Shown: positions 1-64,000 of the stretch, in pieces
Position numbering within the stretch: the stretch's first letter is position 1
Layout: each line of letters starts with the position of its first letter
From: Actinomycetota bacterium
GTDB taxonomy: Bacteria > Actinomycetota > Actinomycetes > Nanopelagicales > Nanopelagicaceae
Length of the DNA stretch: 64,000 nucleotides
Reading direction: 5' to 3'
Assembly (NCBI GenBank): GCA_947372165.1
Contig: CANBSP010000007.1
Coordinates: forward strand, 1-64,000
Made by a program: the position numbers and the translations under genes
Notes under the pieces: model-generated
The model's database searches: none
Told to the model about the DNA's origin: nothing
The model's input: only the letters and a program-made list of their open reading frames with translations

Positions 1-1427
1 GGATCGATGACTCCGTTATCTACATCCTTGCCGATAACGCATCCGCCGACAAAGTGAGCAGTAAATGGTGCATTCACAAGGTCGCCATAATGCCCGCCAG
101 CGATTCCGCCGTGCTTCTTTGCAATATGGCGCACAACTTCATTCGCAGCCGGAATATATGTGGCATTGGGCTTATTTGAATCATTCTTTGACGTTAACCG
201 CCATCCGAAGATGCCCTTCTTGCCGCTGACCGCAAGAGATGAATCAACATTCTGCATCACAAGCGCTATGACTGTTCGCTCACTCCACCGCTTCACATTG
301 AGGATTCTGATGATCAACTTTGGATTTTTGAAAATCTCGCGCCGCCATTGACGACGACGATCCTTGGCCACAAAACCATCGGTCATAACAGTCTGCAGCA
401 GACCCATAAGATTGCTGCCCTTGCCGTAGCGAACTGGTTCTACGTGAGTGTGATCATCCGGGAAGAATGACGATGTAATAGCAGATCCATCACTGAAATC
501 AATATCTCGAGTGGGCATAAGAGCCCCGGTGAGAGCTTCACTGTTGGTCCGTGAAAGTATGCCCAGCATCGCCGATAACTTCGGCAAGATCCCTTGCCCC
601 TTCATCGTGTGAAGCAATTTCTGAGTGTTATAGGTACCGGCTGCTACAACCACCTCTTGTGCAGTAAAAGTTTTTGTGGAACCAAACCACGATGTGCTCT
701 TGCGCGTCTTAATCTGCCATGAACCATCTGAAGATTCTGCGATCTGAGTGACTGTGTGGAGTGGGAATACCTCTGCCCCTGCACTTTCTGCAAGACCAAG
801 ATAATTCTTGGGCAAAGTATTTTTTGCATTAAATCGACACCCTGTCATGCAGGCTCCGCATTGAGTGCAACCATTGCGATCAGGGCCAAGACCGCCGAAA
901 AATGGGTCTTTTACGCTCTTATTTGTACCATCACCAAAGTAGATCCCAAGCGGCGCCATTTTGAAGGTATGGCCAACGCCCATCTCATCCGCCGCATCTT
1001 TCATCGCCGCATCTGAGTGAGAGAAATAGGGGTTTTCGGTAACGCCCAACATTCGATGCGCGAGGTCATACCAAGGAGTGAGTTCAGATTTCCAATCAGT
1101 AATCGAATTCCATTGCGGATCATTAAAATAGGAATCTGGCGGGGTGTAGAGAGTGTTCGCATAAACAAGTGAGCCGCCACCCACACCAGCACCAGCTAGG
1201 ACCATGACATCTGGCAGTGCGTGTATCCGCTGAATGCCGGTCAAGCCAAGCCTTGGAAAGAAGAGAAACCGGCGAAGTCGCCACGATGTCTTTGGAAAAT
1301 CTTTATCTTTGAATCGTCGACCAGCTTCAATGACTGCGACGCTATACCCCTTCTCGCGCAACCTCAGTGCGGCGACGGATCCGCCAAAACCGGATCCGAT
1401 CACCACTACATCGAAGTCACGTGTCAT
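1..1427 (-). CDS. GMC-family oxidoreductase, cholesterol-oxidase (ChoD)-like, 3' end outside window
   Basis: FAD-dependent oxidoreductase read from the reverse strand; about 475 codons are visible and the C-terminus lies beyond position 1. The start MTRDFDVVVIGSGFGG carries the dinucleotide-binding GxGxxG at residues 11-16. Around residues 187-194 there is a cysteine-rich GCTQCGACMTGC segment, which is typical of the actinobacterial ChoD branch of the GMC family. The start lies 8 bp after the stop of the upstream DUF885 gene, so the two are probably co-transcribed. Substrate is unknown: ChoD-like proteins act on sterols or other alcohols, and nothing here identifies one. Confidence 0.8.
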   Translation of the reverse strand, partial: MTRDFDVVVIGSGFGGSVAALRLREKGYSVAVIEAGRRFKDKDFPKTSWRLRRFLFFPRLGLTGIQRIHALPDVMVLAGAGVGGGSLVYANTLYTPPDSYFNDPQWNSITDWKSELTPWYDLAHRMLGVTENPYFSHSDAAMKDAADEMGVGHTFKMAPLGIYFGDGTNKSVKDPFFGGLGPDRNGCTQCGACMTGCRFNAKNTLPKNYLGLAESAGAEVFPLHTVTQIAESSDGSWQIKTRKSTSWFGSTKTFTAQEVVVAAGTYNTQKLLHTMKGQGILPKLSAMLGILSRTNSEALTGALMPTRDIDFSDGSAITSSFFPDDHTHVEPVRYGKGSNLMGLLQTVMTDGFVAKDRRRQWRREIFKNPKLIIRILNVKRWSERTVIALVMQNVDSSLAVSGKKGIFGWRLTSKNDSNKPNATYIPAANEVVRHIAKKHGGIAGGHYGDLVNAPFTAHFVGGCVIGKDVDNGVID

Positions 1428-1435
1428 GAGAATAG

Positions 1436-3085
1436 TTATCCTTGGAAGGAACGCATCTCTACGCGAAGAGAATCCAGACCCATTGGTCCAATCTTCAACG
1501 CATAGTTGTGGAATGACTTGAGATCAAAGGCAGAACCGAGACGTTGCTTAGTCTCTTCGCGAATCTCCATCCAGATGCGCTCTCCTACTTTGTATGAGAT
1601 CGCCTGTCCTGGCCATGAGAGATAACGTTCGATCTCCGATTGCGCGAAATCTGGCTCGATCAAAGCTCTCTCCACCATCAAGTTAAAGGCAGATTCGGCG
1701 TTCCATGGCTTGCCATCAAAGTCATTGAGACCTAAGTGCATTCCGATATCGACAACGATTCGAGCGGCACGGAGTGCTTGACCAGAGAGGTATCCGAGTT
1801 CGAGCGCTGGGTCTTCAAAGGCGCCGAGTTCATCCATAAAGCGTTCGGCATAGAGCGCCCAACCTTCGCCGTACCCTGAGATCCACGCGCCTGTACGTTG
1901 GAAACGAGAGAGGCGATCTTTCTCAATGGTGGCGGTTGCTACCTGGAGGTGATGGCCTGGAACTGCTTCGTGGTACCAGGTTGAGGCGATATGCCAGAAG
2001 TTGAACGTATCTTTGCCCATTGTTGGGTACCAGGTAATTCCTGGGCGAGAGAGATCTTCAGAGGGCCCGGTGTAATACATGGCGGCAGAAGATCCTTCTG
2101 GCGCAAGGCGGGCATCGCAGAAGCGAATGCGATCATCAACATCGAAGTAGACGCCATCGAGTCGTTCGATCGCGGCATCAGTGAAGCTACGCAACTCTTT
2201 CAAAAGATTATCTGACCCGTGAATCTTAAGATGATCGCTCTCTTCGCAGAATGCGGCAACTTCAGCCAGCGTCTTGCAGTGCGGAGCAATCTTCGCTGCA
2301 GCGCGCCACATGCGATCGTTAATCGCTTGAAGATCTTGCTTGCCCCATTCATATGTCGCAAGGAGATCAATATCTGCACCGGTGAAGTACTTCGCCCATG
2401 GCGCATAACGCTTCTCACCCACGCCATCGGTCTCGGCAGAGCGAGGGGCATGAACTTCTTCCATCCACTTTGACATCTCAAGGCATGCTTGCTCAGCGCT
2501 CTTTGCTGCAGCGGCGATATCGGCATTGCCTGGAGCAATATCTGCGGCAAGCTTTGAGTAGGCGCCGGACCCATGAGTCTTCAATTGACCTGCGACGGCG
2601 AGAACTTGGCGACGAGCAGTGCGATGGCCTTCGGCATGCACTTCTTCGAGGCAGTCCTTCCAAGATTTCAACGCACTAGCGATTGCACTCAAACGCTTAC
2701 CTGCATTCGCTACCTTTTCTGGAGTTTCGTAGGTCATAGTTGAGAAGATCTGACGGATGCCACTGACAGGAGAGGCAAGTTGGCCGTATGTCGCATATGC
2801 CTCACGAGAGTCGTGAAGTTGGAGGCGAGAGGAGATGCGCTCGACAAAGACGGTCTGAGCAATTCGATCGATCTCATCGATAGGTTGTAGAGACTTCATC
2901 TTGCTCAACGCCTCGCGGGCGTAAGCAGCTGATTTATTTGCATGGGCGAGCGAGAAGTCATCGAGCTGATCTTCAAAGCCTGGGATGCCAAGACGTGTGC
3001 AATTCATCGGGCTAAAAGCCGCTGATTTCTGCACAAATTCATCGGATAGGGCGAAGATTTCTGAGCGGTGAGTCTGAGTAGTCAT
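1436..3085 (-). CDS. DUF885 family predicted metallopeptidase
   Basis: 549-aa protein of the DUF885 family, which is predicted to be zinc peptidases. The putative metal site HEAVPGHH lies near residues 370-377. The reading frame is open further upstream, to 3271, but that extension overlaps the divergent NhaA gene. The start MTTQTHRSEIF at 3085 is therefore preferred. No signal peptide is visible, so it is probably cytoplasmic. The oxidoreductase gene follows 8 bp downstream. Family membership is clear; the natural substrate is not. Confidence 0.8.
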   Translation of the reverse strand: MTTQTHRSEIFALSDEFVQKSAAFSPMNCTRLGIPGFEDQLDDFSLAHANKSAAYAREALSKMKSLQPIDEIDRIAQTVFVERISSRLQLHDSREAYATYGQLASPVSGIRQIFSTMTYETPEKVANAGKRLSAIASALKSWKDCLEEVHAEGHRTARRQVLAVAGQLKTHGSGAYSKLAADIAPGNADIAAAAKSAEQACLEMSKWMEEVHAPRSAETDGVGEKRYAPWAKYFTGADIDLLATYEWGKQDLQAINDRMWRAAAKIAPHCKTLAEVAAFCEESDHLKIHGSDNLLKELRSFTDAAIERLDGVYFDVDDRIRFCDARLAPEGSSAAMYYTGPSEDLSRPGITWYPTMGKDTFNFWHIASTWYHEAVPGHHLQVATATIEKDRLSRFQRTGAWISGYGEGWALYAERFMDELGAFEDPALELGYLSGQALRAARIVVDIGMHLGLNDFDGKPWNAESAFNLMVERALIEPDFAQSEIERYLSWPGQAISYKVGERIWMEIREETKQRLGSAFDLKSFHNYALKIGPMGLDSLRVEMRSFQG

Positions 3086-3125
3086 GGCTATTTTTAGCAC
3101 GGAACGGGTGGAATGTCCTCCCCTT

Positions 3126-3935
3126 ATGATTACCCGCATGGTCTCCGAGCTCTTAACCTTCATCTTCTTCACCTTGATTGGGTTGGAACTACGTGCTGGG
3201 TTAGCCAAACCAAAGGATGCCATCCTGCCTGCCCTATCAGCCTTGGCGGGCATGATCCTTCCTGCGCTCATCTTTATCCTTCAGCACCCTCACTCCAGCG
3301 CCTGGGCTGTAACAATGCCAACCGACGTAGCGCTGGCGATTGGTGCACTGAGTATCTTAGGTAAGCGTGTGAATCCCGCAGTACGACTCTTTCTCTTAAC
3401 TCTTGCAGTCGCGGATGATTTCTTCTCACTCTTAGTTATTGGAATTTTCTTTAGATCAGATCTCAACCTTTCGAGTGCGATCTATACACTTGGCGCAGCC
3501 GCGATCGGCTTCGTACTCCCATTCAGATCAATCTTGATCAAAGTACTGGCGCCATTTGCAACCTTTATCGTCATTCCCCTCTATCTCTGGATCAACCTCT
3601 TATCAAAACTAGATTTCTCGCATCTCACTGGATCAATCACCACATCACTCATCATCGCGCGAGTGGTTGGAAAGGTTCTTGGCATTTCACTTGCAGCCTG
3701 GTTAATGACCAGAATGACTAGGCTTCAATTACCAGCCGGGTTGACTCTTCATGAAATTACTGGGGTTGGTTTTCTCGCCGGGATGGGACTGACTGTTTCG
3801 ATCGTGATTGCGGAAATTACCCTGAGTTCGCCGTCAGATTTGGCTCAGGTTCGTATTGGTTTATTCTTTGCCGCCCTGTTATCTGGCGCGCTGGGATTGA
3901 TCTGGTTAAGAGCTGGAGCCCCCCGTCAGGATTGA
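3126..3935 (+). CDS. Short NhaA-type Na+/H+ antiporter homologue
   Basis: 269-aa membrane protein that aligns with the core of NhaA. FTLIGLELR matches the family's VGLE segment, PTDVALAIGAL matches the TDIAFALGV helix with its conserved Asp, and LAVADDFF carries the paired aspartates (Asp163-Asp164 in E. coli) that bind the ion. It is much shorter than the usual ~390 aa. The first transmembrane helix and a central stretch containing the family's LKSGVHAT segment are missing. The start at 3126 is chosen because the conserved region begins there; an upstream ATG at 3084 would overlap the DUF885 start. The last 19 bp overlap the tRNA-Thr gene on the other strand. It may still be a transporter, but function is uncertain. 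Confidence 0.7.
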   Translation: MITRMVSELLTFIFFTLIGLELRAGLAKPKDAILPALSALAGMILPALIFILQHPHSSAWAVTMPTDVALAIGALSILGKRVNPAVRLFLLTLAVADDFFSLLVIGIFFRSDLNLSSAIYTLGAAAIGFVLPFRSILIKVLAPFATFIVIPLYLWINLLSKLDFSHLTGSITTSLIIARVVGKVLGISLAAWLMTRMTRLQLPAGLTLHEITGVGFLAGMGLTVSIVIAEITLSSPSDLAQVRIGLFFAALLSGALGLIWLRAGAPRQD

Positions 3936-3988
3936 ACTGACGACCTGCCGCTTACAAGGCGGCTGCTCTACCACTGAGCTAGGGAGGC
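3917..3988 (-). tRNA. tRNA-Thr(UGU)
   Basis: 72-nt cloverleaf on the reverse strand. The acceptor stem is GCCTCCC/GGGGGGC (one T-G pair), the D stem GCTC/GAGC, the anticodon stem GCCGC/GCGGC around the loop CTTGTAA (anticodon TGT), and the T arm GTCAG-TTCAATC-CTGAC. CCA is not encoded. The 3' end overlaps the last 19 bp of the convergent NhaA-like gene. Confidence 0.93.
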
Positions 3989-4018
3989 GATCCCTTAGTA
4001 GATCGGCCTCTTGAAAGA

Positions 4019-4063
4019 GGATCTACCAAGTTCCCCTCAGTCGATCCTTGCGGATCTACCAAG
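4019..4063. repeat. 12-bp direct repeat GGATCTACCAAG
   Basis: Two identical copies (4019-4030 and 4052-4063), 33 bp apart, lie between tRNA-Thr and ppx. The first copy also forms the right arm of a hairpin with GTAGATC at about 3998. Function is unknown; it could be a processing site or regulatory element of the tRNA transcript. Confidence 0.5.
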
Positions 4064-4107
4064 AGGCGTAATTATGGCACGGGCAATTGCCAGCGCGAAA
4101 TCGTGGC

Positions 4108-4113
4108 TATAGT
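4108..4113 (+). promoter_or_regulatory. -10 element of ppx (leaderless)
   Basis: TATAGT ends 6 nt before the ATG at 4120, so the mRNA probably begins at or next to the start codon. Confidence 0.6.
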
Positions 4114-4119
4114 CCGCAT

Positions 4120-5037
4120 ATGCGCCTTGGGGTCCTGGATATCGGTTCAAATACCGTCCATTTACAGGTTGTCGACACCCACCCAGGGGCTCGTCCCAAC
4201 CCGACCTATAACTACAAAGAAGAGCTTCGGCTAACCGAATTCCTCCAGCGCGATAATTCAATCTCGCAAGGCGGTATCGATGCACTCCGCGGAGCGGTAG
4301 GTCGTGCGCTCGATCACGCCAAATCTGTCAAGGTCGAAGAGTTCCTCCCATTCGCAACTTCTGCTCTTCGTGAATCTGCTAACGGTGATGTGATTCTACG
4401 TAACATCAACAAGGAATTAAAGATTGATATTCAAGTTCTCAGCGGAGAAGAAGAAGCAAAGCTCACCTTCCTTGCCGCTCGTCGATGGTTTGGTTGGTCT
4501 AGTGGCCGGCTGCTCGTGATCGATATCGGCGGCGGCTCACTAGAAATCGCAGTAGGTACTGATGAAGCACCAGAGGTAGCGGTCTCACTTCCTTTGGGTG
4601 CTGCTCGCCTGACACAAAATCACTTATCTGGTGATCCATACTCAAGTAAATCAATTAACGTCCTGCGCGAACATATCGAAGAACAGCTTGATTCAATCTT
4701 GCCGGCCTTGGTTCATCATCAAGATACTGATCGAGCTATCGCAACGTCAAAGACACTTCGCACTCTCGCCCGGCTTTGTGGTGACTGGTTTGATGGAAAT
4801 GGAAAAAATATCAAGATTGATGCGATCCGAAAGATCTGTAATCGTCTCGGCGATATGACACTCGAAGAACGGACCAAGCTGCCAGGCGTATCTGCGAACC
4901 GCGCCCGTCAGATTGTTGCTGGCGCCTATGTCACCGAATCCGTCATGCGAAATCTTGACCTACGTGAATTAGAGATCTGTCCTTGGGCGCTGCGTGAAGG
5001 CGTTGTTCTTAAATGGATGGACTGGACTGAAAAGTAA
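4120..5037 (+). CDS. ppx: Ppx/GppA family exopolyphosphatase
   Basis: 305-aa member of the Ppx/GppA phosphatase family in the ASKHA fold. These enzymes remove terminal phosphate from polyphosphate or from pppGpp. Phosphate-binding loops are visible as DIGSNTVHL near the N-terminus and DIGGGSLEIAVG in the middle. The start at 4120 fits the family N-terminus and the TATAGT box 6 nt upstream; an in-frame ATG at 4087 would add residues unlike the family. The stop lies 4 bp from the convergent mutT1 stop, and ppk is just beyond, so polyphosphate synthesis and breakdown genes are neighbours. The short form resembles mycobacterial Ppx proteins. Confidence 0.85.
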   Translation: MRLGVLDIGSNTVHLQVVDTHPGARPNPTYNYKEELRLTEFLQRDNSISQGGIDALRGAVGRALDHAKSVKVEEFLPFATSALRESANGDVILRNINKELKIDIQVLSGEEEAKLTFLAARRWFGWSSGRLLVIDIGGGSLEIAVGTDEAPEVAVSLPLGAARLTQNHLSGDPYSSKSINVLREHIEEQLDSILPALVHHQDTDRAIATSKTLRTLARLCGDWFDGNGKNIKIDAIRKICNRLGDMTLEERTKLPGVSANRARQIVAGAYVTESVMRNLDLRELEICPWALREGVVLKWMDWTEK

Positions 5038-5041
5038 GTAA

Positions 5042-5935
5042 TTACGCCGGTTTTACTGGCGCTTCTAAGCGATCGATTTGTAGGACTTCTTTCTTATTGT
5101 GATGCAAGACCCAAGACTCCCCTGGTTCCAACTTATTTGATGGATAATCAAAATCAATCTTCTTCGTCAATTTCTCCATCATGCGAGGCAGTACTGGATT
5201 GTGGCTACAGAGCAGAATCGGCTCATTCTCTTTGATGAGATCCTTCGCGTAATCAATCGCCTTCTCTTTATTCTTCTTCCAGGTATATTCACTGATCTTG
5301 TTGGTGATCTTCATAGCGATACCAAGTGCCTTTGCCATCTGCTCGACGGTATCGTGGCATCGAACTGCATCGGATGTATGAATCTGTGTGAGGCCGTAAA
5401 CCTGATAGAGCGAGAGCATCCGGCGAGCTTGTTGTTGGCCAAGTTGCTCGAGCGGACGATCTTCATCTTCGCTCTGCCACTCCTCGCGAGCTATTGCCTT
5501 TGCGTGACGAAGCATGATGAGCGGGTAGGAATCAAAGGCAACGTCGTTGAATTTTTCGATGATTTCGCGATCTGAATCTCGAGTAACTTTTTCGACCGCA
5601 TCATTTATCGAATACCACTCGAGTGCATCTACTTCATCGTTGGGATGAAATTCGGGTGAATCATCTGCAAGGCGAGCCGACCAATAGAAGACTTGCTTTA
5701 AACCATCAGCAACAAAGTATTCAATGTCGCCAATATACGGACCAAAACTTACCTTCAAATTCGTCTCTTCTAACGTCTCGCGATAGGCGCAGGCAATCGT
5801 CGATTCACCGGGATCTTGCTTGCCCTTAGGAAGTGACCAATCGTCATAACGAGGTCTATGAACCAAGGCGATTTGAACTTCCCCGTTTACCTTGCGCCAA
5901 ATGACTGAACCGGCAGCAATAATCGCGCTACTCAC
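5042..5935 (-). CDS. mutT1: NUDIX hydrolase fused to histidine phosphatase (MutT1-like)
   Basis: 297-aa two-domain protein. The N-terminal NUDIX domain has its signature in GKQDPGE...RETLEETNL. The C-terminal SixA/histidine-phosphatase domain begins with LIMLRHAKA. Mycobacterial MutT1 has this same architecture, hydrolyses 8-oxo-(d)GTP and diadenosine polyphosphates, and also sits beside ppk. The GTG at 5935 overlaps the ppk stop as GTGA and is preferred; an ATG at 5953 would overlap ppk by 22 bp. It is translationally coupled to ppk. Confidence 0.85.
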   Translation of the reverse strand: MSSAIIAAGSVIWRKVNGEVQIALVHRPRYDDWSLPKGKQDPGESTIACAYRETLEETNLKVSFGPYIGDIEYFVADGLKQVFYWSARLADDSPEFHPNDEVDALEWYSINDAVEKVTRDSDREIIEKFNDVAFDSYPLIMLRHAKAIAREEWQSEDEDRPLEQLGQQQARRMLSLYQVYGLTQIHTSDAVRCHDTVEQMAKALGIAMKITNKISEYTWKKNKEKAIDYAKDLIKENEPILLCSHNPVLPRMMEKLTKKIDFDYPSNKLEPGESWVLHHNKKEVLQIDRLEAPVKPA

Positions 5936-8013
5936 CCGCGAGCCCGATACCAATCAATGGAGGCTTGGTGGAAATCCATGAGTCGCTCACCATTTGGAGT
6001 TTGAACCACGCGGCGCCATGAGCCAGATTCAGTCATATGCCAACTCGAAGTCTTATCTGAGAGGTAACCATCGATGGCACGAAGAAGGTGGCGCTTGTGA
6101 TCTGCTTGAGTGATCTTCACAAGTGATTCAACGCGGCGGCGTAGGTTGCGATCCATGAGGTCAGCAGAACCAATCCAGAGTTCGTCATCCCCGCCATTGA
6201 CGAAATGGAAAATACGAGAGTGCTCGAGGAATCGACCAAGGATCGATACTGCATGGATATTCTCCGAAAGACCTGGCACGCCGGTGCGAATTGCGCAGAT
6301 GCCGCGGACGATGAGTTCGACCTTCACGCCGGCTTGGCTCGCACGATAGAGCGCTTCGATGAATTCTTCATCGAGAATCGAGTTGAGTTTAAAGCGAATG
6401 CCTGAAGGTTTTCCCGCCTTGTGATTCTCGATTTCTCGATCAATCTTTTCAAGAAATCCTGGCGCCATTGTGCGAGGTGCAACCAAGATACGTTCAAAGG
6501 ATGTCTGTGGCGCAAAACCCGAGAGCTGGTTGAAGAGCTTGTTCACATCGTCACCGAGGACAGCATCTGATGAGAGCAGGCCAAAATCTTCATAGAGTCG
6601 GGCGGTCTTTGGATTGTAATTTCCGGTACCCATATGGACATAACGACGAATTCCATTCGTCTCTTGTCTGACTACAAGTGAGAGCTTTGCATGAGTCTTA
6701 AATCCAACTAAGCCATAGACAACGTGTACGCCAGCATCTTCGAGTTTTCTGGCCCATCGGACATTTGCCTGCTCATCAAATCGGGCACGAATCTCAACAA
6801 CTGCGAGGACCTGCTTGCCCGCTTCGGCAGCTTCGATCAGCGCCGCCATAATGGGTGAATCACCTGATGTTCGGTATAACGTCTGCTTGATCGCCAGCAC
6901 ATGCGGATCGCGAGCAGCGCTCTCCAGGAAGCGCACAACAGATGAAGTAAAGGATTCATAAGGGTGGTGGACCAAGATCTCTTGCTTGCGAATCGCTGAG
7001 AAGAACTCATCGTAATTCTCGGAGTCGATATCGCGAAGAAGTGGCGGGGTCTGGTTTTGGAAGGATTGGAACTTCAACTCAGGCAGGTCGATATCCGCAA
7101 TGACGTTAAGCCCCGTCAGATCCAGCGGCTCTGATACTCGGGAAATGTCCTGTGGCTTGATATCAAGTTCTTCCATCAAAGTAGAGAGAAGTTCGGCATC
7201 AATATCTGGGTTTACTTCAAGACGAACAGGTGGGCCGAATTTACGGCGCAACAGTTCTTGTTCCATTGTTGCGAGTAGATCATCTGACTCTTCTTCTTCC
7301 AGCGCAAGGTCGGCATTTCGTGTCAGACGAAATGTATAATAACTCTTGATATCCATACCTGGGAAGAGTTGATCAAGATTTGCAATGATCACTTGTTCGA
7401 GTGGAATGAAACGACGTGCCACATTCTTCTCAATTGGGATGAAGCGTGGAAGATTTGATGGCACCTTTACACGGGCGAAGAGCTCTTCCTCTGAATCAGG
7501 AAGACCCACAACAACAGCCAGGTTAAGTGAGAGGCCAGAGATATATGGGAACGGATGTGAGGGATCTACTGCAAGCGGGGTGAGAACTGGAAAGATCTTT
7601 GAATGAAAGATCTCGTTGACATAACCGCGTTCATCCTCTGAAAGCTCGTCCCATTTAGTGAGGCCGATACCGTGATCAGCAAGAGCGGGCAAAACAGATT
7701 CATGAAAGCATCGTGATTGACGCTGGATCAACTCTTGGGTCTTCTGCGACAACTCAGTCATCAATTGACGCGGGTTATAACCAGCAGTATTCGTCTTCGT
7801 TATGCCCGCAGCGAGTTTGCGCTTGAGTGATGCGACGCGAATCATGTAAAAGTCGTCGAGGTTAGAGGAGAAGATCGCTAAGAAGCGACAACGCTCAAGC
7901 AATGGCGTCGACTCATCTTCAGCCAATTCCAGAACGCGCTGATTAAAGGCTAACCACGAAAGTTCGCGGTCGATTAGCCGTTCGCGCGGGTTCTCGGCGA
8001 TCGAGTGACTCAT
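5932..8013 (-). CDS. ppk: Polyphosphate kinase 1
   Basis: 693 aa, the usual PPK1 length. It makes polyphosphate from ATP reversibly. The N-terminal ERLIDRELSWLAFNQRVLELA is diagnostic, and RYVHMGTGNYNPKTARLYED contains the catalytic histidine that becomes phosphorylated. A GGAG motif lies upstream of the start. mutT1 follows with a GTGA overlap. With ppx on the opposite strand, this forms a compact polyphosphate locus. Confidence 0.95.
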   Translation of the reverse strand: MSHSIAENPRERLIDRELSWLAFNQRVLELAEDESTPLLERCRFLAIFSSNLDDFYMIRVASLKRKLAAGITKTNTAGYNPRQLMTELSQKTQELIQRQSRCFHESVLPALADHGIGLTKWDELSEDERGYVNEIFHSKIFPVLTPLAVDPSHPFPYISGLSLNLAVVVGLPDSEEELFARVKVPSNLPRFIPIEKNVARRFIPLEQVIIANLDQLFPGMDIKSYYTFRLTRNADLALEEEESDDLLATMEQELLRRKFGPPVRLEVNPDIDAELLSTLMEELDIKPQDISRVSEPLDLTGLNVIADIDLPELKFQSFQNQTPPLLRDIDSENYDEFFSAIRKQEILVHHPYESFTSSVVRFLESAARDPHVLAIKQTLYRTSGDSPIMAALIEAAEAGKQVLAVVEIRARFDEQANVRWARKLEDAGVHVVYGLVGFKTHAKLSLVVRQETNGIRRYVHMGTGNYNPKTARLYEDFGLLSSDAVLGDDVNKLFNQLSGFAPQTSFERILVAPRTMAPGFLEKIDREIENHKAGKPSGIRFKLNSILDEEFIEALYRASQAGVKVELIVRGICAIRTGVPGLSENIHAVSILGRFLEHSRIFHFVNGGDDELWIGSADLMDRNLRRRVESLVKITQADHKRHLLRAIDGYLSDKTSSWHMTESGSWRRVVQTPNGERLMDFHQASIDWYRARG

Positions 8014-8077
8014 AAGGACAGTTTCTCCTACTTAGGTGAACAACAGGTAATAATCCGGCAAACTGAGAGGGGTAGCG

Positions 8078-8923
8078 CTATTTGGCGCGTGCGGCAGCGA
8101 TCCAGTACATGACGATCGCAGTCGCAACCGACGCATTAAGGGACTCGACCTCTGAATTCATCGGAATAGAGAGCACTAAATCGCACTTCTCTCGAGCCAG
8201 GCGGGATAGACCCTTTCCTTCAGAGCCCACGATGACATAGACCGACTCTTCTGCAAGTGAGAACTGTGGAAGATCTTCATCACCATCTGCGGCAAGTCCT
8301 ACGACGAAGAAGCCAGCTTTCTTCGCATCTTCGATTGAACGAACCAAGTTTGTGACTTGTGAGATCGGCATCCGGGCTGCGGCACCGGCTGATGCCTTCC
8401 AGGCAGATCCAGTCATCGATGCATTGCGACGTTCTGGAATAACTACTCCGTCGGCGCCAAAAGCGGCAGCACTTCGGACGATGGCACCAAGATTATGTGG
8501 ATCGGTTACGCCATCCATTCCGATGATGAGGCCAGCTTTGTCACCAGCGCGAGCGTTGGCGAGCATCTGATCAAAATCGGTATAGGTGAATGGCTTGATA
8601 ACGAGAGCGATTCCCTGATGTGTTGTCGTGCCAGTAACCCCATCAATCGTGCCACGAGGAACTTCCTTGATGACTAAATTCTGATTCTTTGCCAATCGAA
8701 GTGACTCAGCAATTTTCTCATCGACTTCAGTGCGTTCGGCGAGCAACAACTCTTTTGCCGGGATCTTTGCACGAAGCGCTTCGACAACAGAGTTCTTGCC
8801 AGCGACCGCATCCCCTGATGGCTTGGTCTCGCGACGTGATTCTGGGCGGCGGCTCTCCTCACGGCGAACTGCTCGTGCTGGTGCGGTTGCTGCTTCGCGG
8901 CGTTTGCGTCCTGGACGTGTCAT
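8078..8923 (-). CDS. rlmB: 23S rRNA (guanosine-2'-O-)-methyltransferase, TrmH/RlmB family
   Basis: 281-aa SPOUT methyltransferase that methylates a 23S rRNA guanosine (G2251 in E. coli). The three family motifs are present: NLGAIVRSAAAFGADGVV, VGSEGKGLSRL and SIPMNSEVESLNASVA. A basic, low-complexity N-terminal tail of about 50 residues (RRE/RPE rich) precedes the substrate-binding domain. The ATG at 8923 overlaps the cysS stop as ATGA, which decides the start over an in-frame ATG at 8935. The cysS-rlmB pairing is standard in Actinobacteria. Confidence 0.9.
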   Translation of the reverse strand: MTRPGRKRREAATAPARAVRREESRRPESRRETKPSGDAVAGKNSVVEALRAKIPAKELLLAERTEVDEKIAESLRLAKNQNLVIKEVPRGTIDGVTGTTTHQGIALVIKPFTYTDFDQMLANARAGDKAGLIIGMDGVTDPHNLGAIVRSAAAFGADGVVIPERRNASMTGSAWKASAGAAARMPISQVTNLVRSIEDAKKAGFFVVGLAADGDEDLPQFSLAEESVYVIVGSEGKGLSRLAREKCDLVLSIPMNSEVESLNASVATAIVMYWIAAARAK

Positions 8924-10311
8924 TGAATACTCCAACGTGTTCCTTGTGGTGTGTCTTCAATGAGGATTCCCAAATGAAGGATCTGATCGCGAATAGCATC
9001 AGCTGCAGCAAAATCTTTACGGGCTCGAGCGGCGTTGCGTTGATCAAGAGCTAGTTGAATCAATCCATCAAGTGCCTCGTTATTTGCCGCACCTTGTGCT
9101 GCAAATGCTTCATCTGATGGATCGCAGCCAAGGATAGAGAGCGCCCCGCGAACTTCGGCAGCGCACGCTGCAACTACTGCGCTATCCCCTGCAGTAATAG
9201 CGATATTTCCCAGGCGAACTGCTTCTGAGATCGAGGCAAGCGCTGTCGGAACCGCTAAATCATCATTCATTGCATCAGCGAAGGCCTGTGAGTACTTAAT
9301 CTCCGGGGCAGATCCGATTACCTCTGTCGCGCGCTTGAGGAAAGCCTCAATGCGACGGAAGTTAATCGATGACTCTTCCAGTGATTCAAAGGAGAATTCG
9401 AGCATTGATCGATAGTGCGCTGAACCCAAATACCAGCGGAGCTCGATTCCTCGAACGCCCTTCTTTAAGATCTCATGAATCTGTAAGGAATTGCCCAATG
9501 ACTTGGACATCTTCTCACCAGAGGTTGTGACCCATGCATTGTGCATCCACCGATTGGCAAAACCGTAACCAGCTGCTTCGGATTGTGCGATCTCATTTTC
9601 GTGATGCGGGAAGATCAAATCAAGTCCGCCGCCATGGATATCAAAGCTCTCACCCAAATAGGTATGTGCCATCGCCGAACATTCCAAGTGCCATCCTGGG
9701 CGACCCGCTCCCCATGGTGTTGGCCACGATGGATCGCCAGCCTTTGCGGCTTTCCAGAGTGCGAAGTCACGAGGATCGCGCTTATGTGTGAGGTCGGCAT
9801 CTTCTGCCGGCTGGAGATCATCTAACTTCTGATTAGAAAGAGTGAGATAACGTTTCAATTTACGAACTTCTAGGTAGACATCACCATTGCCGGGCGCGTA
9901 AGCACTTCCGTTAGCGATGAGTTTCTCCATAAGCTCGATCATCTGCGTGACATGACCGGTTGCGCGAGGTTCGTAGGTCGGTGGCAGAACGTTCAGTGAT
10001 GTGTAAGCGGCATTGAAAGCACGCTCATACTTCATCGCCACAGCCCACCAAGGAGCGGCTTCGTGTACAGCCTTATGCAAAATCTTGTCATCGATATCTG
10101 TGACATTGCGAAGCATCGTTACTTCATATCCCGAGGCAGTGAGCCAGCGACGCAAGATATCGAAATTCACACCTGAGCGAATATGGCCAATATGAGGTGG
10201 CGCTTGAACTGTTGCACCACAAACATAGATACCGACCTTGCCCGGGGTGAGCGGGAGAAATTGATCGACGACACGAGTAGCGGTGTCATAGAGATGCAAT
10301 TGTCCGGCCAT
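8920..10311 (-). CDS. cysS: Cysteinyl-tRNA synthetase
   Basis: 463-aa class I aminoacyl-tRNA synthetase. The HIGH motif is seen as PPHIGHIRSG, preceded by the zinc-ligand CGATVQ, and the KMSKS loop as GEKMSKSLGN. Length and C-terminal domain fit CysS, not the related mycothiol ligase MshC. It lies after ispDF and overlaps rlmB by 4 bp. A TAGACT box sits 6 nt before the ATG, so it appears to be transcribed leaderless from its own promoter. Confidence 0.93.
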   Translation of the reverse strand: MAGQLHLYDTATRVVDQFLPLTPGKVGIYVCGATVQAPPHIGHIRSGVNFDILRRWLTASGYEVTMLRNVTDIDDKILHKAVHEAAPWWAVAMKYERAFNAAYTSLNVLPPTYEPRATGHVTQMIELMEKLIANGSAYAPGNGDVYLEVRKLKRYLTLSNQKLDDLQPAEDADLTHKRDPRDFALWKAAKAGDPSWPTPWGAGRPGWHLECSAMAHTYLGESFDIHGGGLDLIFPHHENEIAQSEAAGYGFANRWMHNAWVTTSGEKMSKSLGNSLQIHEILKKGVRGIELRWYLGSAHYRSMLEFSFESLEESSINFRRIEAFLKRATEVIGSAPEIKYSQAFADAMNDDLAVPTALASISEAVRLGNIAITAGDSAVVAACAAEVRGALSILGCDPSDEAFAAQGAANNEALDGLIQLALDQRNAARARKDFAAADAIRDQILHLGILIEDTPQGTRWSIQ

Positions 10312-10317
10312 TAGAGA

Positions 10318-10323
10318 AGTCTA
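10318..10323 (-). promoter_or_regulatory. -10 element of cysS (leaderless)
   Basis: TAGACT on the reverse strand ends 6 nt before the cysS ATG, in the short gap after ispDF. Confidence 0.55.
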
Positions 10324-10327
10324 ACGC

Positions 10328-11464
10328 TTACTTGCGGGTGATCAGCGCCGTTGCAATTGCCGATAAGCCCTTGCCCTCGCCGGTAAATCCAAGCCCATCA
10401 GTCGTTGTTGCAGAGACCGAGACAGGTACTCCGCCGAGTGAATGCGAGAGTGCATCGATCGCCGCTTGGCGACGTGGACCAATCTTTGGGCGATTGCCGA
10501 CAATCTGCACTGAGACATTTGTAATGTGATAACCGGCAGCTTCAACGATCTTGCGACTTTCTTGCAATAACTGGTCGCCACTTGCTCCTGCATACTCTGG
10601 CCGCGAAGTTCCGAAGTTAGATCCAAGATCTCCACATTGAGCAGCAGATAAGAGCGCATCGCAGATCGCATGGGCAGCAACATCACCATCAGAGTGGCCA
10701 TCGACACCCACCTCGCCCGGCCATTCCAATCCTGCAAGATGGAGTGCTCGAGCAGGGTCGGCCGAGAATGCATGTGCATCGGTGCCGATACCAACACGGA
10801 ACTCTTTGACATCTTCGCCCAACAAGAAGCGATGGGCGCGTTGGAAATCATCCGGGGTTGTGATTTTAAGTGCGCGATCTTCACCGAGAATCACTTTGAC
10901 GGGAATGTCTAGCTCTTCTACAAGTCCAGCATCATCGGTTGCATCCGACTTTGATTTATGCGCGGTAATAAGCGTCTCAAAGGTAAAGCCCTGTGGAGTT
11001 TGGATGGCACGCAATTTTGTTCGGTTCGGAGTCTTTGTCACAAAGCCATCAATATTGACGCGCTTTATTGTGTCAGCAACTTTGAGGCCAGGTATTACTG
11101 CGTCAGCACCAGCCTGCAATTCCTTTAGAACCCGACGCGCTAGATCAGTGGAGGCAAGTGGCCGGGCAGCATCATGAACTAAAACAAAGGAAGTATCTCT
11201 TGATAATTGTGTAAGGGCGGCTTTCACTGATTCCGTGCGGGTAATGCCACCAGTAACGACAATGACCTCTGTCCCGAGAAGGGAGCGAAACTCTTCTTCA
11301 TATCCGGTTGGCGCAGCGACAATGATCTGGTCTGCGATCGGTGACATGGCTGCGACGGCTAGTTCGATGAGAGTGCGCCCGCCGAGTTGAACGAGCGCTT
11401 TAGGAATATTTGCACCAAGGCGTTCACCTGAACCGCCCGCTGGAATGATGACTGCGATACTCAT
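10328..11464 (-). CDS. ispDF: Bifunctional IspD-IspF (MEP isoprenoid pathway)
   Basis: 378-aa fusion. Residues 1 to ~220 are MEP cytidylyltransferase (IspD), with the nucleotide loop [11 protein letters not shown] and [10 protein letters not shown]. Residues ~223-378 are 2-C-methyl-D-erythritol-2,4-cyclodiphosphate synthase (IspF), with GTDAHAF and the metal-binding [17 protein letters not shown]. These are steps 2 and 4 of the non-mevalonate pathway. Many actinobacteria, such as M. tuberculosis, encode the two enzymes as separate adjacent genes, so the fusion is notable. It lies downstream of carD, as in other actinobacteria. Confidence 0.93.
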
Positions 11465-11501
11465 GAAATGCTCGGTAATACCGCGTAATACTCGCTACAG
11501 A

Positions 11502-11984
11502 TTAGGAAGCGAGAACCTCGTCAAGGATAACGCCGGCCTTTACTTCATCAGTGCGTTCTGCAAGTGCAAGTTCTGAGATCAGAATCTGCTTAGCCTTTGC
11601 CAGCATTCGCTTCTCGCCCGCTGAAAGTCCACGATCAAGATCGCGACGGTAGAGATCACGTACAACTTCGGCTACTTTGATGACATCACCAGATGCAAGC
11701 TTCTCGACATTTGCCTTATAGCGGCGAGACCAGTTTGTTGGCTCTTCCGTATATGGCTGGCGCAGGACGCTGAAGACGCGATCTAAGCCGGCTGAATCCA
11801 CGACATCGCGGACGCCAACGAGATCGATATTCTCTGCTGGAACTCGGACGGTGAGATCCCCTTGGGCTACCTTGAGAACGAGATAGATCTTCTCTTCGCC
11901 CTTGATGGTGCGAGTTTCAATCGCTTCGATTAAAGCTGCTCCGTGATGGGGATAAACAACGGTTTCACCGACTTTGAATGACAT
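11502..11984 (-). CDS. carD: CarD family transcriptional regulator
   Basis: 160-aa CarD/CdnL protein. In mycobacteria CarD binds the RNA polymerase beta subunit and stabilises open complexes at rRNA and other promoters. [23 protein letters not shown] is the conserved start of the RNAP-interaction domain, and the helical C-terminus ([25 protein letters not shown]) is the DNA-binding part. The open frame extends to 12248, but that extension overlaps the divergent lipoprotein gene and has no homology, so 11984 is the start. A GAAAGG sequence lies upstream. Confidence 0.92.
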
Positions 11985-12023
11985 CGAGTTTTGCGCCTTT
12001 CGATAGGGACCAATAATAGCAGG

Positions 12024-12029
12024 TAAGAT
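12024..12029 (+). promoter_or_regulatory. -10 element of the lipoprotein gene (leaderless)
   Basis: TAAGAT ends 7 nt before the ATG at 12037. Confidence 0.5.
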
Positions 12030-12036
12030 TTGTTCC

Positions 12037-12510
12037 ATGAAACGCAGCCAATACGCCCCCTTCGCCATCGGAATTGCCTCACTTTTTCTCTTGACAAGTT
12101 GTGGCGCAAGTGGTCCAGATGCCCCTACGCGAAATGTTAAGCAAGTAACGGATGGCATTGAAAAAGATTCTGGTTCGATCGTTGCGCGCGACGTCTTACT
12201 CGTTGCGCAACCTGATGGATCTGCTGTACTCGTCGGAACCTTTATCAACGAGGGCGATCAGGCAGATTCACTTACTGGTTTAAGTGTGAACGGTGTGGCA
12301 TTGAAGTTGGATAAACCTTCTTATCCGCTCCTTAAGAACCAGCCAATCATCTTCGCTGGCGATACAGCTAATGCGCACGGAGTTATAGCTGGTTTGAATG
12401 CACCAGCCGGTACTCGCGTCGATCTCACAATTACGTATGGCACTGCACCATCTGTGGTTGCAAATGTCTTAGTTCGTGAGAAGGATGCGATCTACGCAAA
12501 CGTTGGGTAA
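12037..12510 (+). CDS. Putative lipoprotein of unknown function
   Basis: 157 aa. The signal peptide [19 protein letters not shown] ends in a lipobox-like LTSC, so the mature protein would begin at Cys and be tethered to the outer face of the membrane. The rest is a small beta-rich domain with no motif I recognise. It sits between carD (divergent) and regX3 (convergent, stop-to-stop with no gap). Many actinobacteria carry a small secreted protein near this locus, but I cannot assign a function. Confidence 0.75.
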
Positions 12511-13197
12511 TTAAGCCTCAAACTTATATCCGAGGCCACGTACGGTCTGGATAAAGAGTGGGTTTGCTGGATCAACCTCAACCTTGGCACGAAGCCGCTT
12601 AACGTGAACATCAAGTGTCTTCGTATCACCGAAGTAATCACTGCCCCAAACGCGATCGATCAACTGTGAACGAGTTAGGACTCGTCCTGAATTGCGGATC
12701 AAGAATTCAAGAAGTTCGAACTCCTTCAGTGGCAATTGAACTTGTTCGCCATTGACATGAACAATGTGGCGCTCGATATCCATGCGTACTGGCCCTGCGC
12801 TAATCACTCCGTCTGGCACGGAATCAGAGAAATCTTCACTCTGACGTCGCAATACGGCGCGGATTCGGGCGACCAGCTCTCGAGTCGAATATGGCTTTGT
12901 CACATAATCATCGGCGCCGAGTTCGAGGCCAACGACCTTATCGACTTCGGAATCTTTTGCAGTGAGCATGATGACTGGGACGTTCGAGCGTTGGCGAATC
13001 TGTCGGCAAACTTCAGTGCCAGATAACCCTGGCAACATAAGATCGAGCAGGATCAAATCGGCGCCATGTCGGTCGAATTCAGCGATTGCACCATCACCAG
13101 TGTCAGCGACGCTTACATCAAATCCTTCTCTGCCCAGGAGATAAGAAAGTGCATCCGAGAATGATGCTTCGTCTTCGACAACGAGGATTTTGGTCAT
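12511..13197 (-). CDS. regX3: OmpR-family response regulator RegX3
   Basis: 228 aa: an N-terminal receiver domain (ILVVEDE acidic pocket, phospho-acceptor Asp in LILLDLMLPG, Lys in DDYVTKPYS) followed by a winged-helix DNA-binding domain (RVLTRSQLIDRVWGSDYFGDTKTLDVHVKRLR). RegX3 is the actinobacterial regulator of phosphate starvation. It overlaps the senX3 stop by one base (TAATG), so the pair is translationally coupled, and phoU lies divergently upstream. Confidence 0.92.
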   Translation of the reverse strand: MTKILVVEDEASFSDALSYLLGREGFDVSVADTGDGAIAEFDRHGADLILLDLMLPGLSGTEVCRQIRQRSNVPVIMLTAKDSEVDKVVGLELGADDYVTKPYSTRELVARIRAVLRRQSEDFSDSVPDGVISAGPVRMDIERHIVHVNGEQVQLPLKEFELLEFLIRNSGRVLTRSQLIDRVWGSDYFGDTKTLDVHVKRLRAKVEVDPANPLFIQTVRGLGYKFEA

Positions 13198-14300
13198 TAC
13201 TTGGCCTCCACGGCATTAAGCGTTGGTTGGGAATCGGTGGATGAGAGCGGGAATCGGATAGTGAAGGTGCTGCCAGCGCCTTCAATCGACCAAACAGAGA
13301 CATCGCCTCCGTGGTTGGTCGCAACGTGCTTAACGATCGACAGACCTAGGCCCGTGCCACCTGTGGCACGGGAACGTGCTGCATCAACTCGATAGAAACG
13401 TTCAAAGATGCGTTCGAGTGCGCTCTCGGGAATTCCGATGCCTTGATCTGATACTGATATTTCAGCAAGACCGTCAGATACTCGAAGCGCAACAGCCACA
13501 CGAGTTCCTTCAGGACTGTAATTAATCGCGTTCTCGATCAAATTATGAATCGCCATGATTACTTGATCTCGGTTACCCGTGATCTCTACTCGGTCAGGAA
13601 GACTCAGAACAACAGAAATATTTCTTGATTCGGCAGAGAGTTCGGTTTGATCAGCAGCTTCCTTGGTCGCAAGGACAAGATCAACGATCTCGCCACTTTT
13701 CAGTGGGTCGCCATCTTGAAGCCGAGAAAGATCGATGATCTCTTGAACTAATCCTGATAGTCGTTGCGCCTCAGCTTGCATCCTGGTCGCAAAGCGAGTG
13801 ATTGCTACTGGATCATCGGATGCACCAAGGACAGCTTCTGAGAGAATGGAGAGTGCGCCGATGGGAGTCTTTAACTCGTGAGAGATATTCGCGACAAAAT
13901 CTTTACGAATTGCATCAAGGCGTCGCATCTCGGAGTCATCGAAGATCAAAATTGCGATCATGCCATCGCTGCCAATTGGGGTAACACGCACGAGAAGGTC
14001 ATGTGTGCCTTCACCGATTGGACCACGAGGCAATTCCATCGTTGCTTCTTGCTGAGTACCCGAACGACGTACGGCGCGAACTAAAGTCAGGAGTGAGTTA
14101 TTAATAAGGAATCGATCGCGAGTGAGATTAAATGTTGCAATTCCCGACGTCTGGAAAATAATGACATCAGAAGATCCCAAGACGAGTGATTCGGCATCGA
14201 TGCTGGCGAGAAGATCGGTGAGGCTCGACGGCAAAGCGGAATTGGCCCCAAGGGAGTCGCCTTGAAGAGCCTCTCGCTTTACTCGGTTAAGCCATGCCAC
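13197..14300 (-). CDS. senX3: Sensor histidine kinase SenX3, without transmembrane segments
   Basis: 367 aa: a PAS-like sensory region (about residues 30-130), the HisKA domain with FVANISHELKTPIGALSIL, and the ATPase domain with NLIENAINYSPEGT, DQGIGIPE and GTGLGLSIVKH. Unlike mycobacterial SenX3 there is no N-terminal hydrophobic region. The protein opens MAWLNRVKREALQGD, and an in-frame TGA lies 8 codons upstream of the ATG, so no membrane anchor has been missed. It should therefore be cytosolic. It is coupled to regX3 and divergent from phoU. Confidence 0.88.
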   Translation of the reverse strand: MAWLNRVKREALQGDSLGANSALPSSLTDLLASIDAESLVLGSSDVIIFQTSGIATFNLTRDRFLINNSLLTLVRAVRRSGTQQEATMELPRGPIGEGTHDLLVRVTPIGSDGMIAILIFDDSEMRRLDAIRKDFVANISHELKTPIGALSILSEAVLGASDDPVAITRFATRMQAEAQRLSGLVQEIIDLSRLQDGDPLKSGEIVDLVLATKEAADQTELSAESRNISVVLSLPDRVEITGNRDQVIMAIHNLIENAINYSPEGTRVAVALRVSDGLAEISVSDQGIGIPESALERIFERFYRVDAARSRATGGTGLGLSIVKHVATNHGGDVSVWSIEGAGSTFTIRFPLSSTDSQPTLNAVEAK

Positions 14301-14381
14301 CCCCTAATCGTAGGAGTCAGGCCACAGGTCGCCAGACGGAATGGGCCCATTTAGTGGAAAAACCCCAAATCTTTACCGATT

Positions 14382-14403
14382 GTTCAAGGCTCGTTCACAG
14401 ATC
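14382..14403. promoter_or_regulatory. PHO-box-like direct repeat
   Basis: Two GTTCA-headed 11-nt units, GTTCAAGGCTC and GTTCACAGATC, are directly repeated without a gap. This is the architecture of the PhoP PHO box in Streptomyces. It lies between senX3 and phoU, 26 nt upstream of the phoU -10 hexamer, where an activator replacing a -35 element would bind. The likely binder here is RegX3. Confidence 0.6.
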
Positions 14404-14429
14404 AATCGGCACAGGCTCAACCGACGAGT

Positions 14430-14435
14430 TACCCT
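14430..14435 (+). promoter_or_regulatory. -10 element of phoU (leaderless)
   Basis: TACCCT ends 6 nt before the phoU ATG. Confidence 0.5.
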
Positions 14436-14441
14436 AGGCCA

Positions 14442-15092
14442 ATGCGCGACATATTCCACGAAGAGCTCGATTCCATCAACGAGACCCTCCTTCGCATGTC
14501 TGGCTTAGTCAAAGAGGCCATGGCTGATGCGACCAAAGCCCTCCTTACCGCTGACCTCCAGCTCGCCGAGAAGGTCATCGCAGCCGATGATGTCATCGAT
14601 CAGATTCAACATGATCTTGATAACCGAACAATCAATCTAATGGCCCGCCAACAACCTGTGGCATCAGATCTTCGCAATCTTGTATCAACTCTTCGTATGT
14701 CAGCTGATCTCGAGCGGATGGGCGATCTTGCACACCACGTGGCAAAGACCGCACGTATGCGCTTCCCACAATGCGCTGTTCCAGAAGTCTTGACCGGAAT
14801 TCTTACTGATATGGATCGCACTGCGGCATCGATCAGCGAGAAACTCTCAACTGTTATTCAATATAAAGATGTCACTCGCGCACTCGAACTTGATAAAGAT
14901 GATGATGCGATGGATGAATTGCACCGTAAGTTAATCGCAGTCTTGCTTGGCGATGAATGGTCGTACGGCATCGAGACCGCGATTGATATGACGCTACTCG
15001 GTCGTTATTACGAGCGCTTTGGCGATCACGCAGTTTCCATTGCGAATCGCGTGCACTTCACCGTTACCGGTGAATACGTTCCAGCTGAGTAA
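14442..15092 (+). CDS. phoU: Phosphate-system regulator PhoU
   Basis: 216-aa all-helical PhoU with two three-helix repeats. RMGDLAHHVAK and RYYERFGDHAVSIANRV are the two copies of the conserved metal-binding E/DxxxD signature. PhoU couples the Pst transporter to the SenX3-RegX3 pair and dampens signalling when phosphate is plentiful. It is divergent from senX3 across a 141-bp intergenic region carrying the PHO-box-like repeat. No pst genes are in the window. Confidence 0.92.
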   Translation: MRDIFHEELDSINETLLRMSGLVKEAMADATKALLTADLQLAEKVIAADDVIDQIQHDLDNRTINLMARQQPVASDLRNLVSTLRMSADLERMGDLAHHVAKTARMRFPQCAVPEVLTGILTDMDRTAASISEKLSTVIQYKDVTRALELDKDDDAMDELHRKLIAVLLGDEWSYGIETAIDMTLLGRYYERFGDHAVSIANRVHFTVTGEYVPAE

Positions 15093-15833
15093 TTACTTCT
15101 TACCCTGATTCGCGACGGCTTCGATTGCCGCCTTTGCAGCATCTGGATCAAGATACTCGCCACCTGACTTCTTAGGTGTGAAGTCATCATTGAGCTCATA
15201 AAGCAATGGGATACCGGTTGGAATATTGAGTCCAGCAATCGCTTCATCACTAATTCCATCAAGATGCTTCACTAATGCACGAAGTGAATTACCGTGGGCA
15301 GTAATGAGAACGGTCTTGTGGGTGCGAAGATCTCGCTTAATATCTGATTCCCAATACGGGATCATCCGCTCGATGACATCTTTGAGACATTCAGTCGCCG
15401 GAAGGGCTGCGCCAAGATCGGCGTAGCGAGCATCTCCTGCCTGTGAATACTTATCATCTGAAGCAATCGGTGGTGGTGGCACATCAAAAGAACGACGCCA
15501 GAGTTGGAACTGCTCTTCGCCATACTGGGCGAGCGTCTCTTTCTTATCCTTGCCTTGTAGCGCCCCGTAATGACGCTCGTTGAGGCGCCATGATCGACGG
15601 ACTGGAATCCAATGACGATCGCAGGCATCAAGTGCGAGCTGAGAAGTATGAATAGCACGACGCAAGAGGGATGTGTGAAGAACATCTGGCAAGAGGCCAC
15701 GTGATGCTAAGAGTTCGCCGCCGCGCTTTGCTTCACCTTCGCCTTGCGATGAGAGTCGGACATCAACCCAACCAGTAAAGAGGTTGAGTGCATTCCATTC
15801 AGATTCGCCGTGGCGTAAGAGGATGAGGTTCAT
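15093..15833 (-). CDS. gpmA: 2,3-bisphosphoglycerate-dependent phosphoglycerate mutase
   Basis: 246-aa glycolytic enzyme converting 3- to 2-phosphoglycerate. [20 protein letters not shown] contains the catalytic RHG histidine, and [13 protein letters not shown] carries the second active-site histidine. The gene order mshA - YbjN - gpm - phoU/senX3-regX3 is conserved with mycobacteria. The stop abuts the phoU stop with no gap. A TATTCT box lies 6 nt before the ATG. Confidence 0.94.
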
Positions 15834-15839
15834 GGGATA

Positions 15840-15845
15840 AGAATA
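15840..15845 (-). promoter_or_regulatory. -10 element of gpm (leaderless)
   Basis: TATTCT on the reverse strand ends 6 nt before the gpm ATG, within the 14-bp gap to the YbjN gene. Confidence 0.5.
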
Positions 15846-15847
15846 AC

Positions 15848-16324
15848 TTAAATTAAATGGGCAAATGCCGCCAAATTGGCGAGTGATTCACCGCGCGATA
15901 CTCGCCAAGCCCATTCGCGGCGGATCGCAGACGAGAACCCGAGTTCGAGCAGCGGATTGAAGGATGAATCTGAATATTGAAGGACTGCGCCAAGAACTCG
16001 ATCCAACTCTTGCTCGGTCACACTCGTAAGGGGCAACCTACCAACCAGATAAATATCGCCTAATTCGTTGATAGCAAAGGCCACGGAGTACATCGAGGCA
16101 TTCTTGGAGAGAAGATAGGAGTAGACCGCTTCGATATTTTCATCGGGTTTGCGAATCACAAAGGCGTTGATGGAGAGTGAATGTTCGCCTACCACCAAAG
16201 CACAATGTGTGACGAGCTTCTTCTCGCCAGGTAAGGTAATCAGAAAGGTCTGTGGACCCGATTGTTCGGCATCAATATCGTGCGAGGCGATAAATTCTTC
16301 AATGACTGCATTAGGTGATGCCAT
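15848..16324 (-). CDS. YbjN domain protein
   Basis: 158-aa protein of the YbjN family, which has the fold of type III secretion chaperones. The family member next to mshA in mycobacteria is Rv0487, so position alone supports the call. Hydrophobic strands such as TFLITLPGE and [21 protein letters not shown] fit the fold. There is no signal peptide. The molecular role of this family is not established. It lies 8 bp after mshA and is probably co-transcribed with it. Confidence 0.75.
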
Positions 16325-16332
16325 CTGCGGTA

Positions 16333-17607
16333 TTACTCGTTAACCGCGAAAAGGCTCTTTGGTTTTGGTTGTTCAATCGCCCAGTCATAGACCTCTAAGG
16401 TACGACGAGCGGTTGCATCCCAGCCGAACTTTGCGGCGTGTGACACTGCCCCAAGGGAGAGTCCGATCAGGCGAGCAGGGTCGGCAAGTAGACGCGAGAT
16501 CACTGCAGACCAGGCCTTGGGATCATGGCCATCGACCAGTGAGCCGGAAATTCCGTCAGAAACAGCGGTGCGAAGGCCACCGACGGCGGTCGCCACGACT
16601 GGTGTTCCGCAGGCCTGGGCTTCAAGAGCAACGAGGCCAAAGCTTTCAGAGTACGACGGCACACAAACAAGATCGGATGCGCGATACCAATTCGGGAGAT
16701 CTTCTCGCGCAGTAGGTGGCATGAAGTGAACAACATCATCAATCAAGAGGAATTTTGCCAGGGCCTTCAGCCGTTCGGGTTCTTGTGAACCAGTTCCGGA
16801 AGCGCCACCGATAATCACGAGCGCGAGTTTGGCCCGAAGATGTGGAGAATGCGAGAGCATCTCGGCAACTGCACGCAAGAGAACCTCGGGACCCTTGTGA
16901 GGTTGGATGCGACCAACAAATGTGATCATCTTTGCATCGGGTGCGATATTTAACTCTTTACGAGCAGCGGCTTGACCTGCGCCGGGAGTGAATCGACCTA
17001 GGTCAACTCCTGGTGTTACAACAAAGACATTATCGGGGCAGGCATCGTAGAGTGAAACAAGTGATGCTGCTTCGGCATCCGTGTTTGCAATCAGAGCGGT
17101 CGATGCGGCGACAACTTGGGTCTCACCGATGATTCGAGTATTTGGTTCTGGCTTCTCGCCTTCAGCAAGGGCCAAATTCTTCACCTTCGCCATTGTGTGC
17201 ATCGTGTGAACCAGTGGAATACCAGTGCGCTCGGAGATCATCCAACCCAGTTGGCCGGAGATCCAATAATGTGAATGGAGTACATCGTAATAATTCGAGG
17301 GGAATTTAGAGACGGTATGCATCATCGATGAGGTTAGCGCGCAGAGTTGAGAAGGAAGGTCTTCTTTTGAGATACCTTCATAAGGTCCAGCTTCGAGATG
17401 TTTGACCGTAACACCATCTGCAATAGTGACATCAGAAAGTCCAGAACGTGTTGCGCGGGTAAAGATATCTACCTGCAAGCCTGCCTTTGCCATCTGAATT
17501 GCGCTCTCAACAACATAAATATTCATGCCGCCAGCATCACCAGTGCCGGCTTGTTCAAGCGGGCTGGTGTGGAGCATGAGCGTTGCGACGCGGGCTTCTT
17601 TCTTCAT
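16333..17607 (-). CDS. mshA: D-inositol-3-phosphate glycosyltransferase (mycothiol synthesis)
   Basis: 424-aa GT-B glycosyltransferase (GT4) that transfers GlcNAc to inositol-3-phosphate, the first step of mycothiol synthesis. Diagnostic segments are LEQAGTGDAGGMNIYV near the N-terminus, HSHYWISGQLGWM, and the C-terminal nucleotide-binding VPSYSESFGLVALEAQACGTPVVA. Its position beside YbjN and gpm matches mycobacteria. A mycothiol synthase gene lies at 22624, so the organism appears to use mycothiol as its low-molecular-weight thiol. Confidence 0.93.
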   Translation of the reverse strand: MKKEARVATLMLHTSPLEQAGTGDAGGMNIYVVESAIQMAKAGLQVDIFTRATRSGLSDVTIADGVTVKHLEAGPYEGISKEDLPSQLCALTSSMMHTVSKFPSNYYDVLHSHYWISGQLGWMISERTGIPLVHTMHTMAKVKNLALAEGEKPEPNTRIIGETQVVAASTALIANTDAEAASLVSLYDACPDNVFVVTPGVDLGRFTPGAGQAAARKELNIAPDAKMITFVGRIQPHKGPEVLLRAVAEMLSHSPHLRAKLALVIIGGASGTGSQEPERLKALAKFLLIDDVVHFMPPTAREDLPNWYRASDLVCVPSYSESFGLVALEAQACGTPVVATAVGGLRTAVSDGISGSLVDGHDPKAWSAVISRLLADPARLIGLSLGAVSHAAKFGWDATARRTLEVYDWAIEQPKPKSLFAVNE

Positions 17608-17615
17608 GATGAGCC

Positions 17616-18548
17616 TTAGTCTAGAACTGCTCGGATCTCCCCCACCACTTTTCCGCCGCCGAGTACATCTACACGCTCATCTGGCGTATCAACTCCCCAG
17701 CCTCGCAGGACTGCTGTCACCACGGGTCCGCTTGGTCGATATGAACCATCGGCAAACTTGATCGCGCAAGATCGACCATCTGGCATCGAAAATACATTGA
17801 CTCCTTCTGCGCCATCTTTCATAAAGAAGCCAGGAATCTCTTGCATCAACTTTGAGTGGAGGCGACCTTTGCCACCTGTCATCTCTGGGAATGCACGGCA
17901 TGCTGCCATTACCTCTTGATGAACGGGATCATCAGAGAGAGTGAATGCATGAACAGCTCGGGCTAAGCCGAGTGTTGAGACTGCAAAGAGGGGCGCGCCG
18001 CAACCATCAGCTGCGACATGTTGAAGTGGTTCGCCCGTGAGGTTTTTAATCTCTTCTGCGATGAGTTGTTGTAGTGGATGAGATGGATCGGTATAACTCT
18101 CTCGGTCCCATCCTGCGGCCACAGATGCGGCAATCATTCCCGAATGCTTGCCCGAACAGTTCATCGCTAATTGGGTCGCGGGTTTCTCTCCCCATGCCCG
18201 GCGTTCCTTCTCATCAATCGGATAGCCAGTTGCGCAACGAAGCGCGCTCTCATCCAGACCAACAGAAGCCAAGATCGAAAGAATTACCTCAAAATGTTCG
18301 GCTGATCCACTGTGTGATGAGCAGACGACCGCTAATTGCTTCGGTGTCAGTTTCAATCCTGCGCGAACCATTCCTGATGCTTGAAAAACTTTTACTGAAG
18401 ATCGTGGAAAGATTGGAAGATCCACTGATCCTCGTGCCCGCAGCACGGTTCCATCTGCACCGATCTCGACCAGATGGCCAGAGTGAACGGATTCAACGAC
18501 GCCGTTACGAACGAGTTCGGCAAGGAGTTCGCCGGAATTTTTACTCAT
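17616..18548 (-). CDS. Asparaginase II family protein
   Basis: 310 aa, matching the Asparaginase_II family (PF06089), which is distinct from the classical bacterial L-asparaginases. Conserved segments include VCSSHSGSAEHFEVILSIL, NCSGKHSGMIAA and ADGCGAPLFA. The family includes a characterised asparaginase from Rhizobium. The gene overlaps the upstream nitrobindin-like gene by 8 bp and ends 8 bp before mshA. Cytoplasmic. The asparaginase activity is by homology only. Confidence 0.85.
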   Translation of the reverse strand: MSKNSGELLAELVRNGVVESVHSGHLVEIGADGTVLRARGSVDLPIFPRSSVKVFQASGMVRAGLKLTPKQLAVVCSSHSGSAEHFEVILSILASVGLDESALRCATGYPIDEKERRAWGEKPATQLAMNCSGKHSGMIAASVAAGWDRESYTDPSHPLQQLIAEEIKNLTGEPLQHVAADGCGAPLFAVSTLGLARAVHAFTLSDDPVHQEVMAACRAFPEMTGGKGRLHSKLMQEIPGFFMKDGAEGVNVFSMPDGRSCAIKFADGSYRPSGPVVTAVLRGWGVDTPDERVDVLGGGKVVGEIRAVLD

Positions 18549-19044
18549 TTACTTGCCTCTCGAGTGATGACCAGATGTGGGCTTGAATTGTCTGACCTTC
18601 GGCTGCCATGTCATAGGCGAAGAAGAGTTGGCCTTCTACCAAACCGTAGAGTCGTTGACCTGCAGTGACAACCTTTGCAGTTGGGGTTGAGTAACCCTGG
18701 TCCATGGCGAGCTGAATCTTTGCCCCATCGTGTACTCCGACCCATCCTTCAGAGATACCGGTGCTGTGCGCAAGCACGACTTCAAGGACTTTATTTGGCT
18801 TTGGACGCCAATATCCGACTTCAGATGCTGCTGGTCGAATGATCTCGTTACTCTCATCGATGATCCAACTACGGGAGTAGTAATTCAGGAAGTTGCGGCC
18901 ATCGTGGTTGAAGGTCACCTCTTGTGCGAATTGGAAGGTCTCAATTCCTGGATACTCACCTTGGCCTTTACCGCGCCAGGTGCCCACCATCCATGCCAAT
19001 GGATAGAGATCTTCATGCAAATTTTCGGGGATTGTAAATGCCAT
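18541..19044 (-). CDS. Nitrobindin-like heme-binding beta-barrel (DUF1794/FABP-like)
   Basis: 167-aa small beta-barrel. WMVGTWRGKGQGEYP contains the GxWxGxGxG signature of nitrobindins, which bind ferric heme and react with NO or peroxynitrite in mycobacterial and human homologues. HDGRNFLNYYSRSW is also typical. It starts at a TAATG junction with the 39-aa membrane-protein gene upstream and overlaps the asparaginase II gene, so the three form one operon. Confidence 0.85.
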   Translation of the reverse strand: MAFTIPENLHEDLYPLAWMVGTWRGKGQGEYPGIETFQFAQEVTFNHDGRNFLNYYSRSWIIDESNEIIRPAASEVGYWRPKPNKVLEVVLAHSTGISEGWVGVHDGAKIQLAMDQGYSTPTAKVVTAGQRLYGLVEGQLFFAYDMAAEGQTIQAHIWSSLERQVNE

Positions 19045-19163
19045 TATTTTTTATCCTTCTCTGGCTTGAAATTGCGAGCCATTCCGCGGGCGCCCCAGAC
19101 GATGAGCGTGATACCAAAGGCAAAGGTGGCAGCAATCAAGAGAACACTCGTTACGGTCACCAT
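19044..19163 (-). CDS. Small single-pass membrane protein (39 aa)
   Basis: Short frame beginning MVTVTSVLLLIAATFAFG. One hydrophobic helix (residues ~4-23) is followed by a basic tail ending KPEKDKK. It is supported by a stop/start overlap (TAATG) with the nitrobindin-like gene and by a TACGCT box 6 nt before its ATG. Function unknown. Similar tiny membrane proteins are often missed in annotation. Confidence 0.65.
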   Translation of the reverse strand: MVTVTSVLLIAATFAFGITLIVWGARGMARNFKPEKDKK

Positions 19164-19169
19164 GTGAGT

Positions 19170-19175
19170 AGCGTA
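19170..19175 (-). promoter_or_regulatory. -10 element of the 39-aa membrane protein gene (leaderless)
   Basis: TACGCT on the reverse strand ends 6 nt before the ATG at 19163. Confidence 0.5.
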
Positions 19176-19193
19176 TCTAAGAAGGTGGCCTAA

Positions 19194-19199
19194 TAAGAT
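19194..19199 (+). promoter_or_regulatory. -10 element of the DsrE-like gene (leaderless)
   Basis: TAAGAT ends 6 nt before the ATG at 19206. Confidence 0.55.
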
Positions 19200-19205
19200 C
19201 TGACT

Positions 19206-19577
19206 ATGAGCGGATCTCGCAAGAAGTTGGTTATCAAGGTGATGAGTGGTCTTTCGGATAAAGAGCGCACCGCCCAGGCATTTACCGTTGCGGCCACTGC
19301 ACTCGCATCTGGCGTCGAGGTCTCACTCTGGCTGACCGGTGATGCCTCGGATTTTGCTCTTCCCGGAAGAGCGGAACAGTTCGAACTCCCCCACGCCGCA
19401 CCACTCCAGCATCTCCTTGCCGCTGTGATCGCAGGCGGTTCTGTGACGCTCTGTACTCAATGTGCGCAGCGCCGTGGAATTACATCGGCCGATATTTTGC
19501 CGGGCATCACTATTAAAGGAGCTGCCTCGTTTGTGGAAGAGATTATGGAAGAGGGCGTTCAGGCGATCGTTTACTAG
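19206..19577 (+). CDS. DsrE family protein
   Basis: 123 aa of the DsrE/DsrF-like fold found in sulfur-transfer proteins. The pattern KKLVIKVMSGLSDKERTAQAFTVA, then the strand VSLWLTGDASDFAL, then SVTLCTQCAQRRGI with a CxxC pair, matches the actinobacterial DsrE-like family. The CxxC might carry persulfide, but that is inference. It is divergent from the small membrane protein operon and convergent with ygfZ, with 3 bp between stops. Confidence 0.75.
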   Translation: MSGSRKKLVIKVMSGLSDKERTAQAFTVAATALASGVEVSLWLTGDASDFALPGRAEQFELPHAAPLQHLLAAVIAGGSVTLCTQCAQRRGITSADILPGITIKGAASFVEEIMEEGVQAIVY

Positions 19578-19580
19578 ATT

Positions 19581-20489
19581 TTATTCGGCAGCGACAATAA
19601 CTTCTTGCGTCGCTGGCACGCCATCCACCATAAGAACCTCTGTCACTGGTGTTGTTCGACGAATTACCGCAAGTGCAATCGGCCCCAATTCATAATGTCT
19701 GGCAAGTGTGCCGATATATCCAACCTCTTTTTCACCAGCAAATACCTTCGCGCCGGTCACTGGATAATGAACCATCGAACCATCAAGATGAAGTAGGACG
19801 AGGCGACGTGGTGGATGGCCCAAGTTAAATACCTTGGCAACAGTCTCTTGCCCTGGGTAACAACCCTTCTTCATATGCACTGCGCCACCTAGATATCCGA
19901 GCTCATTCGGGATCGACTTATGATCAGTCTCAAAGAGAATACGTGCACGATGTGCCGCGACTCGTTCTGCTTCTAGCGCCCAGGTACCAACTTGCATATG
20001 TACCGATGCAAATGCTGCGAGAGTTTCGGATAATTCATCACGGGGCACGATGGCGAAAGGTCCGCCCAATCCGTCGTGAAGACCTGGCGCTCTCACAACT
20101 GCGTGAGTATCACTGACTAACTTTGGTTCTACTCGCAACATAAAGACCATCCGTTGCAAGAAGGTGAGGAGCGGTTCGCCCTTCTCTTTCTCGGTATGAA
20201 GCCAGAGCGTTTCACCATCATCTACGGCAAAGAATTGGTGGGTGACATGCCCTTGAGCATCAAGCATCAATGATTCAACCCAGATTCCGGGTCTTAGGGC
20301 GGCAAATTCTTGCGTAGCTAAATCATTCATCCAGGTAAGGCGATCAACACCGGTGATGGTGAGTACCGCGCGATGAGAGAGATCAGCGAATGCAGTGCCA
20401 GCCACGAGTGCGCGCTGTTCATGATTAGGTTCGCCAAAATGCCAGATCGCCCCTTTATCGGGACCTTCTTCTACGAGCACTGCGGACAT
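19581..20489 (-). CDS. ygfZ: Folate-binding protein YgfZ
   Basis: 302-aa YgfZ/GcvT-like protein that helps assemble or repair certain iron-sulfur clusters using tetrahydrofolate. The diagnostic motif is KKGCYPGQETVAKV (consensus KGCYxGQE), with the conserved cysteine present. A TAGGCT box lies 6 nt before the ATG. It is tail-to-tail with the DsrE-like gene. Confidence 0.92.
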   Translation of the reverse strand: MSAVLVEEGPDKGAIWHFGEPNHEQRALVAGTAFADLSHRAVLTITGVDRLTWMNDLATQEFAALRPGIWVESLMLDAQGHVTHQFFAVDDGETLWLHTEKEKGEPLLTFLQRMVFMLRVEPKLVSDTHAVVRAPGLHDGLGGPFAIVPRDELSETLAAFASVHMQVGTWALEAERVAAHRARILFETDHKSIPNELGYLGGAVHMKKGCYPGQETVAKVFNLGHPPRRLVLLHLDGSMVHYPVTGAKVFAGEKEVGYIGTLARHYELGPIALAVIRRTTPVTEVLMVDGVPATQEVIVAAE

Positions 20490-20495
20490 GGCCCA

Positions 20496-20501
20496 AGCCT
20501 A
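20496..20501 (-). promoter_or_regulatory. -10 element of ygfZ (leaderless)
   Basis: TAGGCT on the reverse strand ends 6 nt before the ygfZ ATG. Confidence 0.5.
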
Positions 20502-20514
20502 CTGAGAAGATGGC

Positions 20515-20928
20515 TTATGGCTTGGCGAAGCAGGATTCGCAGCGACCAGCGATCGCCAAGTGAGCCAAATCTGTGTGGAAGCCGTAGTTATTTAAGAGAG
20601 ATTCGGTAAGAAGTGAGGTCTCCTCGATTGGAACTTCGATCAATAGCCCGCAGCTCTCGCAGTTCAGATGCGCATGAAGCTTCTCTTTCGCCGCGTGGTA
20701 TCGAAGTCCGCCATGACCGACGTGTGAGTGTTGAACCAATCCAACGTTCTCAAGTGTCTCGAGGTTGCGATAGACAGTCGAGAGATTGATACCTGGGTGG
20801 GTCTGACGAACCTTCTCGGCGAGTTCTTCAGGCGTTGCATGATCTAACTCGCGCACAGCCTGTAAGACTAATTCGCGCTGTGGAGTAAGGCGCAAGCCCT
20901 TTTGATGGAGTTCGTGTTTTTCAGCCAT
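20515..20928 (-). CDS. Fur family metal-responsive repressor
   Basis: 137 aa. It has an N-terminal winged helix (GLRLTPQRELVLQAVREL, recognition helix INLSTVYRNLETLENVGLV) and a C-terminal dimerisation domain with metal ligands HAHLNCESCG and a second CESC near the end, likely a structural zinc site. The sequence alone does not decide between Fur, Zur and PerR; the two CxxC pairs fit a Zur/FurB-like protein. A TAGAAT box lies 6 nt before the ATG. Confidence 0.85.
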   Translation of the reverse strand: MAEKHELHQKGLRLTPQRELVLQAVRELDHATPEELAEKVRQTHPGINLSTVYRNLETLENVGLVQHSHVGHGGLRYHAAKEKLHAHLNCESCGLLIEVPIEETSLLTESLLNNYGFHTDLAHLAIAGRCESCFAKP

Positions 20929-20934
20929 AATGAA

Positions 20935-20940
20935 ATTCTA
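20935..20940 (-). promoter_or_regulatory. -10 element of the fur-family gene (leaderless)
   Basis: TAGAAT on the reverse strand ends 6 nt before the ATG at 20928. Confidence 0.55.
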
Positions 20941-21411
20941 GCGCAATCGCGCGATCAGAAGATAAATCTCACAACCCAAGCAGAAGTTGAAGAGCGCATT
21001 GAGCGTCGCCGCAGCCAAGCATGCGCTTACCGCTACAAGAAATAGCCCACTCCATGATGCAAGTCCTGCGACCACAGCTACCGTAGTGAAAAGCAAGCCC
21101 ACCTGCTGTGCAAATCGTGGTGGTCGAATATCCTCTTTAACAACTTCACCCTTCAGTAACGGCTTGACAACCTTATTAAAGATTAGCCCTTGAGGTGTGA
21201 ACTGCGGACCAAAAAAAGATCCGATGAGAAAGAAAGCAAGTGAGATTACAACAAGCGGTGTTGAATGAGTGAGGAGTGCACTCGCAAGAATGAGCGAAGT
21301 AACCGCTGCACCAAAACGTGGACCTCGAGCATCAATCAATTTTGGTGCTTGAGAATCATGAGTTGATGAAGAAGTTGGAGCTGCCGTTGAGGTTACATGT
21401 GAATATGTCAT
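20938..21411 (-). CDS. DUF4395 integral membrane protein
   Basis: 157 aa with about four hydrophobic helices (AVTSLILASALLTHS, LVVISLAFFLIGSFFG, VGLLFTTVAVVAGLASW, LFLVAVSACLAAATL) and a C-terminal FNFCLGCEIYLLIARLR containing a conserved CLGCE. This family usually sits beside thioredoxin-like genes in actinobacteria, as here, and the cysteines suggest a membrane redox partner. The exact function is not known. Confidence 0.8.
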   Translation of the reverse strand: MTYSHVTSTAAPTSSSTHDSQAPKLIDARGPRFGAAVTSLILASALLTHSTPLVVISLAFFLIGSFFGPQFTPQGLIFNKVVKPLLKGEVVKEDIRPPRFAQQVGLLFTTVAVVAGLASWSGLFLVAVSACLAAATLNALFNFCLGCEIYLLIARLR

Positions 21412-21461
21412 AGCGAGAGAGTAGAAGAAAAATTGATTGGGTACTTGCGAGAAAATTGCAG

Positions 21462-21887
21462 TTACGAAATTGCCGCAAGTGCTGCGATGACTTGATCGCG
21501 CTTTGGAGCACCAGATGCTCTACCAACTTCGATTCCATTACGATCGAGAATCAACGTAGTTGGAGTTGAATTGATATGGAGGCGGCGGACAAGATCCAGG
21601 TGGCTTTCAGCATCAATATCTATATGCACGACATCAGGAAGGCCGGAGACAACATCTGCCAAGAGCGCTTTGGTCGCTCGACAAGGGCTGCAGAAAGCTG
21701 TTGAAAATTGGAGCAAGGTGACTCGCGATCCAAGAGATGCGCCGATCTCTTCTGCTGTGACGGCCGGCGTCTGTAGAGCACTTTCTACCGATCTCGTACT
21801 GCGTACCTGGCCACGCGAGCGCTTGTGCCAGAGACCGAAGGCGATCGTGGCAGTAAGAACGAATCCAAGTAGGAGCACCGAGTTCAC
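21462..21887 (-). CDS. Membrane-anchored thioredoxin-like protein
   Basis: 141 aa. An N-terminal helix ([17 protein letters not shown]) is followed by a thioredoxin fold with active site [15 protein letters not shown] (CxxC) and the cis-proline region [10 protein letters not shown]. It is probably tethered with the thioredoxin domain facing the cytoplasm or outside; topology is not decided by sequence. The start codon is GTG. It lies 50 bp upstream of the DUF4395 gene on the same strand, and the two probably form a thiol-redox pair. Confidence 0.85.
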
Positions 21888-21892
21888 AGGGG

Positions 21893-21898
21893 TATTCT
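21893..21898 (+). promoter_or_regulatory. -10 element of glnR
   Basis: TATTCT ends 9 nt before the glnR ATG; no Shine-Dalgarno sequence is visible in the gap. Confidence 0.45.
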
Positions 21899-21907
21899 TG
21901 CACCCTT

Positions 21908-22615
21908 ATGGCACGCATCCTGCTTCTGACGAACACACTTGGCGCCAGCGCTGAAGTGCTGCCAAGTCTTGGGCTCTTACAACATCAGGTGCGCATCCTT
22001 CCGGCCGAAGCTTCTGTACTCATTGATATTCCTGATGTCGACGCACTCTTCATTGATTGTCGCAAAGAGATTGCATCTGCGAAATCACTCGCCAGATTAA
22101 TTACATCAACCGGTATCAATTGCCCGGTGATTGCAATCGCAACTGAAGGCGGCCTCTCGGCTATCAGCGCTGATTGGGGTGTCGATGAAGTCATTCTCGA
22201 TACTGCAGGTCCGGCAGAAGTAGAAGCACGCATTCGCATATCAATGGGTCGAACACAGGCTCAACTCGTGGCAAGTGATCCATCAGCTCGAGAGATTCGC
22301 ACCGGTGATGTCGTCATCGATGAAAGTTCGTACACTGCAAAGATTAAGGGACGTTCACTCGATCTCACCTTTAAAGAGTTCGAGCTACTCAAATACCTTG
22401 CTCAGCATCCAGGTCGCGTCTTCACTCGCGCGCAATTGCTGCAAGAGATCTGGGGTTACGACTACTTCGGTGGCACTCGTACCGTCGACGTCCATATCCG
22501 CCGACTACGTTCAAAACTCGGTCCAGAGTTTGAGGCAATCATCGGCACAGTTCGCAACGTCGGTTATCGCTTCACACTTCCCGGTAAAGATTCACTTCTC
22601 TCCGAACGCGTCTAA
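21908..22615 (+). CDS. glnR: GlnR-like orphan OmpR-family regulator
   Basis: 235 aa. A degenerate receiver-like N-terminal domain ([11 protein letters not shown] at the usual phospho-site) is followed by a well-conserved winged helix ([20 protein letters not shown] and [16 protein letters not shown]). GlnR is the global nitrogen regulator of actinobacteria and works as an orphan without a kinase. The downstream neighbour is mshD, the same order as in mycobacteria, which supports the name. Confidence 0.87.
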
Positions 22616-22623
22616 CGGTCGCT

Positions 22624-23094
22624 ATGCGCACGATTTTAAAGTTAGAACAGCGGATTGGTGATGTCACTAAGCCAACCATCCCCCTCGATATTCATACCTT
22701 TATCCCCGACGATGACAATGAAGAGTGGCTTGCCCTCAACAATCAGATATTTGCTCATCATCCTGATCAAGGTGGTTGGGTCATGGAAGATCTTCTCAAT
22801 CGGATGGCTGAGAATTGGTTTGATCCAAAAGGCTTCTTTGTAGCGCGAAATAATGGGGAAATGGTCGGATTCTGTTGGACGAAGATCCATCACGACCTCA
22901 CCCGCCAAGGTCCAGTCGGTGAGATCTATGTACTCGGCGTTGATAAAGCCCGATCACCTAAAGGTCTCGGTAAAGGACTTACGAGCTTGGGGTTGGCCTA
23001 TTTCAAAGAACTTGGAATCCAAGAGTCCATGCTCTACGTCGATGCCGATAATGCTGCAGCGTTAAAGGTCTACCGAGATTTAGGTTTTAATTAA
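22624..23094 (+). CDS. mshD: Mycothiol synthase, single GNAT domain
   Basis: 156-aa acetyltransferase matching the C-terminal, catalytic half of MshD, which acetylates Cys-GlcN-Ins to give mycothiol. Family segments are EEWLALNNQIFAHHPDQGGW, GFFVARNNGEMVGFCWTK, VGEIYVLGVD and the acetyl-CoA loop KGLGKGLTSLGL. Usual MshD is about 300 aa with two GNAT domains; the N-terminal one is absent, and only 8 bp separate this gene from glnR. The 3' end overlaps the convergent aminotransferase gene by 8 bp. Confidence 0.8.
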   Translation: MRTILKLEQRIGDVTKPTIPLDIHTFIPDDDNEEWLALNNQIFAHHPDQGGWVMEDLLNRMAENWFDPKGFFVARNNGEMVGFCWTKIHHDLTRQGPVGEIYVLGVDKARSPKGLGKGLTSLGLAYFKELGIQESMLYVDADNAAALKVYRDLGFN

Positions 23095-24448
23095 CCGAGG
23101 TCAAATCCGCACACATCGCGCGAAATGCCGCGGTATGAGCATCGATATCAGCCTCACTTGTCTCTGGTGAGACAAGAGCCATGTTATGGAATGGCGTAAT
23201 AAGGAAGCCATCGTTGAGCATACGTAGATGAATATATTGTTCGAGTTCAAAGTCCCCGGCATCAGCCGCTTCTTTTCCGGTTCGTGGGGCACCAGCTTTA
23301 AAGAGATATTCACCGCGCGCGCCAAGGCGTGAACAGTGCCAAGGAAGTTCATACTCTGCAATAGCAGCCTCAACGCCATCGCACCAACGATTGCCCAGTG
23401 GCACCATACGATTGAAGGCTTCATCGGTTAAGACCTTCGTCAGCGTTGCACGCATGGCAGCTAGTGATAACGCATTTCCAGCAAGTGTTCCGCCAATACC
23501 ACCAGTATCGATGATCTCTCGGCTGGTCTTAGATGTAATCGAAGCTGCAATCTCTTCAGTCATTCCGAAGGTCCCCGTTGGCAATCCACCTGCTATCGCT
23601 TTGCCGATCGTCAAGATATCAGGCTTGAGACCTAATGCAGCAGTCATGCCACCAGCTGAAACTGAGATTGTATGAGTCTCATCAATAATCCAGACCACGC
23701 CATACTTCTTCGCAAGATCACCAACTGCCTGTAAATAGCCCTCTTCAGGTAAGACGATACCGATATTGGTCATCGCTGGTTCCATCAAGATACATGCCAC
23801 ATCACCGTGGGCTAGCGCTGCTTCCATAGCTGCGAGATCGTTAAATTCCACAACCCGGGTTGTGAGATCTAAATCAACCGGAGCGCCAATATTCCCAGGG
23901 CGCTTTATTGTGGCGCCGGTTGCATCCAAAGTTCCGAAAGTTTCATCAACGGATCCGTGATAACAGAAATCAATAACGACTGTCTTCTGCTTTCCTGTGA
24001 CCAGGCGCGAGTATCGGATTGCACAACGATTGGCGTCCGTTGCCGATACCGTGAACTGCCATTTCGGAAGACCAAATCGACGCGCTAACTCCTGCGATAC
24101 GAGCACGGCATCCTCAGTTGGCAGCATCGCAGTCATACCGCGATCCATCTGCGCCTTGATTGCATCCACTGTCGCTTTGGGTGAGTGGCCTGTCATCGAG
24201 CCAGTGTCGCCGAGACAGAGGTCAACATATTTATTTCCATCGACATCGGTGAAATAGGCACCTTGCGCGGTATCGACAAATACTGGATAGGCACCGGGCC
24301 ACTTCGACATCCAGGACATCGGTACGCCATTGGTCATGACAGATTGGGCTTGCTTAAATAATTCCCCGCTCTTGGGGTGCAACTTCAGGAAGCGTTCTTC
24401 CTCAATCGCCATTAACTTCTTAAGATGGCTGCGATCTACTTCTGGCAT
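23087..24448 (-). CDS. Class III (GSAM-like) PLP-dependent aminotransferase
   Basis: 453-aa fold-type I aminotransferase. The PLP lysine lies in LTIGKAIAGGLPTGTFG, and the cofactor-nitrogen Asp in VVWIIDETHTISVSAGG. It resembles glutamate-1-semialdehyde aminomutase but is longer at the N-terminus (DRSHLKKLMAIEEERF). It directly abuts the aldose-epimerase-like gene as the last member of a sugar operon, so HemL function is unlikely; transamination of an amino acid or amino-sugar substrate is more plausible. Substrate unknown. Confidence 0.75.
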   Translation of the reverse strand: MPEVDRSHLKKLMAIEEERFLKLHPKSGELFKQAQSVMTNGVPMSWMSKWPGAYPVFVDTAQGAYFTDVDGNKYVDLCLGDTGSMTGHSPKATVDAIKAQMDRGMTAMLPTEDAVLVSQELARRFGLPKWQFTVSATDANRCAIRYSRLVTGKQKTVVIDFCYHGSVDETFGTLDATGATIKRPGNIGAPVDLDLTTRVVEFNDLAAMEAALAHGDVACILMEPAMTNIGIVLPEEGYLQAVGDLAKKYGVVWIIDETHTISVSAGGMTAALGLKPDILTIGKAIAGGLPTGTFGMTEEIAASITSKTSREIIDTGGIGGTLAGNALSLAAMRATLTKVLTDEAFNRMVPLGNRWCDGVEAAIAEYELPWHCSRLGARGEYLFKAGAPRTGKEAADAGDFELEQYIHLRMLNDGFLITPFHNMALVSPETSEADIDAHTAAFRAMCADLTSVN

Positions 24449-25216
24449 TTAGTAATCCTCTGAGAATGTGAAGAGAGCTTCGATGTAATGGTCCCCGATG
24501 ATTCCCAAATTAGCAGCATCAGGCGGGGCTGTCTGCGGTTCGACGGCGATTCCTTCTGGATCCTCGGTATAGACGACCCAATATGGTGCATCGGATTCAA
24601 TTTCTAGTCGAGCAGCTCCTGGCCAGACAATGGTTGGGGTGCCTTTAACCCCTGTAAAACAATCATCCCAGGGTCCTTCTGGTGGCGTTATAAGTTCGCC
24701 GGTTGGCATACCCTCTTCGTTGCGCACAAACATTTCTGCCGCAGTGAATTCAAGTTCTGCTTCCCCACCTCGGTCGAGTTCGCGTGGGAACCAAGGGTGA
24801 AAGCCCAGCCAAGCAGGAAGTGTGCAGCCATTGGCTTCATACTCAAGGGTCCAGCGAACGGCATCATCGAGTACTTCAATCCGTTGTTCTAGATAAGCAC
24901 CTTCGTATGGCGCCGGTAATGCGAAACGAGCCGAACCACTTCCGGTCTCTTCCCATGATCCGGTAAAACCAAAACCGTGAATGGCGTGCGGGGCAGCCCA
25001 CGTGGTTGGCAGAGTAATTTCTTGATCAGCTTCGTCGTACAAGATGCCATCGGCGATACGTCCAGCCCATGGACCCATCGCATACCAACCCCATGAGAGT
25101 GGTGTTCCGCGGAATGGAACTGCAAATTGCAGGTCACGCCACTGCAGCGATGCAATACGCGCGCCTTGATCTAAATCAATTGCAACTGAAATCTCTGATC
25201 CATCGATGTGTTGCAT
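24449..25216 (-). CDS. Aldose 1-epimerase family protein
   Basis: 255 aa of the galactose-mutarotase fold. PHAIHGFGFTGSWEE includes the conserved His of the sugar site, GFHPWFPREL a second one, and VYTEDPEGIAVEPQTAPPDA the catalytic glutamate region. It interconverts alpha and beta anomers of a free sugar. No gap separates it from pfkB upstream or the aminotransferase downstream, so it belongs to the same operon. Confidence 0.85.
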   Translation of the reverse strand: MQHIDGSEISVAIDLDQGARIASLQWRDLQFAVPFRGTPLSWGWYAMGPWAGRIADGILYDEADQEITLPTTWAAPHAIHGFGFTGSWEETGSGSARFALPAPYEGAYLEQRIEVLDDAVRWTLEYEANGCTLPAWLGFHPWFPRELDRGGEAELEFTAAEMFVRNEEGMPTGELITPPEGPWDDCFTGVKGTPTIVWPGAARLEIESDAPYWVVYTEDPEGIAVEPQTAPPDAANLGIIGDHYIEALFTFSEDY

Positions 25217-26128
25217 CTATTCGCCCAATTCATGAAGATAAGGAGGTTGTGCACCGGCACGACTACATGTGATCGCTGCTGCTCTTGCCGCGCGAGTGAG
25301 AACTTCTTCTAACGTCGCACCGACAAGTCCAGTGACGCCATATTTCACAACACCTTCAACCAGGATTGCACCAACGGTATCTCCCGCGCCAACAGTATCG
25401 GCGACAGTTATTTTTACACCGGGGACACGAATCGATCCTTGGCGAGTGATACCGAGCAGGCCCTCAGATCCCAAGGTGATAACGACGAGATCTACACCCA
25501 TGGATAACCATTCCGCGGCGACATCTTCTTGAGGTCGACCAGGATAGAGCCAGGCAATATCGTCCTCAGAGAGCTTGACGACATTAGATAACGCTGCCCA
25601 TTTCTTCACAATGGAGTCATACCGAGCACGATCGCTCACTACAGATGGGCGGATATTTGGGTCAAAGACGATCGGTGCGACTTGATTGATCTCCTGCGCC
25701 CATTCATAGAGCACTGATGCGCCAGGCTCGATTAATGGAACAAGTGTGCCGATATGAAATACCGCAGGATTTCCTGCGACTGGATCTGGCAACCATTCGC
25801 GTTGGAAATCAAAGGTGGCAGTGCCATCGATAAGGAATTCATAGGATGCAGATCCTGATGGATCAAGGGTGACTGTTGCAAGACACATTGGCTTATCTGA
25901 AAAATACACGTAATCCAATTTCACGCCATCGGCAATGAACTCTGCTTTCGCTTGCTGACCATACTCGTTAGTGGACATGCCATCAATGAAATATGAATCC
26001 ATGCCGAGCCGAGCGAGTGCTTTGGCAGTATTCGCAGGGCCACCACCCACAACGGCTAGGCGTTCGCCATTTGCTTGTGGAATGAGATCAATTAAGACTT
26101 CACCAGCGACCCAGATTGGTTTACTCAT
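25217..26128 (-). CDS. PfkB family sugar kinase
   Basis: 303-aa ribokinase-like kinase. GGGPANTAKALARLG is the N-terminal PfkB signature, and DTVGAGDTVGAILVEG holds the catalytic Asp and anion hole. It is likely a fructokinase or a related sugar kinase, since FIDGMSTNEYGQ resembles fructokinases. It overlaps the upstream UPF0303 gene by 8 bp and abuts the epimerase gene downstream. Confidence 0.87.
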   Translation of the reverse strand: MSKPIWVAGEVLIDLIPQANGERLAVVGGGPANTAKALARLGMDSYFIDGMSTNEYGQQAKAEFIADGVKLDYVYFSDKPMCLATVTLDPSGSASYEFLIDGTATFDFQREWLPDPVAGNPAVFHIGTLVPLIEPGASVLYEWAQEINQVAPIVFDPNIRPSVVSDRARYDSIVKKWAALSNVVKLSEDDIAWLYPGRPQEDVAAEWLSMGVDLVVITLGSEGLLGITRQGSIRVPGVKITVADTVGAGDTVGAILVEGVVKYGVTGLVGATLEEVLTRAARAAAITCSRAGAQPPYLHELGE

Positions 26129-26612
26129 TCTTCGCTCCTTGATGTCGATTCAGATAGCTCGTGAGAATCTCGACACCAACGAGATGATCATCGACTTGTG
26201 GCAAGCCACTGATTAATAATGTGCCAACCTGTCCAACACCCTTGACGATTAAAGGCAAGCCGCCGCCGTGAATCGCATGGTCGGCCTCAGGTGCGTTATT
26301 GACTTCATACCAATTTACGCCAGCTTCCTCTGCCTTCACTCGTTCATACATGGTCGAGTGACCGGTGAGAGCCACAACGCGTGCTTTGCGAGCGATCCAC
26401 GAATCGTTGCCGCTATCTGTCCCGGGAAGGGCTGCATGGAAGACGATCCATTCGCCAATCCGGACCTCAATCGCAACAGGAAGATCGCGAGCGTGTGCAA
26501 TCTCTAGGGCTATCTCTCCTATGGTGAGGGCGACGTTGGTATCAAGGCTCGAAAGCGCCAGAGAAGCTTCTTGGGATGCGAGTTCTGCGCTGGAAAAGCC
26601 CCCGGTTGTCAT
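26121..26612 (-). CDS. UPF0303 / HbpS-GlcG-like protein
   Basis: 163 aa of the GlcG/HbpS fold (DUF336), UPF0303 branch. Members of this fold bind heme or small ligands; HbpS is a heme-binding protein in Streptomyces. IALEIAHARDLPVAIEVRIG and the C-terminal VGVEILTSYLNRHQG are typical. First gene of the pfkB-epimerase-aminotransferase operon, overlapping pfkB by 8 bp. Role unknown. Confidence 0.75.
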   Translation of the reverse strand: MTTGGFSSAELASQEASLALSSLDTNVALTIGEIALEIAHARDLPVAIEVRIGEWIVFHAALPGTDSGNDSWIARKARVVALTGHSTMYERVKAEEAGVNWYEVNNAPEADHAIHGGGLPLIVKGVGQVGTLLISGLPQVDDHLVGVEILTSYLNRHQGAKNE

Positions 26613-26625
26613 GGCCTTACTCTAT

Positions 26626-26631
26626 TAGAAT
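26626..26631 (+). promoter_or_regulatory. -10 element of the aldo/keto reductase gene (leaderless)
   Basis: TAGAAT ends 6 nt before the ATG at 26638. Confidence 0.55.
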
Positions 26632-26637
26632 CCCTGC

Positions 26638-27582
26638 ATGGAATCCTCATACATCGCGCTGCCATCGACCGACCTACTCGTCCACCCACTATGCCTGGGC
26701 ACCAACATCATGGGAGGCGCCGCGAGTAAGGAAGATTCACTCGCCGTTCTCGATGCCTATGCCGCACATGGTGGAAACTTCATTGATAGTGCAGATATGT
26801 ATTCAGAATGGGTCCCGGGAAATACCGGCCATGACTCTGAGTCGATCATTGGTGAGTGGATGAAATCCAAAGGCAATCGCGAGAAGATGGTGATTGCTAC
26901 AAAGGTTTCAAAGCTCTCGACTCGTCCGGGGTTATCTGCTGCAAATATCAAGGCAGCTGTTGATGACTCACTTGCTGCTCTTCAGACCGATTACATCGAT
27001 ATTTATTATGCCCACTCAGATGATGAGACTGTGCCGCTCACCGAAACGCTTCAGGCTTTCACAGAATTAATTACATCGGGCAAGGTTCGCTATATCGCCG
27101 CATCTAATTACACCGGCGCTCGCTTGCAAGAGGCACTCGATATCTCTGACGCCAATGGCTTTGCTAAGTACACTGGTGTTCAGAATCTTTATAACTTGCT
27201 CGACCGAAACGAATATGAATCTGATGTCGTGAAAGTTATCGAAAATAATGGTCTCTGGGGTGCACCGTTCTATGGCCTCGCTAAAGGATTCCTCTCTGGC
27301 AAGTACACACCAGAAACAGCTGGAACAAAGGTTGATACCGTCCGCGATACCAGCGTCTATCAAGATGCACGAGGTTGGGCTGTTATCGAGGCACTTCGCG
27401 ATATCGCCAAGAGTCACGGATCTTCAGTCTCTGCAATCTCACTCGCTTGGCTACGCGCTCAGAAAGGTGTCACGACGCCGATCGCATCAGCTCGTCTTGC
27501 TCATCAAGTAGAGGAGATTGTTCAGGTTGTCGAGCTCAGCGGTGATGAGATGGCACTTCTAACATCCCTTAGTAATAAGTAA
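26638..27582 (+). CDS. Aldo/keto reductase
   Basis: 314-aa NADPH-dependent oxidoreductase with a TIM barrel. The catalytic tetrad is recognisable as Asp/Tyr in GGNFIDSADMYSEW, Lys in MVIATKVSK and His in YIDIYYAHSDDE (in most relatives YxHxxD). The sequence resembles the YajO/tas-like AKR branch acting on aldehydes or aldoses. It is divergent from the sugar-kinase operon and convergent with apbE. Confidence 0.88.
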   Translation: MESSYIALPSTDLLVHPLCLGTNIMGGAASKEDSLAVLDAYAAHGGNFIDSADMYSEWVPGNTGHDSESIIGEWMKSKGNREKMVIATKVSKLSTRPGLSAANIKAAVDDSLAALQTDYIDIYYAHSDDETVPLTETLQAFTELITSGKVRYIAASNYTGARLQEALDISDANGFAKYTGVQNLYNLLDRNEYESDVVKVIENNGLWGAPFYGLAKGFLSGKYTPETAGTKVDTVRDTSVYQDARGWAVIEALRDIAKSHGSSVSAISLAWLRAQKGVTTPIASARLAHQVEEIVQVVELSGDEMALLTSLSNK

Positions 27583-27588
27583 GAGGCT

Positions 27589-28341
27589 TTAAATAGCCCA
27601 CGCTTCATCGCTATGACGTTCGATAACCCAGCAGTGATACCCGCTTAACTCCGGCTTCTGGAAGAGGTAGGCGCCATCCTTGCCAGCGACGATCAACGCG
27701 GTCGCAAGGGCGTCAGCTAGCCCACCATCAGGACCATAGACCGTTGCTGATCTCGCACCGATAGCGATCAGACCAGTGTGGGGATCTTTAATATGGGATC
27801 CACGTTCGTACGTACCGGATGTCGCTATTGCGCCATCGGTCATCTCGAAGACCTTCACAATTGTGTGAGCCTCTTCTGGATGTCTGATACCGATCGACCA
27901 AGGCTTGCCAACTTCGACACCACCGGCCAATGAGAGATCACCTGCTGCATTAATCTGGATATGTTCGACGCCATCGCGCTTGAGCATCGCAATCGCGCGA
28001 TCAGATGCCCAACCCTTTACATACCCCGAAGGATCAAAGCCGCCTTCAACGCACCATGGATCAAATGATCCATCTGTGACTTCTTTGGCATATGCACATA
28101 GGCCCCAGACCTCTTGCAGATCTGTCGAGCAATTAGTGATGGTGATCTCGCCTTGCCGCAACCGCGAAACTTCTGAATTCACTTTATAGGTAGAGAAGAC
28201 CTCATCTACCTCATAGAGAAAGGCGCGAACTTTATCGATTGATTCTTCAATCCGAGCTTCAGAAATAGAATGGCTTGAAGCATCAATGAAGATTACGGTG
28301 CCCCAGGTGTGAATCTCGGCTCGCACTCGAGCCAGAGTCAT
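27589..28341 (-). CDS. apbE: FAD:protein FMN transferase
   Basis: 250-aa ApbE protein, which attaches FMN covalently to Thr/Ser of FMN-binding domains. Visible features are VFSTYKVNSEVSRL, GGFDPSGYVKGWASDRA (the conserved GxDxGxxxKG region) and DGAIATSGTYERGSHIKDP. Its start overlaps the stop of the FMN-binding protein gene (TAATG), so its likely substrate is encoded immediately upstream. Confidence 0.92.
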   Translation of the reverse strand: MTLARVRAEIHTWGTVIFIDASSHSISEARIEESIDKVRAFLYEVDEVFSTYKVNSEVSRLRQGEITITNCSTDLQEVWGLCAYAKEVTDGSFDPWCVEGGFDPSGYVKGWASDRAIAMLKRDGVEHIQINAAGDLSLAGGVEVGKPWSIGIRHPEEAHTIVKVFEMTDGAIATSGTYERGSHIKDPHTGLIAIGARSATVYGPDGGLADALATALIVAGKDGAYLFQKPELSGYHCWVIERHSDEAWAI

Positions 28342-28847
28342 TACATTCCAGCCTTAGCTAGCGCGCTGACAAGTGAGTCATACCAACCTTGAGATGTATA
28401 TGAAGCTCCGCCGACGCCTTGAATATTTGCTGAATTAGCTTGAATTGTCTCTTGAACCAAATAGGGAATCGCTTGCTGTGAGATCGATTGTGAACGAAAA
28501 TCATTGTTGGGATATTGCAGCGCCTTTGCAGCGGTGATCTTGCCATTGGAAACAGTGATCTGAACTTGGACCGGACCAAATTGGGTCTGTGAAACAGCAC
28601 CGGTAAAGGTGCCGCTTGGTTTTGCCTTTGCTGGTGTCGTTGCCTTGGTAGGGGTAGTTGGAGTAGCCGGCGTGGTTGCCGCCTGAGTTGGTGTTGTGGC
28701 CGGCGTCTTAGAAGAAGTGGGTGAACCACCGAGCGTCTTGCCGCCACTGGTCGAGGTTGAACCAAATTGTGGTGGAGTGATAGAAAGCACTGCTCCGAGA
28801 CCTCCGATGGTCCCACCGGCAATAAGTAATACTCGCTTTGCGCCCAT
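28341..28847 (-). CDS. Secreted FMN-binding domain protein
   Basis: 168 aa. An N-terminal hydrophobic segment (VLLIAGGTIGGLGAVLS) acts as signal or anchor, and a Thr/Pro/Ala-rich linker (residues ~35-75) follows. The C-terminal FMN_bind domain ends with GVGGASYTSQGWYDSL; the consensus flavinylation site is SGATxT, so the acceptor here would be the Ser of GGAS. The frame is open upstream to 28943, but MGAKRVLLIAGG at 28847 is the natural start and is preceded by GGAGAG. It lies between the ferric-reductase-like gene and apbE: one electron-transfer operon. Confidence 0.85.
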   Translation of the reverse strand: MGAKRVLLIAGGTIGGLGAVLSITPPQFGSTSTSGGKTLGGSPTSSKTPATTPTQAATTPATPTTPTKATTPAKAKPSGTFTGAVSQTQFGPVQVQITVSNGKITAAKALQYPNNDFRSQSISQQAIPYLVQETIQANSANIQGVGGASYTSQGWYDSLVSALAKAGM

Positions 28848-28860
28848 AATGATCTCTCCT

Positions 28861-30189
28861 TTATACCGCGTGGAATTCGAATGCTTCGTCGTGGAATCTA
28901 TTCTTTGGAATACCGCATGACTCTGCCGCTTCACGGACCGCATCTACCAAAGGTGTTGGCCCGCAGACATAGACATCTGAGTCACGGAATGCTGGCACAA
29001 ATTTCATGATGTATTTGGCGTTCATTGGATGGATCTTTCGAGAACCAACTAAGTAATGGACCCGCGCACCACGAGCATCAGCGAGCTTATCGAGTTCTTT
29101 ACGAAGAACGAGATCATCATCGGTTGATGCTCGGAAAATGACGTCGATCTCCATTGTGGGATCGAACTCTTCCATCAGAGCGCGTAGTGGAGTGATACCA
29201 ACGCCGCCGCCAACAAGAGTCACATGGCCACGAGTCGCCTTTGAAGCGACAAAGGTTCCGTACGGTCCTTCGAAGAAGACGCGAGTACCTGGCTTGAGGT
29301 TGATGACGCCTGTTGATGCATCTCCCAGCGCCTTTACCGTCACGCGCATATGGCGCTTGGTTGGCGCAGCAGAAAGAGAATATGGATGCGATATCCACCA
29401 TTGCCCAGGTGAGATAAAGCGCCAGCTAAAGAATTGTCCGCCCTGAGCGCCGAGGCGATCGAGGCCGCGACCCTTCATGATGATTGAGACGACGCCAGGT
29501 CCTTCGACAACGACTTGTTCGACGCGAAGATTGTGGCGTAGCGAGCGCACGGTTGGAATCGCAAAGCGCCACAAGATAATGACAGCGGCAGATCCGATAT
29601 AGAGCCCAGTCCAATATGCCTTATTGAGTGGATGGCCGATAAACATCGGACCGGTAAGAACTTGGTGCATAAAGGAGAGGCCGATTGCGAGGTAGGTATA
29701 GAGATGAACCGTCCACCACGTCTCGTAAGACATCTTGGCGCGCGCCTTTTTATAGGAAGTAATCCCAGCGGCGGCGAAGAAGATAAAGGCGACGGCTGCA
29801 GGAAGCATCCATGGATATTTCACAATGATGCGCCAGATCTCGACGCCGATCTTCGCGTGGTCGTTAGCGGCGTACCCAATGGAAACAAGAACGACGTGGA
29901 AGGTGATGAGATAGAGAGAGTACGGGCCGAGTTTACGGTGCCAGATAACGAGGCGATCGTGGCCGATCGATCTCTCGATGAATGAGATACGTGAGACGAG
30001 AACGAGTCCGACAAGAGCAAGGTAGGAGCCAAGGAGTGCGCAGATCCGGCTCAGCGAGGTGATGACGGGGTAGACGCTTGACCAATCCGAGGCACGAGTG
30101 CTTTCGAGGTAGAGAGCTGCGGTAAGACCGAGACCGAGACCGAGAAGAATCGAGGCCCAGTCGGCATTGTGACGCTTACCGATGCTCAT
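28861..30189 (-). CDS. Ferric-reductase-like transmembrane flavocytochrome (FNR-like C-terminus)
   Basis: 442 aa. The N-terminal half has about six membrane helices with heme-ligand-type histidines (RKLGPYSLYLITFHVVLV, WWTVHLYTYLAIGLSFMHQV). The C-terminal half is a ferredoxin-NADP reductase module with FAD-binding HPYSLSAAP, GGVGITPLRALMEE and VYVCGPTPLVDAV. It would pass electrons from NAD(P)H across the membrane, probably to the flavinylated protein encoded next. First gene of the operon. Confidence 0.87.
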   Translation of the reverse strand: MSIGKRHNADWASILLGLGLGLTAALYLESTRASDWSSVYPVITSLSRICALLGSYLALVGLVLVSRISFIERSIGHDRLVIWHRKLGPYSLYLITFHVVLVSIGYAANDHAKIGVEIWRIIVKYPWMLPAAVAFIFFAAAGITSYKKARAKMSYETWWTVHLYTYLAIGLSFMHQVLTGPMFIGHPLNKAYWTGLYIGSAAVIILWRFAIPTVRSLRHNLRVEQVVVEGPGVVSIIMKGRGLDRLGAQGGQFFSWRFISPGQWWISHPYSLSAAPTKRHMRVTVKALGDASTGVINLKPGTRVFFEGPYGTFVASKATRGHVTLVGGGVGITPLRALMEEFDPTMEIDVIFRASTDDDLVLRKELDKLADARGARVHYLVGSRKIHPMNAKYIMKFVPAFRDSDVYVCGPTPLVDAVREAAESCGIPKNRFHDEAFEFHAV

Positions 30190-30233
30190 ATGCGGATTTA
30201 ACCTGCCTAACCTGAGAGTTTATGGTGAGCCGA

Positions 30234-31295
30234 CTAAACGCCAGGTCTGAATAATGCCACATAAGCATCGCCATGGGCGGCGATCATGAGCGCAGGGCTA
30301 AATCGTCGGAGTGCTCGCTCTGCCGCTGACGATCCCATCTGGGCGCAAAGCTGCGAATCTTGATGGAGTTCGGTGATCGCTGCCGCAAGAGCTTCGGGCG
30401 CTTTAGTGGTGATAAAACCGGTCGAACCATCTTCGATGACTTCACTATTAGATCCGACATCGGTTGCGACGACTGGGATGCCGGCGAGTTGGGCTTCAAT
30501 GAGCGCAATCGGCATTCCTTCATTATCAGAGGTGCTGAGCGCAATCGAGACCGATGACCAGAATGCAGTCGCATCACTCCACCCGATTACCGAGAGGTTT
30601 GTGGGCGCCGCAGCACGCACCTCATCGATGAGGTCGCCACCACCTGCCATGAGAAATGAGATGTGCGGGAGCAATCTGGCAACATCGACTGCGAGCATCG
30701 GATTTTTTACTGAGGTGACTCGAGCCATCCATCCAACAACGAAATCACCGGAGTGCGGCTTGGTCGCAAGGGGTTTTACGCCCGGAGCGATGGAGGCCCA
30801 TCTTTGGTCTGTACCAATTCCGGCAGCCCGAAGTTCGCGGCCAACCTTCTCCCCTACTGAAATTAAGAGATCAGTGCGCTTGGCATTAAAGCGTTCGGCA
30901 AAGGTGATGATCCACTTTTGAATCGCACTAAAACTCTGATCATCAAAGAGGTGACCGTGAAAGGTATGGACTCGCTTGTGCTTGCCAGGAATTAATCGCG
31001 CTAAGAGTCCAGCTTTAAAGGTATGGGAGTGGACGATGTCTGGTTGATAATCGCGGATGACGCGTCGCAGTTGAAGAATGGCACGAAGATCAGCGACCGG
31101 GTTGATGGATCGCCCCATTGAAGGAATGCGCACATGAGGAAGATTTTGAACACACGCATCTTCGACTTCAGATCCCTGAACAAATCCAGTGGCAAGTAGT
31201 GATTCAAAACCTGCAGGTTTATCTGAGACGAGATCTCCGACATATCGTGCAGTTCCGCCGACATTCATGCGAGCGATAACGTGTAAGACCTTCAT
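30234..31295 (-). CDS. Glycosyltransferase family 4
   Basis: 353-aa GT-B enzyme. MKVLHVIARMNVGGTARYV is the N-terminal acceptor domain, HSHTFKAGLLARLIPGKHKR is typical of WbnK/WcaL-like GT4, and STSDNEGMPIALIEAQLAGIPVVATDVG is the donor-binding EX7E segment. It is probably the last gene of the surface-polysaccharide cluster and lies 12 bp after the ABC ATPase gene. Sugar specificity unknown. Confidence 0.87.
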   Translation of the reverse strand: MKVLHVIARMNVGGTARYVGDLVSDKPAGFESLLATGFVQGSEVEDACVQNLPHVRIPSMGRSINPVADLRAILQLRRVIRDYQPDIVHSHTFKAGLLARLIPGKHKRVHTFHGHLFDDQSFSAIQKWIITFAERFNAKRTDLLISVGEKVGRELRAAGIGTDQRWASIAPGVKPLATKPHSGDFVVGWMARVTSVKNPMLAVDVARLLPHISFLMAGGGDLIDEVRAAAPTNLSVIGWSDATAFWSSVSIALSTSDNEGMPIALIEAQLAGIPVVATDVGSNSEVIEDGSTGFITTKAPEALAAAITELHQDSQLCAQMGSSAAERALRRFSPALMIAAHGDAYVALFRPGV

Positions 31296-31307
31296 CGTGA
31301 TCTCTTC

Positions 31308-32048
31308 TTATTGAAGATCTGCGTGGTAGGCATCGATGACATCTTGCGGCTTACCACTTGCTCGCATTTGGCCATGATCGAGATAGACCGCCCGGGTCGC
31401 CATCGATTGCACTGTGGACAAATCGTGTGTGACAAGAACTACAGCACAGCCACTGTTCATCATCTCGGCGGTACGTGCTTTAGAGCGCGTCTGGAACTCT
31501 TCATCGCCCACTGATAAGACCTCATCGATAAGAAGCAGATCCGGGGTGAGATCTGTGGCAGTCGCAAATGCAAGGCGTGCGACCATGCCCGATGAGTAAG
31601 CGCGGATTGGAATATCGAGGTGCTCGGTGAGTTGGGCCCAGTCAGCTATTGCTTCGATCCGAGATTGCATCGTCTTGCTGTCGCGGCCCAGAAGTGTGCC
31701 GTAGAGCATGATGTTCTCGGCGCCAGTGAGCTCGGGATTGAAACCAGCACCTAACTCGATCATCGGTGCAACTGATCCACGGACAATAATTCGACCCGAT
31801 GTTGGGGGTAGGACGCGGGCTAAGACCTTCAAAAGCGTTGATTTACCTGCGCCATTGCGGCCAATAACCGAGAGTGTCTCACCGCGCGCGACATCAAAGG
31901 AGACGCCATTTAAGGCATAGAAATCCTCATAGGCCATGCGGCGCTTGATCGTATCGATCGCAGTCTGTTTAAGAGATGAGACCCGATGGCGGGTACGACG
32001 ATATGCCAACGAGATATCCGTGGCTTCAACAATGATCTCTCTGCTCAT
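31308..32048 (-). CDS. Polysaccharide ABC exporter ATPase (Wzt/TagH-type)
   Basis: 246-aa ABC ATPase: Walker A SVIGRNGAGKSTLLKVLAR, signature YSSGMVARLAFA, Walker B DLLLIDEVLSVGDEEF, and the H-loop in VLVTHDLS. Similar ATPases power export of O-antigen or teichoic-acid-like polymers. The ATG at 32048 overlaps the permease stop (ATGA) and is chosen over the longer frame to 32138. No C-terminal carbohydrate-binding domain is present, unlike E. coli O8/O9 Wzt. Confidence 0.88.
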   Translation of the reverse strand: MSREIIVEATDISLAYRRTRHRVSSLKQTAIDTIKRRMAYEDFYALNGVSFDVARGETLSVIGRNGAGKSTLLKVLARVLPPTSGRIIVRGSVAPMIELGAGFNPELTGAENIMLYGTLLGRDSKTMQSRIEAIADWAQLTEHLDIPIRAYSSGMVARLAFATATDLTPDLLLIDEVLSVGDEEFQTRSKARTAEMMNSGCAVVLVTHDLSTVQSMATRAVYLDHGQMRASGKPQDVIDAYHADLQ

Positions 32049-32884
32049 AACTTCGCCACAACCTTTGGCCACATCCGACCGAATACATAGAGGCCGAGGA
32101 TAAAGACAATGATCGACGTGCTCCCCATCATCAACCACTCGTGCTTTGTCGCAACAGCGTTGCCACCAAAGACATCGCGGAAGATTTGCAGATACGAGGT
32201 CAATGGGTTGGCATGAATTACTCGTTGAGTATGTGGACCAAGTGCCGAGATTGGATAGAAGACTGGTGTCATATATTGAAGAGCGAGCAAGAAGATACTG
32301 ATGAGTGATCGCGAATCATCGAAGTTCACATAAGCAATCGCCAGCATCAAGCCAAGTCCGGTCGAAAAGAGTGTCATACAAAACATGAAGACCAGGAGAA
32401 GTGGCGTCTTTATTCCTGGATGCTTGCCGAAGATTAAAAGAACAACAGTGAGTGGGATCAAACCGAAGAGGAAGTTGATCGCCGAAGAAATTGTTGCCGA
32501 GAAAGCGAAGATTTCAGGCCGCACATAGACTTTAGTGAGCACGCCGGCACCAGTCGCGATTGCATCTGCCGCCATTGTGAGCCCCTGGTTGAATAGGGTC
32601 ATGGTCAGCACACCCGAGAGCAAGTACGGGAGGAAGGATTGCCCATCAGGAAGGCGTGCTTTGAAGACAGTGTTAAAGACATAGAACATCACTGCGGTTG
32701 TGAAGAGTGGATTGAGGAGTGACCACCAGATACCAATGACCGAGCGCTTGTATCGAACGGTGAGATCACGAGCAACGAGTAATTTGAGGAGCGAACGCTT
32801 CTCCCAGACCCCTTTAAGTGGGGTTATTACCGGTAGCTGCTTCTCTGCGGAGTCATAGACCTGCATGCTTGAGGTACCCCGCAA
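32045..32884 (-). CDS. Polysaccharide ABC exporter permease (ABC-2 type)
   Basis: 279-aa ABC-2 permease with about six transmembrane helices. LLVARDLTVRYKRSVIGIWWSLLNPLF is the conserved N-terminal amphipathic/first-helix segment of Wzm/TagG permeases. It overlaps the epimerase gene upstream by 32 bp and the ATPase gene downstream by 4 bp. Confidence 0.88.
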   Translation of the reverse strand: MRGTSSMQVYDSAEKQLPVITPLKGVWEKRSLLKLLVARDLTVRYKRSVIGIWWSLLNPLFTTAVMFYVFNTVFKARLPDGQSFLPYLLSGVLTMTLFNQGLTMAADAIATGAGVLTKVYVRPEIFAFSATISSAINFLFGLIPLTVVLLIFGKHPGIKTPLLLVFMFCMTLFSTGLGLMLAIAYVNFDDSRSLISIFLLALQYMTPVFYPISALGPHTQRVIHANPLTSYLQIFRDVFGGNAVATKHEWLMMGSTSIIVFILGLYVFGRMWPKVVAKL

Positions 32885-33821
32885 TATCGTTGATGATCAC
32901 TTCTAGTGACCGAGTTGGGGCCCAACCGGTCGTAGCCTTAATTTTAGAGATATCCGGGATCCGACGCTGCATATCTTCAAATCCCGCGCCGTAGGCGTCT
33001 TCATAGGATTTCTTCTTGATTGTGGATGGTGATCCCAATTGCGCAATCACCGCCTTGGCCAAGCCTTCAACCGAGATCTCGTAGTCATTACCAATGTTGT
33101 AGACCTGACCAATAGTCTCTGGCGAATCGATTACAGATAACAAGCCGGCAACCGCATCTGCAACATGGCAGAAACATCGGGATTGTTCGCCCGTGCCATA
33201 GACATCTAGTGGTTCACCCTTCAATGCCGCTTCTACAAATCGTGGGACAACCATGCCATATGACCCCACTTGACGTGGGCCGACAGTATTGAAGAAGCGA
33301 ACGAGCCTTACAGGCAGGCCCTTCTCACTGAAGTAGAAATATCCAAGTGATTCATCGATCGCCTTTGCTTCGCTATAACTCCAGCGAGATTTAAGAGGAG
33401 ACCCGACGATGCGATCAGATTCTTCATTAAGTGGCCCGCCACCATTCTTGCCATAGATCTCAGATGACGATGCGATCAAAACTGGTTTATTACATTGTGC
33501 TGCTACTTCCAAAACATTCTCGGTGCCATTCAGATTAATGCGAAGAGATTCCAATGGCTTATCGACGATATTAAAGACGCCGACGGCTGCTGCAAGGTGA
33601 ATCACATGATCTACCTCTGAAACCAACCGAGTGACGAGATCGCGATCAAGGATCGATCCGTTATAAAAAGTGACTGCCTCGTTGCCGATGAGGGCTTCGA
33701 TATTGTGATGATTGCCGGTCGATAAATTATCAAGGATGACGATGCCATCCCCGCGTGCGACAAGAGCATCTGAAACGTGAGATCCGATGAAGCCAGCACC
33801 ACCAGTGATCAAATACTTCAT
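32853..33821 (-). CDS. NAD-dependent nucleotide-sugar epimerase/dehydratase
   Basis: 322-aa extended short-chain dehydrogenase. Cofactor loop TGGAGFIGSH near the N-terminus; catalytic Tyr/Lys in SYSEAK; substrate region GFEDMQRRIPDISK. It resembles the UDP-glucuronate decarboxylase / 4-epimerase branch. The one-base overlap with the dehydrogenase gene upstream suggests it acts on that enzyme's uronic-acid product. Exact reaction not decided. Confidence 0.82.
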   Translation of the reverse strand: MKYLITGGAGFIGSHVSDALVARGDGIVILDNLSTGNHHNIEALIGNEAVTFYNGSILDRDLVTRLVSEVDHVIHLAAAVGVFNIVDKPLESLRINLNGTENVLEVAAQCNKPVLIASSSEIYGKNGGGPLNEESDRIVGSPLKSRWSYSEAKAIDESLGYFYFSEKGLPVRLVRFFNTVGPRQVGSYGMVVPRFVEAALKGEPLDVYGTGEQSRCFCHVADAVAGLLSVIDSPETIGQVYNIGNDYEISVEGLAKAVIAQLGSPSTIKKKSYEDAYGAGFEDMQRRIPDISKIKATTGWAPTRSLEVIINDIAGYLKHAGL

Positions 33822-34984
33822 TAGTAGCCCCCGCGGGTATCAAGAATAGGAATCGACCCTAAAGCATCTAAATCAGCGCCAGTATGTGGGTTTACGAGGA
33901 TTGCCAAGTCATATCCGGCAGAGAGTGCAGCTGACGCCTCGCCTTTCCATTGGCCGACTAAATGGTCGTGCCACACAACATCGGCACCGGCGCTTCGAAG
34001 TAATGAGATCAAGGCATCCGCTGGTGTCTCACGAACATCAGCAACATCTGGCTTGTAGGCAACGCCAATAACAATGACCTTCTTGGAGGAGAGAGATCCG
34101 AGCATGCCGGTTGCAACGCCAACAAAGTAGGAAGGACGAGAGAGATTGACTTCATTTGCGAGATCGATAAAGCGGGTAGAGGCGCCAATCTCACGCGCCT
34201 TCGCCGCAAGATAAGTTGGATCTACCGGGATGCAATGTCCGCCGATGCCGCTAGATGGAAAGAATGGCATAAAACCATATGGCTTCGTGGATGCGGCTGC
34301 GATAACTTCGCGGACATCGATCTTCATCTTGCTGCAAAAATCCGCGATCTCGTTGATAAAGGAGATATTTACTAATCGGAAGGAGTTCTCGAGAAGCTTG
34401 GCAGTCTCGACCACCTCTACCGATGAGTATGAAGTCACAGATGCAATAAAAGTGGAATAGAAATCCACTGCTCGGGCTCGGGCTGACTCGGTGATGCCAG
34501 CGACAAGCTTTGGAGTGTTCTTCACATTCCAATTCTTATTAGCCGGATCTATGCGCTCTGGTGAATAAGCGAGATCGTGACCTGCAAAGATTGGTGCGAG
34601 AAGGTCTCGGGTAAATCCAGGTGAGACGGTCGATTCATTGATGATTAAGGCGCTCTTCACGAGGTGTGGTGCAACTGCTTTCGCACCTTCAATCAAGATC
34701 GACGTATCGGGATTGCGCGATTCATCTAATGGGGTTGGGAGACAGAGAATCACAACATCTGCATCTGCGAGATCTGCTAAATCACTCGAGGCCCGGTAAA
34801 AGAGAGATTGCGCGGCAAGGTAGTTATCGGAGATGTCACCGATTGGTGATTTGCCCGAATTAAGGCCTTCAACCCGTGCGGTATCGGTATCGAACCCAAC
34901 GACGTGGTGGCCCGATTCAGCGGCTGCAAGTGCCAATGGGAGGCCAACATAGCCCTGCCCAACTACCACTACCTTCACCGTCAT
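33821..34984 (-). CDS. Nucleotide-sugar 6-dehydrogenase (WecC/UGD family)
   Basis: 387 aa. NAD-binding VVVVGQGYVGLPLALAAAESG, and the catalytic-Cys segment GIGGHCIPVDPTYLAAKA. The GGHCIPxDP form is typical of UDP-N-acetyl-hexosamine dehydrogenases (WecC/WbpA); UDP-glucose dehydrogenases more often have GGSCFPKD. It oxidises a UDP-sugar to the uronic acid for the surface polymer. A TAATCT box lies 6 nt before the ATG. Confidence 0.85.
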   Translation of the reverse strand: MTVKVVVVGQGYVGLPLALAAAESGHHVVGFDTDTARVEGLNSGKSPIGDISDNYLAAQSLFYRASSDLADLADADVVILCLPTPLDESRNPDTSILIEGAKAVAPHLVKSALIINESTVSPGFTRDLLAPIFAGHDLAYSPERIDPANKNWNVKNTPKLVAGITESARARAVDFYSTFIASVTSYSSVEVVETAKLLENSFRLVNISFINEIADFCSKMKIDVREVIAAASTKPYGFMPFFPSSGIGGHCIPVDPTYLAAKAREIGASTRFIDLANEVNLSRPSYFVGVATGMLGSLSSKKVIVIGVAYKPDVADVRETPADALISLLRSAGADVVWHDHLVGQWKGEASAALSAGYDLAILVNPHTGADLDALGSIPILDTRGGY

Positions 34985-34990
34985 ATGCGT

Positions 34991-34996
34991 AGATTA
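34991..34996 (-). promoter_or_regulatory. -10 element of the nucleotide-sugar dehydrogenase gene (leaderless)
   Basis: TAATCT on the reverse strand ends 6 nt before the ATG at 34984. Confidence 0.5.
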
Positions 34997-35001
34997 TCGG
35001 G

Positions 35002-36867
35002 TTAGAGCGAGCCGAAATCCTTATGAGCGGTCAGAGCTTCGGAAGTCTGCGCTGCAAAGGCATCGATTCGCCCAATGATCGCCTTCGCGCCAGCTTTATC
35101 GCCAGATTGCTTGAGATCTTCGCCAAGTTGCAAGAGGTTCTGATAGTTCCAAGGATCAAGGGCTGACATCTTCTGACGATTTGAAGCAGCTTCGCCAAAG
35201 TTTTTGTTCGCTTCTTCAATGAGAGCGAGGGTATTGAGCGCATCGAAGCCACGTGGATCCCGAGCGAGTACTGCAAGGAGATTCGTCTTTGCCTCAGGTA
35301 ATTGATTCGCCTGTGCCAAGAGAATGGCAACACTCTCTTTTGCATGAGTATCTTGGAAGCCATACCCCAAAGGTTTGCGAACGATTTGAAGATAGGCTGA
35401 AAGATTTGCAGAGGTTGGCGCTGCATATCCTCGGCTCGTCTTGAGCGCGGCATCAGATAAGAACATTGGAATACAGATGGCAAAGGCGAGAGTAAAGAGG
35501 AGCCCAGAGACCAACGGTTGTGCAGCCGATCCAGATGAGATCTTTGTTGATTGCTTTATAGATTGCTTCTTTGATCGTAGCGGTTTGGCATTTACTGGTG
35601 CGAGAACTTCTTCGACCTTTGTTGGCCGTGAAAGTGCAACAACTATGCCGCCGAGGATCCAACCCCAGATCGCAATACCTACGTTATCGATTGAAATAAG
35701 TGATTGCGCTTCATAGGTAATCCAGGCGCCAAAGAAGGTAGCGATAACTATCTGATTAATCCCGGTCGCACTTCGCAGCGCAGTGATACCGCGCCAGGCA
35801 ATGAAGAGTGTCAGGGCTAAGAAAGCGATTAAGACAAAGATGCCACCAGTGGCGGCTAATTGAATGGGTACATCGTGGGCAGCATTTGAGACCAGGCCTG
35901 GTCCGCGGCGTAACGCCTGCGTCGCATCGCGATATTGGCGGAAGTATGCGCCATAACGATCAAGACCAACTCCAAAGAGTGGATGTGACTTAAACATCCG
36001 GATACCTGCGCGCCAATAATCACCGCGATAGGTCACTGATGCTTTATAGAAGAGGCTCTTCAATGGTCCTTGGTTGAGCATTCCAACCAAACCGAGTGCG
36101 CCGACGACCAATCCAAATCCGGCAAAGCCATACGCCACAATCTTCTTGCGTTGATGAAGCCAGATATAGACGATGACTGCGATACCAGCGGCGCCGGCAA
36201 GTAGGCCCTGACGGACTTGGCTAAAGAGGATTGTGACGAGCAAGAGCAGCACATTGAGCGCTGACCAGATTCGCACCACCTTACTCTTCGAGCTATTGAT
36301 TACTAGACCGAAGGCCAAGACTAGGAAGATCGCCATTACAGCTGCAGCAAAATCGGGATTTCCAAGTGTGGAGAGCACACTGTCATAAGGGTTATTCCAC
36401 TTAATGAAATCGACTTTAAAGTGTTGGATAAATCCATAGAAGCCCACAATGAAGCCAACTACTAATGTGACTCGATCAAAGAGTGCAATGGTGGAGAGTG
36501 AGAAGAGCATCGAGGCAGCAGTGAAGAAGAGGATGAGTGAAAGATAAGAGATCAATCCCGTCCGACGGGCGTAATCACCGAAGAGGCCTTGCAGTTTTAC
36601 ATCTGTGGCGAGAAACGCTGCAATAAATGTGAGCGCAAGAGATCCAGCAAAAATAAATACCTGGCGATCAATCTTCTGGGACCAACGGCGGCGAACCTGA
36701 AAGCCAACCCAACCAGCAAGCCAGAATCCGACGCAGTACAAGATCCAACTCTTTGGAGCATTGAAAGGATCTTCAAGTGTCGCCCATAAGAAGGTGGAGA
36801 CGAGAGATCCGCCAATTAGCAGCCAATTCATCGCTTGACGATCTGGGCTGGAGATTTTTTTAGCCAT
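35002..36867 (-). CDS. O-antigen ligase/polymerase-like membrane protein with TPR tail
   Basis: 621 aa. About 10-12 transmembrane helices precede residue 400, including the WaaL/Wzy-type periplasmic loop HPLFGVGLDRYGAYFRQYRDATQ and AAHDVPIQLAATGG. A basic Lys/Ser linker (KPLRSKKQSIKQSTK) and one more membrane helix follow, then a C-terminal TPR-like helical region (AKTNLLAVLARDPRGFDALNTLALIEEANKNFGEAASNRQKM). It likely polymerises or transfers the glycan made by the neighbouring genes. A TAACCT box lies 6 nt before the ATG. Confidence 0.82.
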   Translation of the reverse strand: MAKKISSPDRQAMNWLLIGGSLVSTFLWATLEDPFNAPKSWILYCVGFWLAGWVGFQVRRRWSQKIDRQVFIFAGSLALTFIAAFLATDVKLQGLFGDYARRTGLISYLSLILFFTAASMLFSLSTIALFDRVTLVVGFIVGFYGFIQHFKVDFIKWNNPYDSVLSTLGNPDFAAAVMAIFLVLAFGLVINSSKSKVVRIWSALNVLLLLVTILFSQVRQGLLAGAAGIAVIVYIWLHQRKKIVAYGFAGFGLVVGALGLVGMLNQGPLKSLFYKASVTYRGDYWRAGIRMFKSHPLFGVGLDRYGAYFRQYRDATQALRRGPGLVSNAAHDVPIQLAATGGIFVLIAFLALTLFIAWRGITALRSATGINQIVIATFFGAWITYEAQSLISIDNVGIAIWGWILGGIVVALSRPTKVEEVLAPVNAKPLRSKKQSIKQSTKISSGSAAQPLVSGLLFTLAFAICIPMFLSDAALKTSRGYAAPTSANLSAYLQIVRKPLGYGFQDTHAKESVAILLAQANQLPEAKTNLLAVLARDPRGFDALNTLALIEEANKNFGEAASNRQKMSALDPWNYQNLLQLGEDLKQSGDKAGAKAIIGRIDAFAAQTSEALTAHKDFGSL

Positions 36868-36873
36868 GGGTAA

Positions 36874-36879
36874 AGGTTA
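36874..36879 (-). promoter_or_regulatory. -10 element of the O-antigen-ligase-like gene (leaderless)
   Basis: TAACCT on the reverse strand ends 6 nt before the ATG at 36867. Confidence 0.5.
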
Positions 36880-36895
36880 CCTGAGCGCTAACGGA

Positions 36896-37909
36896 TCATT
36901 GGGTTGTGGCACCGACTTCGAGATGAAGATCGAGTTTCACAGATGTGATGGGTTCGCGTTTTAACGCCAGCGCCAAGTTTTTGGCAACAGTGCTGCCTAA
37001 TTGATAGGAAGGCTGGACGATTGTTGTGATGGATGGTTGCGATTTGCGAGCAATATCTGACCCGTCAAAACCGACTAGCTTCACATCCCGACCGACCTTG
37101 TATCCCTCGGCCAGTAAGACTTTGAGCGCACCGACTGCCATCAAGTCATTTGCCGCAAAGATTCCGTCGAAGGTGGCTCCCTTCTTTAAGAACTTCATCA
37201 GCGCAGCCTCGGCGCTCTCTTGCGTGAAGTCTCCTTTGAGGATGAGTTGCGGTTCTACCTTCATCTTCGCTGCCTTCAAGGCGCGCTCATAACCAGATAA
37301 CCGTTCGCGCGCTGCTTGAATAGCGGTATCGCCAGTAATTGTCAGGATCTTCTTGCATCCTTGATCAATGAGGTGTTGGGTGGCCAACTCGCCACCGACC
37401 TCGTTATCAACGCCGACATAGGTGAAGCGGCGAGATTCGCCTTGGTTTCCACCGAAGACGATAATCATATTTTTTGGGACATATCTTTCCAGGATCTTGA
37501 TATCACGGTGCCAACCAAATACCGCTACCGCGTCATAGTTGCCTCGAATGAGTGAGTTCACTAAATCTTGATCAGATTGATTGGTCGAATGGAAGAAGAG
37601 AACGGGATGGAGTTCATCAGATGATGCGACATCCATGAATCCCTGCACCACTGATTTCCAGAATGGATTGAGGAAGAACTCTTCAGTCGATTCTTCAAGC
37701 ACAAGCGCGATTGATCGTCCTACTCCCCCAGCCAATTTTCTAGCATTGAGGTTCGGTTGATATCCGAGGCGGGCAATCGTCTCTTCAACTAATTTCCGCT
37801 TATCTTCGGCCACAACCGCCGTGCCATTCATAACACGCGAAACAGTCGCTTTACTTACTCCAGCAGCAGCAGCGATCTCATCGATCGTATAACTGCGCTT
37901 AGAATTCAT
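36896..37909 (-). CDS. LacI family transcriptional regulator of the glucan locus
   Basis: 337 aa. The N-terminal helix-turn-helix and hinge read YTIDEIAAAAGVSKATVSRV and LGYQPNLNARKLAGG; the C-terminal part is a periplasmic-binding-protein-like sugar sensor (VKLVGFDGSDIARKSQPSITTI). It lies 17 bp downstream of the GH1 gene on the same strand. Two identical TGAAAGCGGTTTCA operators at 39390 and 46467, the shape expected for LacI proteins, mark its likely targets: GH1/GH16 and the ABC importer/GH16. It also has its own TAAAGT box 6 nt before the ATG. Confidence 0.88.
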   Translation of the reverse strand: MNSKRSYTIDEIAAAAGVSKATVSRVMNGTAVVAEDKRKLVEETIARLGYQPNLNARKLAGGVGRSIALVLEESTEEFFLNPFWKSVVQGFMDVASSDELHPVLFFHSTNQSDQDLVNSLIRGNYDAVAVFGWHRDIKILERYVPKNMIIVFGGNQGESRRFTYVGVDNEVGGELATQHLIDQGCKKILTITGDTAIQAARERLSGYERALKAAKMKVEPQLILKGDFTQESAEAALMKFLKKGATFDGIFAANDLMAVGALKVLLAEGYKVGRDVKLVGFDGSDIARKSQPSITTIVQPSYQLGSTVAKNLALALKREPITSVKLDLHLEVGATTQ

Positions 37910-37915
37910 GACCCT

Positions 37916-37921
37916 ACTTTA
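37916..37921 (-). promoter_or_regulatory. -10 element of the lacI-family gene (leaderless)
   Basis: TAAAGT on the reverse strand ends 6 nt before the ATG at 37909, inside the short GH1-lacI gap. Confidence 0.5.
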
Positions 37922-37926
37922 ACGGT

Positions 37927-39315
37927 TCAGTCGGTGACAAAGTTGTTGGCGACAATCTTTTTAAATTCGTGACCACTCGCCTTGATCGTGCGCTTCTGTG
38001 TCTGATAATCAACGTGGATGATGCCAAAGCGTTGGGAGTAGCCCTCGGCCCATTCGTAGTTATCGAGTAATGACCAGGCAAAGTAAGCCTTGACCGGCGC
38101 GCCTTGGGCGATTGCATCGCTGAGTTCAGAGAGGTGCGCGCGTAGGTAATCAATGCGACGTTGATCGTTCACGAGACCATTCGCATCAGGCTCATCGTTG
38201 ATGGCGCAACCATTTTCGGTGATGTTGATCGCGGTGATTTCTGGCCAATCGTCGTGGATCCGCAGTACCAAGTTCTTCAAGCCATGCGGGGTTACCGGCC
38301 ATCCAATATCGGTCAGCTTCCCGGTGAAACGCTCTGGGATAGAGGTATTTGCGCGGACATCCAGAGGCAAATAAGCGCTCTCTCTAAATGGCTTATCTTC
38401 TGGTCGCGCCGTCCGGACAAAGCTATCGCTGTAGTAATTCACGCCAAGAAATTCATTATCGCACTTCAGCAGATCCATATCCCCAGGCAGGATTGTGCCT
38501 TCGACGAGATCGCCATAGGCCGTGATCAAGGTCGCTGGATATTTGCCCTCTTGAATTGCACCAATCCACCAGCGATTGAGATTGCCATCTAGTAAATCAA
38601 CAACTTCAGCAAGAGATGCATCCTCTGGATTCTCATTAACATAATTTGTCATATTGACGGTGATGCCAACCTTTGCTGTTGGTTGCGCTGCCTTGATGCT
38701 GCGAGTTGCTAATGCATGCGCCAACGCAGTGTGATGTGCTGCAGCAACTGCCGCGCGATAATCTTTTTTACCTGGCGCATGAACACCGATTGAATAACCG
38801 AGCCAACTGACACACCATGGTTCGTTTATCGTGATCCAATTCTTAATGCGATCTCCGAATGCTTGCGCGCATGCTGCTGCATAATCGGCGAAGGCAAATG
38901 CCGTCTCACGATTTGCCCAACCACCTTTATCTTCAAGTGTCTGTGGCAAGTCCCAGTGATACAGGGTGACCATTGGTTCGATCCCGGCTGCGATGAGCGC
39001 ATTGATCAAACGATTGTAAAAATCGAAGCCACGTTCTTCGCGGACGCCATCGCCCTTTGGAAAGAGGCGAGGCCATGCAATGGAGAAGCGGTATGCCTTC
39101 ACACCGAGTTCTTGCATCAAGGCGATATCTTCCGGGAACCGGTTGTAGTGATCACAGGCCATATCGCCGGTGTCACCGTTCTTCACCTTACCTTCGGTCT
39201 TGCTGAAGGTATCCCAGATACTCACACCGCGACCATCAACAGCAGCTGCACCTTCGATTTGGTAGCTTGCAGTTGCGGTTCCCCATAGGAAATCGCTTGG
39301 GAATGCGTGTGACAT
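37927..39315 (-). CDS. GH1 beta-glucosidase
   Basis: 462-aa family 1 glycoside hydrolase, full length. The acid/base glutamate is in ITINEPWC, the nucleophile glutamate in NITENGCAIND, and FLWGTATASYQIEGA is the family N-terminal signature. No signal peptide, so it acts in the cytoplasm on imported beta-glucan oligosaccharides, releasing glucose. Divergent from the GH16 gene at 39473, with an operator between them. Confidence 0.93.
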   Translation of the reverse strand: MSHAFPSDFLWGTATASYQIEGAAAVDGRGVSIWDTFSKTEGKVKNGDTGDMACDHYNRFPEDIALMQELGVKAYRFSIAWPRLFPKGDGVREERGFDFYNRLINALIAAGIEPMVTLYHWDLPQTLEDKGGWANRETAFAFADYAAACAQAFGDRIKNWITINEPWCVSWLGYSIGVHAPGKKDYRAAVAAAHHTALAHALATRSIKAAQPTAKVGITVNMTNYVNENPEDASLAEVVDLLDGNLNRWWIGAIQEGKYPATLITAYGDLVEGTILPGDMDLLKCDNEFLGVNYYSDSFVRTARPEDKPFRESAYLPLDVRANTSIPERFTGKLTDIGWPVTPHGLKNLVLRIHDDWPEITAINITENGCAINDEPDANGLVNDQRRIDYLRAHLSELSDAIAQGAPVKAYFAWSLLDNYEWAEGYSQRFGIIHVDYQTQKRTIKASGHEFKKIVANNFVTD

Positions 39316-39389
39316 ATCTTCCGCCGTTCTCTTTGAAGTCGAACTCGAGGTGCTTGTTTTTCGAGCCTAGATCAGATTACATATCCTAG

Positions 39390-39403
39390 TGAAAGCGGTT
39401 TCA
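39390..39403. promoter_or_regulatory. LacI-type operator 1
   Basis: TGAAAGCGGTTTCA, a 14-bp near-perfect palindrome with the central CG typical of LacI-family operators. It lies in the divergent region between the GH1 and GH16 genes and is identical to the site at 46467. Confidence 0.7.
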
Positions 39404-39472
39404 TAGAGAAAATCAAGGGAAAATAGCACTTCTTACCCAGTTGTTATAAAGAGTTATAGAAGGAGTCCGATG

Positions 39473-40255
39473 ATGGCACGTCAGTTGATCTGGTCGGAGA
39501 CCTTTGAGCCCCGAGACAGTGGGCGCCCTGACCCGAAGGTTTGGAACTTCGATCTTGGCGATGGCTCGGCACATGGCATCCCTGGGTGGGGCAATAACGA
39601 GCGCGAGTTCTATCTTGATTCAGCCGCCTCGGTCGATGATGGTCTCACCTTCCACGCCATCCGCGAACCCGAGAACTCTCCTCACCAGACGTATTACGGC
39701 CCGGCAGAGTGGACGAGCAGCAAGATTCACACCTTTGGCAAGATCTCATTCCAATACGGATACTTTGAATTTATCGCGAAGGCGCCGCACGGTGGCGGCA
39801 GCTGGCCTGCTATCTGGATGCTGGGAACCGCCATTGCACATACTCCGTGGCCGGCGTGCGGTGAGATCGATATCTTTGAAGGCACCGGAAATGAGCCGCA
39901 GACAATTCGTGGCACCTTGCATGGCCCTGGTTACTCCGGAGAGTTCGGCGTCACGGCCGCTACAACGTATCCAACTCTTCTCTCTGATGAGTTCATCACC
40001 TACGGATTGCTCTGGCTCCCAAATCGGATCGAGTGGTCTGTGAATGGCGTGACGTACTCGGTTATCACAAGCGATGATTCACGACTTGAAGGAAAGGCAT
40101 GGCCTTTCAACGCACCTCACTACTTGATCATGAACCTTGCGATCGGTGGTTGGTTTGCAGGTGACGTGGATCCGGCACTGAATGAGGCGATCTTCGAAGT
40201 GAAATCGGTTAAGGTCTACTCAGCCGATGGAATCGGTTCGGTCGAACTTCACTAA
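39473..40255 (+). CDS. GH16 beta-glucanase without signal peptide
   Basis: 260-aa family 16 hydrolase that cleaves internal beta-1,3 (or 1,3-1,4) glucan bonds. The catalytic segment is GEIDIFEGTG (ExDxxE, nucleophile and acid/base glutamates), with WPAIWMLG upstream. The enzyme begins directly with the catalytic domain (QLIWSETFEP) and lacks a signal peptide, unlike the other three GH16 here. AGGAG at 39461 favours the second ATG (39473, 7-nt spacer) over the one at 39470. It may cut long oligosaccharides inside the cell alongside the GH1. Confidence 0.9.
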   Translation: MARQLIWSETFEPRDSGRPDPKVWNFDLGDGSAHGIPGWGNNEREFYLDSAASVDDGLTFHAIREPENSPHQTYYGPAEWTSSKIHTFGKISFQYGYFEFIAKAPHGGGSWPAIWMLGTAIAHTPWPACGEIDIFEGTGNEPQTIRGTLHGPGYSGEFGVTAATTYPTLLSDEFITYGLLWLPNRIEWSVNGVTYSVITSDDSRLEGKAWPFNAPHYLIMNLAIGGWFAGDVDPALNEAIFEVKSVKVYSADGIGSVELH

Positions 40256-40265
40256 ATCAAACTCG

Positions 40266-41633
40266 TTAGTGAGTAATAACTTCGCCGACGCCATTAATGC
40301 TTGAGACGTGAACCCAATCGACTGACATCGTTGCGCTCTTTAAGGCAGGATCGATCGCCCCGCCAAAGTTACCGCCCATGGCAAGGTTGATGAGTAGGTA
40401 GTACTCGTGATCAAAGACCCAAGTATGCGTAGGGTCAGTTAAAGACGCCCTGTTCAGCGATCCGTAAGGCTTGCCATCGAGATACCAGGTGATTTGATCT
40501 GGCAGCCAGTCAACGGCGTAGGTGTGATAATCGCTCGCAATACCGGCATCAATGGATGTGGTGAAAGATTGGCCTGATGCAGGTCCATGTGGCGTTCCGT
40601 AGACAGTTGTCGAGGTGCGACCAAGTAACTCAGTCACATCAATTTCGCCACAGCCTGGCCATGGACGATCATCGATATTTGCACCAAGCATCCAGAAAGC
40701 GCCCCAGGTTCCGTTTCCTACTGGTCCCTTGATCCGCGCTTCGATTCGTCCGTACTTAAATCCAACTTTACCTTTGGTGACAAATTTCGAGCTCACCCAT
40801 TCGCAGGCCGAACCGTAATAACACTTATAAGCAACTGCGCCGGTCGTGCTTGCGGTAGTGACAAGTGAACCAGTTGAATCAATGGTGCTCTGCGTATCTA
40901 AATACCACTGGCGTTCGAGATTACCCCAGCCACGATTTCCATAAGATGTGCCATCGCCATTTTCCGGAATCCAGACCGAAGAATTTAAAGTTGAGCCAGC
41001 GTTGAACTCATCTGACCAGATCAGAGAGTAAGAACGAGGGGCAACCGGAATTGCGATCGACTGTGAAGTCGATGAGGTGGAACCGAAACCTTTTGCAGTG
41101 TACGAAACTTTGAGTGAGATATCACTACCTTGGTCGCCGGTTGCGAGTTGGTAGGTGTTTGCATGTGCACCTTTCACTTCGAATGGACCAGAGAACCATT
41201 GAAGAGTTGGGGTGGCATTTGCCGGAATGGTCTTTGGGAGCACTACCGCCATTGTGGTCTTTGCTACATCAGCATAGGCAATGTTCACAAAGCCATTTAC
41301 TGCGACGCTGCCAATCACGATGGTATTCGATGTAACGGTGACGCCATTTGCGCTCTCACGAGCAGCGATAATGGTCCCCTTCTTTGAAGGTGGCGTAAGG
41401 CTCTTGCCGGAATTGCCCGCTACGACCTTGCCATTTACTACCCATGAAATAGTGCTTTTAGTGGCCGAACTCCAAGTAGCTGGGCTCTCCGTGATCGCTC
41501 CACCCACCTTGGTCAGAGTGATGACCGGAGGGGTGATCGCCGTTATAGCCACGGCCTTTGCTGGTGTGATCAGAAACAGAGTGGAGATGGCCAAGAGCGA
41601 CGATGTGGTGATGCCGACAAATGATTTACGCAT
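40266..41633 (-). CDS. Secreted GH16 beta-glucanase with N-terminal Ig-like domains
   Basis: 455 aa. The signal peptide MRKSFVGITTSSLLAISTLF ends near AKA. About two Ig-like domains fill residues ~30-200 (ITWVVNGKVV, ANATPTLQWFSGPFEV). The GH16 catalytic domain runs from YSLIWSDEFN to the end, with CGEIDVTELLGR as the ExDxxE site. It is exported for attack on extracellular glucan. Tail-to-tail with the cytosolic GH16 gene (10 bp apart); a strong hairpin separates it from the transporter operon upstream. Confidence 0.9.
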   Translation of the reverse strand: MRKSFVGITTSSLLAISTLFLITPAKAVAITAITPPVITLTKVGGAITESPATWSSATKSTISWVVNGKVVAGNSGKSLTPPSKKGTIIAARESANGVTVTSNTIVIGSVAVNGFVNIAYADVAKTTMAVVLPKTIPANATPTLQWFSGPFEVKGAHANTYQLATGDQGSDISLKVSYTAKGFGSTSSTSQSIAIPVAPRSYSLIWSDEFNAGSTLNSSVWIPENGDGTSYGNRGWGNLERQWYLDTQSTIDSTGSLVTTASTTGAVAYKCYYGSACEWVSSKFVTKGKVGFKYGRIEARIKGPVGNGTWGAFWMLGANIDDRPWPGCGEIDVTELLGRTSTTVYGTPHGPASGQSFTTSIDAGIASDYHTYAVDWLPDQITWYLDGKPYGSLNRASLTDPTHTWVFDHEYYLLINLAMGGNFGGAIDPALKSATMSVDWVHVSSINGVGEVITH

Positions 41634-41663
41634 TTCTTCTTAGCTTCCTTCTCTGATGGAGAT

Positions 41664-41701
41664 GCGGCCTGGTCTCCCCTTAGGTGTGTAGACCAGGCCG
41701 C
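41664..41701 (-). terminator. Hairpin terminator after the importer operon
   Basis: Perfect 12-bp stem GCGGCCTGGTCT / AGACCAGGCCGC with a 14-nt loop, directly after the stop of the secreted module protein. No long T tract follows, as is common in actinobacteria. Confidence 0.65.
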
Positions 41702-41733
41702 ACTCGTAGTGCTCTCTTACTTCTGCTTACTTC

Positions 41734-43029
41734 TTACTTCTTGGTGTAGCCCTTTGGACAGACTGGCTTGACGCCAGTGACCTTTACAGTCGTCTTACCC
41801 TTTACACAACTGATTGTTGATGTAGCAGGTGCGGCGACCGCAGCGTTTCCGTAGAAGTGGATCTCGGTGAAGTCTGCAACATCTGTTGCTGCTCCGGTGA
41901 TCTCTGGGAAGATCTGCGAGAAGAGCGCACCCTTAGTTGGATCTGTAGGGGTTGCTGTAGTCATGGTTGCAGGCTTTACCTCGCCCTTAGTGTCAGTGTT
42001 CTTCAAAGTGAAGACCGCATAACCCATCGCATCTGTCGTTGCAGAATAGAGGGCTTGGTCGTTTCCTTGTGAGTCATCCTTCTTAGGATCTGTCGCTACC
42101 TTGCCATCTGTCATCTTGGCATTGGACTTGGAATATGCCTTGTTGACGTGAAGCTTTACAACAGTATTTGGAAGTGCGACGCCATTGTCATCGGTCACCT
42201 TGTATGCCAAGACGATAGATGAACCTGTTGGTGCATAGACCTGGCGGAAGCCAACGCCCGCTGCATACCAAGTGTTATCAACGCTGAAAGTCTTCTCGAG
42301 ATCTGCACGGTGGATCGAGTTCTTATCGTCAAGAACTGGTGTAACCAAGCGGATTGTTGGGTGTGTAACTGGCGCAGTGACTACTGACTTTGGAATGTAG
42401 TAGTGGAACTCAGTGAAGACTGAGTGATCTGGCTTCTCGCCTGCGATTTGAAGAAGGAACTGTGAGTGAAGGTCATTGAGACCATCAGCACTGATATCTG
42501 GCTTGTCGGTGAAGGAGGCTGGCTGTGGCTCGCCAAGTGGCGCCGCATCGAGATCCTTTACTGAGTATGTGACGTTACCGAAAGCATCAGTGGTGTGGAA
42601 GACATTGCCTTGATCCAAAGGTGGCTTATCGACGCCCTTTGTGATGACATTATCGACCTGAACGATCGATGTCGATGTGCTGTAACCCTTATTCACGCGA
42701 AGATTGACAACCTGGTTAACGAGAGGCTGACCGTTCTTATCGGTGACGTGGTAGGTCAAGTTTGAAGTTGAGCCGACTGGAACAAATGTGCGCTGATAGA
42801 TGACGCCAGTTCCGAACCAACCGTTAGCAACCCAACCATCAGCCATCTTCTGGTTAGCGGCTGCTTCGCTGGTATTTGTTGCATCAAGATATGGTGTTAA
42901 AAGAGTTGCATGCGCATCCTGAGGTGGGGTGGTCCCAGCTGCATGTGCTGATCCCGCAACTGTTCCTGCAAATGTCGCGACGAGCGCCGCGGTAGTCACA
43001 GCAACTGCAAGCTTTTTAGCCTTGAGCAT
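41734..43029 (-). CDS. Secreted protein with two copies of the novel ~165-aa module
   Basis: 431 aa. The signal peptide MLKAKKLAVAVTTAALVATF ends around SAHA. The remainder is two copies of a ~165-170-residue module (42397-42909 and 41851-42357), each with a GxxYxxxxxPxGS...Y.VTDxxG core, then L.VNK.YS and a closing xxFxEFH/EIHF strand. The C-terminus is SCVKGK...CPKGYTKK. The second module is nearly the same as that in the protein at 47578. ATG at 43029 is chosen because GGAG lies 5 nt upstream; another ATG lies at 43062. It is the last gene of the ABC importer operon. A glucan-binding role is inferred. Confidence 0.8.
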   Translation of the reverse strand: MLKAKKLAVAVTTAALVATFAGTVAGSAHAAGTTPPQDAHATLLTPYLDATNTSEAAANQKMADGWVANGWFGTGVIYQRTFVPVGSTSNLTYHVTDKNGQPLVNQVVNLRVNKGYSTSTSIVQVDNVITKGVDKPPLDQGNVFHTTDAFGNVTYSVKDLDAAPLGEPQPASFTDKPDISADGLNDLHSQFLLQIAGEKPDHSVFTEFHYYIPKSVVTAPVTHPTIRLVTPVLDDKNSIHRADLEKTFSVDNTWYAAGVGFRQVYAPTGSSIVLAYKVTDDNGVALPNTVVKLHVNKAYSKSNAKMTDGKVATDPKKDDSQGNDQALYSATTDAMGYAVFTLKNTDTKGEVKPATMTTATPTDPTKGALFSQIFPEITGAATDVADFTEIHFYGNAAVAAPATSTISCVKGKTTVKVTGVKPVCPKGYTKK

Positions 43030-43086
43030 TTGTACTCCATTTCTTTTCCTAGGTTTTAACATGGTGAGATCTTTCGCCGAACTGGT

Positions 43087-43974
43087 TTAACCCTTTACTG
43101 CGCCGTCCATAACGCCAGTCACAAGTTTGCGACCGACAAAGATGAAGAGGATGAGAAGTGGTGCGGTTGCCAAGAAGGCACCGCCCATTTGCAAGCCATA
43201 ATCAAGTCCATACATTGGCTTCAGCTGGGTAAGAGCAACTTGCAGCGTGAAGTGCTTGGGGCTTTGCAAAACGATGGTTGGCCACAGGTAATCATTCCAA
43301 GCGGCCAAGAAGGCGAAGAGACCAAGGACGAATCCGCTCTGTCGCACAATCGGGAGAACGATCCGGAAGAAGATACGTGGAACGGATGCACCGTCGATAC
43401 TTGCTGCTTCCAAGAGTTCATTCGGAATCTGGGCATCGATGATCTGTCGCATCCAGAAGACGCCAAAAGCGGTAATTAACGCGGGGACGATCAAGCCATA
43501 GAGGGTATCGACCATGTGGAGATTCTTCACAAGCATGAAGAGCGGGATGATGCCGAGTTGGCTTGGCAGCATCATGGTTCCGACAACGAAGAGAATCAGA
43601 CCCTTGCGCCCCTTGAAATCAAGTTTTGCGAAGGCGAAGCCAGCGATCGCCGAGAAAATCACTTGCGCAATAGCGATCGAGATACCGACGATGAAGGTAT
43701 TGAGGAGAGCGGTATTGAAATAGACGCCCTGCGCACTGAGGACCTTCTTCGCCACAATGAGGAATCGTCCACCTGGGATTAATGATGGTGGGCTCTTGGA
43801 GATTTCGGCGTTGGTATTGGAAGCAACAACGAACATCCAATAGAACGGGAAGATAGAGAGGGCGACGATCATCGCCAAGAGCACATAATTGCGCTTTGGT
43901 ACTCGACGCCAGCGAGGCTGCTTTACGCGCTTGGCCTTCACAACAACAGTATCCGGAGCCATCTGGGTGCTCAT
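43087..43974 (-). CDS. ABC sugar importer permease (MalG-type)
   Basis: 295 aa with six membrane helices. The EAA loop EAASIDGASVPRIFFRIVLP, which docks the ATPase, is in place. It forms the membrane channel with the upstream MalF-type permease; their genes overlap at TAATG. Likely substrate is beta-glucan oligosaccharides, from context. Confidence 0.9.
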   Translation of the reverse strand: MSTQMAPDTVVVKAKRVKQPRWRRVPKRNYVLLAMIVALSIFPFYWMFVVASNTNAEISKSPPSLIPGGRFLIVAKKVLSAQGVYFNTALLNTFIVGISIAIAQVIFSAIAGFAFAKLDFKGRKGLILFVVGTMMLPSQLGIIPLFMLVKNLHMVDTLYGLIVPALITAFGVFWMRQIIDAQIPNELLEAASIDGASVPRIFFRIVLPIVRQSGFVLGLFAFLAAWNDYLWPTIVLQSPKHFTLQVALTQLKPMYGLDYGLQMGGAFLATAPLLILFIFVGRKLVTGVMDGAVKG

Positions 43975-44966
43975 TAGCGCGTCCCATCATTAGAAATTTT
44001 ACGAGTAATGACAAAGTTCACGGCCGAGATAATCAGGACGATGAAGGTAATGAAAATACCGATCGATGCGGCATAGCCATACTTATTATTAACGAAGGCC
44101 TGGTTATAAAGGAAGAGAGTGAGCGTGAGGAACTGCTTACTTGATCCGCCATCAGAGGCAAGCTGCTGAGGTTCGGCGAAGACCTGAAGTCCGCCGATGG
44201 TTCCGACGATCAAGACAAAGGTGATGGTGTTCTTGAGCTGTGGCAGGGTCACATATCGGAATTGCTGCCACTTTGATGCGCCGTCGACCGATGATGATTC
44301 GTAGAGCTCGTTCGGGATCGCAAGCATTGATGCCAAGAAGATGAGTGTGTTGTAGCCGATCCAACGCCAGGTGATCATGGTGGCGATCTGAACGTGGCTT
44401 GGGATCACGCCTTCAATAAAGTCGATGTGATGGCTAAATCCGGCCCAACCAAGAATGTCGTTGATGATTCCGAAATCGCGGCCGAAGAGTTGGCTAAAGA
44501 CAATGGTAATAGCGATGACCGAGGTGATATTTGGGACGAGCAAGATGGTTCGGAAGAATGATTTTCCGCGAAGGCGGGTATTGCGCAAGATATTTGCGAG
44601 CCCGATCGCCATCAGCATTTGTGGGAAGGTAGAAAGCGCCCAGATGCTAAATGTATTGCGAAGTGCCAACCAGAGGTCGGAGTCATGCAAGAGTCGATCG
44701 AAGTTGTGGAGTCCGGTGAAGGTTGATTCACCCAGTGGATCCCAATGGAAGAAGGAGATATAGACAGAGTAGACAACAGGAGCAAGACCAAAGATCGCAA
44801 ACATCACAACAAATGGGGCCACATAGAGGTAGCCCCATTTGCCATTAAGAGATTTCACGCCAGGAAATTGCGTCGCCTTCTTCGCCTTGGATGAAGAACC
44901 TTGTGGGCTCTTTGACTTCCAAGGAGAGAGCGCTTTCTTACGCCCTCTCTCTGCAACTTCACTCAT
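43974..44966 (-). CDS. ABC sugar importer permease (MalF-type)
   Basis: 330 aa. A basic cytoplasmic N-terminus (RGRKKALSPWKSKSPQGSS) is followed by six helices and the EAA-like loop ESSSVDGASKWQQFRYVTLP. It pairs with the MalG-type permease. No ATPase gene is in the cluster, so the importer probably uses a shared MsiK-type ATPase encoded elsewhere, as is common for actinobacterial sugar importers. Confidence 0.9.
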   Translation of the reverse strand: MSEVAERGRKKALSPWKSKSPQGSSSKAKKATQFPGVKSLNGKWGYLYVAPFVVMFAIFGLAPVVYSVYISFFHWDPLGESTFTGLHNFDRLLHDSDLWLALRNTFSIWALSTFPQMLMAIGLANILRNTRLRGKSFFRTILLVPNITSVIAITIVFSQLFGRDFGIINDILGWAGFSHHIDFIEGVIPSHVQIATMITWRWIGYNTLIFLASMLAIPNELYESSSVDGASKWQQFRYVTLPQLKNTITFVLIVGTIGGLQVFAEPQQLASDGGSSKQFLTLTLFLYNQAFVNNKYGYAASIGIFITFIVLIISAVNFVITRKISNDGTR

Positions 44967-45013
44967 CGGTATGTGCTTCTTTCTCTCAGATCTGAATCAA
45001 CTGATAGTTCGGA

Positions 45014-46366
45014 TTAGTTATTCACTACCTTGTTGAGTTCACTGAGTACTTGAGCCCATGATTTATCTGCAGTCTGCTTCTTGGCGGCAACTCGGCCAAG
45101 ACCTGCACCGATTGCTTGATCAATTGCGCGCTGCAACTTACCTTCAAAGATCGGCTTCAGCGTCTGAACACCAGCGGCATAGATCTGACCGACTGGGGCA
45201 TTGTTGAAGAATGGATCCTTATATCCAGTAAGTGCTGGATCCTTGTAGAGAACTGATGCAGCTGGGAAGAGTCCATAAGTCTTGAAGACCTTGAGCTCTT
45301 GAGCAGGTGCGAGGTACCAGGTCAAGAAGTCATAAGCAGCTTGCTTATTCTGTGCATACGATGGAATTCCAAGTTGTGTTCCGCCTTGGTTTCCGCCGCC
45401 GCCTGGCATATCAGCAATATCCCACTTTCCATTTGTGTCCGGTGCCTGCGCCTTGATGTAATCCATCATCCACGCTGGTGCCAAGATCGTGGCAAATGTG
45501 CCCTTGTTCATGCCGATATTCCAGTCAGATGTGTACTGACCGATACGTGTACCAATACCTGCATTTGTTGCTTTGATGGTTGTGTTCCATGCCAACTTCA
45601 CCTGTGGGTTAGTCGCATAGATGAGCTTTCCGCTCTCGGTTCCATCGTTTGCATAATATTTCGCAGTTCCCTGGTTCATGATCGCGGCGTAGATAGTGCC
45701 AGCGTTATCAATGAAACCAACGCCTGCCTTCTTCTCAGCAGCGGTTAACTTTGCGTTGTACTTCTGACCGGTTGCAATGAATGCATCCCATGTTGGCCAG
45801 AGCTTGGCGACCGCGTTGCGCTCTGTTGGAAGGCCAGCCTTCTTGAAGAGATCAGAACGGTATGCAACTTCGAGTCCGCCGACATCGGTTGGAATACCGA
45901 TAACGCTGCCATCAAAAGCTACGCCTTGCTGCCAGCGCCATGCGAGGTAGTTCTTCGCAATGTCATTTGCAGTCTGTCCTGCTGGAATTCCTGCAGTTGG
46001 TTCACCAGTGGTCTTCATTGTACGAAGATCGGTGAAGCACTTTGGGTATGAACGCCAGTATCCTGAATATGAGACTTCGGTCGCGACGATATCTGGACCG
46101 GTCTTCGAGGTACATGCAGTGACCATGTTGGTTCCATCAAGTGGATCAAGGTCAGACTTCTTAATCTGAAGTGTTACTTCTGGGTGGAGTGCCTTGTACT
46201 CAGCGACAAGTTGGCGCTGAATAACATCACCAAAGGTCCAGATAGTGATCGTTACAGGTTCGGCAGCTTTTGCTTGAGCGGTGAAGACACCGGCGCCGAT
46301 CGCGATTGCTGCAAAGGATGCAACAAGGGCTTTGCCTCTTAATTTTGTAATCATTCCGTTACGCAT
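45014..46366 (-). CDS. Sugar-binding protein of the ABC importer
   Basis: 450-aa family 1 extracellular solute-binding protein. The signal peptide KALVASFAAIAIGAGVFTAQAKA has no lipobox cysteine, so the protein appears secreted, or held in another way. Conserved features are ITIWTFGDVIQRQLVAEYK and PDIVATEVSYSGYW. AGGAG lies 5 nt before the ATG. First gene of the importer operon, with a LacI-type operator upstream at 46467. Substrate inferred as glucan oligosaccharides. Confidence 0.9.
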   Translation of the reverse strand: MRNGMITKLRGKALVASFAAIAIGAGVFTAQAKAAEPVTITIWTFGDVIQRQLVAEYKALHPEVTLQIKKSDLDPLDGTNMVTACTSKTGPDIVATEVSYSGYWRSYPKCFTDLRTMKTTGEPTAGIPAGQTANDIAKNYLAWRWQQGVAFDGSVIGIPTDVGGLEVAYRSDLFKKAGLPTERNAVAKLWPTWDAFIATGQKYNAKLTAAEKKAGVGFIDNAGTIYAAIMNQGTAKYYANDGTESGKLIYATNPQVKLAWNTTIKATNAGIGTRIGQYTSDWNIGMNKGTFATILAPAWMMDYIKAQAPDTNGKWDIADMPGGGGNQGGTQLGIPSYAQNKQAAYDFLTWYLAPAQELKVFKTYGLFPAASVLYKDPALTGYKDPFFNNAPVGQIYAAGVQTLKPIFEGKLQRAIDQAIGAGLGRVAAKKQTADKSWAQVLSELNKVVNN

Positions 46367-46466
46367 TCAAACTCCTCAGGTCTTGACTGGCGCGGCAATT
46401 GCTTTACAGTTATGCGAGGCCACAATTCAAAGATTCTTTCAGCCAGGTGTAGGCTAGAAACATCTA

Positions 46467-46480
46467 TGAAAGCGGTTTCA
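46467..46480. promoter_or_regulatory. LacI-type operator 2
   Basis: TGAAAGCGGTTTCA, identical to the site at 39390, in the divergent region between the binding-protein gene and the GH16 at 46605. Confidence 0.7.
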
Positions 46481-46604
46481 CAGATGGAAGTTAAGTGGAA
46501 TTTCCGCCTCTTGGCAAGACCAAGAGAGGGGTTCGCGCAATTGTTATCAAAGCGTGATCAAGCGGTCTCGCCAAACTGCCCGAGAGAGGTCAGAGTTGAT
46601 TCTT

Positions 46605-47525
46605 ATGAGCGCAACTAGACGCACCCGAACCCTTGGCTATCTCGCGCTTGCTTCTTCTCTCGCCATTTTCACAGCATTAACGATCGAGGCTCCTGCCAAG
46701 GCGGCGACAAAGATCACCACCTACAAACTTCTCTGGGCTGATGACTTCACCGGTAAGAAGGGCACACTCCCTAATCCAAAGGTCTGGTCCCCCGAACTCG
46801 GTGGATTAAACTCCAACGGCGAACTCGAGTATTACACCAAAGATTCCAAGAACCTCGCCCTCGATGGCGCAGGACACCTTCTTATTACTGCAAACCGCAT
46901 CGCAGATCAGTCGCTCATGGCAGTCAGTAATGATCCCGCGATCGATCGCATGCTTAATGCTTGTAACGCATGCCAATTCACCAGTGCAAAGATCAAGAGT
47001 GCAGGCAAGCTCATGTTCCAATACGGAAAGCTTGAGATTCGCATGAAGGTCCCATCAGGTGACGGAACCTGGCCAGCATTTTGGATGCTCGGCAGCGAAC
47101 TCCTGAAGGGTATCCCTTGGCCAGATTCTGGTGAGATCGATATTCTCGAAACAAAGGGATCACTTCCTAACACTGCATTCGGAACCATCCATGGCCCTGG
47201 ACTTCCAGGTGGAGCAGGTGGTGGTTTTGGATCGACCTTCACATCACCAACCGCATTGACTTCTGGATTCCATACTTATGGAATCGAATGGAAGAAGAAT
47301 CAGATCGACTTCTATGTCGATGACAATCTCTACTTCACCGCAGCGGCCAATGATCCATCGACTGGCACCTGGGTCTACAACCAACCATTCTTCATGATTC
47401 TCAATCTTGCAATGGGCGGCCAATTCACCGGTGACCTCGACCCAGCCATGACAAAAGCTCAAATGAGCATCGATTACATACATTTCTACTCCATCAATGG
47501 AGTGGGCAAGGTCCTCAAGAGCTAA
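46605..47525 (+). CDS. Secreted GH16 beta-glucanase
   Basis: 306 aa. The signal peptide (TLGYLALASSLAIFTALTIE, ending APAKA) precedes a single GH16 domain (KLLWADDFTG...). The catalytic site is GEIDILETKG, and [10 protein letters not shown] precedes it. A frame open to 46554 is ignored because MSATRRTRTL begins a normal signal peptide. Divergent from the sugar-binding protein gene, with LacI-type operator 2 between. It ends with the shared tail YSINGVGKVL. Confidence 0.9.
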   Translation: MSATRRTRTLGYLALASSLAIFTALTIEAPAKAATKITTYKLLWADDFTGKKGTLPNPKVWSPELGGLNSNGELEYYTKDSKNLALDGAGHLLITANRIADQSLMAVSNDPAIDRMLNACNACQFTSAKIKSAGKLMFQYGKLEIRMKVPSGDGTWPAFWMLGSELLKGIPWPDSGEIDILETKGSLPNTAFGTIHGPGLPGGAGGGFGSTFTSPTALTSGFHTYGIEWKKNQIDFYVDDNLYFTAAANDPSTGTWVYNQPFFMILNLAMGGQFTGDLDPAMTKAQMSIDYIHFYSINGVGKVLKS

Positions 47526-47577
47526 GCCATAAAGAACAAGGACGAATTAACCCCTACAAACAACTGAAAGGCAGCAT

Positions 47578-48954
47578 ATGAAGAAGAGAATCATGAGTGG
47601 CGTTGCCGCTCTAGCCTTGGTCGCATCAGGCCTTGGATTAACTGGTCTAACAACCCTCACTCAGGCACATGCCGCAGGATTGCCAACAGTCCGCGTTGTG
47701 ACACCTGTCTTCAACCCAGCGAATGAGACCTTCGTGGCCGATGGCCTTGGTCAGTACTACGCAGCTGGCGGACGCAGTTATTACATGTATGTGGGCGCTG
47801 GTTCAACCATCACCATTACATATGCTGTCACAACCGATGGCACGACTCCTGCTGCTGGTAAGACAATTAATCTTCAAGTCAATGCGCCTTATAGCGGATC
47901 AAAAGCTGCGTGGACCGTCGGTGGAAAGATGGTCGGACCATCAACTGACTCTGCAACTGGTTATGGATTACAAGTAACTGGCACAACTGATGCTAATGGA
48001 AACGTTTCATTCACAATCGTGAATACCGATACCGCAGCGACTGCAGAAGCCCTTCCGGCATCCGAAACTGCGCCACGCGCTGCATCAGGTCGCACCTACG
48101 GAAATATCAAGGCAGTTATCGATGGCCTCACTGATATGCAGCAGGTTGAAGATCTCTTGACCTTTGATATTACAAAGGCCGCTGCTTCAACGATCCCAGC
48201 TGCAGCCACCGCAACTCCATCACCATCGGCGACTCCAACTGCAACACCAACTGCCACACCAACTGCCACACCAACACCAACACCATCTGCAACACCGATG
48301 GCTACTGCAACACCAACACCAACACCAACCGCTGCACCTGCACTCAACATCCGCTTGGTGACTCCAGCTCTCACTGACACAAACTCAATCCATCGTAAAG
48401 ATCTTGAGACGCTCTTCAGTGTCACAAACACCTGGTACGCAGTAGGCGTTGGCTTCCGCCAGATCTATCTTCCTGCTGGCTCTAAGTTCACCGTCGCTTA
48501 CAAGGTGACAGATGCTGCTGGCGCCCCAGTCGCTGGCAAGACCGTCCTCCTGCATGTAAACAAGGCTTACTCCAAGTCCAATGCAGCGATCACTGATGGC
48601 AAGAACGCCACAGATGCCAAGAAGGATGATTCTCAAGGCAACGATCAGCTCCAGCTCAGCGCCACAACAGATTCAAAGGGCGTTGCTACCTTCAACCTCC
48701 AGAACACCAACACCAAGGGCGAAACTGCCCCTGCAACTCCTTTGACTCCAACCCCAACAGATCCAACAAAGGGTGCGCTCTTCTCTCAGATCTACCCAGA
48801 GGTCAATGGCGCCAGTGATATCGCGGATTTCCTTGAAATCCACTTCACCACTCCAGCACCAGCAAAGACCACGATCACCTGCGTAAAGGGCAAGACTGTC
48901 ACAAAGGTGACTGGAATTAAGCCGGTCTGTCCTAAGGGCTACACAAAGAAGTAA
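47578..48954 (+). CDS. Secreted two-module protein with Pro/Thr linker
   Basis: 458 aa. The signal peptide (VAALALVASGLGLTGL, ending AHA) is followed by a first module at residues ~37-198, a TATPTPTP linker at ~208-252, a second module at ~256-424, and the C-terminal TCVKGK...CPKGYTKK. The second module is very close to that of the protein at 41734 (shared NSIHR.DLE, LHVNKAYSKSNA, KKDDSQGNDQ, PTDPTKGALFSQI). GAAAGG precedes the ATG. It follows a GH16 gene by 52 bp. Likely a surface glucan-binding partner; no enzyme motif is visible. Confidence 0.8.
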   Translation: MKKRIMSGVAALALVASGLGLTGLTTLTQAHAAGLPTVRVVTPVFNPANETFVADGLGQYYAAGGRSYYMYVGAGSTITITYAVTTDGTTPAAGKTINLQVNAPYSGSKAAWTVGGKMVGPSTDSATGYGLQVTGTTDANGNVSFTIVNTDTAATAEALPASETAPRAASGRTYGNIKAVIDGLTDMQQVEDLLTFDITKAAASTIPAAATATPSPSATPTATPTATPTATPTPTPSATPMATATPTPTPTAAPALNIRLVTPALTDTNSIHRKDLETLFSVTNTWYAVGVGFRQIYLPAGSKFTVAYKVTDAAGAPVAGKTVLLHVNKAYSKSNAAITDGKNATDAKKDDSQGNDQLQLSATTDSKGVATFNLQNTNTKGETAPATPLTPTPTDPTKGALFSQIYPEVNGASDIADFLEIHFTTPAPAKTTITCVKGKTVTKVTGIKPVCPKGYTKK

Positions 48955-48996
48955 AGATAAGTACAGTGATCTAACGATCACATTAAGGGAGCCCCT

Positions 48997-50865
48997 GTGA
49001 AATTCCGCTCGACGCAAGCCGTAGCGATTGCAGGGGCTCTCTTCGTTTTTCTTACCTCTACTTTTAATAACATCACAACTGCAGCGACACCCGCGAAGGC
49101 CGGCGGAATCTGCACCAAGATCTCTCTAACGACCATCGTTGGCAAGATCCATTACATTTGTGTGAAGAGTGGCAAGAAACTTATTTGGCAAGTTGTTCCG
49201 ACTCCAAAGGTCACACAGAAGCCAACACCAACACCCACTCCAACACCCACTCCAACACCCACTCCCACACCCACACCCACACCCACTCCCACACCCACTC
49301 CCACTCCAACACCCACACCCACTCCCACTCCCACACCCACTCCCACACCCACTCCCACTCCCACACCCACTCCCACTCCAACACCCACACCCACTCCCAC
49401 TCCCACACCCACTCCAACACCCACTCCCACTCCCACTCCCACTCCCACTCCCACTCCCACTCCCACACAAACCACAGTAAAGGGAACCGGGCTACCGCAC
49501 GCGCAGATGATCATCCCTTCTGATGGCGTTCTTGGTTTGGTAGATAAGACTTCTTACAGTTCGGGCTGGGCCCAGTACTACGGAACAGGTCTTGGATATA
49601 AAGATGCATTTGTGATGCAGGGTTCTACATTCACCCTTAAGTGGCTTGTGACCGATGCATTCGGAATGCCATTGAAGAATCAAGCTGTCACGCTCTTGGC
49701 AAATAAGGGATATGGCGGAGCGAATGCAACATTCTCTGTCGGGTCAGTCTTTGTCACAAACCTTGCTGGATCAAATGATGGCGCAGATATTCTGGGATCC
49801 ACTGATTCATCAGGTATCGCAACTTTCACTTTGAAGCAGATATCCCCTGCGACCGAGCCATCATCAATCTCTGTTACAGCTATCGACCCTCTGAACGCAG
49901 CCACTGGCGCTATCTATGGCCAATTCGGCCTCCAAATCGGATCAATCGCCCAGATCAATCAATCTATGGATATCGTGGATCTTCACATCCTCCCCAATAC
50001 CAATGCAGTCACACCGACTCCAACTCCATCACCAAGCCCAACACCGACTTCGCCTTATTTGTGGTCTGCTGAGTTCAACGAAACTGCCGGAACCAAACCA
50101 GATTCAACCGTCTGGACGCCATTACTTGGTAATGGCTATGCCCAACTTGGTTTCTATAACTACGGAACCGGTGAGATCGAATCCAACTCCGCAGATGCAG
50201 CAGCTACCGATGGACAGGGCAATCTTGCAATAACAACCACCAAGCAAAATGGCGTATGGACGAGTTCGCGAATCTGGACACAAGGCAAGCTCTCTTTCCA
50301 ATATGGAAAGATCGAGGCACGCATTAAATATCCAGTCGGAAGTTTTAACTGGCCAGCTTTCTGGATGCTTGGCAGCAATTACCTCTTCCCAAATAACAAA
50401 TCGGGATCTGTCCCATGGCCAAATAGCGGTGAGATCGATATCGCCGAAGGCCTACAAAGTAACCAGGTAGATCAATCAACACTCCATGCCAACTACGTGG
50501 GAAGCAATAACGATTGGAGTGGCGGCGGCGGCCTCACTGCAACCGCCCCATACTCAAATATCTCCTCTGAATTCCATACGCACGGAATGATCTGGGAACC
50601 TAACTCGATCTCCTTCACTCTCGATGGCGTGGTCTTTGCAAAGGACACCTATCGTGATGGGCATATCTATCAATCACTCAATGGTGGGCCCGATCAGATG
50701 ATCAATATCAACGGTGATTGGCCATTCAATAAGCCATTCTTCTTAATCCTCGATAACGCAGTCCCGGCGGGTGCCAATGCCCCGGATGGCACTTCTTCCC
50801 AGATGCTGATCGACTGGATCCATTACTCGACCTATAACGGCCTTGGAACTCTCGCTCATAACTAG
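48997..50865 (+). CDS. Large secreted GH16 with (Pro-Thr)41 linker and novel module
   Basis: 622 aa, GTG start with AAGGGA 6 nt upstream. Order: signal peptide (~1-30); small Cys motif GGICTKISL...[12 protein letters not shown] (37-65); 41 uninterrupted Pro-Thr pairs (76-157); one copy of the ~165-aa module (~168-334); a short second PT linker; GH16 domain from [10 protein letters not shown] to the end, with catalytic [10 protein letters not shown]. The module joined to a glucanase suggests a substrate-binding function. A small hairpin follows the stop. Confidence 0.88.
49222..49467 (+). repeat. Pro-Thr coding tandem repeat (41 x 6 bp)
   Basis: 246 bp of CCN-ACN codon pairs, mostly CCCACT and CCCACA. 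The other strand is a long run of GGG triplets separated by 3 nt, a G-quadruplex-type pattern. The CCAACACCC variants at 49306 and 49378 mark a 72-bp higher-order period, indicating past internal duplication. Confidence 0.9.
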
Positions 50866-50898
50866 CCGATAAGTAGGCCAATCAAGCCCCACCACCCA

Positions 50899-50916
50899 GC
50901 CACATCCACTTGTGGC
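50899..50916 (+). terminator. Hairpin after the large GH16 gene
   Basis: GCCACA-TCCACT-TGTGGC, a 6-bp stem followed by CTTTC. A weak candidate terminator between the GH16 gene and S-layer gene A. Confidence 0.4.
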
Positions 50917-50940
50917 CTTTCAGACGACCCCACACGCCCA

Positions 50941-50971
50941 AACACCAACTCATGACTTATGAGTCGGTGTT
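50941..50971. other. Dyad, candidate recombinase crossover site A
   Basis: 12-nt arms AACACCAACTCA and TGAGTCGGTGTT (11 of 12 complementary) around the 7-nt asymmetric spacer TGACTTA. The innermost part, CTCAT-GACTT-ATGAG, is a perfect dyad, and its left edge (50949) is exactly where the inverted repeat shared with gene B begins. Matches the size of tyrosine-recombinase core sites; binding is not proven. Confidence 0.55.
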
Positions 50972-51101
50972 AAAGGGCCAAGCCGAGATGAAGAAATTCT
51001 TCAAATCGACTTTTTCTGAAAGGAAAATAATGTCTACAAAGACAAGCTTTAAGCGCATCGCCGCTGTAGCTGCTGTAGCACTCACCCTCGGTGGGTTCTC
51101 A
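50949..51101 (+). repeat. Inverted repeat, 5' block, copy A
   Basis: 153 bp, identical but for one base (51089) to the reverse complement of 56005-56157. It covers the leader, the ribosome-binding site and the signal-peptide codons of S-layer gene A, and includes a 15-bp palindrome TGAAGAAATTCTTCA at 50989-51003. Confidence 0.93.
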
Positions 51102-53201
51102 GCTGTTTCAGCTCACGCTGCGATCTCAGTCACGTCGTACTCGACTGACTACGCGTCAACTTCTGTCGCGCTTGGTCAGGATGCAGTACTCGTACTTCAC
51201 CAGGACTTCCTTGCTTCTGCTGTGAATGACACACAGACACTCACAGTTGCAGTTACAGGAAACGTGTACGGCACAACACCAAACACAACCTGGCCTACAG
51301 TGTTCAAGGGTTCAGACACCGCAACCGTATCAGCGGGAACATCTGCTGAAAAGGCTCGCGGATACGCAGCCGATGCTGTTTACGGTGGATTCCCTTCCGC
51401 AGACATTACAGCTGGCAGCGTAAATGTGAATAACACACAGGTCGTCACAAACAACGCTTCTACCGTTATTACGGTGAAGAACTCTGCAGTTGCAGTAGGT
51501 CGCGTTCGTGGCTTTGAAAGAATTGAATGGAAGCCAACAGCAGCGGGAACTTACTCTCTGAAGGTCACCTCTGATAGCACAGGCGATAGCCTCTGGTCAT
51601 ACACATGGACTTTCACAGTTGGATCATCAACTCTTTCTGATGCCACTGCGAAGACAACCCTTGCTGGACAGACTCCAAGTGCTACATTCTCAAAGGCCGT
51701 CAATGGCTATAACAACTGTGGCACTTACACAGGATGTCTTGTTGGGTCCACATATGCTCGCGCATTCTCTACTTTCCCAGCTGTAAACCACTCTGCTGTC
51801 GATGAGTCAGTGTATGCATCGAAGGCACTCAGCCTCAATGGAGCATCAATCCCGGCTGCGGCTATTGTCGGAGACGTAAACAGCACAGCCAGCACAGGTA
51901 ACACTTATGATGCAATGAACGGCGCTTATGTATTTGCATCCATCAGTGGGCCTGGTTGGTTAACACTCTCTGACTACGGTTCATCTACAAATGCTCAAGG
52001 TCGTTCAGTCGTGACAAAGTTGGCGTTAACTTCAAATGACTACCAGCTCCTTGTTGGATCAGATGGAATCGCAGGCGTTGCAACAGTCACGATTTCTGCT
52101 GCAAATAGCTTGACAGCAACACCTGTTGTGATCGCAACTAAGACTGTCACTTTCTATGACACACCAGGAAAGGCAAGCCTCACACGTCTTGCTTACTCAA
52201 TAAACGGTGATGCCGGTGCTGCAGCTACAGCTGCATTCACACTAGGAATCACTGACCTTTCTGGTAACAAGGTGCCTTACACTCAGGCAGTTGGTCTCGG
52301 ATTCTTCGCAAAGGTTGCATCGGATAATTCAACTATCCTTCCTGCTTCAACAACGTTGTCTTCTGCGACTGTAAGCCTTCAGCCTAAGGGTGCGTTGTAT
52401 GGAACTGCGAATGTCACAGCAACAGTGTCAAACGACACTGGTGGCGCTGCAGGTACAGCAACAGGACTTGATGCTTCTGGTTTCAAGGCCACTACATTCT
52501 CAACAACTGCGTCAGCAATCACAGTTGCAAAGAATCAGGTTGCGAAGTTGGTAATCACTACTGACTCAAACGCCTACACACCAGGACAGGCAGGAGTAAT
52601 CACCTTCTCTGCTACTGATGTAAATAATCTCCCTGTACCAGATGCTTTGAACCCAGGAGTTTCAACACTATCGACGATTGCAACTTCAGGAAGCCTTACA
52701 ACAGGATTCTCTGCAATCACTTCAATTGGTGGTTTTGGATACTCTTGCCCAACATATGTTGCAGGAACTTCAGCAACTGATTGTGGTGCAGGTCTAAGCA
52801 CTGTTAACTTCTACGCGCCAATTGCAGAAGGAAACTTCACAGTTAACTTCACACTTGGAACTGGCTTCAGCACAGCCTTAGCTGCAACTGTAGCGAGCGT
52901 AACTTCAAGCGTAGCTCCTTCAGCCGCAACCAATGCAGCTCAGGCTGCTCAGGATGCTGCTAACGAGGCAACAGATGCTGCTAACGCTGCAACTGATGCT
53001 GCTAACAACGCTATGGATTCAGCAGATGCTGCACAGCAGGCTGCAATGGATGCTGGCGACAAGGCAGATGCTGCTCTTGCTGCAGTAACAGACTTGGCTT
53101 CAAAGGTCTCTGAGATCGCAGCTGCGGTCACAGCCCTTTCAAGCGTTGTCGCAAAGATCGCTGCAGCAGTTGCAAAGATCTCCAAGAAGGTAAAGGCTTA
53201 A
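51030..53201 (+). CDS. S-layer-like surface protein A
   Basis: 723 aa. Signal peptide MSTKTSFKRIAAVAAVALTL with cleavage near SAHA; long Thr/Ser/Ala-rich beta-type central region; one Cys pair each near 51718-51736 and 52746-52787; and a C-terminal helical region rich in Ala/Asp/Asn (DAANEATDAANAATDAANNA) with a basic end ISKKVKA. Such composition fits an S-layer or abundant surface protein; no standard SLH domain is seen. The GAAAGG at 51017 supports ATG 51030, although the frame stays open upstream through the leader to 50910. Inverted paralogue of gene B; the recombinase gene follows. Confidence 0.75.
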   Translation: MSTKTSFKRIAAVAAVALTLGGFSAVSAHAAISVTSYSTDYASTSVALGQDAVLVLHQDFLASAVNDTQTLTVAVTGNVYGTTPNTTWPTVFKGSDTATVSAGTSAEKARGYAADAVYGGFPSADITAGSVNVNNTQVVTNNASTVITVKNSAVAVGRVRGFERIEWKPTAAGTYSLKVTSDSTGDSLWSYTWTFTVGSSTLSDATAKTTLAGQTPSATFSKAVNGYNNCGTYTGCLVGSTYARAFSTFPAVNHSAVDESVYASKALSLNGASIPAAAIVGDVNSTASTGNTYDAMNGAYVFASISGPGWLTLSDYGSSTNAQGRSVVTKLALTSNDYQLLVGSDGIAGVATVTISAANSLTATPVVIATKTVTFYDTPGKASLTRLAYSINGDAGAAATAAFTLGITDLSGNKVPYTQAVGLGFFAKVASDNSTILPASTTLSSATVSLQPKGALYGTANVTATVSNDTGGAAGTATGLDASGFKATTFSTTASAITVAKNQVAKLVITTDSNAYTPGQAGVITFSATDVNNLPVPDALNPGVSTLSTIATSGSLTTGFSAITSIGGFGYSCPTYVAGTSATDCGAGLSTVNFYAPIAEGNFTVNFTLGTGFSTALAATVASVTSSVAPSAATNAAQAAQDAANEATDAANAATDAANNAMDSADAAQQAAMDAGDKADAALAAVTDLASKVSEIAAAVTALSSVVAKIAAAVAKISKKVKA
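52935..53074 (+). repeat. Inverted repeat, 3' block, copy A
   Basis: 140 bp encoding the Ala-rich C-terminal helix, with 3 mismatches to the reverse complement of 54389-54528. Lower similarity continues to about 20 bp beyond the stop codon (AATTCGCAAGAATTAGCTAA). Confidence 0.9.
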
Positions 53202-53232
53202 TTCGCAAGAATTAGCTAACTGCTAAAAAGGA

Positions 53233-53264
53233 CTGGCCCCCTGTCGGTAAGGACAGGGGGCCAG
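53233..53264 (+). terminator. Terminator after S-layer gene A
   Basis: 13-bp stem CTGGCCCCCTGTC / GACAGGGGGCCAG with a 6-nt loop, followed by CTTCTTTATT. Confidence 0.85.
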
Positions 53265-53320
53265 CTTCTTTATTCTAGTTGACTAGTCATCACCTTTTTA
53301 CTGTGAGGCGAATGAGAAGA

Positions 53321-53333
53321 AACACCTACTCAT
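53321..53333. other. Third copy of the dyad half-site, upstream of the recombinase
   Basis: AACACCTACTCAT matches the left arms of the dyads at 50941 and 56135 at 12 of 13 positions. The opposite arm is absent. It lies ~100 bp upstream of the recombinase gene, in a 230-bp region without coding potential that also contains the palindrome TGACTAGTCA (53280). A possible accessory binding site or autoregulatory site. Confidence 0.4.
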
Positions 53334-53431
53334 AGATTTTCATGACTTCACCTGTCCATTCATGTTAATGAACAAAATTAGATTTCTTGAGAAAATTGAT
53401 CCACTTCTTTCTTACCAAGGGAGTTTTACAG

Positions 53432-54181
53432 ATGGTTTTAGATGCTTTTGCGACGTCCCTATGGCCTCATCTCCCGGTGACCCATAAAACTCGTCGTAAC
53501 TACTCGGGCGCTTATAGGAGGCACCTTCATTCACCTCTTGGCAGGAAGCCCCTGGAAGAGATCACAAAGTTTGATCTCATTGAGGCGATGCAGGCTCTCT
53601 CTCCACAGACCAAGTATCAAACTCTTATGGTGGCTCGCGTGCTATTCCGTGAAGCGCTGAACCGCGAACTCGTAGAGGACTCTCCGGCTGCACGAATTAA
53701 GGCCCCAAAGATCACCGTGGACCCATCAAAGTTCCTCATCTGGGAAGACCTAAGGGAGATCGACTTCGGATCTCAGACCACTCGTATTCGCTTTCTAGCC
53801 CTTCATGGCCTTCGTTATGGAGAGGCTGCGGCACTGACAGAAGAAGATATCTACGATGGCCGTGTCCACATCACCAAATCAATTCATGGAAAAACAAAAT
53901 CTGCGGCAGGTGTTCGAACGGTCCCACTTATGAGTGAATTCAAGCCCTTTGTGAAGTATCAGAACACGATTGCAGCACGTCTCAAGCCATATGGAGTCAC
54001 TGTCCACTCACTGCGTAAGACCTACGCATACATGCTCAAGAGCGCGGATGTGCACGTCACTACAGCCTCAAAACTCATGGGGCATAGCAACCCATTGATC
54101 ACCATGAAGATCTACACAGCGGTGCTTGATAACGAGATTGAAAAGTCAGGTACGGCTCTCAATAACTACATGGCTGGCTAA
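53432..54181 (+). CDS. Tyrosine recombinase/integrase between the S-layer genes
   Basis: 249-aa site-specific recombinase with all catalytic residues: Arg128 in LHGLRYGEAAAL, Lys at 154-156 (HGKTKSAAG), His192-x-x-Arg195 (HSLRKTYA), His218 (MGHSN) and nucleophile Tyr228 (MKIYTAVL). The N-terminal SAM-like core-binding domain (NYSGAYRRHLHSPLG) is present. ATG 53432 is chosen because AAGGGAG lies 8 nt upstream; an in-frame ATG at 53387 has none. No excisionase, phage or transposon genes accompany it. Its place between inverted paralogues suggests it inverts them. Confidence 0.88.
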   Translation: MVLDAFATSLWPHLPVTHKTRRNYSGAYRRHLHSPLGRKPLEEITKFDLIEAMQALSPQTKYQTLMVARVLFREALNRELVEDSPAARIKAPKITVDPSKFLIWEDLREIDFGSQTTRIRFLALHGLRYGEAAALTEEDIYDGRVHITKSIHGKTKSAAGVRTVPLMSEFKPFVKYQNTIAARLKPYGVTVHSLRKTYAYMLKSADVHVTTASKLMGHSNPLITMKIYTAVLDNEIEKSGTALNNYMAG

Positions 54182-54198
54182 ATACTTTATGAAAAGCC

Positions 54199-54230
54199 AG
54201 AAGGCCGGCCCCCTAAGGGACCGGCCTTCT
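54199..54230. terminator. Bidirectional terminator between recombinase and S-layer gene B
   Basis: 10-bp stem AGAAGGCCGG / CCGGCCTTCT around a 12-nt loop, placed between two convergent stop codons. Confidence 0.8.
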
Positions 54231-54261
54231 GTACTACCAGGGTTTAGCTAATTCTTTCGAA

Positions 54262-56076
54262 TTATGCCTTTACCTTTGCAGAGATCTTTGCAACTGCTGC
54301 AGCGATCTTTGCGACTACAGCTGAAAGGCTAGTGATCTGTGTTGCGATCTCTGAGACCTTTGTAGCCAAGTCAGTGACAGCTGCGAGTGCAGCATCTGCC
54401 TTGTCGCCAGCATCCATTGCAGCCTGCTGTGCAGCATCTGCTGAATCCATGGCGTTGTTAGCAGCATCAGTTGCAGCGTTAGCAGCATCTGTTGCCTCGT
54501 TAGCAGCATCTTGTGCAGCCTGAGCTGCGTCAAGTGAAGCGTTAGCTACAGCAACAGGTGTTGCTGTGATTGCTGCAGCGGTTCCGCCGGCAACAACTGC
54601 GTCAACAGCTGCTCCCTGAGTTGCGCTAAACACTACTGAACCTGAGATAGGAGCATAAGCAGTGAAAGTTGCAACACCCTTAACGAGTGTTACAGCAGCT
54701 GAAGCTGTGTATGTTGGGCTGTTAACCAAAACATCGCTGGTGATACCAGTTGATGAGAAGAGGTTGCGAGCACCATCAGCAACTGGACGGCCATTAGCAT
54801 CTGTTGCAGTAACAGTAAGAGTGATCTTCTGTCCTGGAGCATATGTTGATGAGTCAGTTGTGATTGTGACTGTCTTTGCTGTTGTCAAAGTAACTTCTAC
54901 TGGAACAACCAAAGTAACAGTTGCTGCTGTAGTTGAGTTAGTCAATGTGATGTTTGCTGTTCCAGCTGTAACGCCAGTAACAGTGATAACACCAGAAGTA
55001 TCAGTTGCTGTAACAGTTGCAACTGCTGTGTTTGAGCTTACTGCGTTAACAGTTCCCAATGTAGCAGCGTTTCCGTTTGCATCTAGACCTGTCACTGTAA
55101 GAGTAGAAGTTCCACCCTTAGCAATGTAGTTAGCAAATGTTGAAGCCTGTGTAGCAGCAAGTGCGTACTTAGCCAAAGAACCTGTGAAGGTAACTGTCTT
55201 TGTTGAAACAACTGCGCCACCGATAGACACGGTAACTGTTGCTGTTCCTGAGCGACCGTCAGACCAGATTGTGAATGACTGAAGGCTTGCAGCAGTAGCT
55301 GTTGCTGATGGGCCACGGTTTGAACCTGTGTTTGAGTAAACATCCACAAGGCCTGCACCTGAAACTGCGACAGTTACAGCTGCTGGAGTTACCATCGCAG
55401 TTGTGGTGTCTGTTGTTGAGTATTGGCGGACGTCAATGCGGGCTGAAGCTGCGCCTGCACCAACAGATGCTCCTGCTGCTGCAGTGATTGCCGCATCAGC
55501 TGTGATTTCAGATGAACCAGCAGCGCCGATGAAGGCTGTTGCGTGGTCTAGCTTCTGGGCTGAAGCAGTAACCGTCCATGTTGCCTTCTGGGTGCTATCA
55601 ATTGTTGAGAAAACAACAATTGTGTATGAACCAGCGACATCAGGTGTGAACTTGAGGTTGTAGTAGTAGTTCACGCGTGTTGGTGAGCTTGGAGCTGTCA
55701 CACCGAGTGTAGCAAGGTCATAATAACCGAGGCTAGATGGGTAGGTTTCAGCGAAAGTTGCACCGGTTGTGTTGGTGTATGTGGTGCCAGTGTAGGCAGT
55801 AGCAATGGTTGCATTGTATGTAAGTGCTGATGTTGATGGCACTGCAGCAATAAATGCTGCTGCTGCGAGATCTGCACCATTTGTTGTTCCAACACCAGAG
55901 AGGTGTACAACAGCTGTGACAGGCACGCCAACTGAAGCAGTAGTTGGTGCGCTTACTAGCTCAACTGTAGGCAATTGGCCTGGAGCAGCATTCGCTGAAA
56001 CTGATGAGAACCCACCAAGGGTGAGTGCTACAGCAGCTACAGCGGCGATGCGCTTAAAGCTTGTCTTTGTAGACAT
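54262..56076 (-). CDS. S-layer-like surface protein B
   Basis: 604 aa, paralogue of protein A on the opposite strand. The signal peptide differs only after LGGFS (SVSANA instead of AVSAHA), and the C-terminal Ala/Asp helix is nearly identical. The central region is different in sequence and shorter, with Big/Ig-like beta repeats (TITTDSSTYAPGQKITLTVTATDANG) and no cysteines. GAAAGG precedes ATG 56076. The frame is open upstream as far as 56256, the base next to the sigma factor's stop codon, so a longer coupled product cannot be excluded. Confidence 0.75.
   Translation of the reverse strand: MSTKTSFKRIAAVAAVALTLGGFSSVSANAAPGQLPTVELVSAPTTASVGVPVTAVVHLSGVGTTNGADLAAAAFIAAVPSTSALTYNATIATAYTGTTYTNTTGATFAETYPSSLGYYDLATLGVTAPSSPTRVNYYYNLKFTPDVAGSYTIVVFSTIDSTQKATWTVTASAQKLDHATAFIGAAGSSEITADAAITAAAGASVGAGAASARIDVRQYSTTDTTTAMVTPAAVTVAVSGAGLVDVYSNTGSNRGPSATATAASLQSFTIWSDGRSGTATVTVSIGGAVVSTKTVTFTGSLAKYALAATQASTFANYIAKGGTSTLTVTGLDANGNAATLGTVNAVSSNTAVATVTATDTSGVITVTGVTAGTANITLTNSTTAATVTLVVPVEVTLTTAKTVTITTDSSTYAPGQKITLTVTATDANGRPVADGARNLFSSTGITSDVLVNSPTYTASAAVTLVKGVATFTAYAPISGSVVFSATQGAAVDAVVAGGTAAAITATPVAVANASLDAAQAAQDAANEATDAANAATDAANNAMDSADAAQQAAMDAGDKADAALAAVTDLATKVSEIATQITSLSAVVAKIAAAVAKISAKVKA
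54389..54528 (-). repeat. Inverted repeat, 3' block, copy B
   Basis: Partner of 52935-53074; encodes the Ala-rich helix of protein B. Confidence 0.9.
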
Positions 56077-56157
56077 TATTTTCCTTTCAGAAAAAGTCGA
56101 TTTGAAGAATTTCTTCATCTCGGCTTGGCCCTTTAACACCGACTCATAAGTCATGAG
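56005..56157 (-). repeat. Inverted repeat, 5' block, copy B
   Basis: Partner of 50949-51101 with one mismatch in 153 bp; carries leader, ribosome-binding site and signal-peptide codons of gene B. Confidence 0.93.
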
Positions 56158-56165
56158 ACGGTCTT
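56135..56165. other. Dyad, candidate recombinase crossover site B
   Basis: On the + strand the arms are AACACCGACTCA and TGAGACGGTCTT around the spacer TAAGTCA, which is the reverse complement of the spacer at site A. Opposite spacer orientation predicts inversion, not deletion. The outer arm differs from the perfect complement at two positions. Confidence 0.55.
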
Positions 56166-56176
56166 TTTGGACCACG

Positions 56177-56203
56177 AGATGTGACGCACGTGCTGACACA
56201 TCT
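56177..56203. promoter_or_regulatory. Nested palindrome upstream of S-layer gene B
   Basis: Arms AGATGTG / CACATCT enclose an inner palindrome GCACGTGC. Found only on the gene B side, just outside the inverted repeat; candidate operator. Confidence 0.4.
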
Positions 56204-56208
56204 CTATT

Positions 56209-56234
56209 CCCTCGCAATATCCGGATTGCGCGGG
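56209..56234 (-). terminator. Hairpin after the sigma factor gene
   Basis: Ten-base arms CCCGCGCAAT / ATTGCGAGGG (one mismatch) with a 6-nt loop on the reverse strand, 23 bp after the sigma factor stop; no T tract. May attenuate read-through into gene B. Confidence 0.4.
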
Positions 56235-56256
56235 AAACCTGTTGTTGGATCGACAT

Positions 56257-57657
56257 TTACTTCGATCCCTTGGTTGCGACCTGAATAGCCTGGGCCAAGA
56301 TTTGTGTCTTGCCAGGGTTCAGAATCAAGCGGGTGGTGATAGAAGTCGGGGCAGAAGTCACGTCCACGCCTCGGCTTACGGGGATAATTATACCCGCCTC
56401 AGATAGCGAATCGATGTACATCACGCTTGTTACGAGGTAGTTACCCTCGGGTAGACGTGTGATCTTCGTGCTCGTACCTGAAACTTTGAGTGGTACCCAC
56501 GCCCCGTTAACGGAGACTGATGGGCTAGCCGTATATGTGGTGCCATCGCCTGTGACAGCGACCTTCTGGCTGAGCAGCACTGCAACAGCAGCGGCGTCAT
56601 AGGTCATCGCTGGGGCGCTCAAGAGTGTGCCCTCATCGGTCAAAAGTGGAGCCGGAGTTCCGACGATGATCTTTCCGGCGTGACCCTGAAGATCAGTGGC
56701 GGTGAAGCCAGTTGGGAGGCCATTTGAATCGAGGCCATAGAAAGCTAGTGGTGCGAGCTTGGCATCAACTTGCTTGACCAAGGCATCGGACTTGTTCTGC
56801 TCGGCTGTGGCGGTGGCAGACGGTGATGAGGCCGTTGCTGAGGCAGAGGCTGAAGCGGTTGGTGCAGCTGCTGGAAGCTCTTGTGAAGCAGATGGAGTGG
56901 CTGTGCCGACGTTGGTGACGGCGCTCTTGTTGCCAAATGAGCCAAAGCCAACGAATGCTGCCAAAAGGAGAACAAGCGAAAGGGCGACCTTGGAAGATTT
57001 CTTCGCAAGCTCGGCTGCCTTCTTATAAGAGGTAGAGAGAGCATCGAGTGCGGTAGCACCGGTCTCTTCATCGACAACCCACTCAGTCAAGACGCGGACA
57101 AATGAGGCGCGGGCGCGCTGGACAACGTGGCGAACATTCGCTGGGGTTGTTCCGAGCTCGGCGGCGATCTCTTCGGTGGTGCGGCCTTCCATCTCCCACA
57201 TGACGAGCGCAGTGCGCTGATCTGCAGAGAGACGAGAGAGTGCCTCGCGGATGATGCTGGCATCTTCTGCGGCGGCAATGGAGTCATCAAAGGCGATGTG
57301 GTTCTCGGCTGCGATCTCGTTGATGCGCTCGACAGAGGTCTCGGAATCGATCGCTACCAAGTTAGGGCGTGAGCCGGTGGCGCGGATCTGGTTGAGGCAA
57401 AGGTTATTGACGGTGGTACGGAGGTAAGCGAGCGCACGATCACGGCTATCGAGCTCTGGGGCAGCCATGATGAACTTAAGGAAGGCTTCCTGGACGATTT
57501 CGACGGCATCTGACTCTGAACGCAAGATGCGGCGAGCCTGAGATGTGAGTGATGAGCGTTGTTCGGCGTAGAGCGCGGAGAGATCGGCAATAGACCACTC
57601 TGAAACAGGAGTTGGTGTTGCCCCCTGTGCAGGTGTCTGCTTCTTACGAAGTGCCAC
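56257..57657 (-). CDS. ECF sigma factor fused to a transmembrane and extracytoplasmic domain
   Basis: 466 aa. Residues ~25-93 are sigma region 2 (SESDAVEIVQEAFLKFIMAAP) and ~135-190 region 4 with helix-turn-helix (EGRTTEEIAAELGTTPANVRHVVQRARA). A single membrane helix at ~223-241 (VALSLVLLLAAFVGFGSFG) leads to a Ser/Ala/Pro-rich stalk (~250-286) and a ~180-aa C-terminal domain outside the cell. Ordinary ECF factors are ~200 aa. It may sense envelope state and be released by proteolysis (inference). It lies directly upstream of S-layer gene B on the same strand. Confidence 0.8.
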   Translation of the reverse strand: MALRKKQTPAQGATPTPVSEWSIADLSALYAEQRSSLTSQARRILRSESDAVEIVQEAFLKFIMAAPELDSRDRALAYLRTTVNNLCLNQIRATGSRPNLVAIDSETSVERINEIAAENHIAFDDSIAAAEDASIIREALSRLSADQRTALVMWEMEGRTTEEIAAELGTTPANVRHVVQRARASFVRVLTEWVVDEETGATALDALSTSYKKAAELAKKSSKVALSLVLLLAAFVGFGSFGNKSAVTNVGTATPSASQELPAAAPTASASASATASSPSATATAEQNKSDALVKQVDAKLAPLAFYGLDSNGLPTGFTATDLQGHAGKIIVGTPAPLLTDEGTLLSAPAMTYDAAAVAVLLSQKVAVTGDGTTYTASPSVSVNGAWVPLKVSGTSTKITRLPEGNYLVTSVMYIDSLSEAGIIIPVSRGVDVTSAPTSITTRLILNPGKTQILAQAIQVATKGSK

Positions 57658-57852
57658 GATGATCTCCGCCTTATTACTCGAGTAGTGCTGGGTACCTGGG
57701 TCTTGCAGATGGATACGTCTATCCCTCTACTAGTAAAGACACGGAAGTTGCCCAAATGTTGTCCTCGGAATGGCAAAAAGTGGCAGATTTTCGAAAATTC
57801 TTTCCAGATCCCCTCAAATCTGGGCGAAATGTCCGATATCCACCACTTTTAC

Positions 57853-57888
57853 TTGCTTGCCTTGCTTGCCTTGCTTGCCTTGCTTGCC
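57853..57888. repeat. Tandem repeat (TTGCTTGCC)x4
   Basis: Four perfect 9-bp units; further ACTTGCTTAT variants follow at 57890 and 57911. Confidence 0.9.
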
Positions 57889-58018
57889 CACTTGCTTATT
57901 TATCCAGGTACTTGCTTATCCAGGGTCCCAACGCAGGGATGGCTTATTTATAGAGGTCGAGCCTTAAGGGAGGCTGAGAGCAGGTCGTGAATCAGGTGGA
58001 ACTTTTGGCTGGCTCAGA

Positions 58019-58060
58019 CCTGGGTTCGTCCTGGGTTCGTCCTGGGTTCGTCCTGGGTTG
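58019..58060. repeat. Tandem repeat (CCTGGGTTCGT)x3.8
   Basis: Three perfect 11-bp units and a 9-nt partial fourth. The 11-bp period is close to one DNA turn, so copies lie on the same face of the helix. Confidence 0.9.
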
Positions 58061-58079
58061 GCTCTTGCTTAATTCTTGC

Positions 58080-59249
58080 TTAACCCTGTGAGCCGAAAAG
58101 TCCCTTGAGCCCTCTTTTACTCTTTGTGATCCGCACATCCCGCAAGAGCTGGGCCGATTGTTCGGGCTTGAGGTCCATGATGAAGGCACCGAAGGCGGAC
58201 TCAGATCCAGCCAAGTACTTGAGCTTTCCGGGCGCCCTTCGAACCGAGGTGATCTGCCAATGCAGGCGCATCACATCGCGACCTTTGCGAACAGGTGCTT
58301 GATGCCATGCAGCGATGTATGCCATCTGAATTCCGAAGACACCATCGAGTCGATGTAAAACTTCTTTTGCGATTGAAGGATAAGTATCTGCTTCTTCATC
58401 GGCGAGATCGGCGAGATCGACAACGGATCGCTTTGGTGCGACATGAATCTCGAAGGGATAACGCGCTGCAAATGGGACATAGGCGATCCAGAACTTATTT
58501 TCAGCAACGATCCGGACTTTCTCTTTGATCTCGCGCTTGATGATCTCATCGAGCAAGATCTTGCCGGTATCTTTATAGAACTTCTTTGCCGCGCGATACA
58601 TCTTCTCGGTGCGTGGTGGCAAGAATGGATAGGCATAGATCTGACCATGTGGGTGGCTCAGTGTTACACCTACTTCTTCACCGCGGTTTTCAAAGGGTGC
58701 AATGTGGGCGATGTGCTTCTCTTGCGAGAGCTCACGCGTGCGATCGCGCCATGCTTCCATGACGATACGAATATGTTCTTCAGGTAGTTCGTGAAAAGAG
58801 GTGTCATGGTGATCGGTGAAACAGATGACTTCTGCTTTGCCGGCAGCCTTACCAACCTTGGTCTTAATTCCAGCGATCTTAGGAAGAGAGAAATCTTCAC
58901 CAGGATGAGCAAAGGATGGTGAACGATTATCAAAGACAACAACTTGATACGAAGTATCTGCGATCTCGCTCTCTAAGCCAGGTTTTGTTGGACAGAGAGG
59001 ACATAACTCTTTGGGTGGTAAGAAGACGCGACTCTGTCGATGCGCCGCAATCGCGGTCCATTCATTGGTGAGTGCATCAAGACGTAAGTCGGCAACCGGA
59101 GGGCGCTCTTCAAAGGGGCGTTGATCAATGGCGGCACGCGTTGAAGTCCCGCGATCACTGCGGTCGTAATAACGGATGGTCCGGCCATCTGCCATCGCCA
59201 GATCGGTCCGATGGATTGATGCAGAGAGTTCGCGTGGGCTATCACTCAT
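58080..59249 (-). CDS. galT: Galactose-1-phosphate uridylyltransferase
   Basis: 389 aa. The catalytic motif HPHGQIYAYPFLPPR carries the histidine that is uridylylated; LCPLCPTKPG near residue 85 is a zinc-type CxxC; VPFAARYPFEIHVAPKR completes the fold. It converts UDP-glucose and galactose-1-P in the Leloir pathway. No galK or galE adjacent. ATG 59249 is preferred over a GTG at 59258 and has a TAGAGT box 7 nt upstream. Confidence 0.92.
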   Translation of the reverse strand: MSDSPRELSASIHRTDLAMADGRTIRYYDRSDRGTSTRAAIDQRPFEERPPVADLRLDALTNEWTAIAAHRQSRVFLPPKELCPLCPTKPGLESEIADTSYQVVVFDNRSPSFAHPGEDFSLPKIAGIKTKVGKAAGKAEVICFTDHHDTSFHELPEEHIRIVMEAWRDRTRELSQEKHIAHIAPFENRGEEVGVTLSHPHGQIYAYPFLPPRTEKMYRAAKKFYKDTGKILLDEIIKREIKEKVRIVAENKFWIAYVPFAARYPFEIHVAPKRSVVDLADLADEEADTYPSIAKEVLHRLDGVFGIQMAYIAAWHQAPVRKGRDVMRLHWQITSVRRAPGKLKYLAGSESAFGAFIMDLKPEQSAQLLRDVRITKSKRGLKGLFGSQG

Positions 59250-59256
59250 AGTGCGC

Positions 59257-59262
59257 ACTCTA
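59257..59262 (-). promoter_or_regulatory. -10 element of galT (leaderless)
   Basis: TAGAGT on the reverse strand ends 7 nt before the ATG at 59249. Confidence 0.5.
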
Positions 59263-59293
59263 GCGGGTGATCAAAATAATGGGGTATCCCCTA

Positions 59294-60082
59294 TTAAAAG
59301 ATTGAGCGTTCGAGCGCTGTGCGCGCGGCTTCGCGGCGATCTGAGACGCTAAGAATTTGGAAGATGCGCATCGTCTCGTGGCGGATTGTCGAGACGCTGT
59401 AGCCGAGATCTGAGGCGAGTTCGTGGTTGGTCTTGCCATCAATCATGCCCTGCAATATTTGTAATTGGCGCGCGGTAAAGTCGCCACGGCTGACAGAGAT
59501 GTTATTGCGTCTGATTGCAGCAGCGCCCTGCACAATCTCTTTATGTCGTGGAAGTAGATAGAAACTCAAGAGCCGAGAAATCATTGTTACTTCGTAGAGA
59601 ATCTCAGCTTCATGCTCTTCACTCGTAACCGGTTCTTTGAAGACGAGGATGAGTGATCCCTTACTGACGCCATTCTCACGCAGGCTAGCGATCAAGATTC
59701 GCTTCATTGGGTCAAACCCGACAAAGTCCTCATTTAATATATTCCCGATCGGTGTATCTTCACGATCGAGTGAATAGCGCCATTGCTCAGAACTCTCAAC
59801 TAAGCCAGCTCCAAAATCTTTAAAGCCATAAGCGCCGATATGGTGAAGTGAATCATCATTGGATAGCAATGAAAGTCTTGCTTTTTGAACTCCGTGATGC
59901 GTAAGGTAATTAACGACTAATGCTTGAACAATCTCTTCTGGTGTTGGATTAAAGGTGAGCATCTCGAGCATCAGAAAGATCTGAGCCTCACCGTGTCCAG
60001 ACTTGGGGATAACGGTCTTACTTCGGATTTGATTTCGCGATGAGTCATGCATGTGCGAAATTCTGACATTATTCACTGACAC
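59294..60082 (-). CDS. LuxR family transcriptional regulator
   Basis: 262 aa. The C-terminal LuxR-type helix-turn-helix is clear: FTARQLQILQGMIDGKTNHE and LGYSVSTIRHETMRIFQIL. The N-terminal ~190 residues look like a ligand-sensing (GAF-like) domain but show no family-specific motif. There is no receiver domain. It lies upstream of galT on the same strand, 45 bp apart; a link to galactose use is possible but not shown. A C9/G9 tract lies 53 bp upstream of its start. Confidence 0.75.
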   Translation of the reverse strand: MSVNNVRISHMHDSSRNQIRSKTVIPKSGHGEAQIFLMLEMLTFNPTPEEIVQALVVNYLTHHGVQKARLSLLSNDDSLHHIGAYGFKDFGAGLVESSEQWRYSLDREDTPIGNILNEDFVGFDPMKRILIASLRENGVSKGSLILVFKEPVTSEEHEAEILYEVTMISRLLSFYLLPRHKEIVQGAAAIRRNNISVSRGDFTARQLQILQGMIDGKTNHELASDLGYSVSTIRHETMRIFQILSVSDRREAARTALERSIF

Positions 60083-60134
60083 TCATAGATGACCACTCCG
60101 TGTCCGGTACCGACAGAAGGGCCATGACCAGTCA

Positions 60135-60143
60135 CCCCCCCCC
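60135..60143. repeat. Poly-C tract (9 C)
   Basis: Homopolymer in the 91-bp gap between the argA-like gene and the LuxR-type gene; G9 on the sense strand of the regulator gene. Slippage-prone. Confidence 0.85.
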
Positions 60144-60173
60144 GATAGGTTGGAAACGGGACGAATCGGACGG

Positions 60174-60701
60174 CTAAAGAACCCTCAGCATGCGGGTATT
60201 ACCCAAGGTATTGGGCTTCACGCTCTCAAGATCTAAGAACTCTGCAACACCCGCATCATATGAACGTAAGAGCTCTTGGTAGACATCAGGTTCGACAGGT
60301 GTGCCTTCAATAACGTTGAAGCCATGTTTAGCAAAGAACTCGGTCTGAAAGGTAAGACAGAAGATTCGTTCGACGCCGAGTGACTTTGCGCGATCGACAA
60401 CTGCTTCGATGATCTGGTGTCCAATACCCTTATTGTGGAATGCCTCTTTCACTGCAACGGTACGAACTTCGGCGAGATCTTCCCAAAGAATATGGAGCGC
60501 GCCACAACCGACAACTTCATCACCAGCGACGGCAACGACAAATTCCTGAACGCTCTCAAAGAGTGTGACAGTCTCTTTCTCCAGCATCTTGCCCGGCGCC
60601 GCGAAGGTATCGATGATCGAACGAATCTGTTTTACATCACTTGTCCTGGCTGGACGAATCACAATAGATGAACTAGAAGTCATAAGAGAATTATTAGACA
60701 T
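60174..60701 (-). CDS. argA: GNAT acetyltransferase, ArgA (N-acetylglutamate synthase)-like
   Basis: 175-aa single-domain GNAT protein. IVIRPARTSDVKQIRSIID, the acetyl-CoA loop VKEAFHNKGIGHQIIEA and FCLTFQTEFFAKHGFNVIE resemble the short ArgA of M. tuberculosis (Rv2747), which makes N-acetylglutamate for arginine synthesis. Starts 7 bp after the lysS stop and is likely co-transcribed; ATG 60683 is an alternative start. The assignment is by similarity to the short ArgA type. Confidence 0.75.
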   Translation of the reverse strand: MSNNSLMTSSSSIVIRPARTSDVKQIRSIIDTFAAPGKMLEKETVTLFESVQEFVVAVAGDEVVGCGALHILWEDLAEVRTVAVKEAFHNKGIGHQIIEAVVDRAKSLGVERIFCLTFQTEFFAKHGFNVIEGTPVEPDVYQELLRSYDAGVAEFLDLESVKPNTLGNTRMLRVL

Positions 60702-60708
60702 CGAGAAA

Positions 60709-62217
60709 TTAATTCTCTTCTGGCTTCACAAGTGGGAAGAGAATCGTCTCGCGAATTCCAAGACCGGTTAGTGCCATCAGCAATCGATCCACACCCATAC
60801 CGAATCCGCCCATTGGTGGCATTGCATATTCCATCGCACGCAAGAAATCTTCATCAAGTGGCATCGCCTCAACATCACCCTTAGCACCAAGAGATGCTTG
60901 CTCGACAAGACGTTCACGCTGGATGACTGGATCGATCAACTCCGAATATCCAGTGGCAAGTTCGAAACCTTCGACATACAAATCCCATTTTTCAACGATG
61001 CCCGGAATAGATCTGTGAGATCGGACTAGCGGAGATGTATCGACTGGATAACCGCGAACAAAGATTGGCTCATTGAGTTGGCCTTCAGTGACATGTTCGA
61101 AGATCTCTTCGGCGAGCTTGCCGGTGATCCACTTCGGATCGATCTTCATCCCGAGCTTGGTAGCAAGTGTTTTTAACTCGTCATACGAGGTCTGGGCAGT
61201 GACTTCAGTGCCTACGCCCTCTGAGATCAAGTCATAGAGCGACGCCTCACGCCACTTTCCGCCGAGGTCTAACTGGCGGCCATCGTGGTGTGTGACGACA
61301 TGGCTACCGAATACCGCCATCGCAGATTCTTGAATGAGATCGCGCGTCAGAGTCGCCATCGTCTCCCAATCACCATAAGCCTGATATCCCTCGATCATCG
61401 CAAATTCTGGTGAGTGGCTGGAGTCAGCACCTTCATTACGGAAGTTACGGTTGATCTCAAATACTCTTTCAAGCCCACCCACAACGCAACGCTTGAGGAA
61501 TAACTCTGGCGCGATACGCATGTAGAGATCCATGTCGTAGGCATTGCTATAAGTCTTAAATGGACGAGCAGCTGCGCCACCATGCATCACCTGCAACATC
61601 GGAGTCTCAACTTCGATGTAGTCGCGGTTGGTAAATGATTCGCGCAATTGGCGCATCACTTGTGGGCGAAGCCGGGCATTGCTGCGAGCTTCAGGGCGCA
61701 CAATAAGATCGACATAACGCATGCGGACACGCGTCTCTTCACTCAATGGTTTATGTTCGACTGGCAGTGGTCGAAGTGACTTCGATGCTAATTGCCAATC
61801 ACTTGCCAAGATTGAAAGTTCGCCCCGCTTGGATGTGATCACTTCACCTGTGACAGAGACGTGATCTCCAAGGTCAATTTCAGATTTCCAGAGTCCAAGA
61901 GATTCTTCCCCGACCTTGTCGAGTGAGAACATAGTCTGGAGTTCGGTGCCGTCGCCTTCGCGCAAGGTGGCGAAACAGAGTTTGCCGGTATCGCGCTTAA
62001 AGATAACTCGACCTGCAACGCTTTCGGTCTTGCCAGTTGCTACATCGACATCGAGGCCCGTGTTCTCCTCGCGAATCGCTTTGAGCGTCTTGGTTCGTGG
62101 GACTGCGACTGGATAAGCCTCACCACCGCGCTCGATGATGGCAGCGCGCTTGCCCCGGCGGATTCTTAACTGCTCGGGTAGATCATCTTCTGGCGCTACT
62201 TCAGGCTTTTCGTTCAC
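60709..62217 (-). CDS. lysS: Lysyl-tRNA synthetase, class II
   Basis: 502 aa, GTG start. An OB-fold anticodon-binding domain (VAGRVIFKRDTGKLCFATLR) precedes the class II core: motif 2 in FEINRNFRNEGADSSHSPEF and motif 3 in GGFGMGVDRLLMALTG. A TACGAT box lies 6 nt before the GTG. Follows coaX in the conserved actinobacterial order nadB-nadC-coaX-lysS. Confidence 0.95.
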   Translation of the reverse strand: MNEKPEVAPEDDLPEQLRIRRGKRAAIIERGGEAYPVAVPRTKTLKAIREENTGLDVDVATGKTESVAGRVIFKRDTGKLCFATLREGDGTELQTMFSLDKVGEESLGLWKSEIDLGDHVSVTGEVITSKRGELSILASDWQLASKSLRPLPVEHKPLSEETRVRMRYVDLIVRPEARSNARLRPQVMRQLRESFTNRDYIEVETPMLQVMHGGAAARPFKTYSNAYDMDLYMRIAPELFLKRCVVGGLERVFEINRNFRNEGADSSHSPEFAMIEGYQAYGDWETMATLTRDLIQESAMAVFGSHVVTHHDGRQLDLGGKWREASLYDLISEGVGTEVTAQTSYDELKTLATKLGMKIDPKWITGKLAEEIFEHVTEGQLNEPIFVRGYPVDTSPLVRSHRSIPGIVEKWDLYVEGFELATGYSELIDPVIQRERLVEQASLGAKGDVEAMPLDEDFLRAMEYAMPPMGGFGMGVDRLLMALTGLGIRETILFPLVKPEEN

Positions 62218-62223
62218 GCGCCG

Positions 62224-62229
62224 ATCGTA
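62224..62229 (-). promoter_or_regulatory. -10 element of lysS (leaderless)
   Basis: TACGAT on the reverse strand ends 6 nt before the GTG start at 62217, in the gap after coaX. Confidence 0.5.
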
Positions 62230-63006
62230 CTAAAAATTGCGTTCGTGGACTAAACGCAATCCAATCAGAGTCAGATCTTCTTCATGAAAATCAATGGTCT
62301 CGCTGATACCAAGGACCAGTGGTGCAAGGCCGCCAGTGGCGATAACGCTCACTTCGCCGGTATCTGGATAGAGCACTTCAAGCTCATCAATAATGCGATT
62401 TACCAAGCCATCTACCTGTCCTGCAAACCCAAAGATCGTGCCTGATTGAAGTGCCTCGACTGTGTTCTTGCCGATCACACTCTTTGGTCGCACTAATTCA
62501 ACTTTGCGAAGTTGGGCTGCGCGTGATGCAAGGGCTTCAACCGAAATCTCAATGCCGGGTGCAAGCGCGCCACCAAGGAACTCACCTTTTGGAGAGACAA
62601 CATCGAGATTGGTCGATGTTCCAAAGTCCACAACAATGCACGGGCCGCTCGCGCCATAGAGTGAATGTGCCGCCAAAGTATTAACAATGCGATCGGCACC
62701 AATCTCTCGAGGATTATCCACTAAGAGCGGAACCCCAGTCTTTGTCCCTGGTTCGATAATCGTGCAATCAAGATTTGCGAAGTAACGGGCAATCATCGCA
62801 CGCAATTCGCGCAAGGTCGCAGGTACAGTCGAACAGACCGAGAGCGCTGTGACGTCATAACCTTCAAGAAGTGATCGATAGAGAAGTGAGAGCTCGTCAG
62901 CGGTGTCGCGTGGGTCGGTCTTCACACGCCACGACCTCACGAGAACATCCTTCTCAAAGACACCGAGAACGGTATTGGTATTTCCGACATCGATAGTAAG
63001 CAACAT
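62230..63006 (-). CDS. coaX: Type III pantothenate kinase
   Basis: 258 aa of the ASKHA fold. MLLTIDVGNTNTVLGVF is the phosphate-binding loop; NPREIGADRIVNTLAAH and IVVDFGTSTNLDVVS hold the substrate and catalytic Asp residues. First step of coenzyme A synthesis. It begins on the base next to the nadC stop. Confidence 0.94.
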   Translation of the reverse strand: MLLTIDVGNTNTVLGVFEKDVLVRSWRVKTDPRDTADELSLLYRSLLEGYDVTALSVCSTVPATLRELRAMIARYFANLDCTIIEPGTKTGVPLLVDNPREIGADRIVNTLAAHSLYGASGPCIVVDFGTSTNLDVVSPKGEFLGGALAPGIEISVEALASRAAQLRKVELVRPKSVIGKNTVEALQSGTIFGFAGQVDGLVNRIIDELEVLYPDTGEVSVIATGGLAPLVLGISETIDFHEEDLTLIGLRLVHERNF

Positions 63007-63849
63007 TTATGACTCCATCCGAAGATCTAATCCGATATCAAGTGCCTTAGCTGAGTGCGTTAGTGCGCCCACCGCAAGGAAATCAACGCCGGTCTGCGCA
63101 TAGGCTTTGGCATTAACAAGTGAGAGTCCGCCAGATGCCTCAAGTCTCGACCTGCCTGCAACGATTGCAACCGCCTCACGGCATTGTTCAACGCTCATGT
63201 TGTCCAACATAATCAAATCAGGATTACCGGCCAATACTTCGTTGAGCTGATCCAAGGTATCTACTTCGACTTCTACCTCTGCATCCGGGAACTTCGTCCG
63301 CACCATCTCAAAGGCTTTGAGGACGCCACCAGCCGCAACGATGTGATTATCTTTGATGAGGGCAGAATCCGAGAGTGACATCCGGTGGTTAACTCCCCCA
63401 CCCATACGAACTGCATACTTCTCGAGTACGCGCCAGCCAGGTGTGGTCTTGCGGGTGTCGCGAACCTGACATTGCGTCGATGCGACTTCATCCACCCAGC
63501 GTCTGGCGAGAGTTGCGATTCCACTTAAGTGAGTCAAGAAGTTCAGTGTTGTTCTCTCGGCAAGTAAGAGTGATCGGACACTTCCGCGCGCGACAAGCAC
63601 GACGGTTCCTGCTGAATTCTCATGAGCACACGTCACGGGAATATCAATATCGGTAATACCAAGTTTGTGTAGGACTGCTACCGCGATCGGTATTCCAGCA
63701 ATGACACCAGATTCGCGTAACCGATATTCGGCGATCCCAATTTGGTCCACGCCAATGGTTGCAACCGATGTAATGTCGACGCCACCTGCAAGATCTTCTG
63801 CGATCGCCATTTCGATCAAGGCATCAATATGTGAGTCAATCGTGATCAT
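63007..63849 (-). CDS. nadC: Nicotinate-nucleotide pyrophosphorylase
   Basis: 280 aa. Converts quinolinate and PRPP to nicotinate mononucleotide in NAD synthesis. Signature segments are RDTRKTTPGWRVLEKYAVRMGG, GGVNHRMSLSDSALIKDNH and LEASGGLSLVNAKAYAQTGVDF. GGAGGT lies 6 nt before ATG 63849, which overlaps the nadB stop as ATGA; this rules out the frame extension to 63879. Confidence 0.95.
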   Translation of the reverse strand: MITIDSHIDALIEMAIAEDLAGGVDITSVATIGVDQIGIAEYRLRESGVIAGIPIAVAVLHKLGITDIDIPVTCAHENSAGTVVLVARGSVRSLLLAERTTLNFLTHLSGIATLARRWVDEVASTQCQVRDTRKTTPGWRVLEKYAVRMGGGVNHRMSLSDSALIKDNHIVAAGGVLKAFEMVRTKFPDAEVEVEVDTLDQLNEVLAGNPDLIMLDNMSVEQCREAVAIVAGRSRLEASGGLSLVNAKAYAQTGVDFLAVGALTHSAKALDIGLDLRMES

Positions 63850-64000
63850 GCTTGCACCTCCACAAATCGAGCGCTCCATTTACCGCTTGCGCCATATTTC
63901 TGAACTATCCGCTTCTGCCAAGCAGAATCTCTTTCAGGATAATCACTTCGCCAATGTGATCCACGAGATTCAGTACGTTCGAGCGCACCGCGAACAATGG
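63846..64000 (-). CDS. nadB: L-aspartate oxidase, C-terminal end (continues beyond window)
   Basis: Only the last ~51 codons are visible. RTESRGSHWRSDYPERD is the characteristic C-terminal segment of NadB, the FAD enzyme that oxidises aspartate to iminoaspartate. The frame ends RFVEVQA and its TGA overlaps the nadC ATG, confirming the NAD operon order. Confidence 0.85.
   Translation of the reverse strand, partial: IVRGALERTESRGSHWRSDYPERDSAWQKRIVQKYGASGKWSARFVEVQA

Follow-up and report, generated by a model that had tools for sequence, protein, structure and literature searches.

In most freshwater lakes no bacteria are more abundant than the actinobacteria of the acI group (PMC5301498), whose genomes are small. 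In a stretch of 64,000 nucleotides from one such freshwater actinobacterium, referred to here as the window, two genes for surface proteins, A and B, face each other across the gene of a tyrosine recombinase, R, and the question raised by this locus is whether the recombinase turns the DNA around and thereby decides which of the two proteins is displayed. A first-pass annotation had proposed such an invertible switch, a reading that is now supported by its recurrence in six genomes, by a precise site boundary, by homogenisation of the repeated arms within each genome and by a conserved leader found on the sigma-factor side only.

Anatomy of the Locus

A check of the open reading frames placed A, R and B where the first-pass annotation had them, with A and B convergent on R (Table 1). 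The inverted repeats at both ends of the two genes also stood, although they proved longer than first described: the 153 bp with one mismatch at the 5′ end, which start at 50949, continue at lower identity to 182 bp (95%) and reach into the signal peptide, whereas the 140 bp with three mismatches at the 3′ end are the best part of a 285-bp arm pair with 90% identity. Arms of this length rule out a chance origin. The centres of A and B had been called unrelated or strongly diverged, of which only the latter holds, since the two are homologous with 26% amino-acid identity. Outwards, the 5′ homology stops on both sides exactly at CTCAT-GACTT-ATGAG, a palindrome that had been missed. The segment is thus flanked by two inverted sites with an identical crossover, the layout by which an invertible switch is recognised, and its inversion in silico gives intact junctions.

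Table 1. Features of the candidate switch and its flanks, in window coordinates.
Feature	Positions	Strand	Description	Basis
Left recombination site (putative), CTCAT-GACTT-ATGAG	50949-50963	+	non-sigma side	outer edge of 5′ homology
5′ inverted arm of gene A	50949-51121	+	leader, RBS, start, signal peptide	95% to 55985-56166 in reverse
Gene A	51030-53201	+	723 aa secreted Ig-like surface protein, C-terminal coiled coil	ORF; homologues at inverted pairs of relatives
3′ inverted arm of gene A	52935-53219	+	coiled-coil tail	90% to 54244-54528 in reverse
Terminator-like hairpin after gene A	53233-53264	+
Tyrosine recombinase R	53432-54181	+	249 aa, complete catalytic set	PF00589
Terminator-like hairpin after gene B	54198-54231	-
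3′ inverted arm of gene B	54244-54528	-		arm comparison
Gene B	54262-56076	-	604 aa, same surface-protein family as A	ORF; proposed expression position behind sigma-factor gene
5′ inverted arm of gene B	55985-56157	-		arm comparison
Right recombination site (putative), CTCAT-GACTT-ATGAG	56143-56157	-	sigma side	inverted to left site, same 5-bp spacer
Conserved leader outside the invertible segment	56158-56256	-	proposed fixed expression signal	contains GTCAGCACGTGCGTCAC
ECF-type sigma factor	56257-57657	-	long C-terminal extension	PF04542 and PF08281; adjoins surface-protein gene in relatives too

The proteins encoded by A and B carry a signal peptide, Ig-like repeats and a long C-terminal helix. 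A low-confidence structural model (pLDDT 58) matched SbsB, SbsC, EA1 and Sap, and also adhesins and invasin; as both S-layer proteins and adhesins are among the matches, the evidence carries no further than to call each a surface protein that has Ig-like repeats, and the label S-layer-like is a guess.

Other features were noted around the locus. Positions 37927-50865 of the window probably form a beta-glucan module between a polysaccharide cluster and the switch, with several GH16 proteins, a GH1-like enzyme, a sugar ABC transporter and Thr-Pro linker proteins, one of the GH16 proteins containing a long threonine-proline coding repeat of 12-18 bp units (49199-49490). In G003, a genome of the same genus, the polysaccharide cluster directly adjoins the switch. 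On the other side, the C-terminal extension of the sigma factor includes a probable membrane helix.

The Recombinase and the Palindrome

R matches the Pfam profile PF00589 above its cutoff (6e-10), and its gene is complete, as the first-pass annotation had it: R128, K156, H192, R195, H218 and Y228 are all present and invariant in 17 homologues. The predicted model reaches a pLDDT of 90 and has the Tn1549 and lambda integrases as its closest folds. Homologues were gathered by profile from public genomes and from 296 genomes of the order, and their tree divides (100/100) into one clade associated with surface genes or sites and another ('solo') located elsewhere. Loci of the surface-linked clade hold 21 exact motifs where 0.36 would be expected, a figure that is descriptive because the motif was defined from some of the same loci, and none lies near the 'solo' clade. 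Across the 296 genomes R and the motif co-occur (9/12 versus 17/284, p 1e-8), an association that rests on leader sites classified by ourselves in genomes that vary in completeness and share ancestry. The second, 'solo' clade (L117-L123, L040) is not near surface-protein genes, and one of its members, L117, lies between palindromes of another kind, such as CATTTGAAGT-GGGTG-ACTTCAAATG. Searches of viral contigs found no R homologue; matches to the motif in them were judged to be chance, the collection being very large.

The whole genome contains four exact copies of the motif, two of which mark the ends of the segment and are the sole copies in the window. Comparison of sites showed the CTCAT and ATGAG arms to be nearly invariant and the N5 to be free, while the outer stem bases vary among species yet pair, for instance ACCGA/TCGGT versus TGCCCT/AGGGCA, and some copies are followed by T tracts. 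Such pairing in varying sequences hints at a role of the palindrome as an mRNA hairpin. The same leader carries the palindrome in relatives with a single surface gene and no R (G152, G153, G157, G065, G223 and G001), which points to an older or additional role as mRNA hairpin, operator or landing site and weakens the case for an invertible switch. The motif as a strict marker of R was therefore rejected, since complete loci devoid of R carry the leader palindrome.

Recurrence in Relatives

The design is common to six genomes including this one, each with an R homologue, an inverted gene pair and an inverted pair of CTCAT-N5-ATGAG sites; the two sites of a pair share one spacer. The arrangement in G003 is identical to that of the window, with ACCGACTCAT-GACTT-ATGAGTCGGT at the edge. 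The inverted site pair has the spacer GGTTC in the acI-C1 isolate IMCC26077 (G094), where the sites are at 402425 and 409237, TGCTA in G145 and GACAT in G221, which has three surface genes and two R genes, whereas in G191 inverted motif pairs with the spacer GACAT lie within the arms. The outer edge of homology falls exactly on the motif in this genome (G000) and in G003, G094, G145 and G221. In G145, R is located just outside the gene pair, which counts against the switch. An arrangement kept after loss of the recombinase had been named beforehand as the observation that would speak against the proposal; no inverted pair was seen in the relatives without R that were examined, where a solitary leader site does occur.

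A Probable Expression Side

Whether or not they have R, relatives keep the order of sigma-factor gene and then surface-protein gene. A CAGCACGTGC-type motif is present at most 130 bp from the site on one outer flank in all six pairs and on the opposite flank in none (0/6). This leader is on the sigma side in the five pairs whose contig includes the sigma gene (5/5) and on one side in G191, and is also found in the leaders between sigma factor and surface-protein gene (SIG-SLP) of relatives devoid of R. A leader restricted to one flank suggests that expression takes place from a single fixed site and that the other position is silent, and gene A, next to the flank that has no conserved leader, is probably the silent one in the sequenced orientation. 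Counting against the switch, a scan for sigma-70 promoters on both sides of the locus gave no more matches than chance and identified no promoter. An Rfam scan of the locus including the leader found nothing near threshold, and the leader patterns were not found in viral contigs. Two hairpin-like stretches, TTTCCCGCGCAATCCGGATATTGCGAGGGAA and GATGTGTCAGCACGTGCGTCACATC, are strongly conserved in this leader and in the SIG-SLP intergenic regions of relatives.

Traces of Recombination

Comparison of informative arm columns between this genome and G003 gave 22 that are concerted within each genome versus 3 that follow position, as orthologous arms would; the arms of one genome therefore exchange sequence with each other. 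Such homogenisation could also come about without R, through homologous recombination of one arm with the other. Silent and expressed alleles form no separate lineages. Orientation was compared with one genome per species, and some lines of argument were discarded: orientation could not be read from the orthology of A and B between genomes, their centres being too diverged, and contig breaks are no proof of both orientations, since relatives without the site break there too and repeats of 150 bp break assemblies anyway.

Breakpoints at the motif were also observed away from surface-protein genes. Over a stretch of 1610 bp that includes R and a Doc/antitoxin pair, the contigs L039 (from G018) and L069 share 99.88% identity, and they part exactly where a CTCAT-ACTCC-ATGAG site ends, with different units beyond; in L069, whose bin is labelled Methylophilaceae and which is probably misbinned, these include toxin-antitoxin genes of the Phd and HTH/Gp49 types, separated by further sites. 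The Doc unit of G009 is 92% identical and its homology ends at the site as well, whereas no site was found at the far end of the toxin-antitoxin unit in G018 and G009. Possible cassette arrays were seen in L039 (1174-3650), L069 (1-3600), L258 (6567-7459) and L262 (7715-8490), where Doc/RHH, Phd/RelE-like and HTH/Gp49 toxin-antitoxin units and a 136-aa ORF lie between or beside CTCAT-N5-ATGAG sites, near R or inside polysaccharide gene clusters.

Proposed Mechanism and Alternatives

Altogether, judged from the sequence, the segment 50949-56157 is probably a site-specific inversion switch, in which R flips which surface protein is expressed. R would cut the two inverted CTCAT-N5-ATGAG copies, with the 5-bp crossover GACTT, in the 5′ leaders of A and B, and the DNA between the two sites would flip. 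With the upstream signal fixed outside the segment, beside the sigma-factor gene, the flip would set whether B (as sequenced) or A is expressed, and the other gene, behind an unrelated flank, would be silent. Since leader, signal peptide and C-terminal tail are common to A and B, the flip would alter nothing but the exposed Ig-like centre. The action of R on these sites, present-day inversion and the silence of the second gene are what we infer; the purpose would be surface variation against phage or grazers.

The same picture might have arisen by a mere inverted duplication, the arms being kept alike by functional constraint and RecA-type gene conversion, with R unrelated or inactive and inversion, if any, homologous and rare. 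In favour of such an origin, the arms span functional parts (leader, signal peptide and coiled coil), where constraint preserves similarity, and the leader palindrome exists without R; it is nevertheless rendered quite improbable by the sharp outer edge on the same motif in several pairs, by the presence beside all pairs of an R from one clade with intact catalytic set, and by the occurrence of the motif at toxin-antitoxin breakpoints that have no surface-protein arms. Slightly less improbable, but still unlikely, is that the palindrome is a leader RNA hairpin or the operator of a regulator and that R uses another site. The leaders of relatives lacking R, the differing and yet pairing outer stem bases and the T tracts after some copies are in keeping with this idea, whereas near-invariant CTCAT/ATGAG arms around a free N5 fit recognition by a protein and the motif bounds toxin-antitoxin units outside the leader. 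A dual role, as hairpin or operator and as recombination site, is possible.

A broader proposal overlaps with the inversion switch and extends it: R and its sites may belong to an integron-like cassette exchange, in which surface genes are inverted as one outcome beside the integration and exchange of units flanked by sites. The three surface genes of G221, two of them with a 5′ GACAT and a 3′ GGTGA site, and the finding that sites in L039, L069 and L258 enclose toxin-antitoxin units or small genes agree with it, but examples are few, the unit of G018 and G009 has no site at its far end, no free circles were seen and spacers differ along arrays, unlike in simple circle integration. We hold this wider scheme to be tentative, with considerably lower odds than the switch itself. 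Equally tentative is a lineage-wide, integron-like shuffling in acI, in which small tyrosine recombinases of one clade would use CTCAT-N5-ATGAG sites both to flip and exchange surface genes where expression is fixed and to mobilise toxin-antitoxin units of the neighbouring surface-polysaccharide region. If true, the wider cassette-exchange system would be a more novel finding than the switch.

Relation to Known Systems

In the sap system of Campylobacter fetus, a single expression site serves surface-layer genes that share their ends and are otherwise silent, much as proposed for the present locus. We know of no dedicated recombinase gene in the invertible segment of sap, and the present locus differs in its R gene and its defined palindromic sites. 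A functionally similar switch is the slpA/slpB inversion of Lactobacillus acidophilus (Boot et al. 1996, cited in PMC7858073, which also mentions S-layer switching in C. fetus). The present case differs in that a tyrosine recombinase gene lies inside the segment, in its CTCAT-N5-ATGAG sites, in belonging to a different phylum and in that inversion is deduced from sequence. In Clostridium difficile, a genetic switch makes the cell-wall surface protein CwpV phase variable (PMC2784873), as proposed here; one gene (cwpV) is switched there, whereas the present locus would swap entire coding regions behind one expression signal.

By sequence and fold, the closest solved relatives of R are the Tn1549/Tn916-type integrases (PDB 6emy; PMC5871717). 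The substrate of Tn1549 Int consists of two inverted repeats around a 5-bp crossover (PMC5871717), the same layout as CTCAT-N5-ATGAG. In contrast to those integrases, R is as short as 249 aa, and its surroundings showed no sign of a conjugative element: inspection by eye of the window ORFs that were read recognised no conjugation genes, and R lies directly between two surface-protein genes. We do not class the locus as a Tn916-like conjugative transposon. With integrons (IntI/attC) there is a likeness in layout only, namely that palindromic sites delimit toxin-antitoxin units in the vicinity of a tyrosine recombinase gene, whereas the surface genes here are inverted pairs and IntI4 is only a weak relative of R.

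Our literature searches, in which subscription journals were thinly covered and absence is not proof, did not turn up a switch of this kind for the lineage, a paper that joins Nanopelagicales with S-layers or phase variation, or one combining S-layer, invertible, tyrosine recombinase and freshwater. The type of switch is itself known; the putative switch described here would work like slpA/slpB, but it brings along a tyrosine recombinase gene and belongs to a lineage in which our searches met no earlier case. If true, a surface-switching device in acI would be a concrete route to escape phage or grazers, and the motif together with the recombinase clade can be used to scan existing lake metagenomes.
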